64,000 bases of DNA from Telopea speciosissima (taxonomy: Eukaryota > Streptophyta > Magnoliopsida > Proteales > Proteaceae), in assembly GCF_018873765.1 (NCBI RefSeq), contig NC_057924.1, forward strand, positions 18,781,542-18,845,541. The letters are read 5' to 3'. Below are positions 1-64,000 of the stretch, piece after piece. Under the pieces are notes generated by a model. That model was not told where the DNA came from. It worked only from the letters and a program-made list of their open reading frames with translations, and did no database searches. The translations under genes and the position numbers were made by a program. Numbering within the stretch: position 1 is the stretch's first letter; each line of letters opens with the position of its first letter.

Positions 1-228
1 GGTAGGGTGGTCATTTCCGCTCCCATGTGAGGAATTGGAGGAATTGAAGGGGGCAACGAATTGGAGGGATAAGGATTCGAATTTACAAGATTAGGTCTTC
101 CTCCTATGGGCCCATATTGAGCTTGAGACCCTGAATAAGCCCAATAAAGGTGTGTTTCCAAAACGGGATGTCAAAAGAAAGGGAAGTGAAGTGAAATTGA
201 AATTTTTTTTTTTTAAATTGTAATTACT
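1..228. other. Left edge, repeat-derived, no gene
   Basis: No coding sequence is seen. The first 35 bases resemble the arm of the short foldback elements found elsewhere in the window (a GGTGGTCATTTC then CCCATGTG pattern). A T-rich run at 202-214 precedes the RTE fragment. Confidence 0.4.
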
Positions 229-622
229 ACAACAACAAACTCAATCTTATCCCAACTTAATGGGTCGGCTACATGGATCCAAACAAAATTGAGTATGGAA
301 AACAAAGTTTAAACCAAAAAAGGGAAAGAAAAGATGAGAGATGAAAAAGCAAAATGACATATAAAAGATGAGAAATAAATAGAAAAACGAATGATGAAAG
401 ATAGTAAGAGAAAAGAGGCATAGCCCAGTTCGTTAGGAGAATCTCAGCTAAATGGGGTTTGTGACATGGATCCTTGACCTCCAATAGGCTCTGTTAGAGG
501 TCATACTTGGAACAAGCCTTGACCTATGCATGTCCTTTTCCTCACCACTTCTCCTATGATCATTTTAGGTTTTACCCATAGGAGAAGTGGTGAGGAAGGA
601 CATGCATAGGCTAGGGTTTGTT
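229..622 (-). mobile_element. RTE-type LINE 3' fragment with inverted 5' end
   Basis: Read on the minus strand, the end at 229-285 is the typical RTE tail (ACAACAACAAACTC, then GGGTCGGCTACATGGATCC on the plus strand). It matches the tails of the elements at 33804-34600 and 35107-38583. From about 575 to 622 the sequence turns round and repeats, in the opposite direction, RTE sequence already present at about 521-560, so the right end folds back on itself. The six bases ATTACT lie on both sides (223-228 and 623-628) and are a likely target-site duplication. The open frame inside is non-coding RTE tail. The structure fits 5' inversion during insertion. Confidence 0.7.
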
Positions 623-628
623 ATTACT

Positions 629-1757
629 TAATATAATTAATCTAGTTAAACTTATTATTATATTTAGTAATCATTTTCTCACTTGTAATTTTTAGGGGAA
701 AAAGATTCTCACACTATCCGCTTTCAATGTATGTCTCTCTCAAGGTTTTTTATTCATTTTCTCTCTCCTCCCTGAGCATTATATGACCTCTACTACTGGT
801 AACATCCTATGCACTGCCATTTGTATGGCATGGATGGTTCATTCTACATTGGAATTGTGTGGAACCCGGGGATTTGGATGCAAAGGAAAGTAAAATTTAA
901 TAACAAAATAAGGAATGATTTGGAGAGCAGTCCTGTTAGGTATTTATTACAAAAGGTTCTTTTGTTAGGTTCCTCCTTGCACCTTATCGGAAAACCTAAA
1001 TAAAAACTAAAAATAACCACATTCTGGAGGATTCTACCTCTTTGATAGTTTGATTGTCTTGTCCACTATAGGAACCCATTTGAGTAAAACCTGCAACCAA
1101 GTATGGATAGAAGACAATAAATGAATTTTCATCATTATTCGTTAAATTTTCGACAAAGTTTTCTTTCACACATAAAGATAGAATATCTTTTCCAATGGCC
1201 ATCATTACATTTGGATGGGACTATAAGAACAATAAAGGGAATTTCAAATCTTCAACATATAGGAAGCAGAACAATTATGACCCTCAACCAGTGGGTGTTT
1301 TCTTCACTGACGGTGAAGGAAAACTTCGCCTCAGATTTTTACCTTCTCAAGTAAATATTGTTTGGGAAATGTTTCCAAACATTCAGGTGAATGGGTGATC
1401 AAACACGTCATTCCAAAAAAGAGCAATACTAGCTAACATTGTCAGTATGAGATGGTTCTCATTAATTGGTTTTGCAAAACACATTCTCATAAGCCTACTT
1501 AGAACTATCAAGAGAGTGAGAATTGCATAGACTATTGGATTCTCCTTGAAAACATGTAAAGAATGAATTATTGTATTCCTTGGTACAAGAAGTTTTGCAA
1601 TGCCATTCATCATTTAGTTGCCTATAAGCAATTGACAAAAACATGGTATATTTTTTACTAAAATAAATTTGAGATAGGTTCTAATAAGATCTCCCCATGT
1701 CAAAATAAAATATGAATGGCTCGAGTAGTTAAACTAATAAAGATAAAGGAAGGGGTT
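629..1757. other. AT-rich stretch without a recognised gene
   Basis: Several open frames of 60-77 codons occur on both strands around 1121-1613, but none has a recognised motif, a plausible exon chain or family similarity. They look like chance frames or old unrecognised repeat. Confidence 0.4.
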
Positions 1758-1933
1758 ATTACTGTCACACCTCAGCCTGTGACTGGATGTCTTTGACATC
1801 CAACTAACCCACCAGGATCGCAAGTGCAGTACTCTATTCGTAATCATATCCACAAATACAGAATTTAAATGCAGTGGAAGCAATTAAAATATAGAATTTA
1901 AGGCAGTAAGTAAGGAAGAGCTAGTGATAACAA

Positions 1934-1968
<35 letters not shown>
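1934..1968. repeat. (TA)n microsatellite
   Basis: About 17 TA units directly abut the left LTR of the copia element. They blur the junction, so no target duplication can be read for that element. Confidence 0.9.
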
Positions 1969-1970
<2 letters not shown>

Positions 1971-2260
1971 AAGTTAGATTTAGGTTAAGGAAGTAAGTAG
2001 AAGAGGAGAAGAAGTTAGAGGAAGAAGAGGAAGACAAGAGAAGAGGGAAGAGAAGAATAGAACAGGTTTTGGTTGTAATCGATTGTGTTGGCGAGACTTA
2101 TCCATACACCCTATATTCATTCAATCATAATTCATAGAGAATTACATCCACCTCCCTAGGGAGGTAAAAGAAAAATAAAGAAGAAAAAACAGAATTACAT
2201 AATAAGGCAACTAGTAATATAACTAGTTCCTAAACTACCCCTATTACATGACTTCTAACA
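1971..2260 (-). repeat. 3' LTR of copia A1
   Basis: It is about 290 bp and in element orientation begins TGTTAGAAGTCATG. It matches the right LTR except for about 57 bp (near 2150-2207) that the right LTR lacks. On the plus strand both copies begin within the shared sequence TACCAAGTTAGATTTAGG. Confidence 0.85.
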
Positions 2261-2276
2261 CTCCCCCTCAAGTTGG
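2261..2276 (-). other. Polypurine tract of copia A1
   Basis: The minus strand reads CCAACTTGAGGGGGAGTG directly before the 3' LTR. This purine-rich primer for plus-strand synthesis is typical of Tork-like copia elements. Confidence 0.8.
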
Positions 2277-3290
2277 AGAATATTTATCATGCATTCCCAG
2301 CTTGCTTAGGAAAGAGCTAAACTGAGGAGAGCCAAGAGCTTTGGTGAAGATATCTGCCAACTGATCACCAGTCTTCACAAAAGGAGTACAAATACAGCCA
2401 GAGTCTATCTTCTCCTTAATGAAATGCCTATCAACCTCAATGTGCTTAGTCCGGTCATGTTGCACTGGGTTGTGGGCAATACTGATGGCAGCCTTGTTGT
2501 CACAGTATAATCTCATGGGTCCTTCAGTGTCAAATCCCAGTTCTTGAACAAGTCTCTTCAGTCAGATGAGCTCACACACTTCGTGTACCATAGCTCTAAA
2601 TTCTGCCTCGGCACTAGATCTGGCCACAACATGCTATTTTTTGCTCCTCCATGTGACTAAGTTACCTCCCACAAAGGTACAATAGCCGAAGGTAGATCTT
2701 CTGTCTGTAATGGAACCAGCCCAATCGGCATCTGTGAAGCCTTCCACTCTCAAGTGGTTGTGCCTTGCATACAACAGTCCTTTCCCTGGAGAGGACTTCT
2801 TTAGAATGCGATACAAAGCATCCAAATGGCCACTCTTGGGAGCATGCATAAATTGGCTGACAACTCCCACTGCATAAGAGATATCTGGCAAAGTCATAGA
2901 GAGATAGATAAGGTTCCCCACTAGCCTTTGATACTTCCCCGCATCAACAAGAGAATGACCACAATCCTCTCCTAGTTTGTGGTTCTGCTTAATAGGAGAG
3001 TTTGCTAGTTTACAGCCTAACATCCTTGTCTCTGTTCACAGGTCAAGAATAAACCTCCTCTAACATATGTTGATTCCTCTTTTGGTCCTTGATATTTCTA
3101 TTCCTAAGAAGTACTTCAAGGGACCCAGATCTTTGATCTCAAACTGTTGTGCCAAGTAGCTCTTCAATTTACCTATCTCAGCTATATCATCTCCTGTGAC
3201 CACAATATCATCAACATAGACAATGAGAGCTGTGATAGTACTAGTACTCCACTTGGTAAAGAGAGTATGATCAGCTTGGCTCTGAGAGTA
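2268..3290 (-). pseudogene. Copia A1 RNase H and RT C-terminus, disrupted
   Basis: The minus-strand frame at 2516-2268 holds the end of the copia RNase H domain (CDNKAAISIAHNP, then KHIEVDRHFIKEK and QLADIFTKAL) and ends just before the polypurine tract. The frame at 3023-2634 carries the preceding region (MTLPDISYAVGVVSQFMH, ADWAGS). The catalytic Y-V-D-D of reverse transcriptase is encoded at 3218-3207 on the minus strand. These parts lie in separate frames with stops between them, so the protein is broken. Confidence 0.85.
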
Positions 3291-3311
3291 TCCGTTCTTC
3301 AGAATAGCCTG

Positions 3312-4247
3312 TCAAAAGCGTTCAAACCATGCCTTTGGTGACTGTTTGAGACCATATAGAGCCTTCTTAAGGAGGCACACTTTTCCTTCAGCTGAAGGCA
3401 TCTTGAAGCCTGGTGGAGTTTGCATGTACACTTCCTCTTCCAAGTCACCATGAAGGAAGGCATTCTTCGCATCCAGCTGATATAAAGGCCAATCTTTATT
3501 GACAGCCAAAGATAAAAGAACTCTTATTGAGTTATGTTTGGCCACAGGGGCAAATGTCTCCTAGCAATCAATTCCATAGACTTGACTATACCCCTTGGCC
3601 ACCAACCTTGCTTTGTATCTCTCAATACTGCCATCAAATTTATACTTGATTATGTAGACCCATCTGCATCCAACTAGGATACGTCCCTTGGGAAGGTTAA
3701 CAAGTTGCCACGTACCATTCTTCTCAAGTGCCATCATCACCTCAGACATGGCTTGTCTCCACTTTGGGTCAAACATAGCATCAATGACATTCTTGAAAAT
3801 GGAAGCAGTAGAGAGAGCAGTAATAAAGGCAAGGCTTGTAGGAGAAATTACATCATAGGAAACAAATTGGGATATAGGATTAATACAAGTTCTTTTCCGT
3901 TTCCTAATAGCAATAGGAAGGTCCAAATAAGATGGAGGAGAAAAAATGTCACCTGATTGAGAAGGTTGAATCTCAGGATGTGGATCTGGATCTAAAGAGG
4001 ACTCTTGGTAGGTCTTCTTTCTTGTATTATGAAAGCATAAAAGGAGATGTAGGTAGAGGAGAAAGGAAGAAATCCTCAGTTTCCTGTTCACTCCCACAAT
4101 TCTCCCCCTGAAGAGGATGCTGAGAAGGGACAAAGAAGGGGACTGATTCAAGAAAAGTAACATCCTTAGAAATGATACATCGGCGGGAAGAAGGATGATA
4201 ACACTTGTACCCCCTTGGTAGTAGAAGAGTACCCAAGGAAGAGACAC
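3312..4247 (-). pseudogene. Copia A1 reverse transcriptase N-terminal half, disrupted
   Basis: Two minus-strand frames carry reverse-transcriptase motifs. One (4247-3561) has NGTWQLVNLPKG, CRWVYIIKYKFDGS and YKARLVAKGYSQ near its end. The other (3545-3312) has LDAKNAFLHGDLEEEVYM and KALYGLKQSPKAW. A stop near 3560 separates them. In an intact copia element this is one polyprotein. Confidence 0.85.
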
Positions 4248-4354
4248 TTGAGAGCTTTGGGGTCAAGTTTAGTGCGAGCAGATTTGTTAACATGCACATA
4301 ACAAACACAGCCAAAGACTCGAGCAGGAAGAGAAAAAGCAGAGGCCTTGGGAGA

Positions 4355-5164
4355 TCAGATGTCCAAGGGAGATTTGAAATTAAGAAGCTTGGTAGGCATA
4401 CGATTGATGAGAAAGGAGGCAGTGAGAAGAGCATCGGACCAGAAGGTCTTGGGAACATGCATGCCAAACAATAGACTACAAGTGACCTCCAAAAGATGGT
4501 GATTTTTTCTCTCAGCAACCTCATTTTGTTGGGGCTTGTCAACACACGCTAGCAGATGGATAATGCCATGAGTAGTAAAGAAGGTTTGAAGACCACCAAA
4601 CATGTACTCTCCCCCTTTATCAGATCGCACAATTTTGATGCGGGTCTCAAATTCAGTAAGGATCATTTGGTAAAAATTTTGAAAGGCATCATAAACGTCA
4701 CTCTTATGCTTCAAAAGTATAGTCCATGTGGCAAGGGAAAAATCATCAACAAATGACACAAAATAACGAAAGCCAAATAAAGAAGTAGTAGGGGAAGGAC
4801 CCCAAACATCAGTATGCATAATATGAAAAGGAGCAACAGTTCTATTACCATGATAAGGATATGAAGACCAACAATGTTTAGCAAACATACATGGTTCACA
4901 TTGAAAAACATGAGAAGAGGCAATAGATGAAAATAAGTGAGGCAATTGTTTCCTCATTACTATAAAAGATGGATGGCCAAGATGGCGATGCCATAACATA
5001 ACAGAATCCACAAAACTACTATCATTGCGACCACACACATAAGAATGATCTGTGGGAAAAAGCGAATAAAAAAAGTAGAGGCCTTGTTCCTCACATCCAC
5101 TACCAATAATCCTTTTCGTCACCAAATCCTGAAAAAGACAGTGAGAAGGAAAAAAAAGTGACAC
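4355..5164 (-). pseudogene. Copia A1 integrase region
   Basis: This 269-codon minus-strand frame holds the GAG-pre-integrase signature MLWHRHLGHPSF and the integrase core with HTDVWGPSP, FVSFVDDFS and SDKGGEY. The D, D and E residues of the core are visible. The frame is shifted relative to the protease frame (5504-5100), so the polyprotein is broken here. Confidence 0.85.
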
Positions 5165-5504
5165 AACAGTTGAGAGATTTAGTCAAATGGCTCACAAATA
5201 AAAGATTCAGTGTAAGGTTAGGAACATGAAGAACAGATGAGAGGAAAATAGATGATGTCATAGGGATATTACCCTTACCAGATATGGAGGAAAGGGAGCC
5301 ATCAGCTACCCTAACCTTGTCCTTACCAGAGCAAATGGTATAGGAATCATAATAATGAGACGTACTAGTCATGTGGTCCGTGGCACCCGAGTCAATGACC
5401 CAAGACGGGGCAACAGTGGAAGCTGAGGATGATGAGGATCCAGCCATACTAGATGTAGAAGATGTGCTCAACTGTGATATAACCCTGCGAACCACTGCAT
5501 CCAT
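5100..5504 (-). pseudogene. Copia A1 aspartic protease region
   Basis: The frame contains WVIDSGATDHMT, the usual D-S-G active site of copia proteases, followed by VADGSLSSISGKG. It is preceded by a Ser-rich linker from the gag C-terminus and is out of frame with what follows. Confidence 0.85.
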
Positions 5505-5519
5505 AAAGGTGGAGTCATC

Positions 5520-6437
5520 CTATGGGGCATCAGCCTCAGTTGTCACGGAATGAGCTCGAGCTCTCCCTCTACGGCCACCACGACCACGCATACCAGGAGG
5601 ACGACCATGGAGAGACCAACACCTATCCTTGGTGTGCCCAGTGCGTCCACAATGATCACATTTAAAATTTTCTTGCCCAACTCCACTGGCACCAACTATC
5701 TCCACAGTACTAGCTTCCTCACGGTTAGGCCCTGGGCCTCTACCACCTCCACGGGTGTCTCGAACAGAACTAGAATTGAGGGCAGACCTCTCATGAGATG
5801 ATGCAGGTGCTGGTGCCATAGTAAGCCGCCGAGTCTCCTCACTCTGTAGGTAACTGCAAACCTCACTAAGAGAAGGGAGAGGAGACCGGCCTAACAGTTG
5901 GAGTCTAACTGGCTCATTGTCAGGATTCAGACCACCAAGTAAAGAGAAGACACGCTCATTTTCAAGAGTCTGATACACCTTAGCCTCATCCTCTGGGTTA
6001 GTCAAATGAAGGTCTCTGTAGTGATCATACTCCTCTACAAGACTAAGGAACACACTGTAGTACTCAGAAATAGTGTTGTCACCTTGCTTCAATGAGTGAA
6101 TTTTTTGATGGAGCTGATAGACTTTGGCAATGTCACCTACTATGTCAAAGGCTACAGAGACACTATCCCAGATAGCTTTGGCAATTTTCTTCCTTATAAA
6201 CCTTCTCCCAATCTCAGGCTTCATGGAGAAGATCATCCATGTCATAACGGCGGAATTTTCAGTCTCCCATTTATTAAAAGTGGGAGAACTAGCCTCTGGA
6301 GCCTTGATAGTGCCTGTGATATATCCAAGTTTTCCCCTACTCCTAAGGGAAAGTCTCACAGAGTGTAACCAATCCAAGTAATTGGTACCATCGAGTTTCA
6401 CAAAGGAAATCTGTTGGTGAGTATTCTCATAAACCAA
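5520..6437 (-). CDS. Copia A1 gag (capsid/nucleocapsid)
   Basis: A 305-codon frame on the minus strand forms the copia-type gag. The N-terminal capsid region (YENTHQQISFVKLDGTNYLDW) leads to a CCHC zinc knuckle (CDHCGRTGHTKDRC) near residue 260 and an Arg/Gly-rich tail. It would coat element RNA in virus-like particles. The related copy A2 shows extra residues upstream of this first Met, so the true start may lie further right. The frame ends at a stop before the protease frame. It is the best-preserved part of the element. Confidence 0.8.
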   Translation of the reverse strand: MVYENTHQQISFVKLDGTNYLDWLHSVRLSLRSRGKLGYITGTIKAPEASSPTFNKWETENSAVMTWMIFSMKPEIGRRFIRKKIAKAIWDSVSVAFDIVGDIAKVYQLHQKIHSLKQGDNTISEYYSVFLSLVEEYDHYRDLHLTNPEDEAKVYQTLENERVFSLLGGLNPDNEPVRLQLLGRSPLPSLSEVCSYLQSEETRRLTMAPAPASSHERSALNSSSVRDTRGGGRGPGPNREEASTVEIVGASGVGQENFKCDHCGRTGHTKDRCWSLHGRPPGMRGRGGRRGRARAHSVTTEADAP

Positions 6438-7333
6438 CTGAGGAGCTATTGAAGGAAGCTATGAATTAGCCGAACCAAGCTCAGAAGACTGTACCAGTCA
6501 TCATGTAAGGAAAATGGTACTTGACCATAAACCAGATAAAAAACAGCAAGTGGGGAGTATAAACTCAACCCAAATAGGGATTCCCAATACAAAAAACAGA
6601 AATTCCAGCTAGGATGAAGCTTCACCCCAACACTCTCTCCGGAGTAAAATAGCTTACACAAGCTTCAAGATTGCAAATACAGATATGCATAATCATCTCT
6701 CAACCAAACAAGAAATCCAAAGTACCCTAAATGCAAGAACAACATTATCGGGTTTACCTGGGCAGAAGAAGAACATCACAAAACTGAGTTGTGCTCAATA
6801 AGGAGATTCATCCATCAATAAAGGACACCAGAGGCAGAGTGAGGATCCTTTTATGATCCTAATGGGCTACTCCAACCACCAAGTCCATCCCCAAATAAGG
6901 AGGAACCAAGGTCTGCAACCTGCAACAGCGGAAATCTGGGTAGAAACTTGATCCTGCGAAAAGGGGATGTGCTCAGATTGGGTCTTCAAGCAGCAAGAGG
7001 AAGCACAAGTCACTTAAATAACACTCTTGGGCGATTCTAGTGAGCTATTCCAATCCTCAAACCCATGCTAGAAGAAGAAGATACAGAGACTGCAATGGAA
7101 GGCTGGCGATAATCCTAGCACAGGCTAGCAAAGCTTCAAATCATCAAATGGGCTGCATCAAGACTCAAACAGCAGCAGTAATAACTAGAATAGATCATTC
7201 TAAACCTATTCCATAGTGCACTCACAGATTCTTTATATAGGAGGCTTCTCCTTGAAACCCTTTATGCCTTAGGATTTCAAAGAGAAGGAAAAAAATGGAA
7301 ACAAGAAGCTAGATTCGACTCTCAAACGGTAAG

Positions 7334-7345
7334 GCTCTGATACCA
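7334..7345 (-). other. Primer binding site (initiator tRNA-Met) of copia A1
   Basis: The minus strand reads TGGTATCAGAGC, complementary to the 3' end of plant initiator tRNA-Met, directly next to the 5' LTR. Confidence 0.85.
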
Positions 7346-7576
7346 AGTTAGATTTAGGTTAAGGAAGTAAGTAGAAGAGGAGAGAAGTTAGAGGAAGAAG
7401 AGGAAGACAAGAGAAGAGGGAAGAGAAGAATAGAACAGGTTTTGGTTGTAATCGATTGTGTTGGAGAGACTTCTCCATACACCCTATATTCATTCAATCG
7501 TAACTAATAGAGAATTACATCTACCTCCAGTAATATAACTAGTTCCTAAACTACCTCTATTACATGACTTCTTACA
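7346..7576 (-). repeat. 5' LTR of copia A1
   Basis: It is about 231 bp and nearly the same as 1971-2260 apart from the roughly 57-bp deletion and scattered substitutions. The differences between the LTRs show that the insertion is not recent. Confidence 0.85.
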
Positions 7577-9821
7577 CCCTATAAAGGAGAACCAAGTTAC
7601 AAGATTTGTTCCAAAGTAGTAATGTAAAACAAAGACTTATCTACAGTAAACTATACAAAAGTGTTTAACAAAAAGGGTGGAAGAAGCCTGGTCTAGCAGT
7701 CACTTAGGAAAATGCATAGTCGTCGCACGAGCACAAAGCATCATGCACCATGCATGTGAAGATCCATGCATCTAGGCCAAAAACCCCAATTCTGACTTGG
7801 CAGCCGGATGGAGTTGCAGGCCTAGGGTCGGTCATCCGGCCCTCTAACAGTCTGAATCCGATTGCCCATTTTGGTGTGCTTGTTGAACTGGAACCTTAGG
7901 GCTTGACCTAGGACACATTCAAAACCTGATCTTGGTTATTTTTTGATACTCAGGGTTGTATACCCTGTTTCTTATCTGTCATGCTTGGATCATTGGAGGG
8001 TTATTGGCTTAGGCTAGTCTGCAATACCATGTAAGGGAATTTGACTTAATTTCTAGAGTGTTTATTGTTTTAATTACTTCTTGTTCAGTATACCATGTCA
8101 CGCATCATAATTACTACTTTGATTATGTAGTTTATTAGCTTCTTTGCACTAGACTACATGTGAATTAGGATGCATTAGCATACTGCATTGCATTGATACT
8201 TGATATTGTACAATTGTTGATAATGGTGCACTGTTTACTTTACAATTGATCTGTACATACATGTGCCATCATGATAGGTTGCATTGGGTTAGGATATTTC
8301 ATTACCTAGTACTACATCCCTTACCAACAGGGGAAGAGGTGTTGGATAACCCGTGGCAGGTCCAAAGGGTAAATTCCGAAATGTCATTCACTATCCCATG
8401 TTAGCGTGTGTATTCCGCTGTGGGAACAAACAGTAGGGTTAGTCACTGGGGGTCTGTTAGCGTCAAATGTATGATGCCTGAGCTGCCGGGTCTTCACTGT
8501 AGTAGAATGCTTTCGCTCGGGTGACCGACGTTTGGTTATGTGTTTCCAGGACCGAGGCTAGTATTCTATTACAGTAGTACTTATACCTCATGTGACTTAA
8601 TATCCATGTTAAGAGTATGTTTGCTTAGGACATTCATCATGGATTGTTGTGTTATGTTTGCATGCATTTCCTTACTGGGCTCGGTAGAGCTTACCCCTGT
8701 GGTTAACCTTATTTTTCAGATGATATTGCTGTTTCTGGTGCTTCTGTGGGAGTCTCTTCTGCACAGGGTTTTAAGACATTAACCCCAATTTCCATTTTAG
8801 GGTTTAATAATTTAAAAGGGTTCAGCTGTAATTTGATGAACAACATAAAGTTTCCAGCCTAAATTCAGGTATGAACCATCATTAGGTCCAATTTAGAGGT
8901 CAAAGATGGGTCTTGGCCAATTAAACCTATAAATGCTAAGGTTTAATGGCTGAATTTTTCATAAACTCAATTAGGGATGGAGAAATTAGGAGAAGAGGAT
9001 AGAATTAGCAGAATTTTAATGACCTACCTGAATTCAGCAATGAAAAGGGATGAAGGCAGCCTCAGGTTGTGCAGCAGAACTCCAATTTGCACTCCCAAGC
9101 TCCAATTCTGAGTAAGGAGTCAAAGCCCCAAGGTAAGACTCCCTTTTTCCCTCTTCTTCTTCTCTTTTCTCCTTCTCTTCTATCTCTTCTCTAAGCTCTC
9201 CAAGGCTGGATAGATTCTGATTTCTAAGTCTTTAGAATTTGTGAATAGTAAAGATAGATTGGTATATACATATATATAGTGGTTAAGTTAAGGGGCAATT
9301 TGTTTAATTAAACCAAAAATCTGTTTTTTCTAAAGTACTTCTAAAATCTGATTTTAGTTAGAATTTCGTACCTAATTAGGTTCTTTTAAACGTATCATGA
9401 TGTCATATGACATCAGGGGTAATCCAAGCACGGGTAACTACTGGAAATAGGATTCTCCACTGGGGATATGGGTCCCACAGATATAAATTACTAAATTGCC
9501 CCTATAAACTCTAATTGGTCAGTACAATACGTTATAAAATACAAGCAACTCGTACTTACAATAGGTTTAATTGATGGAAAGGTTCTGCATGCTGTCCAGC
9601 CAGCAGATCCGACACAGGTAGCTTTGGTGTGGGGTTCCATCAAGGTCCTCTGACTCCAGGAGAGCAAGTTGGGAAGATTCCCTAGAATCCTCTATAGGTG
9701 TATCGAGGGATTGATCTACGTCCTCGACAGTTGCAGGCCATAGCATTGAAGCAACCATAGACACAGAACTGGAACCTGAAATCACACAAGTTCTAAGTTT
9801 AAATTTACTGTGGTTTTCACA
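7577..9821. other. LTR-like non-coding sequence right of copia A1
   Basis: No gene is seen. This is interpreted as the right part of the long LTR that copia A1 interrupts. A pyrimidine-rich run (9138-9195) corresponds to a similar run in the solo LTR at 19010-19075. The open frame at 8540-8782 has no recognisable content. Confidence 0.4.
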
Positions 9822-9826
9822 ATTAC

Positions 9827-10606
9827 TCTCAAATTTTGTTTAGACCCCCCTCCCCAAAGATCTACTCCTTTCCCTATTTACTATAGAGAATCAAATAAGA
9901 TATTGTATTTATTCATTTTGAGCTTCCTCTACTTACAAGTTTTTTTATTTAAAGTCCATGCACCACACGGGACTGAACCTCCCTGTTGCTCCTACAACAC
10001 ATAATACAACAAACTTATACAACAAAGCCTTTATGTCTAATAAGATATCGAAAGAGAGCACATTGGCCAGTCAACAAACATTTCGTCCCTATAGAGTTCC
10101 ATTCTAATATCAACCATCTAAAAGTTCTAACGGTGGACCTAATGTCTCCAATCACAAGCATTCACAAACCTTGGAAGCAAGTTGCTTCTTTGTGGACCTT
10201 TATTTGCTCCATTTCCTGGGCAGGTCCATTTCCCCAAGTTCCTCTAATAGAGGGGAGGGCTGAAATGACCACCCTACCCCTGCCCGAACACATTGCCCGA
10301 GTGGAGTGCACCCCCTAGTTGTTTAATTCGCCGAATAATTTGGTGAATTCGAATTTTACGAATTATTGCTCCGAACCCAAATTGGACTCAAAAATTCTGA
10401 AAATATCGCGCTATATAGAGACTTACCGAATTATTCACGAATAATTCATCGAATCCGAATTTTATCCAAATTATTCGGTCATTATAAAAAAATATATAAA
10501 AAAAACTCAGAAACCCTGCTTTTTTGGTAAACCAAAAAAGAAAAGAAAAGAAAAAAGAATCGAATTCGGGAATTATTCAGCAAATTAAACAACTAAACTT
10601 AACAAG
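9827..10606. repeat. Intergenic repeats, including a copy of the 15745 repeat
   Basis: At about 10190-10320 there is a segment (GGGCAGGTCCATTTCC, CAAGTTCCTCTAATA, CCCTGCCCGAACACA) that recurs at 15745-15845. At 10320-10490 AATTATTCG/CGAATAATT motifs occur in both orientations, like a decayed foldback element. No gene is seen. Confidence 0.5.
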
Positions 10607-10751
10607 GATATCATCAAAACCCAGAAGTTCAGCATTAGTCGAGAAAGATGCGCACGATAACAAGGATATCGTAGGGGAGGGGTACGATAGCGTAGCGAAA
10701 GCCAAGTCCTTAATCAAAACCAAATGCCCCGGTGTTGTCTCCAGTGCTGAC
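10607..10751 (+). pseudogene. Orphan fragment of peroxidase exon 2
   Basis: These 145 bp match 13818-13962, inside exon 2 of the peroxidase gene downstream, without gaps and with about 13 differences by hand count (roughly 91% identity). Neither end is at an exon border, and no flanking intron, exon 1 or exon 3 sequence is present. The frame is still open, but a TGT to AGT change replaces a conserved cysteine (SCAD becomes SSAD), and a stop follows at once. It cannot make a peroxidase. Confidence 0.9.
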
Positions 10752-11342
10752 TAATACACTACTTTTCATTTTGAGAAAGCCTTCCACAATTGTGAGCAGT
10801 CTTCTTCTTCTTTAGAGTAAACTCTAAAAACTCAAAAATTGACCTAAGAAACTCCATTCCAATTGGACATATCTAATTTCAAGGCTATCAACCCACCTTT
10901 TCCCCTATAACACCGAAGAAAAGCAAATATTTCATATGCGATAAAAATATTATTAGACATCTGTCTATAGATACTCAAACAATTTAATATTTCTTTGTAC
11001 CTTTGAGTAAGGAAAGGGAGTAAATAATAAATGATTATTCTTCCATTACTTGTCTTCAACCATGTTCCCTCATTGCTAGAATAATTCTATGGAATAAAAG
11101 GAAAGCAAATTAGCTGAAAAAGGAAAAACATAAAAAAAACTCTAGGCTTTCAGTTGTTCTGCCAAAACCAAAAGGTTGCACACTATTCTTCTGTCCCTGC
11201 CTCTCAATAACTTTCAGTAGTAGGGCATCACCCAATAATCCATGTATCTATTATCATATCATAGCATCTGATATAACCAGCAACAAAAGTTCTTAAAAAA
11301 GCTAGAGAGGCCGGTTGAGAGCTGCTGCCCTACCCCATGAGG
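10752..11342. other. Intergenic, nothing recognised
   Basis: This is AT-rich sequence with no supported gene. The short minus-strand frame at 10844-11059 has no motif. Confidence 0.4.
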
Positions 11343-11351
11343 TAAAAAATA

Positions 11352-11530
11352 GAAGAAAAGTTCAATGTATGGGACACAGGGGCCACGCCTAGACACATTG
11401 GCAGGTGGGGAGGCAGAAATGACCGCCCCTCCCCCATGAATGGTGGAATTTTCATCCCCAATGTGTCAGCTCTCATTGGTTGTCGCACGCACGTGTGGCC
11501 CTTGCACTCCCATGCAGAGAACGGTTCCCC
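11352..11530. mobile_element. MITE-like foldback element (family M2)
   Basis: A 179-bp non-coding element is flanked by a perfect 9-bp duplication TAAAAAATA (11343-11351 and 11531-11539). The size of the duplication points to Mutator-like mobilisation. It shares the pattern GGCCACGC, then GAAATGACCGCCC, then CCCCATGAA with other M2 copies (14732, 16403, 27460). Confidence 0.7.
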
Positions 11531-11623
11531 TAAAAAATAACATCTATATTCAAGCCTCGGATCATTGACCCCACACTGGTGCAGGCACTACATCACCAAA
11601 CAACAATTTGTTGCCCTCATTTT

Positions 11624-12483
11624 AAGGGTGTCAAAATGGAATCGGAACTAATTGTTTACGATCAAATTGAATCGGAAAAATCGAATAGAAATTGATACCC
11701 CTTAATCGAATACTAGCCCATACATCAATTGGATTAATTAATAACATAATAATTAATTCAATAAACAACAATTATTGCATCATACTTGAAACATAAAATA
11801 AGTAAAATATCTTGGGTTAACTACATATTATATGGGAAAAAGATCTCTGTCCGGGAGTGTGGCCTATGCCAGCATTCCCATGAGTCTATCTCTTTCCTCC
11901 CCATGTGAAAAGACACCTCTACCGCCTTGTTTTAAGGAGGAGAGAGATAGACATATGGAAGTGCTGGCATAGGCCACACTCCTGGACAGAAAACTGCTTC
12001 CCATATTATATTTGTTCAAGTATGAATTGAAAATGATGGATGATGTTAAAATTGATTAACAAAACCATACTTTCTAACAGAAGAAATAGTTTGTTTATCA
12101 TATGAAAATGGAGAAGAAAAAAATGGAAAAACAAAGAATAAGAAAAGAAAAGAAAGATGAAAAAACATCAGCAAGAAAAATATGATGCATGAGGGAGACC
12201 AAGAGAGAATGGGGAAACACATGAATATAATGCTCTTGAAAATCGAGGTTGTCTCATTACTGTTTTTCAAAATCAACAGTACTACACAAACTACATGTGA
12301 ACTAGTTGTGAATGGAATAACTAAAACCGAATATAAACCAATAAAATCGAACCGTATATAAAACGATTCTGATTTTGACTGATTTCTATCTAGCTCGATT
12401 TTGATTTCACCTAATCAAAATGTAAACCACATCAAAACTGAACCAAATAATCAAAACCGCACCAATTGGCACCCTTAGAATGG
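11624..12483. mobile_element. hAT-like non-autonomous element hosting a nested MITE
   Basis: The ends AAGGGTGTCAA and TTGGCACCCTT are inverted, and the 8-bp direct repeat CTCATTTT flanks the whole (11616-11623 and 12484-12491). The right end has seven extra bases beyond the inverted arm, so the exact right end is uncertain. The inside is AT-rich, with repeated AAATCGAA/AACCGA motifs and no transposase. A 169-bp M1 MITE is nested at 11834-12002. Confidence 0.55.
11834..12002. mobile_element. 169-bp MITE, family M1, copy 1
   Basis: The element is palindromic, with arms carrying CCGGGAGTGTGGCCTATGCC and its near-reverse complement. A perfect 9-bp duplication ATATTATAT lies at 11825-11833 and 12003-12011. 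Copies at 14945-15113 (same length) and about 54990-55159 define the family. It is nested in the hAT-like element 11624-12483. Confidence 0.85.
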
Positions 12484-13196
12484 CTCATTTTAAACTGAAA
12501 TTATACCAATAATCCATGCATGCTAAGCATTTAAGGGCTAAAGTTCAAAAATGTAAATTGAGGGCAAGTAGGCCTCACTTTATAAAGAGGTTGGACACTT
12601 GGACCCTTATTTTTAGCCCCAAACAAAAAGCTGAGATAGAATTAAAACTATCAAACTGCAACTGCGCCCGCTCCCCTTTTAAGGAGGCATGCTGCTACCC
12701 ACTAAAGTACGCATGCAGAACAGAAAGATACAAAACTTTAATGAGCCATGCCATTCTTCCTTCCACATGGCCTTCCTTATATCTTTTAGATAATTAGATT
12801 CCATAAAACCTTTTCACTTTTTGGACCCATTTTGATCTGTGAATTATATCCCTCAGAAATCAACTTTCTATTTCCATTTCCTTCTCATCTCCCCCCTCCC
12901 TCTCCAACTTCTTAAATCACGAGTTCATTCATTGCTCTAATAAAGCTCAAAATGAAGAATTCATATTTTACAACTTTATCTGTGTTCTCTCTCTTTCACT
13001 TTCACAGTTCACTCATAGCTTTTTCTGGGCTTCACGGGTTTTGATTCTTCACCCCCCCCCCCACTCCTCTTAATGGCTATCTGTGTTTCTCTGTCACGCT
13101 TCAAACCGTACACCTGGGTTCCACTTCCACATTTATTTCTGGGTTTCACGGGTCTCATCCCTCTCTCTCTCTTCCAAATTTCTACTTTGTACAACC
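12484..13196 (+). other. Upstream region of the peroxidase gene
   Basis: No other gene is seen. The last 300 bp are rich in C and T, with a C run at 13051-13061, and probably contain the promoter and 5' leader. A sequence near 13024-13040 (CTGGGCTTCACGGGT) is repeated at 13139-13153 as CTGGGTTTCACGGGT, a local duplication in the leader. Confidence 0.4.
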
Positions 13197-14656
13197 ATGC
13201 CTGCTTCTGCTTCTTCTTCTTCTTCTTTCCTGTTCCTATACGCTGGTTTATTCTTCCTTGTAGTGATAATGATGTTACCCACCTCAGATTCTTCAGAACC
13301 TGCAAATTCAGGAAACATTACAAACAATAACACAACTAGCCCTCTTCAACAGCAGCTCTCGGTGGAATACTACAGCAAGACCTGCCCACAACTCGAACAG
13401 CTCGTCGCATCAGTGACCTTTCAACAATTTCATGAATCGCCCATATCTGGGCCTGCAACCATTCGTCTTTTCTTCCATGATTGCTTTGTCGAAGTAATTA
13501 AACCCTCCTCCCTTCATCTCTGAACTACTACGAAGAAACAAAGCGCATTTTAGCATATACTAGAAACTGCAGCTAACATGTACCAGGGGATCCTTCTCCA
13601 ACCCCAATTCTTCGCTTGATAAGCGAACGATGCTTCTTCATGTCCGTCGTCGTCTCCGGTAGGCTGCAAGTTTCAACCCCTGGTGCATTTTAGCAGAGAC
13701 CATTATCCCTTCCTTTTTAGAAACCCTAGATTTCTTCTTTTTTCCCTCTTTTTTCTAACTGGGTTTTGTACTGCATGGATTGAATTGGGGATTTCAGGGC
13801 TGCGATGCTTCGATTCTGATATCATCAAAACCGGGAAGTTCAGCATTGGCCGAGAAGGATGCGCACGATAACAAGGATATCGCAGGGGAGGCGTACGATA
13901 GCATAGAGAAAGCCAAGTCCTTAATCGAAACCAAATGCCCCGGCATTGTCTCCTGTGCTGATATTCTCGCCATCGCAGCAAGAGATTTCGTTCACCTGGT
14001 AATATAAACGATAGCTTCTTTCTAACGTGCGCCGTGTTGTTAAATGTTAATTATTCCATAAATTTTTTTGGTTTCAGGCTGGGGGTCCTTATTACCAAGT
14101 GAAGAAAGGAAGGTGGGACGGCCGGGTCTCAATGGCATCAAGTGTGAGCTCTAATATCCCACGTGCGAATTCCACGGTGGATGACCTTCTCAAGCTTTTT
14201 GCCTCCAAGGGTCTGACTTTAGAAGACCTGGTGGTGCTTTCGGGTGCCCATACCATTGGGTTTGCCCATTGTGAACATTTTGTGGATCGATTATATCACT
14301 ATAAGGGTACAAAGAAACCCGACCCATACATTGACCCGAGACTTTTGAAGGCTTTACGTATGACGTGTCCGGCTTCCGGTGGCAACACCGATGTGGTGGC
14401 GCCGTTTGACGTTACGACACCGTTTGTGTTCGACCATGTGTATTACATGAATTTGCAGGTTAAGATGGGGCTGTTGGCTACGGATCAAGCATTGTTCTTG
14501 GATCCAAGGACCCGACCCGTTGTTGTGTCTCTTGGGAAAGATAAGAAAAAGTTCTTTCAGGCATTTGCAGATGCTATGGAGAAGATGGGTTCAATAGGAG
14601 TGAAAAGGGGAGGGAAGAATGTGGAGATTAGGAGAAATTGTGCTCAAAATGTGTGA
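13197..14656 (+). CDS. PRX19: Class III secretory peroxidase (peroxidase 19-like), 3 exons
   Basis: This gene encodes a haem peroxidase that oxidises phenolics with H2O2 in the cell wall or vacuole. Exons are 13197-13493, 13798-13998 and 14078-14656; all introns are GT-AG and the product is 358 aa. Met1 at 13197 precedes a Ser-rich hydrophobic signal peptide (about residues 1-33). Exon 1 has the distal haem motif RLFFHDCFVE, exon 2 GCDASILIS and SCADILAIAARD, and exon 3 the proximal histidine motif VVLSGAHTIGFAHC and DQALFLDPRT. All eight conserved cysteines are present. Intron positions match two classical class III sites. The end (MGSIGVKRG) and the VKKGRWDG and STVDDLLKLFASKGLT segments are those I recall for Arabidopsis PRX19, so orthology is likely but untested. 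An upstream in-frame ATG at 13083 would give an atypical leader and was not chosen. Confidence 0.93.
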
Positions 14657-14731
14657 TGGTTCTTGAGTGAGTGTGAGGATTAGAGGATGTGTACAATCCG
14701 CAATGTATGCCATTATTTTCTTTTTATTTAT

Positions 14732-14903
14732 GGGGAAAGTGTTCTTGTGGGGAGCGTCACTGCTATACATGCGGGGCCAATGGAAATGCGTGTAGAAGCA
14801 TCAAGCGGGGTAGTCATTTCACATTTTATGGGGGTGGGGTAGTCATTTCACCCCCATGTGTTTGGGCATAGTGGTCATGTTTCCCCACAGAAACCATTTT
14901 CTC
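14732..14903. mobile_element. MITE-like foldback element (M2) in the peroxidase 3' flank
   Basis: A 172-bp element is bounded by the duplication TTATTTAT (14724-14731 and 14904-14911). Its inner part carries repeated GTCATTTCAC and CCCCATGTGTTTGGG. It lies 75 bp after the peroxidase stop and may overlap its 3' UTR. Confidence 0.7.
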
Positions 14904-14944
14904 TTATTTATATTCCAATATTTTTTTCTTAGTGATATAAATAT

Positions 14945-15113
14945 GGGAAGCAATTTTTGGTCCGGCAGTGTGGCCTACGTCAGCACTCCCATGTGTCTAT
15001 CTCTCTTCTCCTTGAAACAAAGGGGTAGAGGTGTTTTTTCAAATAAGGAGGAGAGAGATAGATTCATGGGAGTGCTGGCATAGGCCACACTCCCGGACAG
15101 AGAACTTTCTCCT
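14945..15113. mobile_element. 169-bp MITE, family M1, copy 2
   Basis: It is palindromic and 169 bp like copy 1, with a perfect 9-bp duplication TATAAATAT (14936-14944 and 15114-15122). The arms contain CGGCAGTGTGGCCTACG and its complement TAGGCCACACTCCCGG. Confidence 0.85.
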
Positions 15114-15151
15114 TATAAATATATAATCATATTGTGAGTGAATGAATGATA

Positions 15152-15365
15152 AGGGAAAAAGATTGCTACATTGCCTTTATACAGATTCATGCATATCTTC
15201 TTCACATAATAACAGTGGGACCTACATTGACATTGGTACTTTTATTATGATCATGTGGATCCCATGTAAACCCTTATGGATGATACTATTTGCCAACCCC
15301 TCAAAGTGTATAGATTCCTTTTTACACTGTCCTTATAGGAAACTCTCTTCCAAAAATTTAATGAG
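15152..15365. repeat. Short dispersed repeat M5, copy 1
   Basis: This non-coding segment has a counterpart at about 59334-59690. Shared blocks are GTGGATCCCATGT, TGGATGATACTATTT and TTACACTGTCCTT. No target duplication was found. Confidence 0.45.
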
Positions 15366-15451
15366 TCTTTTGTGCATGAACTAACTGTTTTTTTCGGGTA
15401 AGATCTTTTGTGTATGTACAAAGAGTAGTAAAAGGTTGATTAAAAAAAAAA

Positions 15452-15631
15452 GGAGGAAGAGTTCCCTCTGAGAGCGTAGCCTTGCGCCAACATGGGCCAA
15501 TGGAAGTGCATGTTCAAGCATCAACAAGGATGGAGTTTTTGCCTTTCATGGGGGCATGCCAATCATTTTGCCACATCATATGTCTGGCCGTAGGAGCCAA
15601 CGGACAGAGTCCTCCCCCCCCCCCCCCAAGA
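15452..15631. mobile_element. MITE-like foldback element (M2), copy 3
   Basis: It shares CATGGGCCAATGGAAGTGC, AAGCATCAA and CCTTTCATGGGGGCATG with the neighbour at 14732 and with 62350-62530. A run of 14 C at 15615-15628 lies at the right end. The flanks are A-rich, so no duplication can be read. Confidence 0.5.
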
Positions 15632-15739
15632 AGATAAAAAAAAAAACATAATGGGCTGGGCTGTTTCCTCAACCGGAGCTTCCAGCTAACTGTGGGCAAG
15701 AGTAAGTCTAGCTTAACCTACCTCAGTCCGGCACAGAGG

Positions 15740-15885
15740 ATCTTTATCTACTCCATTTTCTGGGCAGTTCTATTTCCTCAAGTTCCTCTAATAAACAAGG
15801 CGGAAAACCCTACCCCTGCCCGAACACACTGCCCGGGTGGGGTCTACCCCCCTCTATTAGAGGAACTTGGGGAAATAGAACCGGA
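15740..15885. repeat. Foldback repeat related to 10190-10320
   Basis: The segment TTCTATTTCCTCAAGTTCCT at about 15768 is repeated inverted at about 15852-15876, forming a hairpin around CCCTGCCCGAACACACTG. A related single-arm copy lies at 10222-10318. No coding. Confidence 0.55.
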
Positions 15886-16199
15886 AAGAAATGGAACAGA
15901 TAAAAATACCAGGAGGCACTTAAAGAGAATGGTCTTGAATGGAGGAACTAGGAATTTCATATGTAAGCCCCACTCCCTCAGGCCCCAAAACACTTCATCG
16001 GGATCTGGCTGTGCTGTGGGCATAGCCTTGGTAAAGACTATTTTTGAATAAGAATTAATCCATGATTAAAAGATGATGGTGGCAACATAAACTCACATAC
16101 ACAAAGTTTTGGACACTAAGAAGTGAGTGCATGCAGAACGATTTTCAAAAGCTATTCAAATAAGTGCAAACTAAACCAAGCAACCCACCCAGTGGTCCA

Positions 16200-16832
16200 A
16201 TGCTCTAAGAGCAGGGATGGTTGTGTATTTGATTCATATTCGTATCAATTTAAGAGAATCCGTGTTCAAAAAATCGATTTTCAAAAACTATTCAAATCCA
16301 TTTGAAAACTAATCAGATGCGGAGATAGATTGATTCAATTTCATACCGAATATAATCCGATCCATTTAGGTCCAATTATTAAAAAATATATATTATTAAA
16401 TAGGGAGAAAGAACGTTACCTAGTCATGTATTGCGCGAAGCCCCTGCACCCACATGCCCCATACACAGGCCTCACGAAATGACCGTCACACCCCCAATGA
16501 AAGGCAAAAATCACTAGGGGCATGGCAGTCATTTCATGCAACCCTGTGTCTGGGTGCAGAGGCCGTACACTGCACGCAACCAAGTAGCATTCTCTTTCCT
16601 ATTTAATAATAGTTTTAAAATAATATTTTATAACACTAAATTACACTTACTAATTTATAGTATATTACAAGTAACTAAGTAAAGATTAAATAAATAAATA
16701 AAGATTCGTGAGGACATCTAAGTATTTTCAAATATGTCACTTCATCATCAACCCTAGTGGGGTAGTAGATTCAGCCTTTTAGATTCAGCCTTTTAGCTTC
16801 TCGTCTTCTCAAATTTTCATCTTATCCCGTTC
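16200..16832. repeat. Dispersed repeat R, copy 1, left part (split by solo LTR)
   Basis: Together with 19767-19975 this forms one repeat that matches 26425-26975 (shared CTTCA-CATCAA-CCT-GTGGGG-AGT-ATTCAGCC and TTTTCAAAAACTATTCAAAT-like blocks). It is AT-rich and non-coding. An M2 MITE is nested at 16403-16599. Confidence 0.65.
16403..16599. mobile_element. MITE-like foldback element (M2), copy 4
   Basis: A 197-bp element has inverted ends (GGGAGAAAGAACGTTAC and GTAGCATTCTCTTTCC) and a near-perfect 9-bp duplication, TATTAAATA (16394-16402) and TATTTAATA (16600-16608). Inside are GAAATGACCGTCACACCCCC and CTGTGTCTGGGTGCAG. Confidence 0.7.
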
Positions 16833-18169
16833 TGTCACGCCCCCATCCCAACAAGGGATAAAATACATTATAAGGGGTGACTAGGACAACGCTTGTCATC
16901 CTACTAAGCTGCCAGGATCACTGACACAGTGTCCCAACGCACAGTCATAACTAATATTAAAACAATATAATATCAGAGTGCGGAAAGGAAAATATTACAT
17001 TCTAAATGATCAGTAGTTTTGCGGAAGCGTATAAAATCAATAGTTACAAGATGATCAAAGCCTAGATGATAAATACTGTAGTTAATCCATTTTTCATTAC
17101 CATCTAATAATGATCAACAAGGGTATAACAGTAAATGTTTATACATGGGCCTACGCCCTAAAATAAACAAAAGGGGAACAAGTCCCTAGAATTCTCACGG
17201 CCCGTAGGCACAATTGTCACAAGGACACCCGTTGCCATATTCCTCTAACACGCCTTAGGCTCCTCCGTACCTGCATCATAATCTAAAAATTGTGTACACG
17301 AGGGGGTTAGCTCTCCACTGAGCCAGTGAGGGGATGGGGATGCACAAACACACAATTCACATAGTCCAATGATGCATGCATATGTTAAGTAAATTTTCCA
17401 CCTAACATCACAACTAAGTCAATGGCATATGCCATCGTGACAACTCGGGAGACACTGTGGGTCACTTAACTTATCGCCACAATGAAACCTCAATTGTCAC
17501 CTGGGACCTACGCCGATCGAAGCCTCCAAGACCACTCAGTGGCAGACCCCTGATAACCAATACTACCATGACTGGCCTCTCCCACCTCCACAGAATCCGG
17601 TGTACTGATTACCCAACACCTAAACCCCTGTTGGTAAGGGTCGTAGCATAAGGGTGTAAAATCCTAGCCACAGACTACATGCAAGTCCTATCGTCCCGAG
17701 AGGTAATCCGGCGCATCAACTTTTCATCCGGTTTAGTGCCCGGTTACCAAGACGGACACGGCGCATCGATTCAACATGACATTCAACATAATTTCTTCAT
17801 AAATGTATATAGTGTTGGGGTTAGACACGCACTCCACCCAACACCGAGACCCATCAAGGTACAACATTACCAATCAACATCATAACATTCATATATATAA
17901 AAATATGCAATATGCGCAAGCATGCTTAATAATTTATAATGATGACATAATATACAATGCAATACTAATATCAAGCCCAAACAACCAAACCCACTCACTA
18001 TATGTGTTATGCCCCGATGTTATGAGTTGTCGCCGAAATCAAGTAACACGTCACAAGATGAAAACTTTAAACCTAAATAAAGAGTGAAAATATGGTTAAT
18101 TAAGTAAAGGGACGGATCCCCAAAAGGTCTCCCATAAATCATTTAAGTATAAGGTTTCAGAAGTAGAGT

Positions 18170-18545
18170 GGTTGCAGGAGTGGTTTCATGCCCAAATTCT
18201 GCAACCACATGTAAATCCTAGGAAACCAGGGGCTCGGAGACAGTTTATCAAGGTCGGTTGCGAGATGTGGTTTAAAATCGAAACCGAGTGTAAATCCGAC
18301 CTTCACGGGGCTCAGGACAATTTTAGTCAAGGTCGGATGCGAGATGTGGTTTCGTAAAATCGAAACCGAGGGTAAATCCGACCTTCACAGGGGCCTTCTC
18401 GGGAAGGTAATTTGGTGGTTTCTTGCAGGTCTAAAACCACATGTAAATCCTAGCTAACCAGGGGCTTAGGATAGTTTTAGTCAAGGTCGGTTGCGGTGTG
18501 GTTTGAAAATCGAATCCGAGTGTAAAACCACATACTGCAGTAACC
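18170..18545. repeat. Internal repeats of the solo LTR
   Basis: The block AAGGTCGGTTGCG, followed by GTGGTTT, AATCGAAACCGAG and GTAAATCCGACC, starts at 18250, 18329 and 18482. Blocks AACCACATGTAAATCCTAG and AACCAGGGGCT recur at about 18205 and 18435. The spacing is about 77-79 bp and twice that, so this is a decayed higher-order tandem array. Confidence 0.75.
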
Positions 18546-19164
18546 GAAAATTGAAGGGTTTCTCACTAGGGATTCATTTTCCAAGGGGTTTAAAGGTAGG
18601 GAGGCTTCAAGAAAGCTTCCTCCTAGGTCCATTAGGGTTCTAAGACCTCATTAAGTCCATGTAATCCCATGGATTTAAGAGAAAACAAAGAGAACCTAAA
18701 TTAGGACATAATATGGTAGAAACCTTAAATTTCTTAAATGGAAAGAGATTACTTAGGCTTAGGGCTTGTAATGGAGTGAAATAACTCCACCATAGTCTAG
18801 GTTTAGAGGTTCCATCGATTCCTTAGGTTCCAAGAGAACCCTAGGTCGAATTTCTCCCATTTCCCAAACCCCAAAACCCAAAATAGAAGAAAAGAGATGG
18901 GATTGAATGGCTTACCCACCCCAAGGTAGAAGGCTCCATGTTGAGGCTCCAAGAAGTGATCTTCAAACCTCCAACCAAGATTCTCCACCCTTCTTCCTCC
19001 TTTTCTCCTTCCTTCTTTCTTCTTTCCTTCTTTCTTCTTTCTTCTTTCTCCTTTCTCTCCTCTTTCTCTCTTCCACGATTTAGGCTAGATGGGAGAAGAA
19101 ATGAAAATGAATCCTTCTCCCCCCCCTTTGTCTTATTTAAAGAAAATGGACCTTGGATCCTCTA

Positions 19165-19352
19165 AGTTAAATGGGTCAAATAGCTAAATGGATAGTTTAA
19201 GTTAAATGGGTCAAGGATTAAATGGGTGGATCCAAGATAAATGGGTCATTAGGCTAAATGGGTAGTTTAAGTTAAATGGGTCACCCAAGTTAAATGGGTG
19301 CTCTAAGTTAGATGGGTCAAATAGAGTCAAATGGGCATCTTAACTAAATGGG
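19165..19352. repeat. TAAATGGGT short-motif array
   Basis: About eleven degenerate copies of TAAATGGGT at irregular 12-25-bp spacing fill the 3' part of the solo LTR. They are not coding. Confidence 0.8.
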
Positions 19353-19766
19353 CCTGCCCACAGGTTTCAAATAGAAAAGAACCCACTTGGGGATGGGTCC
19401 ATCCACCATGGGATTATAAGCCCATCACACGCTCCCTTAAATAAGTGGGACCCACAAATGGAATATTCCCAACTCAACTAAAATAGCCCGGGCTGTCCAA
19501 ATCTTGACCCGTACTTCGAGGGCATCAAGAGAAAGGGTAAATAAATAACCTTAAGGGCTAGAACTTACTATTTTCTTGTCATGGTTTGTCCCCCGTGACC
19601 CCGAATAGTTTCCTCCACAGGTAAACCCGCACTGTGGTCAATAATTTTGTAGCTGGGTTTGACCACCAGTGAGAACAGCTCACCAGCATACGTGGCAGTG
19701 ATAACCACACGTCACGGGGAAGAAATAATAATTAATTATGATCCGGGGTGCGGGTGTAACACGTTC

Positions 19767-19975
19767 TCCACCGCTCAACACAAGTAGTGAGACCAAAACG
19801 CCACTTTCTCTAGACTCAAAACTCCACTCTCCAATCTCCACTATGGAAGCAAATGGATAGACGAAAATCCGAATTCAATTTGTTTTCATATTGTTTAGGG
19901 GACTTCGTATTTAAAAAATATATTCTCATAAACTATTTGAATATGTTCAAAAATTAATCGAATGCAGATACAAAT
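19767..19975. repeat. Dispersed repeat R, copy 1, right part
   Basis: This continues the repeat interrupted by the solo LTR. It matches 26760-26960 (CTCA-CACAA-AGTGAGAC, then CTCCACTCT-CAATCT). Confidence 0.6.
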
Positions 19976-20354
19976 AGTAATATTATATTTGAGTACTAGT
20001 GACTAGTGAAGATAGACATGCATAGATTGGGCCTGGTCTCATTTATGACCTTACATAGAATTGTTTGGAGGGCATCAACTAGGTGGTTATTATTATGTTA
20101 TGTTGCTATTGTTCTTCTACTATTGTTGTTAACTTTTTCTTTCCGTGGATCTATTTTTCCGATCCAATGTAATTGAAGCTGAATTATTGTTGTTATATAT
20201 TCGATTTAAATTCGATCCGTTTATATCCTTATCCAAGAAGACCAAGGTGTTAGTGGGATCCACCTAACATTAACAGGGTTCACCCATTGGTAATGGATGG
20301 TTAACTTGAAGTTGAATAATAATAATAATAATGGATGGTTAGCTTGAAGTTGAA
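19976..20354. other. AT-rich spacer with AAT repeats
   Basis: No gene. The block GGATGGTTA-CTTGAAGTTGAATAATAATAAT is repeated twice at 20283-20363 and again right of the Mutator-like element. Confidence 0.5.
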
Positions 20355-20363
20355 TAATAATAA

Positions 20364-22202
20364 GGGAAAATATCATCCCCCTCCCCCTCTAAGGTTGCCT
20401 TATATCAATCCAGAACCCAAGTTTTGAAAAATATCTTCCCCTTCCCTTACTTTATAAAGTTATTATCAACCGTACCGTAACCGTTAAAAACTACCATTAA
20501 TTGATAACGTGGACAGGTCCACTTTATTTAAAACCCCAAATTACCCTTAATTTATTTTAATTTCATTTTTACCCCTCCAATCCCAAAATCCCCTTTTTTG
20601 CATCGAAATGACACGTGGTGTAAGGGATATCTAACGGACATTTTTAAGACTTTACAAAAGCTGAGTTGAAGATCGGTTTGATGAGATAAAACCGTAAACA
20701 AGCTGCTAACGGGCCATTTCACTTGGACCAAATCAGATCTAAAAGGTAAAACAAAACCCTATTTTCTCAAGCCATCTTTTCACACTTACACGATTGAGAA
20801 ACTGGTTCTGCGTCCATCGTCTTCTTGCTCTCAAACACTGAACCATCCATCCAATGTCTTCTTCCTCTCGTCTTCTTCTCTCCATGAACTAATCTTGAAG
20901 GACAAATCAATGCATGCCATTGGTTCCCTCATTCCGATGTGTTTACATCAACCGCACCGTTCTGGATCTGGCAGACTGCCAAGCGGGGCTGCCTGTCTGC
21001 ACCTGCAACTAACAATTCTTTAAAAAAAATTGGATGCAAGACCAGGCAGCCGACTGAAATATTGAAAGCAAGATGAGGCAACTCATAATTCATAAAGACC
21101 CTGTTTGGATGCTTACATATTTCACTTGCAGGCATTACAGTTTTTTTTTTTTTTGTTCATGTGCTGCCATGGACTTATGATTAGAGAAGTAATCTTACAT
21201 CAATGAACACACCAACAAAAAACACACATTTCTTGTAAAAAAAAAAGAGTTCTCAACGACAAAGTAACATAAAATAGATAAAGAATGGAGAGGGAGAATG
21301 AATTGAAGCAAATTTAAAAAGATTTGTGTGTTTGATGGAAGTAGCAGTCAAGGAAAGAAAGAGTAGCTACCAAGATGCTGCTATAGAACTTGGGAAGGAA
21401 TTGGTAATACTTTTTTGGAGTTTTTTTTTTTTCTTTTTTGTCTTTTCAATTTTGGTCTCTCTCTGTTTCTACATATCTGGGTTTTCATCGAGATTTATTG
21501 TTTTCCCTTTGCTTTCCAATCCCATCCAGGATTCAATCGGGAATGTTTACATTATCTGTCTTGTTTCATGGGTTTCTTTTCTCGAATGGCTGTTTGGTTA
21601 TTCATTCTTTGTAATTTTTAGAAGTTGATCAGTTTGTGAGCTCCCCTGTTTCAAATCTTTCCCAGATCTGGATCTGGGTTTTTGTTCCAACCTTCGCCAG
21701 AGGAGGAAGAAGCTCGGTTTGGGCTAACAAAGAAGAGAGCTTATTTCTTCACAAAGGATTCATAGGAGGAAGAAGGAAGGTTTCGGTTTGAAAGGATTCA
21801 GAAGAGGAAGAAGAATCCAGGGTTTCAGACAGAGAAGAGGACGATGGCTTTTGTTTTACTGTAAATCGAGTCGGTCAAGGTCCGTTTTGGTTCGTCCGAC
21901 CGGTCTGTTTCTTCTATCTCTCGATTTGGCTGTTGCAAGGGAGAAGAAAGGCTTTTTTGCTTTTTAACTCTACATAAAAGGGTAATATAGTCTTTTCATA
22001 AGCAAGAGAGAAAGACATATGTTTTCAATAGATATTAAAAAGGGTAATTTTGTCTTTACACATGTTTTTTTAACAACGTTACATACTTAGGGTATGGTTG
22101 ATAGTAACTTTATAAAGTAGGGGAGGGGAAAGATATTTTTCAAAACTTGGATACTGGATTGATATTAGGCAAACTTAAAGGGGAGGGGGATGATATTTTC
22201 CC
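20364..22202. mobile_element. Mutator-like element with long terminal inverted repeats
   Basis: About 110 bp at 20364-20475 (starting GGGAAAATATCATCCCCCTC) is repeated inverted at about 22090-22202, with few differences. The 9-bp sequence TAATAATAA stands on both sides (20355-20363 and 22203-22211), the duplication length of Mutator-like elements. The caveat is that the target is itself an AAT repeat. The 1.6-kb interior lacks a recognisable transposase; its open frames (for example 21326-21628) show no family motif. It is a non-autonomous MULE; captured host sequence is possible but not identified. Confidence 0.8.
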
Positions 22203-22216
22203 TAATAATAATGGTG

Positions 22217-22620
22217 GATAGTTAGCGTGAAGTTGAATAATAATAATAATGAGGGGATACCAAGGAGTCACCTCAATCGGGAAAAGACCAACTCCTCAAA
22301 TAAAAGATCATGAGTTCCAACCACCTTGGGGCTATCCCTTATTCGCCCCCCCCCCCCCTCCCACAAAAAAAAAAAGGGGATATACACATGGACGTCAATA
22401 ATTGGGAGCACACATGGAAAAAGACTCACATGCCCACACGTCAAGAAAGAGAGATTGTGTCAGAAGAAAAGAGAATGTGAAAAATGTATGAAGCCTTTTC
22501 CTAGAAAAAAAATAATTTAAAAGACAAGGTAAGTTAGTCAACCAGATTGGGTTCCCTATTACAGTGTACCACCTCCTCCTAACATTGGATTTGGTTCCAT
22601 CCCTGATCCCACCCTTCCCT
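22217..22620. other. Spacer, nothing recognised
   Basis: It holds AAT repeats, a C run followed by an A run at 22347-22375, and short frames without motifs. Confidence 0.4.
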
Positions 22621-23082
22621 AGGGGTGTCAATCCTAGGTCCGCACCGGCAGGCCTGACTGAGCTCGACCTGAAACCTACCTAGCCCGTTTATTAAACATT
22701 TCGGGCTCAAGCCCCGCCTAACTAACATCCGGTTGCTCGGGTGCAAGGGTGCTACCCGATGGGCACCTGATCAAGACCGATTGATTAGTTGATTACTAGC
22801 CCGACTCAGCCCAACATGTTTATTGCCAATTTAGAGCCTGCTTAGAACTTGTTTAAAGGCCATTTACTCATCTCGACATGTTTAAAGCCCGTCTAAGGCC
22901 TCTTTAGCTCGATTACTGGTAGCCCAATTAAAGGCCATTACCCGACTTACCATTTGTAAATGGGACCATGCCTAACCTATGAGGACCGATTAAAATGGAC
23001 CAGTCACGGTGCGAGCCTCTTAAGTGGAGAAAATCGATTAGACCCGACCGAAACTGGACCGGCCCAACCGATTGACACCCCT
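22620..23082. mobile_element. hAT-like MITE next to the DTD gene
   Basis: Inverted ends TAGGGGTGTCAAT (22620) and ATTGACACCCCTA (ending about 23082) enclose GC-rich non-coding DNA with many GCCCG/CCCGAC words. No clean 8-bp duplication is seen; only a TA shared at the ends could be one. The right end is about 90 bp from the DTD start codon. Confidence 0.7.
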
Positions 23083-23169
23083 ACCCTCAGCCTAACTTAC
23101 TAACTAGGCTTGCTGCTACGATACGCACAAAGCGCACGTGGATTTGGAGAGAAAGGGAAAGAAGGAAGC

Positions 23170-25876
23170 ATGAGGGCCGTAGTTCAACGAGTCGCCTCTG
23201 CAAGCGTGGAGGTCGGTGCTTACTGCTTACTACTCAGTAGAACTGGAAATTGAAATCCTCTTTCGTTTTCCCTCCCATTGTTATGTCTTTCTTTCTTTTT
23301 CAACCAATGGCCAAAGCTAGCAAATTGTGCAGGTGGAAGGGCGCAGGATATCAGAGATAGGCCCAGGCCTTCTCGTCCTCGTCGGCATTCATGACTCCGA
23401 TGTCGAATCCGATGCAGACTACATGTAGTTATCCAAATACCCAATTAATTTGGTTTCTTAATTATATGTTTTCTTAGTTCGTTTATTGTTTTCTTAATTT
23501 CTGACAAAAACGAATTGAAAATGCGAGTGTTGCAGATGTCGGAAGGTATTGAACATGCGATTATTTCCAAATGAGAAGACTGGGAAACAATGGGATCAAA
23601 ACGTAAGCATCCCACTCAATCCTTTAAACACTGTTCTAACTGTAATAACGGCCATCATAACTGTCTTTTCCCCAAAACTTGATAATTTATTCGTTGGTAA
23701 ATAGATCTTGGAAAGCTTATATGATTAATATCATCAACACAAAAGCAGAATGCAAATATTTTGTGGGGGTTTTTTTTTTTTTCGGATAGATAAGATTCTA
23801 TAGACATTACATAGATATGGGCAGTTATCTTTGCGGTCGTTACAGTTGCCATACTATAATTGCAGCTCATGTGTTTGACCTAATGCGTGAGAAAAAGACA
23901 ATAAGCTTCTAAAATGCAGTTCAGCTAGAGCTGAATATTTATTAAATTTCATGCAATTTCCAGGTTATGCAGAAGAATTACGGAGTTCTACTGGGTATTT
24001 TTTATGAAGACCTTGCCTTAGTCATGAGGAAAGTTTACTTATTATTTATTATTATTGTTATGGTTTTCTTCTGTCAAGAAAGCAATATATGGATCTTGAA
24101 TGGAATTGGGTGATGGATGGATACCGTTAACATTGTTGTTTGGTTGTTTCAGTGAGTCAGTTTACATTGTATGGAATTCTGAAAGGCAACAAGCCGGATT
24201 TCCATGTGGCCATGTCACCTGAAAGAGCGAAGCCTTTCTATGCTTCTCTGGTTGAGAAGTTTTGCAAATCCTACAATGCTGATGCAATAAAAGGTACATA
24301 TGTGCACTCTTGTTGTGTGAAGCCCTTTTAATTTTACTAAGAGGTCTCTTTTGGAGATTTGGGTTTGCTCATATTTGAATTCATGATGTGCTTTCATGGT
24401 AACTACATGTATGGAGTTGGATGGTATGGAATTCTGAAACCTAATGATGGTCTTACTTGATTTTTGATTTCTCTGTGAGGAACTGTTTTCTCTTCTAATT
24501 TTACCTTTCACCCTTGCAACAACAACCATGCATAGTTTGCATACGGCCACAAAGTGCTGTCTCTCTTTTGTTGGCAAACTAACTTTTATATTTGGTGCAA
24601 ATTCAGAAATCAAAACCAAATCTTGATGCTACTTTGTTTCTTTGTTTCATACATTTAGGGTTATAGACCTTCAGACTGATATTTCTTTCAACTACTCTAC
24701 TATAATGAATCTCTGAAGCATGTGAGATAGTAGTAGTCTCTTGATACAGGTGTCATGTTCCTACTTCTGTGAATGTTATGCGCTCCACTACTTAATACCT
24801 GATTCTATGTTAAAAGGCTTTGTAATGATACAGGAAGTGCCAATTACCTAAAAGTTGTTTTGAAGGACTGAAACATGTCACTGATCTCGCAACCCTCTAT
24901 AAAGATTTTATACTTCTGCTTAGCCTCAATCTTGTTTATTTACCCCTCTGAAAAATCTTGAAGACCAAGGCTTCCATGAAGTTCAATTGATTCATACACT
25001 GACAAGCCAACCCCCCCCCCCCCCCCCCCAATCCTTTTTTCATTTTTTCCTCTCTTTTGGATAATCTGGGATCATTCAGAGTCCTCGAGGAGCTTGTACC
25101 AAATAAAGGCACTGCATATGTTTGTCAACCGCGCATCTAAGACAGTGTTCATTATTCATCTTTTCTTTTATTACTTTTATCCTGGGGAGGCCTTGGGGTG
25201 GGGGGGGGGGGGGGGAACTGGACTTTTCTTTGTTTTTCCCTCTGTGCTATTAAATTGAGATGCACCTAACTAAATCATGTCTGTTAAGTACTGTAAATAT
25301 GGGTACTATTGTGTAGTAGCAGACAGTTCTTGGACAGCATGTGGCCATCTCATGTAGTTAAAATAATTGTAGTTTTCTTTAGTTGGATTCATCTCTCTTC
25401 CAGTAGATGGCTTTTCTATATGTTTGAATTTCTTGAACTCATTTTCTTCATCAGTCTGTCATAATTTTCATTGGTCATATATACCACATGATAATTAGAC
25501 AACCTTCTACACTTTGGCTCTTAACTTATTATTTCTTATCTTTCCATTACTATGTCTCTCACAGATGGTGTTTTTGGGGCGATGATGAAGGTAAACTTAA
25601 CTCTCCTGGAAATTGACAGAAATTCTTCTCATTGTAGAATAATATCCTAACCCTACTCGCAATTATTGAAAGGTGAACTTGGTCAATGATGGGCCTGTTA
25701 CAATGCAGCTTGATTCTTCACAAACATCCAAGTGAGTATCTACCAAAAATGATTGAGACTGAATCTTAATCTTTATAATTTTCTATTGGGTTTCGATTAT
25801 TTATTATAAGCATGTAATCCGCTGTGTAACATGTTCGAACCATTTCAGGAACACAAGTGATGCAGTGGAACCATAA
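23170..25876 (+). CDS. DTD1: D-aminoacyl-tRNA deacylase (DTD), 8 exons
   Basis: The enzyme hydrolyses D-amino acids (and mischarged glycine) from tRNA, a proofreading step of translation. Exons: 23170-23211, 23333-23424, 23536-23602, 23964-23994, 24153-24293, 25565-25590, 25673-25731 and 25849-25876. All introns are GT-AG, frames join exactly, and the product is 161 aa, close to the usual 145-160. The start MRAVVQRVASASVEVEGR is diagnostic. Both family motifs are present: SQFTLYG (the SQxxL motif, opening exon 5) and NDGPVT (the NxGPxT cross-subunit Gly-cisPro motif, exon 7). Intron 5 is the longest (24294-25564) and holds long C and G runs (about 25012-25030 and 25200-25216). The gene converges on SNI1. 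The exon borders are my reading and need transcripts. Confidence 0.93.
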
Positions 25877-26424
25877 TCTAATTGATCATCATGAAAGAGA
25901 TTGAAATTTAGACCTATGGTCTGTATTTCTTTGGGAAAACTGCAGCATTGGTTTATAATGTTCTGTTCAGATATAAGATTGATTGGTGTCGTTCTCTCTA
26001 TCAACTCTGTCCACATGAAACTGTTTGTTTCCTAGAAATCTCCTTTGATGATTATAACATGTATTTAGATACAGGGTCTTCTTGATATACTTGAAATGTG
26101 TCGTGGTATCCCAGAGTTGCCTTTTATTAATTTCTGCATTCTCCAAAGTCATCAAAATTTAACAGCAAGCAGTGGGTTTCCCCTGGAGAGAGGGAGAGAG
26201 GGAAGGAAATAATTCACAAAATGGTATATATACATTTCGAATTCAAAGGGAATCATCTGTGCATTTTATGCTTTATAGAGCAATTGATCAGAACTTAGAT
26301 ATGGTCAAAGTAAAAAGTTAAATAAGTTCTCTTCGGATGTCAACCTATTTGAACTTATCCAATATGCAATATGACCTATTACTGACATTTTAGAAGTAAT
26401 GTAAATGGAAAGTCAAAAATCCAT
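25877..26424. other. 3' flank of DTD, nothing recognised
   Basis: This probably includes the DTD 3' UTR. There is a GGGAGA repeat run at 26184-26203. No gene. Confidence 0.4.
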
Positions 26425-26975
26425 ATAGGATTCGTGTTCATATCTGTATTGGGGAATTTAAATTCGAAAAATCGGTTTTTGAAAATTATCCAAATTCGTT
26501 TGAAAGCTAAACAAATATGGATACGGGTATTTCAATTTCAGATTGGATATTATCTGATTCGGTAAGGTCTTACCACAAAAATATGATTAAATAATATACT
26601 AAAATATCCTATAAATTAACAGTATATGACAAAAAAGTAAATGAAAAAAAAAAATCACAAGGACACTTGTATAATTGAAGATATGACACTTCAACATCAA
26701 TCCTGGTGGGGAAGTGTATTCAGCCATTCACCTTATTTTCATGAATTTTTTTCTTCAGTTTTCCGCAGCTCACCACAAACAGTGAGACTGCATCACCGAT
26801 CTTTCTAGATTCACAGCTCCACTCTTCAATCTAGGGATATAAATAGATATTTAAAAATTCATATTTGATTCTTGATAGTATCCGTTTAGGAGAATCCATA
26901 TTTTAAATTTTGATTAGAACCATCCAAATCTTTTGGAAAGCTAATTTGATGGGGATTAGATTCGAATTCGATCAG
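26425..26975. repeat. Dispersed repeat R, copy 2 (uninterrupted)
   Basis: It is homologous to 16200-16832 plus 19767-19975 without the 2.9-kb LTR or the M2 MITE. Both ends carry similar AT-rich words (AGGATTCGTGTTC at the left, GTTTAGGAGAATCCAT at the right), as in a foldback element. Confidence 0.6.
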
Positions 26976-26984
26976 TTGTTTTGT

Positions 26985-27440
26985 TTTTTTTGAAATAACA
27001 ATGCATTAAATTAAAAGAAAAGAAACTACATCAGAGTTAAAACAATTAGAGCAAATATTGGTGGTTCTAGCTAAAAGGTCATTTGTATTAAAGAGTATAA
27101 AAAAAAACAGAATTACAAAGACAGGCTAAAAAACCTATGCAACCCAACAACCATGCCAGACTAGATCCTGCTATCTACATCATTGTCATCAGTAGAGGAA
27201 ACTAGTTCTCAACCAAGCAAATTACATTAGGAAATTCGAAGTCTTGGCCTGCATTGGACATCAACCACGAGCTCATTTTGCTTTGATGTTGGGAGCAAAA
27301 CTCCTGTAGAGGAATCCAACAATCTGGCCGCTGATCTTGCCAAGTAGTCAGCTATTGGGTTAGCCTCTGTAAACCAGTGAGTTATCTTCCATTCAATTGA
27401 GGAGAGATAGGATTGCACCCTGATATCTACCAAACAGAAT
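26985..27440 (-). mobile_element. L1-type LINE 3' fragment (RNase H end)
   Basis: On the minus strand the frame around 27420-27230 reads SSIEWKITHWFTEANPIADY and LARSAA, the end of the RNase H domain common in plant L1 elements. A T-rich run at 26985-27000 on the plus strand corresponds to its poly(A) tail. It is heavily 5'-truncated. Confidence 0.65.
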
Positions 27441-27459
27441 AAGTATATAAATAAATAAA

Positions 27460-27605
27460 GGGCTGATGTTCTCTGTGCCACAGGCCTGCAGTGCAGCCTG
27501 CACCCAGACACATGGGCCTGCCATTCAGGGGGGCAGGGTGGTCATTTTGCCCACCCCCATGTGTCTGGGCGCAGCCTGTGCCCCCGGCACAGAGAACATT
27601 TGGCC
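27460..27605. mobile_element. MITE-like foldback element (M2), copy 5
   Basis: A 146-bp, almost perfect palindrome with arms TGTTCTCTGTGCC and GGCACAGAGAACA, inner arms CCCAGACACATGGG and CCCATGTGTCTGGG. The flanking 9-mers are ATAAATAAA (27451-27459) and ATAAATGAA (27606-27614), a one-mismatch duplication. Confidence 0.8.
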
Positions 27606-27614
27606 ATAAATGAA

Positions 27615-29380
27615 TAGTGTGCAGTGAGATATCTTGGAAAATCTTCACCATTGGTGAATTGCTAACACCTTTAATTTAGCTCCGTAAGAGATTACAGATT
27701 TAGTGCATCTGTCTTGGAAGTATAATACAGTGAGTCCGTAAAATCCATGTTATGTAACAAATGAACCATCAGTCATACAGTGACTATATAAATCTAAACA
27801 TCATATATATGAGATCTCATCATTGACTGGTTCTTGTTTGATAATAGCAATGAGAGCCCATTCCTGCCAGCAACGCCAACACAAATTCTCTCTCTGCATG
27901 TTCTCAGTCCCCACTGCCAGTCTCCAGGCCAAAACTCTCGAATATCTGATCGAGTCAACCACCAAATAATTCCCAAATTTGTTAAAAACTCATCTTTGCA
28001 AAAAGGGAGAGGGGAAAAGCAAATGTAGCATGATAGCTACTGGTCTATTTTTCTAGTTTTGGTCATCCTCTTGACTATGCTGAAAGCCTGAAATGGGTAG
28101 CGGTTTCTTAAAGACCTGCTATGTTCAAAACAAAATGAGCTCCCCAGCATCCTCTAATAAACTTCAGCTGTATTCCATGCTTTAAAGCAAAGCACCGACC
28201 TTCATTGCCTTGATCACCTGAAGCACAAATTATTTCTAAGCCTTTGTTCTCCTGATACATTTAAAAAACAAAAAAAATACATCATCCCCAGCCGGTAGTT
28301 ATTGCCTTAGCTTCCACCAAAATGAACTCAAAGGACTGTGAAGTGATTCCAAAAATATAGTCAAAATCTAATTACTTCGAAGGAAAAGAAAAAATTGCTC
28401 AGTAGTGTGACCTTTTTTTGTTTGTGCGTGTGTGTGGTGCCACAGGGGGGTTCAAATGGAAATACTGTGAGTAGAGACATTTATTTCGGAATAGGAACAC
28501 AAATGTCTAGAAACCAAATGCCAAAATGCTTCAGTTTCGTTGAACTGTGGCAGTAAAGCTTATGCAAAATTTATTAAAAAAGCATAATAGCAATAAACAC
28601 TGACAATTCAGATTCCCCTCAACAGGGAACTTAAGAATAGATAACTCTAGACAACATATAGGTACGAAATGGCCAGATAAAAGATTAAGTTTGAAGGAAT
28701 AAACAGTCATTATAACAATCAGCAGACATATAGAGTTGCAGTAACTATAAAGGAAATGCTTCTCCCCCCACCCTCCCCCCTCCCTTGGGGTTGGGGAGGG
28801 CAATACAGAATGTGTGACCCACCAAACCCTTCAAAACTTCAACTGACTATTGCCATAGATATCGTTAGACCTTTTCTAAACTATAGAAGACCTCATATTT
28901 TGTAATATTGTCATTTTCTTCTTAATTACTTCAACTGACAAACAACATCTTCTGTCATCTAAGAGCATTGGTTATGACTCTTAAAAGAGGATTGCCAGAA
29001 TGGTACACAGGTGTTATTTACAAAGCCTCACCCCTCCATTTACTAATAAAATTTTCAAAGCCCAATAATTTATAGTTTAGAAGCACAGTTAATAAAAATA
29101 GCCTATCCATAGATTGTAATTCTAGCTGTAAACTATGCATGTGTGTGTGTGTGTGTAAGGTCTAGGTTTATCCAGAGGTACTTGGGCCACAGGAATCTTA
29201 TATAATTCCTCATATCATGTCTCTGCTCTCATGCTCATCCTCAGTTAAAGCCGACTCCAATGCCATAATACATGTTATTCCATCTTGGAAATCATAGAAG
29301 TGCGGTGGGAAATTAATAAATTTACCTTTAGGATTGTCTCTCCGGGAGGAAAAGGCATAAACAATAATTATTTTCAAACC
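27615..29380. other. SNI1 3' flank, no further gene recognised
   Basis: This is probably SNI1 3' UTR near 29380 and intergenic DNA further left. A (TG)n run lies at 29140-29157. Short frames have no motif. Confidence 0.4.
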
Positions 29381-32300
29381 CTACGTTTTTAATGCAAGGA
29401 TTGTTGCGGCAGTGAACAGTGCTTCTTTTCCAAAAGGCAAAATCTCAATGTCCCTGCACAGAAGATGGATAAAATAAAAACGAGATAAAGAAAAACATTG
29501 ATCTGTACCAGTATGAGCTGACTAACACAAGGTTTTGCTTCTGATGTTCGCTTTCCCATTCGTTATACATTCATAAAGATGCTTCTCAAGTAATCACGAA
29601 AAAACAAAACAAAGCAGACTTAACCACTAAGCAGAGTACAAAAATTTATAATTATAGCTTAGAATTAATCGATATTTTGACAGTATCCTGAAAAAGTTAC
29701 TAACAAGGACGAATTCTCTTTCTTTTTTTTTTTCTTAAAGTAGAATGGATGAAGTGGAGAGGTGCATCAGGAGTTTTATGTGGCAAACACGTGCCTATTA
29801 AGCTTAAGGGGAAATTCTACAGGACAGTAATAAGACCAGCGATGATATATGGGGCGGAATGTTGGGCCACTAAGAAGAGTAATATAGATAAGATGAGTGT
29901 AGCGGAGATGAGGATGTTGAGGAGGATGTGTGGCAAGACCAGGAGGGGTAAAGTAAGGAATGATTATATTAGAACCGAATTGGGAGTTGCACCAATCCAA
30001 GACAAGCTCCGTGAGAGCCGCTTGAGGTGGCATGGTCATGTCCAACAAAGATCCATGGAGGCACCAGTAAGGAGGAGTGACCAGATTCAGTTTGATGGAG
30101 CCAAAAGAGGTAGGGGGCAGGCCTAAAATGACTATTGGAGAAGTGGTAAGAAAGGATATGCAGTTAGCAGGGCTCGACCCTAGTATGACTGCAGATAGAG
30201 TTGTTTGGAGGACAAGGACCCGTGTAGCCGACCCCTTATAGGGGGATGTTCCTGGGATGCTGCTTTGACTACTGCTCAGACTTTTTCCGTTAGTAACTTT
30301 ATTTTATCTTTTCACTTCCTTTTACTCTTTTTATTACTGTCACAACCTCTTAGGATCCATGTAGCCGACCCCATTTAGTTGGGATAAGGTTATGGTTGTC
30401 GTTGTTTGTAGTTGAGAAACCCCTTTTTTGGGACATGTTTATATCAGAGATTTCTTTACTTTTCTTTGTTGTTTTTCTTTCATCAGACCATAAATATAAC
30501 CTCTCTCCTTGAAATTTTACTCTTTTCAGATAGACTCAAAATCTTTCACCCCCATCCATTTTATTAATTTTCTTTCATCAAACCATAAATATAACCTCAT
30601 TTTTAAGTCTTTTATAGGTTAATTAAGTAACCACTTTGATTACTAGTTGGTTTAGGCTATTTCTAGTCATGTTAGGAGTGAAATTTTTAGTCTATATATA
30701 TTAATGTAACCAGAAATTAAGGCAAAAAATTTGATTTATAAAAGTTGGCTTTTGCCTCTATGTTCTGTGCGATTCAGAATAACTTCTTTGAGATGTAACA
30801 GGATCCCTTAGTGAGATGCTTAGGTAGGATTGGTGGGATTCCAATCTAGTTCCAGGGGAGAAGCGTTGTCCATATCATCTACTTTTCTTCCATTCTTCAT
30901 CTTGTTCATCATCAAATCAGGTTAGTATTTTCTGGTTTCAATTCTGTTCTTGTGCATACCCTACTTGCTGGAATTTCAATTTCTACATTGTTTCCATCCG
31001 AGATTTCAAATCGAACTTCAGATTTGGTAACCAGTTAGTATTCTAAACACACCCACGGTTTCAAAATCTGCTTTTCTTTGTTGATTTCTTAAGAGCCCTA
31101 CTTTAAGTTGGATTCTTAGTTCTAGTTGTTTTGGAGATCAGATTCTATTCTCTATTTCAGATTTATAGTCACTTATTAATTCTGACATCTGCTCATTGTT
31201 CTGCTCTTTTGCTGACTATCAAATTGGACCTTTAAGTTTCTGTCACAATTGTGGTGAAACCATAAACTATCGAATCCTATTTCCAAAAAGATTAATCCAT
31301 AATTCCAGATCTGACCATCAGATTTGGAAGATTATTCTAGATGAATAAAGTTACCCTTGACCAGAATTGCATTCCCACCTGAGTTGTTGATAGTTACTGG
31401 ATTTCTTTTAAGCCGGGTCTTTTCTCTTCACTGCAGTTCTGGTTTTCAACTGAATTTCTAAACCTAACACCTTAGGCTTCTAGAAACCCATCAATTACTT
31501 AACATAAACTTCTATACAAGAGGACGTGAGTACGGCTTCTCTTGTTTAGGAGTGAAAATTCTTCCAGATATGAAACATCAGATTTTATTTTTTTTGGGTG
31601 AATAAATAATTCATTACCAAAACCCCGGAACGGAGGGGGAAAAAAGGGGAAGGGGGGGGTGCTATACAAAACCTCAAGCCCTAGGAGGAAGGGGCAGGAG
31701 ACTGAAAAAGAGATACAGGTAAACCCCAGGAGACAACAATATGCCTGTTCCTTGGGGAATCGACAAGAGATGAAACATCAGATGTTAACTTGCCATAATC
31801 TAAATATGTTTCTTACAATTATGAAGCATGTCAACATGAAGATTTGTGAGCCATTATATACTAGAGTGGGCAAGACCATGCTTTCTTCGAAGTCATATAT
31901 GAACAGAAAAGAGAGACTGAAGATGGTATGAGTTCCAAAGGCCTCGAGCAATTTTAAGCTTGATATAAGTGGGTTAGGATATCAATCCGATTTGTATTGC
32001 CATCTTATGTTTTGGTGTGACAAATAGATCTTAGGATGAGTTAATGCAGTATCTAATTAGGACCAATATATGAAAGTTTGAAGATGGGATGTAGATACCA
32101 TGTCGAAGGTGAAGTTGCATTATGCCTTGGAAAGCAAAAAATTGTCATCTTTATCTGTGGCGCAGTTCTAGACTTCTAGTATGTCTCAGCATGTGGTAAT
32201 TGACTTCAAATACAAAATATTAATAAAGAAAAAAATGGAAAACAAAAAAACATTGTCATCCATAATTGTGATAAGATTTGCAGATTAAATCAATGATAGA

Positions 32301-35300
32301 ATATAGACTTCTTCTGAAAATTTTGGAAGGTCCTAACTTTCAAACAACAGTGAAGCATATTAGTGCAACTGCATTTTCCATAATCTATGATTTTTCTGTT
32401 GCCAAGTTCTCCTACTTTTTTACTTGAGATCAGACAAATCTCACAACTGGAATGGTTGTGCATGTTTCATCATCCTTGTAGCCAAGCAAATTTACTGTGA
32501 CATCATCCCTATCCTATAGGTGTGAATTCTTAATGTCCTAACATTCATGAGGTTACATTAGGAGTTAACAAGGTTGTAAACCGGAAATGATGGACCATAG
32601 AGATTCGGCTGGGGTCAGTCTGTCTCATTCATTGCAATATCTTCCTGGTTATTGCTAGCTATCAAGATTTAAGCTGGTGACGACAAGCAGGAGTCCTTAA
32701 AGGCTTAGGTAAATACCTTGCATGGAGTCGAGACAACTCCATAATAAAAACCATGTGCCCATGCACATGTGCTATCACCAAAGGGAATTGAGATGTTTGC
32801 AAGTTGGAATAAAAATGAAGAGTAGATCATAGATGTCCGGTACAACTTTCATATTTAGTCTTATGTATCTTTATTTCATGTCTACTTCAGGCAAACTTAG
32901 TACTACTAGTTCAATTCAACATGCAAAGCCCAATGACATGATGTTGTACACAATCTGTTATGTAGCCTTTCCACAAGGGAAAAAGGAAATAACTTCAAAA
33001 AACTCAAATTTGTCATGCAGATAAGTTCATAAAATAACAATATGAAGTTTTTGAAATTTTGGCAATCATCATATTCATGAAAAGTAAACAGGAAATGGAG
33101 GACTCATTTTAGCATAAAAAATTATCTATTGGTGTTACGTATTACGATAAAAGATTATATGCTTCCTACTCTGATCAATAGCATGTCTGAAATTACTTCC
33201 AAGGCAAGGTAGAAGTACAGAACACCTCTTGCTGCGCTTTTTCAATAGTAAAGATAAAACATGGTCCCATGTTTCAGTTACATGAATACAAATACATAGA
33301 CAGTTCTATAGAATTGAGACACTGAAAACGTATAATTTGTCATAACAATTTGCCATACAGAGAAAGCAAGGTAGAAGAAACCATCCAAAGCAAATATACA
33401 AAAGTAAAGAACAAATCATATCTTGAAACAACCCCACAACTTACCCATTAGTTGTTCGAATATTATGAAAAGCAGAAATCACATCTTTGCATATCTGCAC
33501 CAGAGAGACACTTCCAATGTCTCCACCAGAAGCAGCATTTTCTTTGACATGATGTTGTAGGGCCAAGTAAGCCTAAAAGGTAAAATAGCAAGAAATATGT
33601 TGGGCAATTTGTGAATAGGAGAATAGAAGTAACATCCCTAATGCCTCCACCAGAAGCAGCACTTTCTTCGGTATTATGTTCGAAAGATAAGTAGGCCTAA
33701 GAGGTAAAAATAACAAGAAAAGCATTGAACAATATGTAATTAAAAGAAAAGAGGTAAGATATAAAATGATTAACACCATATCAATCATCACTAAACAAGA
33801 TACAACAACAACTCAGCCGTATTCCAACTAAATGGGGTCGGATACATGGATCCATAGTTGTCACGGCGTCACGGCGATCCAAGTCGGTGGAGGGGTGTCA
33901 CGTCGATATATCGACATGTCGCCCGCCATGGCGTTGCCATGGCGAGCATGTCGACCATGTTTTATTTTTTATTTTCTCTATTTTTAATGTTTTAATAGTT
34001 GTATACTCAAGCCATGTTTTATTTTTTCTCTATTGTTTCTCAAGTTTTAAGAAAAAAATTCAGAAATCGAAGAGGGAAAGAAGAAATCGAAGAGGGAAGA
34101 AGAAATCGAAGACAGGAAGAAGAAATCAAAGAGGGACGCCATGGCGTAGGTCACCATGCAACCTTCTCCAGCGCCAGGACGCGACGCCATGACAACTATG
34201 CATGGATCCTTGCCCTCCAATCAGCTCTGTACCCTACGGTTCTCTTGCTCAGAAATTGTTACAATGTCTTTCCTCACCACTTCTCCTAAGGTCATCAGGT
34301 CTGCCCCTGTGTCTTTTAGTTCCTTCAATCTGAATCAAATCACTCCTCCGTACTAGGGCATCCAAAGGCCTCCGTTGACCATGGCCATGCTACCTCAAAC
34401 GACTTTCTTGTAGCTTATGTATTAGAGCTACTCCCAAATCAGCTCTAATATGATCATTCTTACTTTATCCTTTCTAGTTTTGCCATTCATCCATCTCAAC
34501 ATACTCATCTCCGCTACACTAAGTTTATCTATATGATGCTTCTGAACTACCCGACATTCTGCACCATACATCATAGCCGATTGTATGATTGCCCTATAAA
34601 AAGATACTGAAAAATAAATAACAATAGGTGTTTCCCATTATTTGGAATTTGTACCACTTGTTTTCAAGTCATAACATGGTTAGTGCATTCATGAGAAGAA
34701 AATTTTATAAAAATAAAAAATGAGGACATTTTTTTTTCAACTGCCATTTAGGAAACAGACAGATTGTTTTTAAAGAATAAAGGGTATCAGATGTCCATAA
34801 AAACATCATTTCCATGTTCCATTATTGATGTAGGCATCTTCTAATCATAAACAACACCAACATTCTTTCATAGGAAATGCAAAAAGCACAAAAGACCTAA
34901 TAAAAGAAACAAGAACCTAGGAAGACCAGGTTGTTTCTTCGTTGAGCCTGTCCGGCTAACGTTCATGTCCCTAAAGCCCTAAGGTAGCCATCTCTTTGGA
35001 AAGAAAAATATAAATAAGATGAAATCTGATGATCCATACTAGAGGAAGAGGTATCTGTACTAGAAGAATAGAATAAAAAAATCTTTACGATGTAGATTAG
35101 CAAATACAACAACAACAAACTCGGCCTTATCCCAACTTAATGGGGTCGGCTACATGGATCCAAACAAAACAAAGTAGGAAAAACAGAGTTCTAACTAAAA
35201 AGGGAAAGAAAAAAAATGGGAAAAGAGAGATGGGGAAAGAGATGAGACATGAAAAAGGAAAAGGACAAATGAAAGATGGGAAATAAATAAAAAAATGAAC

Positions 35301-38300
35301 GTTGAAAGATGAAAGATAGTAAGAGCAAAGAGGCATTGCCCAGCCCGTCAGGAGAATCTCAGCTAAATGGGGTCTGCGGCATGGATCCTTGCCCTCCAAT
35401 AGGCTCTGTCCGAGGTCATACTTGGAACAAGCCCTAGCCTATCCATGCCCTTCCTCACCACTTCACCTATGGTCATTTTAGGTCTGCCCCTAGCTTTTTA
35501 GCTCCTTCAATCGGAATCATATCACTCCTCCTTACTGGGGCGTCCCTAGGCCTCCATTGAATATGACCATACCACCTTAAACGCCTCTCTCGTAGTTTGT
35601 CATTGATCGGGGCTACCCCCAAGTCCAATCTAATATGTTCATTCCATACTTTGTCCGTCCTTGTTTTTCCACATCTCCATCTTAACATCCTCATTTCTGC
35701 TACACAAAGCTTATCAATATGGCACTTCTTAACTTCCCAACATTCTGCCCCATACATCATGGCCGGTCGAACAACAATCCCATAGAACTTTCCTTTAAGC
35801 TTTAGTGAAATATGTCGGTCACATAGCACTCTGGACGCACCTCTCCACTTCAACCATCCCACTTTAATTCTCTGTGAAACACCATCCTCTGTCACCTTCT
35901 TTATTTATGATAGACCCAAAATATCTAAAATAGTCACTTTGCGGTATCTCTCTTTCCTCAATTCGCACCATATCAGTATCCATCATATTGTGACTAAAAT
36001 TACACATTATATACTCCGTCTTCGTTCTACTAATCTTAAGGTCTCTTGTTTCCAAGGTTGCTCTCCATAGCTCTAACTTAGCATTAATCCCTTCTTTTGT
36101 CTCATCCACCAAAACAATATCATCGACGAAGAGCATACACCACGGGACCTCATCTTGAATGGTCTTGGTTAGTTCATCCATGATAAGCGCAAATAGATAA
36201 AGGCTTAAGGCGGATCCCTGATGCAACCCAATCGTAATTTGGAATTCCTTGCCCTGACCTCCCACAGATCTTACACTAGTCACTATGCCCTCATACATAT
36301 CTTTAATTACCTACACATATTTACTCGACACTCCTCTCTTCACCAGAGTATGCTGGATTAGATCTCTATGGACTCGGTCATAGGCTTTTTCCAAGTCAAT
36401 GAAGACCATATGGAGATCCTTCTTGCTATCTCTATACCTTTCCATGAGCCTCCTCAATAAGTAGATAGCTTCTGTTGTGGATCTACTTGGCATGAAGCCA
36501 AACTGGTTCACCGAGATGTGAGTCTCTCTTCTCAAACGTGCTTCAATAACCTTCTCCCAAAGTTTCATAGTGTGACTCATTAGCTTTATGCTTTTATAGT
36601 TATTACAGTTCTGGATATCACCTTTATTTTTGTAAATTAGAATTTGGAACTACAATGCTTCTTCTCCATTCATCTGGCCTCTTTGTGTTCATAATCCTGC
36701 AAACAACTTGGTTAGCTAATAAACCCCATAACCTCCAAGGGTTTTCCACACTTCTATTGGAATCTCATCTAAGCCTGGAGTCTTGCCAACTTTCATCTTT
36801 CTTAATGCTTCCTTAACTTCCACCACACTAACTTTTCTTACATAACTATGATGTGTGGTATCATGTTGAATAGAGTACTCATCCGGGTCATTTCTACTTG
36901 GCCCATCTCCATTAAGTAGGTTACAAATATACTCGCCCCATCTCTTCACAATGTCCTCATCCCTTACCAACACTCTTCCATCCTCACCCTTGATATACCT
37001 CACCTGATCGAAATCTCTACTCTTTCTCATCTTAGCTATCTTATATATAGCTTTTTCCCCTTCTTTTGTATTTAGGCTGATATAGAGATCCTCAAATTTC
37101 TTCGCCCTAGCCATTCCCACAATCTTCCTAGTTACGTTTCTGGCATCAAAATACCTCTTTTTATCCTCCATTTCTTTAGTCCTTTACCATGTCTTAAAAC
37201 AATCTTTCCTGGTTTTAATGGCTACTTGGACCTCATCATTCCACCACCACTTCTCCCTAGGGGCCTGATGATTACCTTTTGCTTCCCCTAGCACATCTTT
37301 GGCCACCCTCTTAATACAAGTCATCATCTTGTTCCACATCACATTTGTGTCTCCCTCCAAGTCCCACTTTCCTTGTTTTACTCCATTATCAGTAATTGTC
37401 TGACGGGACTCCCCTTTTAATCTCCACCACCTTATCTTAGGGTGCAAAGGTTCCCTCCTCCTACACTTTTGTGTACTGAGGCACAAATCCAAGACTATCA
37501 GTCTATGTTGGGTGGTGAGGCACTCCCCAGGGATAACCTTACAGTCTTTACACATCACTCTATCTGTCTTTCTAGTTAGGAAGAAATCTATTTGGCTGCG
37601 ATGATTCCCACTTTTATCGGTAACTAAGTACTCCTTTCTTTTTTCAAAGAAAGTGTTCATAATGGGAAGATCATAAGCTACCACAAAGTCTAGGATTGAG
37701 GTCCCCTCGTCGTTCCTCTCCCCAACCCCGAAACCGCCATGGACACCTTCATAACCTCTACGATCGCTCCCAACATGTTTGTTCATGTTAGCTCCAATAA
37801 TAATCGATTCATCTTGGCCAAAACTCTGCATTAAATCATCCATGAGCTCCCAAAATTGACGTTTACTACTTTCATCCAATCCAATTTGGGGAGCATAAGC
37901 GCAAACGATATTGACAATCTCTTTCTCCAACATCAATTTGATGGATATAATCCTATCTCCCATTCTTTTGACCTCCTCTACATCCTTCTTTAGATCTTTA
38001 TCCACTATTATACCCACTCCGTTCCTATTACTTTGATTTCAGAATCCCAAAGTTTGAAGTCATCCAACACCTTAGCTTTATTACCCTTCCATCTAGTCTC
38101 TTGGATACAAGCAATATTAATCCATCTCCTCATAACATCTACCAACTCCAGGCTCTTACCAATTAAGGATCCAATGTTCCAAGAAGCTAATCTTATCTTA
38201 CGTTTTTGGGCTGGCAAATGTCCTCTCACTTGCCCTTGCGAAATTATCATTGCATCCGGACGTCGACACAGCGCGTCGCATGCGAGGGACGCCCTAGTCA

Positions 38301-41300
38301 AAAAGGACGAAAAGACATAATAACAAGAAAAAGAGATCAGAAAACAGCAGGATCCATGCAAAAGGTGATTGGCTGAATAGAGTACAGTGCCGGCTGCCTA
38401 CCTGACGCACCACAATATGAAAATATATAAAAGTAGATATTAGGAATAAACAAAAAGAGTAGAAGAGAAAGGACATCTAGTGCAATAAAAGATACTCACA
38501 CATCTAGAAAAGGTGCATAGTCAAACAAAGCAAAAGGAGAGGACACACCTAGAGCTTTAAAAGACACGCTCAAAATGACGCAAATTAGCAAATAAATCCT
38601 ACACAAAACATCTTCTTGGGCACTTAATTCCAAGGTTCAAGATTTTGGTAGAAATGACCGAAATTTCACGAGGGAGAGAAAAAAAAGTTTTCGGGAAGTC
38701 TCAAAACGAAATCCCAGTCGGCTCAATAGAAATAAAATTTTCAATCAAAATTTCGGTATTGTTACACAATACGGCCGAAACAATACAAACCAATCTTATA
38801 AATCAAAAAGTCGACTGACATGGGTCGAAATTTCGACCTATTTCATTTATTTTGTGTGTTTCGACCATATGGGGGAGAAAAAAAAAAAAAAAAAAGGCCA
38901 GAGAACCACAAATTCTGTGATTTTGCCAAGTCACCTAAATTTCTCATTGGAACAGGGTGTTGAAGACTACAACAACGCTTCTACATTGACGATTTGCCAG
39001 ATTTGTGCAAGAGTCCAATATGGAGGTATACCCTTTTCCTTGAAATTAAGTTTTGCAAAAGGATAGGATAAATATTTAGTGGTTGACCTTCAATTTTTTA
39101 CATGTTAGACAGCTTAGGCAGATATATGACTTCACAGAATCGGAATTAATTTTCTGTTTTTAAATTATTTTTGAAATTTTCTGGTTAAAAATATTGATTT
39201 TCTTGAAAAAAAATTTTGAAAACAAAAAATAGGGTTAATTAAATTGGTTGGGGCTTAATTTTTTATATGTTAAACACCATTGGCCAGTCTACGACTTTAT
39301 GGAGTCACTTTTATTTTCTGCCCAAAAAATTCAATTTTTAAATATTCATATTTAAGAGAAAATAAATAAATAAATCCATAAAATTTAAGAAAAATAATTG
39401 AAAAATGAAAATTTACTAAAAGGTTGTATAATGGCTGCCATGGAAGAAGAACTCGGTCAAAACTACAGGTTTCGACCGAGTTGTCTTGGTTTCGCAACCT
39501 ACCGAGATGAGATAAGGGTCGAATATATATTCAACCAGGTTTCGATCAGTTTCGAAGGGTTTTGACACTATTTCGGTAATTACACAAGTTTCGACCTGGA
39601 CAACTATATAAATTCACTTATCCCCATCGACCTGAACACCAATTATCAGCTTCCAAAGCACTATTTTTGGAAGGATTTTGACTAGTTGGAGATTGCAATC
39701 AAGGGAGCATCTAGCCAAGCCGAATTATGGAATCTCCCTTCCCCCTTTAATTTGGTTTTTATGTTTAGTATGTCTTTTGTACCAAGGAACCTACCTTAGT
39801 AAAGGTTACCTTGTTTAAGTTTATTTTCTTCATAAATTCTCATTTACGTTTTTAAAGTTTAATCTCAGCCGTAGGGTAATAGCAATTAGGGCTTGAGATT
39901 AGGATTTTGCTTTTCTATTTAAATGTAATTGGAGCAGACCTAAAAAAGGACTACAAGCCAAGATCGATTCTGCTTTTGAGGTTAAAGAAAAAGGGCTAAG
40001 GATGAAGGTTTTCTGGACAGAAAAGGGGCTGCAAATGAAATGAGGGATGCAGGGGCAGATTAGGGATAGCTTGAATGACTTACTTGAAAATGGTCTACTG
40101 TAATGGCTGATGGATGCTTGAGGATGAAGATGATAAATAAGAAAAGATAAAATAGACAACTAGAGTCCCACTAGTGTCCCACCATAGGAGTCCCACCTAG
40201 GCTACTTGATAAACTCACTAGCAAAGTTCTCATAAGAGAGGAGACTAAGTCTTTTGTGAATAATTCTGGAATGCCAAAGTAGCCTTCCATGATTTGAATT
40301 TATAGGGGAGGAAGAAGTTCCAAAAACCCCTTAGATACATGTAAGCAATTAATGGACTGTTGGTATTCCCAACCTATTACATAGAAAACATTCCCCCCAT
40401 GCATCTAGGAACAATAAACAAGAACAAAGGAACTAGAAATAAGAAAACAATAAATCTGCCTAGGAATATAAAAAGACACTTAAGTACTTAACTACCTAGA
40501 TATATGAAAGACTCTTAAATAAACCTAGGAAATATGAAAATAAGCACTACTAAGCCTAATCCCGTATGCCTTCTTTGTACCCACATTTTAGGCCCATTAA
40601 AGTTGCCCATTACAAAGAAAACACAAAGAATCAAAGGCCCAATGCATACATAACCCCACTAAAGGCTTATTCCAATAAAATAAGCCCATTATGTGACTTA
40701 ACTACATCAATTCTCCCCCTGCTTGAAAAAAACTCGATATGTCCAAGTAGCACAAGAAAAATCATCAACAAATGAAACAAAGTAACGATAACCAAATAAA
40801 GAGGTAGTAGGGGAAGGACCCCAAACATCTGTATGCACAATGTGAAAAGGAGAAGTGGATCTATTACCATGATATGGATACGGTGAACTACAGTGTTTGG
40901 CAAACATACATGGTTCACGTTGAAAAACATGAGAAGAGGCAATAAAAGAAACTAAGTGAGCTAATTGTTTCCTCATTACAACAAAAGATGGATGGCCAAG
41001 ACGACGATGCCATAACATAATAGAATCCACAGAACTACTATCATTACGTCCACACAAATAGGACCGAGCTGTGGGCAAAAAAGGTTCAAAAAGATAAAGG
41101 CCTTACTCCTCACGACCACTGCCAATAATCCTCTTCGTCACCAAATCCTGAAACAAAAAATGAGAAGGAAAAAAAAGTGACATAACAATTCAGAGATTTA
41201 GTCAAATGTCTCACAGAAAGAAGATTAAGGGTAAGGTTAGGGATATGAAGAACTGAAGTAAGAGAGATAGATGATGTAACAGGGATACTGCCCTTACCAG

Positions 41301-44300
41301 AGATGGAGGAAAGGGAGACATCAGCCACCCGAACCTTATCCTTACCAAAACAAATGGTATAGAAATCATAATAATGGGACGTACCAGTCATGTGGTCAGT
41401 GGCACCAGAGTCAATGACCCAAGACTGGGCTGCAGTAGAAGCTGAGGTGGAGACCTGCAAAGCTGATGATGAAGAAGAACTAGCCACTGAGGGTGTAGAG
41501 GATGTGCTCAACTGTGACATGACCCTACGAAACATTGCATCTGCCAGAGTGGAGTCATCCTAGGTAACATCTGCCTCAGTCATAACAAAGTGCGTTCCTC
41601 GAGCTCCCCCTCTACGGCCACCACGAGCACTACTTCGTGTACCAGGAGGACGGCCATGAAGAGTCTAATACCTATCCTTGGTATGTCCAGATCTCCCACA
41701 ATGATCACATTTAAACCTGTCTCTGCTACCTCCACTAGTACTACTGATCTCAACTGCTCTGTCTTCCCCAAGGTTAGGTCCCTGGCCTCTATTACCTCCA
41801 CAGGTGTCCCGGAAAGAACTAGAATTGAGGGATGACTTCTCAAGAGAAGATGCTGGAGCTGATTCCATAGCAACACGCCGAGTCTCCTCACTCTGTAAGT
41901 AACTACAAACCTCATCAAGAGATGGAAGAGGGGACCGGCCTAAAATCTAGAGCCTGATTGGTTCATAATCAGGGTTCAAACCACCAAGTAAAGTGAAGAC
42001 ACGCTCCTTTTCAAGAGTACGATACACCTTTACTTCATCCTCTGGATTTCTCAATTGAAGATCTTTGTACTGATCATACTCCTCTAAGAGATTGATATAA
42101 GCATTGTAGTACTCAGAAATGGTCCTGTCACCTTGCTTCATTGAATTAATTTTTTGGTGGAGCTGATAGACCTTGGCGGAGTCACCTACCCTGTCAAATA
42201 TCTAGGAGACACTGTCCCAAATTGCCTTGGCAGTTTCTTTTCTCATAAACCTTCTCCCAATCTCAGGCTTCATGGAAAAGATTAACCATGTCATAACTGT
42301 GGAATTTTCTGTCTCTCATTTCTCATAAGTAGGAGAACCAGCCTCTGGGGCTTTAATAGCGCCAGTAATATGTCCAAGTTTCCCTTTACTCCTAAGAGAT
42401 AATTTCATAGAATGTGACCAGTCCAAGAAATTGGTGTTATCAAGCTTCACAATGGAGATCTGAGGATGAGAGTTCTCATAAACAAATTGAGGGGCTGTTG
42501 GAGTGGGCTGTGAATCAGTCGAACCAAGCCCAGAAGTCTCTGAATCAACCATCTTGTAGGGAAAATAGCACTTGACCATATACTAGAATACCAATCCAAG
42601 TGGGGAGTACACACTCAACCCAAAAAGGAACCAAATACAAGAAAAGAACAGAAACAGCCTTGGGAATACTTCACTCTAATACTCTCCAAGGGGTAACATC
42701 AACCTTAAACAAGTTCAAAAGCTTCACAAAAGCAGTGCACAAGCATTACTCAACAAAGGAGGCAGCATATTGCAGTCCAAATGCAATAAAAAAGGTAATC
42801 AGACATTCTCGGCTTTACCTGGGCAGAAAATAGGATTCCATGAAAAAGAGTTGTGCTCAGATTGAGCCCTCAAGCAGCAAGAGGGAGCACATGGCCCTTA
42901 AACAACACCCTTGGGCGATTCTAGTGACCCATTCCAATCCGCAAGCCCATGCCGAGAGAGAGAGAGATAAAGGGACTGCACTGTAGAGCTGGCGGTAACT
43001 CTAGCAGTGGCTAGAAGACCTTCAAATCATCAATAGAGCTTCATCCAAGCTCAAACAGCAGTAGCAAACACTAGAATAGGTTTTTTCAAACCTATTTCAT
43101 AGTTCTTTCAACAGATTCTTTACATAGGAAGCTTCTCCTTGAAATCCTTTATGCCCTAGGATTTCAAAGAGAAGAAAAAATGGGGATAAGAAGCTGGATT
43201 CGACTCTCAAACCCTAAAGCTTTGATACCAAGTTGGATTCTAGGTTAAGAAAGTAAGTAGGAGAGGAGGAAGAAGATGAGAAAGGAGGAAGAATGAGACA
43301 AGAGAGAAGAGAAGAGAATAATTTTGGTTGAGTGACTTGTGTTGGAGAGAGACCTCCACACATCTATATTACTTCAATAATATTAAGGAAAGTATTAAAT
43401 CCACCTCCCTAGGGCGGTAAAAAGTAAAAAAGGATAAAGAAAGGGAAAATACATAATAAGGCAACTAGACATAAGACTAGTTCCTAAACTACCCTTATAA
43501 CATAACTTCTAACAGAAAGAGGGCTAAGGATGAAGGTTTTCTGGATAGAAAAGGATAGCTTGAATGACTTACTTGCATATGGTCTGCTGTAATGGCTGAT
43601 GGATGCTTGAGGATGAAGATGATAAATAAGAAAAGATAAAATAGACAACTAGAGTCCCACTAGTGTCTCACCATAGGAGTCCTACCTAGGCTACTTGATA
43701 AACTCACAAGCACAGTTCTCATAAGAGAGGAGGCTAAGTCTTTTTTTGAATAATTTTGGAATGCCAAAGTAGCCTTCCATGATTTGAATTTATAGGGGAG
43801 GAAGAAGTTCCAAAAACCCCTTAGATACATGTAAGCAATTAATGGACTGTTGGTATTCCCAACCTATTACACAGAAAATATCCCCCCATGCATCTAGGAA
43901 CAAGAAACAAGAACCTAGGAACTAGAAACAAGAAAACAACAAATCTGCCTAGGAATATAAAAAGACACTTAAGTACTTAACTACCTAGATATATGAAAAG
44001 ACTCTTAAATAAACCTAGGAAATATGAAACTAAGCACTACTAAGCCTAATCCCGTATGCCTTCTTTGTACCCACATTTAGGGCCCATTACAGTAGCTCAT
44101 TACAAAGAAAACACATAGAATCAAAGGCCCAATGCATACATAACCCCACCAAAGGCTTATTTCCAATAAAATAAGCCCATTATGTGACTTATCTGCATCA
44201 GTAATGCTTCCAATAAAAAGATGGAGTAGATTGAATGTTGAAGTTAGACTCAATTGAATTTTTGAAATCACATAGAGTTTCACTAAAGTCTAGAAGAATT

Positions 44301-47300
44301 GTAGCTTTTCTCCTTTGCATTTCCTTTCTCTCTTGTGTTCATGTTACTCGATTACACACCTGGTAGAGTGTGTTCTCGACTCTTCCGATCCGTAGCTCCC
44401 AATAAGGCTATGTTATTTGGTATCAGAGCTGGCTGGAGAACTGCCATGGCACCCAAGCGTAGAGGCGGCCATACAGCTCAAGTTGAAATGAGCACACCCG
44501 CCCTCTGTCATTCTTGGAAGAGTATGATAGTTGGTGTCCACGTTTCCGAGGACTGTGTTAGTTAATTAATCAAGAACTAGGGTTTTTCCTATTTTTTTCA
44601 GCTTTCTGGCCCATGAGCTCAAGCAAGAATTTCAATCACATTTTCCCCGGCTTGGGATGAGCATAATCAAAATTCAGCATATGTTGTGCCCAGCCCAAAC
44701 AATATACAAACTTGGAAAGGGAAGATGCCCCTCTTGAGATCTTGTACTTGAGTAACATTTTACCAATTCAGACAAGAACTTGACGAAGTTGCTCCATAAG
44801 GAAAGTTGAGGAGTCATGCCAAGAAAACAACGAGAGCATCAATCAACTTCTACCCATAATGTCTTAGGGGAAAGGTAATTACAAAGTGTCAATAAAGCAA
44901 GGAACGCACAGCAGCTTTCTACCTTAGCTATACCTCAGATATAGAATATCTTATTCACCCTAAAACTAGGACATTCACAGGCCTAATTATCCAGATAAAC
45001 CAATTAAATTTCATTGTTCTAGATCCACATCGTTACTGATTTTAAGACCACAAAACAACTAAATGCATTTCATTCAGGCTTTCTATTAAAAAAAATGTCA
45101 CTGACCATCTCACAATCAATGCAAATCACCTGAAAACCATGCGCTAGAAGCAGTTGGCATTCATCCAGGCTGATCTTCTTGATAATGCTCTTTGTGCTTT
45201 TGCCATTTGAAAAGCATCTCAAGATACCATGAAATGTATCATCATCTGAGGAAACATTTGACCTCCGAGTGCGAGTAGCAGGCTGCTGGATAGAAGATAA
45301 GGAAAGAATAAATGAAGATGCACTGCAACAACATAGGTCTAGCATGAAGACTTGGGAATAAATAAGGAAGAAATAGGAACTAATCTTGGGTTTATTCAAT
45401 ATCAATAAAGGTACAATAAGCAAGCTCGACCCTGTTTGTTGCTTTGTTGGTGGAGTCCCAAACCACCTGATTGAGGATAATCCACTTTTTTTTTATAGAT
45501 CCAGTTATTTCATCTATTCAATCGATCTTTTTCCCATCCATCTATCTTAGAGACTGTGGATAGTCACTTTGTGCAAAAAATGCTGAAGGTTATGACCAAC
45601 CCAAGTCCACCCTCCCAGCCCTTGCAAAAGTGGTACTTCCACCGGATTATGGTCCTTTTTTCTTTTTATAATCCTTTCCTAACTCAAGGATATTAGGGCT
45701 GAAAATATAGGTCCAAGGGCCACCTAAAAGGCAAGTCTTCAAGCCAAACAACTACTTTGGCTAGGCTTGGATGAGTTTGGCCCACTTAGCTGGCCCTTTT
45801 GAGTAGAATATTGGAGACCAAAGATAAGAGATTCTTTTAAATTTTGAGTTTTTTCACATTTAATTTGATTTAAGACAATTTTTAAATATTAGATATATAG
45901 AAATTTTGGTCAAGTTCAATTACAGTAGTTTTGTCTCAAATTTTTTTTTTTAAAGACATGGAACTGTCGGAGTGTCTAAATGGAAATACTTCCCTATGAT
46001 AATAGAACGGTATGACTCATTTATATAATTATAAAGTTGACCAACCTTTGTAATATACTTCCGGAAATACTGCAAAATTATTTCCATTTTCCATTTAGGA
46101 TCAGAAAATACCTACAAAACAAAGAATCCTCAAAGCTGATATAAGAAGAAGTTTGGAGTAAAGAACCACATATTCAAAAAGGATGCGAACGCTCACATTC
46201 ACAAAGAAAGTTAAAGAATAGTAAAGATATTTCATTCAAGTTAAAAGCTGAGATCAACTCAAACCGTCACTTGGGTCCTTAACATTATAGAAATGGTAGA
46301 GATTGGACTTTAACCATAGTAATGATAAAGAACCCTCAACTTTAACATAATCTGTGTAGGATTGAGCCACAATTATGATTAGATTGTGTAAGCCTCTGAG
46401 GTTAGCAATATCCCTCAAAAATGTTTTACATGATGGCTGAAATGACAAAGAAACTAAAGTAAAATTTATTCTACCCTTATCCAAATGCTTTTTTATTATC
46501 TTCATTTTCTCTTTTAGAATTTCTAGTTCTTTATTACAGCAATAGTTTTCCATTTTGAAATATTTAAAGGGTCATGTTGCAGGGAGAAATTAGCTCACAA
46601 GGTTCTTTTCCAGAACCTGGGCCAAATGCTGGTCCAAAGGCCAGCACCAGCCCAAGCTGCAGGCAGGTCCTTGCTGTCCCAACCTGGCCCTGCTGAGTTT
46701 ATTTTATATAGTTCTTTTTGGGTCCACTTGGGTCCATTATTTTGGAACAGCTGCTGGAGAAGACTTTTTGTATTCTTGGTTTGTCTTTTCATGTTCCTAG
46801 GTTAATTAATGTAGTGGGTTTTACTTTTCTAGGTAGTATTAATTAGTCTTTTAGTTTTCCTAGCTTAGTAGTTACTATATCTTGTTTGTAGTTCCTATGT
46901 CTTGGGAACAGCTTTCTAGGTCTTGGGGATAGTTTCAATGTCTAGGAATTGTTCTCTATGTATGGGGAATTCCAAAGGGGTCTTGGAATTCTAAGAGTCT
47001 CTTAATGTTATTGTGTAGTACTCAAGATTTTCATCTCTATATAATGCAAGTCCTGGCTGCTCTCAAAGGCAACCCATAATTTTGAAAACAAAAAGTCTTC
47101 TTGTGAGAAACCTTGTGAGAAACAAGAGCTGTGAGACTCAGCTACCCAGGTGGGACTCCAGCTCTACAATCTAGCTATCTATTTTCATACCTACCTATTC
47201 TCTTCCAGATTCGATCTTGGCTTGCTTACCCTCTCGGATTTGCATCAGACCATGTGGCATGCCTAACAAAGTTTAACTAGTTTAGATCACATGATCATGT

Positions 47301-50300
47301 AAGTTATCACAAGCAGTCTTCAAACAAGTCAACTAAGACTAATTTATTTATCTGCAACTGTCTCTTACAACTAAGAGATAACCTCTAGATATTAAAATGA
47401 AGAATTGAATGCAATAGGCAGGATAATCATACTATCATAGTATAGAAAGTTATAGCACTAAAAGAAGTTATATGATATCAGATATGGATTATTTCAACTT
47501 CAGGAAAAAAAAATGACAAACCAACCATAATATGGCTAAAATACATTCACCCTAAAATTTTAATTAATAAACTGTAAACCATTCCGATCCCATCCCATGA
47601 CATCTGTATATTCTATAAGAAAGGCCATAATGGAGCTAAACAACTGATATCATCATTTACAACATAAAATACCACAACTTGAGTAGAAGTTGCAAGCAAT
47701 ATATTGGTCTGTAGAGAATAAAGATATCAAGTCCTCAAGTCAAAACTATTATGCCCTTAAGGTTGCCATTTTGAAATAGGAGTGGAACGTAATGGTGTGA
47801 ATCTCTAGGAGATTGAAATTGTAACTCTGACATAGATGTTGAATCTTCTCAGAACTGGATTGGTTTTGTTCAATCAAACATAACGTCCCAATCTACTCCC
47901 AATCATTGATGCCACCAAAGTTAAAGAATTGCTAATCTTTAACAGAACTAACAAACCTAACTTCAATAGTTTCATGTGTAAATAAAATTAATATAAGCTA
48001 AATAGGATTACAAAACTATACCCAACCAGACATGTAATGTAACATGAGGACCATTTCTAGAACTATTCACCTGACAGAAACGAAGGTGAAAATAACCCTT
48101 GTGCACGTATAACTATGGGAATGCAATTGCAAATAGTTATATCTGTATACACAGATTTCAGATTAAAAAGTAGCAAAATACTTCAATTTGCCTTGGATAG
48201 CATGATGTACACAGAGCAAAATTAAATTTGAAGAGGAAACCATAAAAAATTAGCTGAACATTGAAAAGGAGGAAAAATAATATGATGTACACCAAAGGTT
48301 CAGATATTACTTCAATTAAAGGAGGGCAACAGATAATTACCGAGAAAAATTGCAAGAGTAAATCTTCATCATAAGTAAGTTCGTCCAGAATTATTTCTAC
48401 AAGTGGGGTTCTGCATGGCCCTCAAAAAAGAAGTGATACTTAACTAATTAGTTGATTACAATATGAGTAAATGCATTTTTAAAAGATTAATGTACCTCAC
48501 ACCATCAGCTCTGGAAGTATCACCACGCACATCTGCTTGTTTCTTTGACATATCAAGCTCCATAATCTAGAAAGGTGCAAAATAAAGTTGTCATTCTAGT
48601 GGAAAGAGTTCCATAGATTCCTTAAAGAAGAAGGACCCTCAATAAACTTTACCAGCACCAAAAATTTCTGCAGAGCAATACAAGTTCCTTTTTCTAGTTC
48701 AACCAAAGCAAATGCCAGAGAAGTATTATGTTCGTTAGCAATTGTTGTCGGAGACTTTTCAGTATGTTCCAGTTCATGAGTGCTACATTTAGCGTGCGAG
48801 TGGAATCCTTTAGATATGATAGACAAGCAATCCTTTATTAAATTTTTGTAGCTTATCCTTCTTGAACCCTGCAAACACCATCATGGCCATACAAAATTAT
48901 GATCCAAAAAAAGCTGGGAACAGAAACAACTAAATTGCAGTCAATAGATGGATGGTTGACACATCACAGTACTTAAGTGGAACTCTCGATGATAAAACAA
49001 AAATGAGGCTTATCATTATACCAGAAGCATGTTGAGCAAGGACTCCCTGAGAAGGACCCAGTTCATGGTTTCTGTGATTCACCAAAGAAAACTGCTTTAG
49101 TCTAGCTAATCATTTACCCGTAAGTATTTTTTTTCATTTTTTTTTCCAGGGATAGGGGGATAAGGGACAATATAATTAAATCTGAACCATCGCACCTTTA
49201 TATACAGTATTACGAGGTAAGAAATCCCCTTCAAGAACACTGACCAGATATTGGAACAACAACACATTGCCCATGGGCTGCAAGAAGAAGATGAAAAAAG
49301 CATGCCAAAGAGATTGATTTAGTAAACCAAGATAGCACAAAATCCTTAGAGATAATGCTCTTTTCCATTAGGACCATGAAGGGTCCCCCGTCACACACAC
49401 ACAAACAAAGACCATCATCATCTCCCCGCCCCCCCTTCACACATAAAAAATACAAGCCATATAAAAATTTCTCGGAAAATATAGTTTTATCAAGGCCATC
49501 AAGTACATCTAATAAATTTCTGATAACAAAATTTGTAACGAAATCTAACCTTCGGGTCTGACACTTGAAAACTCATCCCATCAGCCAGTTGTTTAATGCC
49601 TTGTACCAGAACAAGAAACCGCTGAAAATGACAGTCTAAATTTTAATGAAATTACAGGTTAAAGTTACAATATTTAAAGCTACAAAGATTAACCCCCAGA
49701 GAAATGAAATAAGTACATATATACATCAATGAAATCTACAGGGGGTCAGGGGGAAAGGAAAGGCAACATGATCTCGAGCGGGTAATTTATTTACTACTAA
49801 TTCTCAGAATGACACAATTCCAGCCCATAATAAATGAATTAATTGCATGGTTATGTTTATCAACATGAAACATGAGCATAGGATGAGGCATTGAAAAAGT
49901 AATATTCATACATCAGTCAAATTTACATTTCTGTCGCATGATTTAACAGTCTCTGAATGCTCATTGCAGACAATACAAGTCACACACTTGGGTGAAAGGT
50001 TGGCAGTACCTATAGATAAGTATAGTTGACTAGCTTTCGGTTTTACCTACTTCATTAGTTCATTCTAATTTTCCTTTGAAGATTTTTTAAATTGAATTTT
50101 TGGGAAAAAAAACAGCTAATATGGGGCTCTGGATGTCTACTTCACTCACAGAACTCAACTCACTAGCTCTGTTCCAACTAAATGGACAAGGTCACATGGC
50201 TATTCAAGCTATCTGAAAAGGCCCGTTTTTATCAAAAGGAAGATGGCTTATTCTGCTTCTTCCTTAAATTCCATTTCCAACTTTAAAACAGCTTCAAGCC

Positions 50301-51900
50301 TTTGGGCATGTGTTGAACACACATACATAAAGAGGAAATGTACTACAAGTGACAAAAAGAGTGTGGACCCATCACTGTCAACATTTGATACCAACCCCTA
50401 ATTAAAGAGAATGCAAATATCTTTTCGACGTCAGCTAGTAATCATCTAGGCATGTCCATAATTTGACCAAGGAGGCCCAAACAACTGGACATCAGGTTCA
50501 TGCTTTGACAGCCTTAGACAAAATCCTTTCCAAAGAACCCCTCAGACCAACGCACGCCAAGTTCTTAATTAATCATGTTCATCAGTTTGTTTTAGTTATC
50601 CAAGGGGAAAAAATGACAGCTCATAAGTCGTAACTACTGCAAAAGACAGAGAATAGTAAAATTCAACTCACATAGGAATCCATTGGTTCATCCAGGTTCT
50701 TGTCAGTCACTTCCCTCCCACTGTAGGAACTTTCCAGACCAAGAACGAATGGTGACCAAGCCTAGCATGCAACAAAGTGGAAGTATAACAAGTCACATTT
50801 AAGTAAGAAAAATATGCAAAATTATCCTTGGAAAGCTAAGGAATAATTTACTAGCAGAAATGCCAGAACAAAGTCAGGATAAAGAAAACAACAGGAGTGA
50901 TACCTCTTTAACTTCAAAAAGTTCCAATGGTGCACTATCGGATGACTCAGATTTATCCACATGGGACAAGTAGACCCGAGGAAAGCGCTTCATCAACAAA
51001 AAGAGGAAATGACTGTTAGACACATCTGATCTTGTTAGCTTCAGATGCTGTCAAATAAGATTGTGGGCAATTAATTACCTTGTCTAACTCACACAAGAGC
51101 TGGTAACTAGCCACAGCCAGTTCGAGGGACCTTCGATCCCTCAAGATCTGAAAAACTGCCTCAAACATTTTGCTATTTCACCAGATTTGGTTAAAACATT
51201 ATCAGTAAATGAGTATAGAAAGCAGTCATCATCGAATTAGGTATCATAAAGTAATGAAAAGAAGAGAAAAAAAATGAATTATGAACAAGTAAATCAGTAA
51301 AAAAAGCAAAGGAAGACGGAGTAATACACTTAGGTAGGTTGTGGGGTGGGGAGAAAGAAAAATCCTCGGTTGATCATTTTTGGTACATGGAAGCGAATAA
51401 TATCATTCCCCTCCAAACAAAAAAAGGAATGAACTCAATAACAACAATATAATTGCCAGCAGGCTTCGATGGATTGATCTAAGAAAGCTAATTTCTATCA
51501 AAAGAAACAGCAATTAAATTTTTAAACAACCCCACAACCAGAGAATCAAGATCAATAATAAAAATTAGAACTTCACTCCCCCCCCCCCCCCCGCCCCCAT
51601 TTTTTGAGCAGAGAAAGAGAAGGTAGACTGAATACCAGGAGGGAGCAGTTATATTTTCTGCAACGATTGACGAAGCACGGAGTGCTTCAAGGAAAGTTAA
51701 TCCTGCGTTCTCATTAGGGTAAAGTGAAGCATAAGAATAACAATGAGGATCAGTACCAAAAAAAAAAAACTAGTAAGAATAAGACGAGAGTGAACAGTAC
51801 TGTCGTCGTCATAATCTCGAGCGTCGGTCAATCCAGAAGCGTCGAGGATCGCCAAGATGTTGTCTTCGACTATTCTGTTGGTCGGTCCACGTTTCTCCAT
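29381..51900 (-). CDS. SNI1: SNI1 orthologue, 15 exons over 22.5 kb
   Basis: SNI1 is a leucine-rich nuclear protein, a negative regulator of systemic acquired resistance and a partner of the SMC5/6 complex. Exons (minus): 51900-51801, 51702-51636, 51172-51079, 50987-50904, 50761-50672, 49621-49550, 49277-49196, 49071-49022, 48868-48653, 48566-48496, 48410-48341, 46111-46046, 45282-45130, 33572-33445, 29453-29381. Every intron is GT-AG and all phases join, giving 471 aa and a TAG stop. Recognised SNI1 segments include KMFEAVFQILRD, SYQLLCELDK, AWSPFVLGLE, LLFQYLVSVLEGDFLPR, NWVLLRESLLNMLLGS, SDPKWKMEIILQYF, TRTRRSN, CFSNGKSTKSIIKKI and ILPFGKEALFTAATIL. Introns 13 (11.6 kb) and 14 (4.0 kb) are filled with LINEs and a chimeric retroelement. 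An in-frame ATG at 51984 would add 28 residues. Whether such long introns splice efficiently is unknown. Confidence 0.88.
29740..30412 (+). mobile_element. RTE LINE, 5'-truncated, antisense in SNI1 intron 14
   Basis: The plus-strand frame (29749-30126) has the RTE reverse-transcriptase C-terminus: RPAMIYGAECWATKK, RMLRRMCGKTR, LGVAPIQDKLRE and RWHGHVQQR. The tail runs to about 30412 through GGATCCATGTAGCCGACCCC and ends in GTTG-type repeats, as in this family. No target duplication was found. Confidence 0.85.
30413..33444. other. SNI1 intron 14, remaining sequence
   Basis: No gene. At 31577-31620 the sequence TTTTTTTTGGGTGAATAAATAATTC looks like the reverse complement of an L1-type 3' end, continuing to about 31790. 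The rest is AT-rich and unassigned. Confidence 0.4.
33632..33745 (-). pseudogene. Tandem partial duplicate of SNI1 exon 14
   Basis: The minus-strand sequence from about 33697 repeats the start of exon 14 with changes: AYLSFEHNTEESAASGG compared with AYLALQHHVKENAASGG. It keeps an acceptor-like CTCTTAG just before it, and similarity extends into the flanking intron, so exon and intron were duplicated together about 120 bp apart. After about 20 codons the copy diverges and has no donor at the matching place. It is judged a decayed duplicate, with a small chance of use as an alternative exon. Confidence 0.75.
33804..34600 (-). mobile_element. RTE LINE, 5'-truncated, carrying a hAT MITE (SNI1 intron 13)
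   Basis: The minus-strand RTE tail starts at 33804 (ACAACAACAACTC on plus), flanked by AAGATAC on both sides (33797-33803 and 34601-34607). The right part encodes degenerate RTE sequence similar to 35473-35895. A 348-bp hAT MITE interrupts it. Confidence 0.8.
33853..34200. mobile_element. hAT-type MITE inside the RTE
   Basis: Inverted ends CATAGTTGTCACGGCGTC and GACGCCATGACAACTATG enclose 348 bp. The 8-bp duplication CATGGATC (33845-33852 and 34201-34208) is the hAT length. The interior has further GCCATGGCG palindromes and GAAGAAATCGAAG repeats, and no transposase. Confidence 0.88.
34601..35095. other. SNI1 intron 13 sequence between two RTE insertions
   Basis: AT-rich, no gene and no recognised repeat. 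Confidence 0.4.
35107..38583 (-). mobile_element. Full-length RTE LINE (SNI1 intron 13)
   Basis: A 3,477-bp element on the minus strand is flanked by the perfect 11-bp duplication ATTAGCAAATA (35096-35106 and 38584-38594). The single RTE reading region runs from an endonuclease start (RLASWNIGSLIGKSLELVD, about 38240) through QIDFFLTRK, then RT motifs KVGKTPGLDEIP, FIDLEKAYDRVH, GLHQGSALS and FVDDIVLVDE, to the C-terminal RPAMMYGAECW. At least five frame breaks or stops divide it (near 38010, 37178, 36600-36715, 36305 and 35880), so it is dead. It has the same orientation as SNI1. Confidence 0.93.
38595..39924. other. SNI1 intron 13, unassigned repeat-like sequence
   Basis: Words such as TTTCGACC, TTTCGGT and CGAAATTTC recur in both orientations between about 38650 and 39600, suggesting an old foldback element. 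Its boundaries were not found. An A run lies at 38879-38895. Confidence 0.35.
39930..40709 (-). repeat. 3' LTR of element B
   Basis: 780 bp, starting TGGAGCAGACC and ending CTACATCA on the plus strand. It is complete, and includes about 55 bp (39930-39984) and about 37 bp near 40026-40063 that are missing from the other LTR. Confidence 0.85.
40740..43230 (-). pseudogene. Copia A2 internal region: gag, protease, partial integrase
   Basis: On the minus strand: gag in pieces (42579-42316, 42141-41947, 41868-41665, with zinc knuckle CDHCGRSGHTKDRY, where the last cysteine is lost), protease (41535-41110, WVIDSGATDHMT) and the start of integrase (41078-40740, WHRRLGHPSF, HTDVWGPSP, FVSFVDDFS). 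It stops within integrase at about 40740, where it joins B's polypurine tract. Reverse transcriptase, RNase H and the A2 3' LTR are missing. A2 is closely related to copia A1 at 1971-7576. Confidence 0.88.
43219..43230 (-). other. Primer binding site of copia A2
   Basis: The minus strand reads TGGTATCAAAGC, the initiator tRNA-Met site with one change, directly beside the A2 LTR. Confidence 0.75.
43231..43514 (-). repeat. 5' LTR of copia A2
   Basis: 284 bp, in element orientation starting TGTTAGAAGTTATG, homologous to the LTRs of copia A1 and retaining the CCTAGGG block deleted from A1's 5' LTR. Confidence 0.85.
43515..44200 (-). repeat. 5' LTR of element B, truncated
   Basis: It matches 39985-40709 with few changes and about 37 bp missing near 43560. 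Its inner end is cut where copia A2 inserted. Confidence 0.85.
44206..45129. other. SNI1 intron 13, right part
   Basis: No gene. The frame reading through exon 13 into 45070-45129 is intronic. The plus-strand frame at 44335-44565 contains GTATCAGAGCTGG-like LTR or primer-site words, perhaps an LTR remnant (about 44220-44460). Confidence 0.35.
45282..45287 (-). promoter_or_regulatory. SNI1: NAGNAG tandem splice acceptor, SNI1 exon 13
   Basis: The minus strand reads CAGCAG directly before CCTGCT. Use of the first AG would add one glutamine to the protein; use of the second gives the exon start chosen here. Confidence 0.6.
46575..47246 (+). repeat. Candidate solo LTR in SNI1 intron 11
   Basis: The segment starts TGTTGCAGGG and ends TTTGCATCA. 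It contains a TATATAATG box at about 47038, followed by a short leader with CTTGTGAGAAACC repeats, like the promoter and R region of an LTR. No convincing target duplication was found (CATGT at 46573-46577 and 47251-47255 is offset), so boundaries are provisional. Confidence 0.4.
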
Positions 51901-52043
51901 TTTCAGCTTTTCTCCAACCCCAAAGACGAAACAATTTTGCAGGGAGTTTGCGCATGCACTCACAGAAGGGCTTTCTCCCGCCAATCTCCCAGATTTTCCT
52001 TTTTTATTTTTCCAAAAGTTTGGCAGTAGCGGAAAAAAATAAT

Positions 52044-52050
52044 AAAAAAA
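52044..52050 (-). terminator. Pol III terminator of tRNA-Glu
   Basis: On the minus strand seven T follow the tRNA 3' end after two bases, with a second T run a few bases on. Confidence 0.8.
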
Positions 52051-52051
52051 T

Positions 52052-52123
52052 TCCGTTGCCGGGACTTGAACCCGGGTCTCTCGGGTGAGAGCCGAGTATC
52101 CTAACCAACTAGACTACAACGGA
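52052..52123 (-). tRNA. tRNA-Glu (anticodon CTC)
   Basis: The 72-nt minus-strand sequence begins TCCGTTGTAGTCTAGTTGG, has the anticodon arm CTCGG-CTCTCAC-CCGAG with anticodon CTC, T arm GGGTTCAAGTCCC, and ends CAACGGA, pairing with the 5' end. No intron, and CCA is not encoded. It lies 151 bp upstream of the SNI1 start codon on the same strand. Confidence 0.97.
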
Positions 52124-54108
52124 TTTACGGATAGATAAGTAATTTTTAGGTAAATATTTAAAATTTAAGGCACCCAAATTCTAGAAGCTTTTCCCAACTC
52201 TTAAATCTCTCTTTCACCTCTTCTACTGCACTCAAGGATTTACTTTATAGTTTCGGTACATTTATCGGCATACAAATCGTCCATTTCAAGTTGAATTTGG
52301 ACCATTTTCCCCCTCAAGAGATCGATGCTTAATTTTTTTTTTTTACCGTTTACCTTCCCTGGTCCAACACCATTGATGCAATATCGACCAGGTATCGATC
52401 TCGGTCAAGACCAATACCAATACCTAAAACCATGATTATACTTAGATAATGAAAATACACTCCAATGGAAGGTTATGATTTGGCCAAATCACTAAGAAGT
52501 GTCAAGTTACATTTGGAGAGGTATTAGGCTTTAGGCACCCCCATAATGCCCGATCGAAACCTGTCATCCTACACCTATATATGTTATGCATCTAATTAAT
52601 TTAATTTGGATTGTTTAACTTGTCTTAGTAAAGGTTTATGAATTTGATTAAACCAATTTGAATTAATGGCTTAATCCTACTTACTAACCCTAGATTAGTT
52701 ACTTAAGCACATTATGAATTCTAGTTGATATCGTTAATGCATTTTTACCTTAACTCTAAGCTCAAAATCCTAAGGTCAACTTTAAAGATTAAACACCTAA
52801 TCTAGGTTTTTTTTTGGACTATCCTACCTATCTATCCAATGGGACTTTAGCTACGAACTACAAGAAATCTACCATTACTAGGGAGTGGGGAGGGGAAAGG
52901 GGAGAAGCTACAACTACCAACAAATTTAGGGGCCATATTTGCCCCAATAATGCAATCAAGAGAAGTCGGTCCAACACCTAATCTAGGTTTAGCATGATGA
53001 ACAGTGCAACAAAATCTACCTCATAATGGAATTGAGCGTTGTTATTTACAAAATAATGGAATTGCACTACAGAAACCGACATGCAAGAAAAATGCATAAA
53101 AACTCATTTGGATGTGAGGAGTTGCTAAAACATGCAAGGAACATCAGAAAAATGTTTGTAAAAGTTTGATAAAAATCACGCGTGAAATTATCAAAATGCC
53201 TCTAGAGGGTGAAAGTAGTAAAAAAGACCCTAAGATGCCCTAAATGCTTGGGAAAGAGTTTGAATGCCTAAACTTAGTCTTGTTATGTCACTAAGCATGA
53301 GTGAAAATGATTTCACGAGATGCAATGACAAAGTGTGGCCAAATGATTGAAATGCCACTGAGTGGTAAAAATATTACAATTATACTGCCAAAATAACTCT
53401 TTTCATCCAAAAATATTTGAAAACACTTATGCATATTCTAAAACACTTATTTTTAGCTTAGCTCGTAGTGGCGCAAAAAAAAACCATTTTGCTTTGGTAT
53501 GTCAAAAGATGCAACGTTTCAAGATTAAATTCAACCTAAACCTAAAAAATACCAAATCGCCCTTGAAGAGTAATGAAATACAATCTATGGAGAAAAGCTT
53601 TGAATGAATATGTATGTACATGAAAAACTTTCCAATATATATTGTTGAATGTATCAAAAACATTATGCAAATTTTTGGGGATTTGTACTGCGCTTTTAGG
53701 AATTAGAAAGGTTAATTTACTAAAATGTCCTTAAGGGAAAAATAAGGTAAAAAGAAACCTCTACTACCTTCACCTACTGGGGGCATGCATCCTAACATGA
53801 AGGGGGTATTACAGAGAGAATAAAGTATTTTTATTAAATTTCTAGACATCAGTCACTAATTTTTATTAATTTTCTAATGATAATGGTCATAAAGGGAAAA
53901 AAATGGAAATATGCAAATAGAAAATAGCACATGCATCCAAAAATTCTGTAAAAATGTGCAAACTAATCATACATGTTATCATGCTCATCAATCAAAGTCA
54001 AGTTATTGCAGCATCAAGGGCTTCAAATTCTCATACTCATTGCTGGATAGCATTCTTGAGTTTGTTTGGAAGAGGATTTGGTCCATAGATATTCTTCCAA
54101 AGAGTGCA
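52124..54108. other. Intergenic, no gene recognised
   Basis: The stretch at 52372-52435 (TATCGA, CCAATACC, CCTAAAACCATG) resembles the MITE ends at 62637-62822. The rest is AT-rich with short motif-free frames. Confidence 0.4.
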
Positions 54109-54237
54109 GGGAATGTTCACGTACGTGAGCATACGTGAATGACTCACAATCGTTTAGATGGAATCTATTTTGTGGGAATGTTCCATCTAAACAGCTGTGA
54201 GTCGTTCACATACGCTCACATACGTGAACATTCACCC
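54109..54237. mobile_element. Near-perfect hairpin, MITE-like
   Basis: Two arms of about 54 bp (from GAATGTTCACGTACGTGAGC to TTTAGATGGAA, then TTCCATCTAAA back to GTGAACATTC) flank a loop of about 17 bases. No target duplication was confirmed and nothing is coded. Confidence 0.75.
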
Positions 54238-54369
54238 TCCTATTTTTGTGGCGTGTTTGTGCAGATGGCGGGGCCTCAGCAAATGTTGAACATAGTGTGA
54301 ATCAGCAGTTCATATTTTATGTTTGGTTTGGGAGTATTCTATCATTCTCCACCACCATTTCAAGACTCT

Positions 54370-54810
54370 ATTTTGTTTTTTTTTTAAGTTGGATGGATGG
54401 CTAGGACTCTTCATTTGTTCATGATAAGAAAGAAGGTCGTGCGCAATTGCCACTCTCCTACTTCCTTTCTATGTTTTGTCTTTGGCGAGCCATGAATGAT
54501 TTGGCATTCAATAAAAAGTCTTTGAATCCTCAGGAGGTTATAATGGTGGCGGGGGATGTTTATCGATCTTGAGTATAGCAAAGCAAACGTAAAGATAGCC
54601 TCATACTACTTCGCAACTCCTCCTAATTTGCCTGATAAGCTTCATGGTCACCTCCACCTTCGGGTTTTCTCAAAATGAACTGTGATGCCGCTTTACAACA
54701 AAAGAAGAAGCTTGGCGGTTTGGGTCTCATATTCCGTGATCACCTTGGATGCCAGATCCATACTCTGTCAATACCTCACTACTTTGGTTCAACCATACAA
54801 CTTAAATAAT
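54370..54810 (+). mobile_element. L1-type LINE remnant (RNase H region)
   Basis: Plus-strand pieces include AMNDLAFNKKSLNPQEVI (about 54490-54545) and KMNCDAALQQKK with LGGLGLIFRDHLGC (about 54672-54755), the RNase H-like domain found at the end of plant L1 ORF2. Frames are broken. Confidence 0.65.
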
Positions 54811-54989
54811 TGAGAAATGCCTTTACTAAAAAGAACCTCACTTTTCTCAAAAAATCAAGAATTGCCTTAAAGAGTAAGAATCTATGTTTTAGAAGTAAGA
54901 TAAACAAAAAAGTACGTATCATCCCCACAAATAAACGGTGTGATATTTCTAGGCAAAATCTGTTTATATCCTTCTACTGTTGACATAAA

Positions 54990-55159
54990 AAGATAGAAAA
55001 AAAGAACTCGGGAGTGTGATCAATGCCAGCACTCCCATGAGTCTATCTCTCTCCTTTCCATACGAAAAGACACCTATGCCTCCTTGTTTTGAGGAGGAGA
55101 GAGATAGATAGATGGAAGTACTGATGTTTGTCACATCCTGAACAGAAAAACTACTTCCC
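54990..55159. mobile_element. MITE, family M1, copy 3
   Basis: It shares GCCAGCACTCCCATGAGTC and GGAGGAGAGAGATAGA with copies 1 and 2 and is about 170 bp long. The arms are more diverged and the duplication is not readable. Confidence 0.7.
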
Positions 55160-56155
55160 AAATTAAAAGATAATAGGCTAGGAAGACATCTTTAGCAGAG
55201 ACTCCTACCAAGCTATATGAAATCAAAAGAATTGCCATCACATGTGTGTGTTAGTGTCATTGGGTCAATATGATTTTTTTTTTTTTTTTTTTGTTGGTAG
55301 AAGGTCAATATGATTTATGGATCCTAAGAGATTTCAACTTATGGGAACCAATCACATAATAAGCCTCACATGTGTCATGTGTGCCTTTGCCATGTAGTCA
55401 TGATCCATCATCTACTCAAACTAATCCCACAAAAAAAAAAAAAAAAAAAAATCCGAAGAAAGAAGCTTTTATGGGTTTCATCCGTCAAACACCAAAAGGA
55501 AAGAAGCATCAACCTCATGGTTTTACATTCAAACTTTCTTATCACCTTTCTCCAAGTTTCAAAGCACGTGAAGTCATGTTTTAATTTATCAACAAAATAA
55601 AAGTTTAGATATTGAAAAAAGTGTTTTCCTCTACCTATGAAGGACGATTCACCCATCATCCTAGGATTCGTAAAATCTTATTGGGTTTTCATGTGTCCCA
55701 AAATATTCTCCCGACACTCTTTCGCGTTTTCTCCTACCCCGCGGTGAATGGGATCCTCATTCACCGTGGATGGAGGAAAACTTAGTCCTAAGATTTTTAT
55801 ATTTTTCGAGAAGTGGGCTCTCGACATGCTCTCAATTGGAAGTAAAATAACATGAGTCAAAAAAATGACAATTCAAATAAGATTGAAGATTTATATATAG
55901 GTGGATCCAAGTTCTCTGTTCACTTGTCAAATTTCAATCTTGTCTGAATTTTGTTAGAAGTGGCAAACAAGATATTGAAGAAAAAATGAAAGACTATAAC
56001 TAGATGCATGGACATACAAATATAAATTCTGCAATTTTATGGCCAAAAATATAGGGTGTGATGGTCTACTTCCGGTGAAAGCAATTTATAATCTTTTCTT
56101 CCCTTTCTTCCTTCATGGGAAATCCTAATTACACCAGGTGGGGGAGGGGAGGGTC
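55160..56155. other. Intergenic, nothing recognised
   Basis: It has T and A runs (55274-55292, 55432-55450). No gene. Confidence 0.4.
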
Positions 56156-56233
56156 CTCTAGGGTTTTAGTCCATGGTACTAGAGTGGGTATCGATCAGCT
56201 CCAAACCAATACCATATCTAATATGTATCAATC

Positions 56234-56784
56234 TTAGGATGCAAGTTTGGTTCTGTCGCCCTGACCCACCCTAGTCTGTCTTGAGCCCGAATAGGGTTTG
56301 GGCTGAGATATTTGGCCCCGAGGTGGGTCAAGGCTGAAAATTTCTAGCCTTGAGTCAGGGTAGGGTCGGGCTAGGGTTGAGGCCTCGGGCGAAACCTAGC
56401 TCAGCCCGGCCCGGCCCGACCCTATTTTAAGTTATACTATAAAATATATATTCATATAATATACATATTATATACTTTAAACATCATCCATATTTTGTTA
56501 TATAATATATTATATATGAAGATAATAAGTGATATAATACATTTTATTACAGTGTTATTTTACTTAAAATTAATAACTTTCTTCCCGGCCCATTCCAACC
56601 CATGTATTTCCTTCTCCCTCCCCATGATCAGGGCCAATCAGCTAGGGTCAACCCGACCCAACCCTGAGGGTGGGTCAAGATTGGATTTTTTGACAGTTGG
56701 GTCGGGCTTGGGCCCAGCTAAGGAGATTTAGAGTTGGGCTAGGGTTCTATAAAGTCCGACCCAACCCGACCTTGTTGCAGCCTA
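56234..56784. mobile_element. hAT-like non-autonomous element, GC-rich family, copy 1
   Basis: Ends TTAGGATGCAAG and TTGTTGCAGCCTA are inverted, with a perfect 8-bp duplication TATCAATC (56226-56233 and 56785-56792). Inside are many GCCCGACCC/GGGTCGGGC words. It is inserted in a MITE-like sequence (about 56160-56945) that resembles 62637-62822. Confidence 0.8.
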
Positions 56785-56792
56785 TATCAATC

Positions 56793-59333
56793 CATATCAG
56801 ATGTTTTACATTCAAAGGTACCACTATGGTGTCAAATTTTTACTTTTTTACCCTTTGCCAGTATGATATTATCGATCTGGTATTAATCAAATATCAATAT
56901 ATCAATATGAATTCGTCAATATGATACGATACCGATTCTTAACCATTTTTTAACTTGTGAATGCACTATGACAATTAAAGTCTTGATTCACTTAATATCT
57001 ATTCTTCTTCTAATAATCAAATCCAATGCTTTGGAAAAACCTTTTTTTTCCCCTGATGATGAAGAAGAAACAGCATTAAGACAAAAGGGAGAATGTTTAA
57101 TGGCGAGCCGAAAAGTACGACTTCTCCTTCATGGTCTTGGTGGCCAGACATTTCTGTTTTTTTTTTTTTTTTTTTTTGGCTAAAAGTGGTCAGACATTTC
57201 AAAAGATTATAATATCATTAAGGGATTGATTAGTAAAAATATTATTAGAAACAAAATGAGAAATTTGCCAAAAAAACCTTTAAAAAACTTTGAAAAATAA
57301 GATGGTGAGTGGAATTGTTGTGTGGGACCCACTACGATATGTGGAATCGGGTACCGTTGGTTAGTGGCATGGCATTCATTTCGGGCATTTCAAGCATGAA
57401 TCCAACTAGAAGGTGGCCACCTTATAGACTGCCCCTCAAATAGTATTACTGCTGCTTGGGTTGATTTTTCAAGGGACTTTAAATTTGAGTAATAAAATTT
57501 CAAATTTGTTTAAGGGTTGCTAGGTTGGTATTCTCTATGGAGGGACTATAGTCTCTGAATGCACACGAGGGTCAATGAGAACATGCACGTATCTGAGCAT
57601 GGGCAATCAACTTCCTCATCAAGAACTTTTTTTCTTTATTTATTTATTTATTTTTTGGACTTTTACTATGGTATAATACTCCAAAACTCATTGTTCCTCT
57701 GAAGAAAATTTCAAAGATAATTCATTATTTAATAAAAGAAAGAAAGTAAATTGAGAGAAAATGTAAAATTCTGTCTCTCTTTTTTTTTTTTGTCAAAGTA
57801 ATATTTTGTCATTTTATCATCTAAAAGAATGCAACTCATGGTATCATTTAAGTTTAGTTAAAGAATTTGTTCATTGATATTTTCAGATTTTTTGTCATAT
57901 AAAAAGTATTTTAGACAAATAATTAACCAACCTACCAATCCATTCTCCACTCACTATTTGATATTTTGAAGTATGTATACACACACACACTCTCTCTCTC
58001 TCTCTCTCATCCATAACACATAGCATATCTATTATAGATCCCGTTTGTTTAGAGGAGAAGGTGATATGGGATTGTTGAGAAGATGGGACCCACATGTTGG
58101 TGGGATTTCATTCGAATGAGAATGTTGAGGTAAAGTTATTTTTTCATGAATAGTAATCAAAGTCTCCCAAATTTAATGGGACTTCAGATAAAATAAGTGG
58201 TGAGATTTTAAAATGCCACATTAGCATTTGTCCACCCCCAATCCTCTAAACAAACATAACAGAGAACCTTAATGAAGTTGCCTTCTTCAACAAGAAGGAT
58301 GATGACAGGAAAATAGGATACTCTTTTGTAGATTTTCTTACAAACATGTCAAATGTTCAGTACTATACAATGCCACCTTGAAGTTACCCCTCTCTCTCTC
58401 TCTCTCTTATACACGCCTAGATGGTCAAAAGTAAAAGATACCTTCTTCAACAAGAAAGATGAAGAAGCAAAATAAGATAATAACTCTTTTGTAGACTTCC
58501 TTACAAACATGTCAAATATTCAAAGCGAACTTTATGAGATAACTTCAACACCAAATTTTGTTTCTTTCTCTCCCTCCCCCTTCTTTGGTCTCGTGCAGTC
58601 TTCTATTCTAGAAGAAAGTGACACATCATAATCTACAGTTTAGTTGCTTGTTAATTTATCAAAAACAAAAAAGAAAATAAAAAATCAAGCGTCCATTAGC
58701 CAATAATAATAATAATAAGCATGGCCAAAGTTTTCTTTCACCTAGGCCGGGTGGAAAAAGAATCTCTTCATTCACGTGTTCTAACACTAAGATGAGACTC
58801 CTAGGCTAGTAACACATCATGTTATATCTTATCAGTAACTCTCGTCCCTTATTGTTAATGAATCAAGTACCCTTTTTGAGTATCCCCATCAGATTCTATC
58901 TTCACCGTGGGTAATGAAAGCTTTAGTCCAATAGTTTTCCATAATATCAAACATTACTTGTTAATGATTTGGGCAATCATTTTGAGTGCCCTAATCCAGA
59001 AGGTTGTAAATTAATTCAAGTTTGGTTAATTGATTCAGTTCAAAGTGTTAAGATTAGAAACCAAAACTGAACCATTTATGAAACGGTTCCAATACTCCAA
59101 ATTGAAATCAATTAGTATACGGTTTCGGCTAAACAGCTTTTAAATGATTTTTATTGGTTTCTATTTTTTTCATTGATTTAAGTTAACAAATTTGAGCCCA
59201 ATTGGGAATTAACCTATTTTCGAAGCCTAATAAAGAAATCTGATGTTTCTAGACTCAAATTGTGACTTAAGAAATAAATACAATTTAAAATAAAAGAAAA
59301 GGAAACATGCAGTGCCCTTCTACAGATTCCTTT
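56793..59333. other. Intergenic, no gene recognised
   Basis: It holds a T run at 57158-57176, short CA/CT microsatellites (57978-58008, 58389-58408) and two similar stretches, CTTCTTCAACAAGAA at 58281 and 58442, each with a following ACAAACATGTCAAAT. No supported coding sequence. Confidence 0.4.
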
Positions 59334-59690
59334 ATACCATTTTACATAATAAATAATAGGGCATACATTGACACACACACACACACTCTCGGATCCGGCT
59401 CCCCTCCAGTGCACTTGTGAAGCTAGGGAGCTCCAATGCACACGCCAACACACATCCCGATGTGCTGGCATGTGGATCAAGGACTCCCCAACCACACGAT
59501 GTGCACTGCACACCGTGCCGCACGGGAGAGGAGCCCAATCCCACTCTCTCCCCTATTCTGACCATGTGAGACCCATGTGGGTCCCATGTGTTCCTCACAT
59601 GGATGATACCATTTTTGGACCCTCATTAGTGTAGCATGCAGATCTCTCCTTACACTGTCCTTGGAGGAAACACTCTCACTTAAAGTAATT
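59334..59690. repeat. Short dispersed repeat M5, copy 2
   Basis: The right half corresponds to 15152-15365 (GTGGGTCCCATGTG, TGGATGATACCATTT, CTTACACTGTCCTTGG). The left half has a CA run and GTGCA-rich sequence. Confidence 0.45.
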
Positions 59691-59941
59691 TATATGGTTT
59701 AAATCATTTACAAAACATTAGAGAGTGTATATAGAATGTAAAGATTACCCTGTTTTTTTTATTTTTTTTTTGGGTTCAGTTACATTTTGATTTAATCAAT
59801 TCAAAATCGACAGTTACACGGTTTCAATTCTCAAAATCAAAACCAAATCATTTAATAAATAGTTTATCAAATTTGATTAACACGGTTCAATTCAATTTCA
59901 ATAAACGATTTTGGTTTGCAATTCACACCCGTACCTATTAC

Positions 59942-60358
59942 TAGGGGTGCAAGTTTGTCCCTGACAACTCGAGCCCACCCTAAGCCCGAACAGGGCTTGG
60001 GTTCAGATATCCTGGCCCTGAGAGCAAGTTAGTGTTGGAAATTTCTGGCCTTGAGTCAAGGCCAGGCCAGGCCAGGCCGGGCCAGGGTTGAGGCCTAGGG
60101 CTGAGTCTGACCCGGTCCAACCCAACCATGTCTTCTTATTCATTCATTCTTCTTCTTTCCAACGGGGCCAGCTCATGCATCTCCCTTCCCCCCATGGTCA
60201 GGGCCAATCTAGGTCAGCCCAGCCCGACCTTGAGGGCGGGTCAGGGTTGGATTTTTCTGACTCTGAGTCTAGGCCAGACCTGAACCCAACTAATGGAACT
60301 CAAGGTTTAGGCTGGGGTTTTAAAAGGCCCGGCCCAACCCGACCTTGTTGCAACCCTA
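59942..60358. mobile_element. hAT-like non-autonomous element, GC-rich family, copy 2
   Basis: It is homologous to 56234-56784, with ends TAGGGGTGCAAG and TTGTTGCAACCCTA and the same CCGACC-rich interior. The 8-mers outside do not match well. Its right end is 320 bp before the ERF start codon. Confidence 0.7.
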
Positions 60359-60678
60359 ATTTTTACAACACAAACTAAATAAATAAAAATCACACGATCA
60401 CCTAATTAAAAGCCAACGGTACAATTGTAATTTATTTTAAAATTAAGTGTATATTGCAAGTTGCAATTACATCAGTCCACACAACCCTCCAAACAAAGAA
60501 AGGTTAATTAGCCTTTTCCTTTCCCTTAGTTGTTCGTCTCACTCTCACCTAATTCGTTTTTCTTCAGTAAAATTATGAGCCCCACACACCTTAGGGCTTT
60601 GCCTGCCCCGAAATTTCCAATCCCACAGTCGATGATCCATACAAATAGAGCCTCTCGCCCACAAACTCTCCCATCTTC
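60359..60678 (+). promoter_or_regulatory. Upstream region of the ERF gene
   Basis: 320 bp between the hAT-like element and the ATG. It contains CATACAAATAGAG at 60637-60649, which could serve as a weak TATA-like site. No strong element was identified. Confidence 0.3.
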
Positions 60679-61302
60679 ATGACTGGAAGTGATCCTCAGT
60701 TACCTCTTAATGAGAATGATTCACTAGACATGGTTCTCTATGAAGTCCTAAACGAAGCTATGGCTATCAGTAATACTACTCCACAGCTGACTTCCAGAGA
60801 TCTCACAGTTCATAACCGTGCCGGCGTCTTAGAACCGAGCGGGCGCATTGGAAAGAAGCATTATAGAGGTGTAAGACGCCGTCCGTGGGGGAAATACGCC
60901 GCTGAAATCCGTGATTCGTCGCGACACGGTGCTCGTCTATGGCTTGGAACGTTTGATACTGCAGAAGCTGCTGCCTTGGCTTATGATAGGGCTGCGTTTA
61001 GGATGAGAGGTGCTAAGGCACTATTGAATTTCCCAGCTGAGCTTGTGGCTGAAGCTAACTCTGTAGTGCATGGAGTGAAGCCCAACTCCAACTCTATCAT
61101 CCATAGAATGAATAAGGAGGTGGGGTTGAGCTCAATTGGTTGTTCTAGTGGGATCACAAAGGTGGATGACCAATCTGAATCAGAAAACTCTCCAGTTGTG
61201 GAGTTGCAGGATTTGGGGGCAGATTACTTGGAGGATTTGTTGTCTCAGATGGATTATCCTTCCTCTTCCTCTTCTTCTAGTTCATGTAATGTTGCAACAT
61301 AA
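60679..61302 (+). CDS. ERF transcription factor, group IX, Pti5-like
   Basis: This intronless 207-aa protein binds GCC-box DNA in ethylene and defence signalling. A single AP2/ERF domain spans residues 61-118 ([20 protein letters not shown] to GAKALLNFP), with the Ala and Asp typical of ERF rather than DREB types (A75, D79). The N-terminus [20 protein letters not shown] is very close to what I remember of tomato Pti5, a Pto-interacting activator. The acidic C-terminal stretch [16 protein letters not shown] (about 173-188) looks like a group IX activation motif, followed by a Ser run. The start is the first Met and gives the conserved N-terminus. Intronless structure is normal for this group. 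Exact orthology is unproven. Confidence 0.95.
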
Positions 61303-62349
61303 TGAAAAATAAGAGATTAGTATTTCTCAGGGCGTTTTGTGATGTAGAGAACTTTTTTTAAAATTTTCTGGATCGGTTGGATAGGCAAAAGTCCACGTAT
61401 CCGATCAGGTTGAAAGGATTAATTTGTCAGCATAACTTTCGAGAACCATAACTTTTGGCTTGGGTGCAATTACGAGAGCCATAATACCTTTTTGAAAATA
61501 TGCACTAATGCCCTACAGGCTATCCAATACTATACCAAAAGTTGCAGGGTCAAATCTTCGTTTCCTATATATATTAGTTCGTTTTGTGCTTTATTTAGGT
61601 TATCTTTTTCCTTTGTAATCCGACCTTTTTATATAAGGGTTGTTTTAAACGAAACAAAGTATCTTAAAGTTTAGGCAGAAGTTTTTATGTACGGTCGAGC
61701 ACATGCATGTCCTGCATTAATTATTATTAGATGGGGATTTATGCTCATTCAAATTGACCATAAAACCCCTACACCCCCTATTGAATGAATGATGCATGGA
61801 ATCTCGAACTCCTTTCCCATAAGTTTATAACCTAATTGTTTTGTTTGCTCTTCTTCCTTGTTGAAATTAGGGTTTTTGTTATCTTAAGGATTCAAGAGTT
61901 GTAACTCGTGAGCGCTAGAACGAGATCTAAGCCCCGTACTTCCTACTGTATCATTTTGTCTAGTATAAGAATACGTTTTGAGAGGACTAATTACATGTAT
62001 GTGTTGTTTATCTGCTCAGTCACAGAGCCCACATGCATGAAGAGAAACATACATGTAGTAGTAGTAGTACTTTTTTTAGTTTGTGGTATATATTTAGAGC
62101 ACCTGATATTTTCATAATAGTTGACAGGTTTCTTTCATTCTAATTTTTTGTTGTTGTTCGAATGACTTTGATTTGTGTATCTAGAATGTATTCCAAAAAT
62201 GCATAACAAACACACCAAATTTCCCACTTCCTGACCAAAGAACATGTAGAGGAGCCTTAAAATATTTTTTTTTATATATTTTTATTTTGATGTATTTTTT
62301 GGATTTTTAAAGTTATGTAAGATTACTTTTGTCAAATGTTTTGCTAATA
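61303..62349. other. 3' flank of the ERF, no gene recognised
   Basis: This includes the probable 3' UTR. Short frames have no motif. A TAG repeat lies at 62056-62068. Confidence 0.4.
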
Positions 62350-62530
62350 GAAAAAGGGATTGGGTTTGGGAGTGCAACTCCTCTACCCTGATACATGGTG
62401 GGGCGAAAAGACCACCCCACCCCCATTAAAGGCAAAAACCCCATCCATATTGATGCTTCCTCACATGCTCCCACTGGCTCTTGTGCTGGTGCAGGGGCCA
62501 CACTCTCAGACAGAAAATTCTTTCCTCAAA
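62350..62530. mobile_element. MITE-like foldback element related to M2
   Basis: It shares CATTAAAGGCAAAAACCCCAT, ATGCTTCC and GGGGCCACACTCTC-GACAGA with the copies near 14.7 and 15.5 kb. Ends and duplication are uncertain. Confidence 0.5.
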
Positions 62531-62636
62531 GGAAAAAATGCTTAGAAAAGAAATTAACAAAGGCAAGATGGGAAAGTCAGACAAAGCAGAGGAGAGAGAG
62601 AGGGCGGATAGAAGTGAGTGTGAGAGTATGTGAAGG

Positions 62637-62822
62637 GTAGGGTTTTAGTGCATGCTATTGGTATCAGTATTGGTCGTTGTTGATACTAATATGATACAAA
62701 TTTGATGATCCAAATCGGTTGGAAATGTAATTGTATCAATTAGGTATTGGTATAGGTCATGGTTGATATCAATGCAAATCGGCTGAAATGGCCGATCCTA
62801 TACTGGTACCTAAAACCATGGT
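62637..62822. mobile_element. MITE-like foldback element (M4)
   Basis: Inverted ends GGTTTTAGTGCATGCTATTGG and CTGGTACCTAAAACCATGG flank an interior of ATTGGTATCAGTATTGG-type words in both orientations. A related sequence surrounds the hAT-like element at 56234, and part of one lies at 52372-52435. Confidence 0.6.
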
Positions 62823-63897
62823 GAGAGGAGGAGAGAGATTTGGGGCAACAAATTAAAGTATTTTATAAGGGAAAAAGATCTCTACTTGGTGGTATTTCCT
62901 ACGCCTTATCATAGAACATCGTGAAATGATGCCTCTACCCCCATGGGTACCTATGCATGCTCCCCCATTGACCTAGACACTTGTGTAGAAACCATTCGAC
63001 CAAGCAAAGATCTCTTGCCCATTTTATAATTAAGAAAGAAGAACTTTTGCTTTGTGAAAAAAAAAATATGCCACACAATGTAAATCTTATTTGTTGTTTC
63101 ATAATAATAATTAATTATTATTATTATTATTATTAATACAAGAAAATATCTAATGGGGCATATTAGACAAGTTAATTTATTAGTAAAACTTGGGCCTACA
63201 TGTGAATAGAAAAGAAAAAAGATAATGGCCCATGGCCTATTATATAGGTAACTTAAATTGACCATGGAGCAATGGTTGAATTCATGCATTTTGAAATTCA
63301 GACTAAAACCTTATTCTTAAAGTATTAGTTACCTTTTGAATTTGGACTTTGTAATCCCACGTGGAGAGACAATAGAAAGTTCACTTTTCATTTATTTTTT
63401 TTTGGTAGAAGTTCACTTTCATTGTATCAGTTGGAGAAAGAGAGATTGATCACCTTCACTGTAACAGGTTTTTTTTTTTTGGTAGAAGTAACAGTTTTTT
63501 TTTGATAACCTCCTTCATTGTAACAATTGGATTGGACTTGCTCTGTCTAATAAATGAGTTGGCTCACATATAACACAGTTTCATTTTCCCGAAAGGTACA
63601 ATGGGACCAGTTTTTTCTAACATATCCGTACCATCTTGGATGATCACTTCTACCGTTCTACATGTCTACTGAGTAAGAAGAACTTCAGGTTGTATATATC
63701 TCATTATCTTATTACATATTTTCTTGTTTTATCACCCAAAAAAAAAAGAAAGAACTTCAGGTTGGTTAATTGTCACGTGCCTGAACCCCCATCGTCTTTG
63801 ATAAACCACAAATCATCCCAATCTATCAGAAGATACCACGTGTCCTGGAACAGCGGGAGATCACCCGGACACCGACAGCATGAGATCCACTGGGGGG
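62823..63897. other. Right-end intergenic sequence
   Basis: (ATT)n around 63105-63135, T runs and no gene. From about 63773 a TGTCACGTGCCTGAACCCCC sequence could be the start of an LTR that continues beyond the window. Confidence 0.35.
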
Positions 63898-64000
63898 TCA
63901 CCCACACTTGGGCGCCACCCACTAGGGAGTCACCCACACTTGGGCGCCACCCACTAGGGCATCACCCACACTTGGGCGTCATCCCCCTTGGGCCAATGTT
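63898..64000. repeat. 32-bp tandem repeat array, cut by the window end
   Basis: Units start at 63898, 63930 and 63962: TCACCCACACTTGGGCGCCA then CCCACTAGGG plus two bases. The third unit is diverged. There are no spacers between units. Confidence 0.85.

Follow-up and report, generated by a model that had tools for sequence, protein, structure and literature searches.

The 64,000-nt stretch of the Telopea speciosissima genome analysed here, hereafter the window, contains on its minus strand a complete gene of 15 exons that we take to be SNI1 (Table 1). Scripted joining of the exon edges, from 51900 down to 29381, yields 1,416 nt including the stop, that is, 471 codons followed by a stop, with one frame open and the other two stop-rich. 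The introns are of the GT-AG type at all 14 positions, no exon carries a stop or a frameshift, and the complete ORF, which begins with the ATG at 51900 and closes in exon 15, encodes a protein of 471 aa. While 11 of the 14 introns span 85 to 1,050 nt and intron 11 measures 2,229 nt, introns 13 and 14 extend over 11,557 and 3,991 nt, together making up 69% of the 22,520-nt span of the gene, and the far exons 14 and 15 encode the last 66 residues. A first-pass annotation of the same DNA had proposed this architecture, with introns of 11.6 and 4.0 kb after exons 13 and 14, and the rebuilt frame agrees with it exactly: the end of exon 13 and the edges of both distal exons are the same, the peptides it had read are present, and the phases match across both gaps (0 entering exon 14 and 2 leaving it).

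Table 1. Features of the SNI1 locus; positions refer to the window, except in the first row, where they refer to the contig
Feature	Position	Strand	Basis or remark
Window	C9:18781542-18845541		822,943,500-bp genome, 63,990,770-bp contig
SNI1 exon 1, coding part	51801..51900	-	ATG at 51900
SNI1 exon 2	51702-51636	-	GT-AG, open frame
SNI1 exon 3	51172-51079	-	GT-AG, open frame
SNI1 exon 4	50987-50904	-	GT-AG, open frame
SNI1 exon 5	50761-50672	-	GT-AG, open frame
SNI1 exon 6	49621-49550	-	GT-AG, open frame
SNI1 exon 7	49277-49196	-	GT-AG, open frame
SNI1 exon 8	49071-49022	-	GT-AG, open frame
SNI1 exon 9	48868-48653	-	GT-AG, open frame
SNI1 exon 10	48566-48496	-	GT-AG, open frame
SNI1 exon 11	48410-48341	-	GT-AG, open frame
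SNI1 exon 12	46111-46046	-	GT-AG, open frame
SNI1 exon 13	45282-45130	-	GT-AG, open frame
SNI1 intron 13	33573..45129	-	11,557 nt
Copia-type composite element, intron 13	40064..44200	-, same sense as SNI1	direct repeats and Pfam remnants
LINE with two RVT_1 pieces, intron 13	35102..38269, upstream limit by eye	-, same sense as SNI1	Pfam
Second LINE 3′ piece, intron 13	34201..34620	-	76% identical to part of the first LINE (34200-34579 vs 35379-35765)
348-bp hAT-like, non-autonomous element	33853..34200		terminal inverted repeats with 12/13 bases matching, 8-bp target duplication
Upstream copy of 124-nt tandem duplication	33640..33763	-	own acceptor opening at 33696
Downstream copy of 124-nt tandem duplication	33516..33639	-	holds in-frame exon-14 acceptor
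SNI1 exon 14	33445..33572	-	open frame and match to SNI1 C-terminus
SNI1 intron 14	29454..33444	-	3,991 nt
LINE 3′ piece, intron 14	29735-30416	antisense to SNI1	sequence comparison
SNI1 exon 15, TAG stop inside	29381..29453	-	open frame, tblastn, candidate ranking

Around the gene, the window holds several further features. A tRNA-Glu (CTC) gene at 52051-52123 (minus strand) shares its strand with SNI1 and precedes the start codon by some 150 bp, which places it within the likely SNI1 promoter or 5′ UTR; the Rfam search returned nothing beyond this tRNA. Also upstream of SNI1, on the opposite strand, an open frame at 60649-61299 (plus strand) encodes an AP2 domain (ERF-type transcription factor), and another at 14051-14653 (plus strand) encodes a peroxidase domain (Pfam E 1.8e-45); for the stretch just before the latter (13818-13961), a partial copy with 91% identity is present at 10607-10750, which is 3.2 kb upstream. 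Three members of a family of short elements (11825-12011, 14935-15112 and 55009-55165) are 75 to 87% identical, two of them with internal inverted repeats, and a tandem array at 63887-63978 consists of 2.9 copies of a 32-bp unit with 93% matches.

SNI1 is an NSE6-like subunit of the SMC5/6 complex. As the comparison protein, we used a provisional sequence of Arabidopsis SNI1 (At4g18470) with 431 aa. This reference aligns with residues 11 to 470 of the 471-residue model at 47% identity (217 of 463 columns, E 6e-129), which we treat as a lead to the identity of the gene, and in a tblastn search of the whole window it matches 10 of the 15 exons at E <0.001. With the spliced protein as the query, a PDB search gave no match at E up to 10 and a Pfam search gave nothing above threshold; the DYW deaminase and HTH_16 matches were both sub-threshold and taken as chance. 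Relatives were sought among genome contigs (11 pattern matches) and viral contigs (3 pattern matches), and none was confirmed. A review names an ARM-repeat-like helical fold as well as ASAP1 and SMC5/6 binding for SNI1, and its subunit labels are inconsistent, SNI1 being NSE6 in the text and in Table 2 and standing beside NSE5 in Table 1 (PMC5793187). Loss of SNI1 in Arabidopsis is described there as producing small plants with reduced fertility (PMC5793187) and elsewhere as causing EDS1-dependent autoimmunity (PMC5834200). The authors of the latter report view SNI1 itself as no direct regulator of acquired resistance or DNA damage (PMC5834200), and the label ‘immune gene’ may thus overstate its role.

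To examine the assignment of exons 14 and 15, splice sites were scored on the basis of the 12 SNI1 introns that precede exon 13, under fixed score limits. Among the 88 internal-exon candidates following exon 13 (30 to 400 nt, phase 0, between 45.1 and 15 kb), exon 14 ranked first against the C-terminus of the SNI1 reference with a score of 43; the runner-up, at 37, was exon 14 again in a shortened version, no unrelated candidate scored above 26, and none of 20,000 shuffles of the exon 14 residues attained its score. For the terminal exon, 509 candidates were compared, and exon 15 occupied the top two places, at 78 with a 5′ extension starting at 29517 and at 74 as modelled here; when the two exons were scored jointly, 0 of 2,000 shuffles scored as high. 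In tblastn with the reference protein, exon 15 was found at E 2.7e-4 (whole window), and exon 14 alone at E 3.7, above the limit of 0.001. The base usage of the two exons follows that of exons 1-13 in the frame of the model only (0.137 versus -0.077 and -0.241 bits per codon); a score at least as high occurs in 204 of the 30,568 windows drawn from these introns and, among the stop-free ones, in 110 of 1,688, and as a sole argument for the two exons base usage is weak and constitutes no proof. By the scores trained on 12 sites, the acceptor of exon 15 is weak to middling (rank 169 of 1,394 AGs) and the donor of exon 14 middling (rank 158 of 1,224).

The two long introns differ in their content of mobile DNA. 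With element limits set by hand, 8,135 of the 11,557 nt of intron 13 (about 70%) and 682 of the 3,991 nt of intron 14 (17%) are recognisable as mobile, and the real share could be larger. The earlier description of both introns as transposon-filled is apt for intron 13, with little of intron 14 recognisable as such. The elements recognised in the gene sit within introns bounded by canonical splice sites. The Copia-type element of intron 13 carries direct repeats at 44200-43553 and at 40709-40064, which we interpret as LTRs and which are identical at 618 of 645 aligned sites (K2P 0.043), and between these putative LTRs lie gag, Pol_BBD and GAG-pre-integrase remnants. Its interior resembles a fuller Copia at about 1966-7577 and includes a copy of that element's end repeat, which is why the intronic element looks composite. 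The fuller element, on the minus strand, carries gag, integrase (just below the Pfam cut-off) and RVT_2 pieces spread over several frames, and its own end repeats, one of them with a deletion of about 57 nt, are identical at 230 of 238 aligned sites (K2P 0.034).

The remaining mobile DNA of intron 13 consists of the first LINE, with RVT_1 pieces at Pfam E 2.6e-13 and 3.8e-12, the second LINE end, and the 348-bp element inserted in the 3′ tail of the latter. We tentatively take the first LINE to be RTE-like; three other frames within it had no Pfam match. The 348-bp element is the sole feature combining terminal inverted repeats with a target duplication in a scan of 29300-51900. A Pfam check of 20 of the 107 open frames of at least 80 residues returned matches for six of ten and five of ten frames; the LINE piece of intron 14 and five other frames had no match, and no transposase was found among the 20. 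Of the RTE, hAT and LTR insertions that the first-pass annotation had listed, the LTR element and the LINE are thus borne out, and hAT holds weakly, on one 348-bp element.

The acceptor of exon 14 lies in a tandem duplication, a new observation absent from the first-pass annotation and the most concrete splicing hazard at the locus. The 124-nt unit covers the end of intron 13 together with the first 57 nt of exon 14, and its two adjacent copies share 75% identity (E 2e-15), with 91 matches across 123 aligned sites and a K2P of 0.33. The upstream acceptor, which is transcribed first, scores 6.6 against 7.6 for the in-frame one. Since 124 nt do not make up a whole number of codons, splicing to the upstream acceptor would lose the frame, the predicted product having 77 added residues out of the SNI1 frame and then a stop; read-through of exon 13 with retention of intron 13 is predicted to add 19 residues before a stop. 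Judged by divergence, the duplication is much older than the Copia-type insertion. The copies differ at 13 of 57 exonic and 22 of 66 intronic sites, a small sample for which no significance was computed, and these differences lean towards constraint on the downstream exon. We considered whether the upstream acceptor opens an additional, mutually exclusive exon and rejected this, as no convincing donor was seen by eye in the upstream copy, whose exon part runs into the region of the second acceptor.

We favour the reading, at a probability of about 0.86, that the locus is an intact 15-exon SNI1 with transposon-grown late introns, spliced in the ordinary manner through the downstream acceptor to give the 471-aa protein. 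The late introns, intron 13 above all, would have grown as mobile DNA landed in them, namely a Copia-type LTR element, a LINE and a small TIR element; transcription would proceed through all 22.5 kb of the gene, and intron 13 would be removed by ordinary splicing to the downstream of the two tandem acceptors, the outcome being full-length SNI1. We infer that mRNA is produced, that splicing favours the downstream acceptor and that the elements are passengers with no part in regulation. With every exon intact, the far exons are likely to be maintained in use by selection. The locus offers a full model of a DNA-repair subunit linked to immunity, the last 66 residues of which might be overlooked where introns longer than 10 kb are disallowed.

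The strongest alternative, which we consider unlikely, is that intron 13 causes a considerable fraction of SNI1 transcripts to fail, either by polyadenylation in the sense-oriented LTR element or elsewhere in the intron or by use of the upstream acceptor; the resulting proteins would lack the last 66 residues, and intron 13 would govern the dose of SNI1. Both the Copia-type element and the LINE of intron 13 share the orientation of the gene, read-through and the upstream acceptor would lead to the extensions predicted above, and looser poly(A)-like hexamers number five in the opening 1,000 nt of intron 13 compared with three in the 1,000 nt past the stop. In addition, the Copia insertion of Arabidopsis RPP7 and the methylated intron of IBM1 are reported to act on expression (PMC7529245, PMC11265718). 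However, AATAAA occurs twice in the 1,000 nt past the stop and not at all in the opening 1,000 nt of intron 13, the part of the intron that the scan covered, and many rice loci with heterochromatic introns are reported to be transcribed (PMC7145194). The first-pass annotation had raised efficient splicing and premature polyadenylation as a regulatory question; this is a fair question, though one that arises for any plant gene with such introns, and the sequence bears no sign of it here. Partial failure of transcription or splicing would cost SNI1 its last 66 residues, and in view of the size, fertility and autoimmunity phenotypes of SNI1 loss in Arabidopsis, such failure would matter. With an old duplication of its acceptor next to a transposon-rich intron, exon 14 presents a testable splicing hazard. 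A more elaborate version, in which the duplicated acceptor would work as a dose switch, strikes us as improbable: the spliceosome would meet the upstream copy first and produce an out-of-frame transcript, and the amount of functional SNI1 in this lineage would depend on which copy is chosen and on read-through of the 11.6-kb intron in a silenced state.

Far less plausible is a decaying or redundant locus, where another copy does the work and transposon insertion destroys this one. The growth of the introns would fit such decay, but all exons are open and all junctions canonical. Moreover, a search of the 823 Mb genome at the DNA level, which is blind to diverged copies, placed a 321-nt stretch with exon 14 at a single site, the window itself, and SMC5/6 subunits are described as mostly single copy in plants (PMC5793187). 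Least credible of all is a gene with its end elsewhere, exons 14 and 15 matching SNI1 by chance: the SNI1 reference is provisional and exon 14 alone is not significant in tblastn, but exon 14 leads its candidates and is unmatched by its shuffles, and the last exon stops within one residue of the end of the reference protein.

Among known systems, Arabidopsis SNI1, by the provisional reference, shares with the present gene 47% identity over nearly the whole protein and a C-terminal end that agrees within one residue, but has 431 aa rather than 471, and the gene described here has two long introns, one of them mostly mobile DNA. Long transposon-bearing introns are ordinary in plants, and the SNI1 case fits a known gene structure; since this structure is common, the general lesson is small. 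Plant MSH1 is likewise a genome-maintenance gene whose introns have grown with their transposon content, yet those introns can be far larger than the ones of SNI1, the survey giving lengths of up to 101,025 bp, 359 introns longer than 5 kb and, in Nelumbo, an MSH1 exceeding 50 kb (PMC10487979). In rice, 4,227 of 37,866 gene models are reported to have heterochromatic introns (PMC7145194). These genes are similar to SNI1 in holding long transposon-bearing introns, but the rice introns are described as biased towards the promoter, with an average position of 3.02, in contrast to introns 13 and 14 of 14 here (PMC7145194). Finally, Arabidopsis RPP7 with COPIA-R7 and IBM1 with its intron 7 provide examples of a Copia or methylated intron in an immune or chromatin gene; for these an effect on expression is reported (PMC7529245, PMC11265718), in contrast to the elements in SNI1, which are probably passengers.
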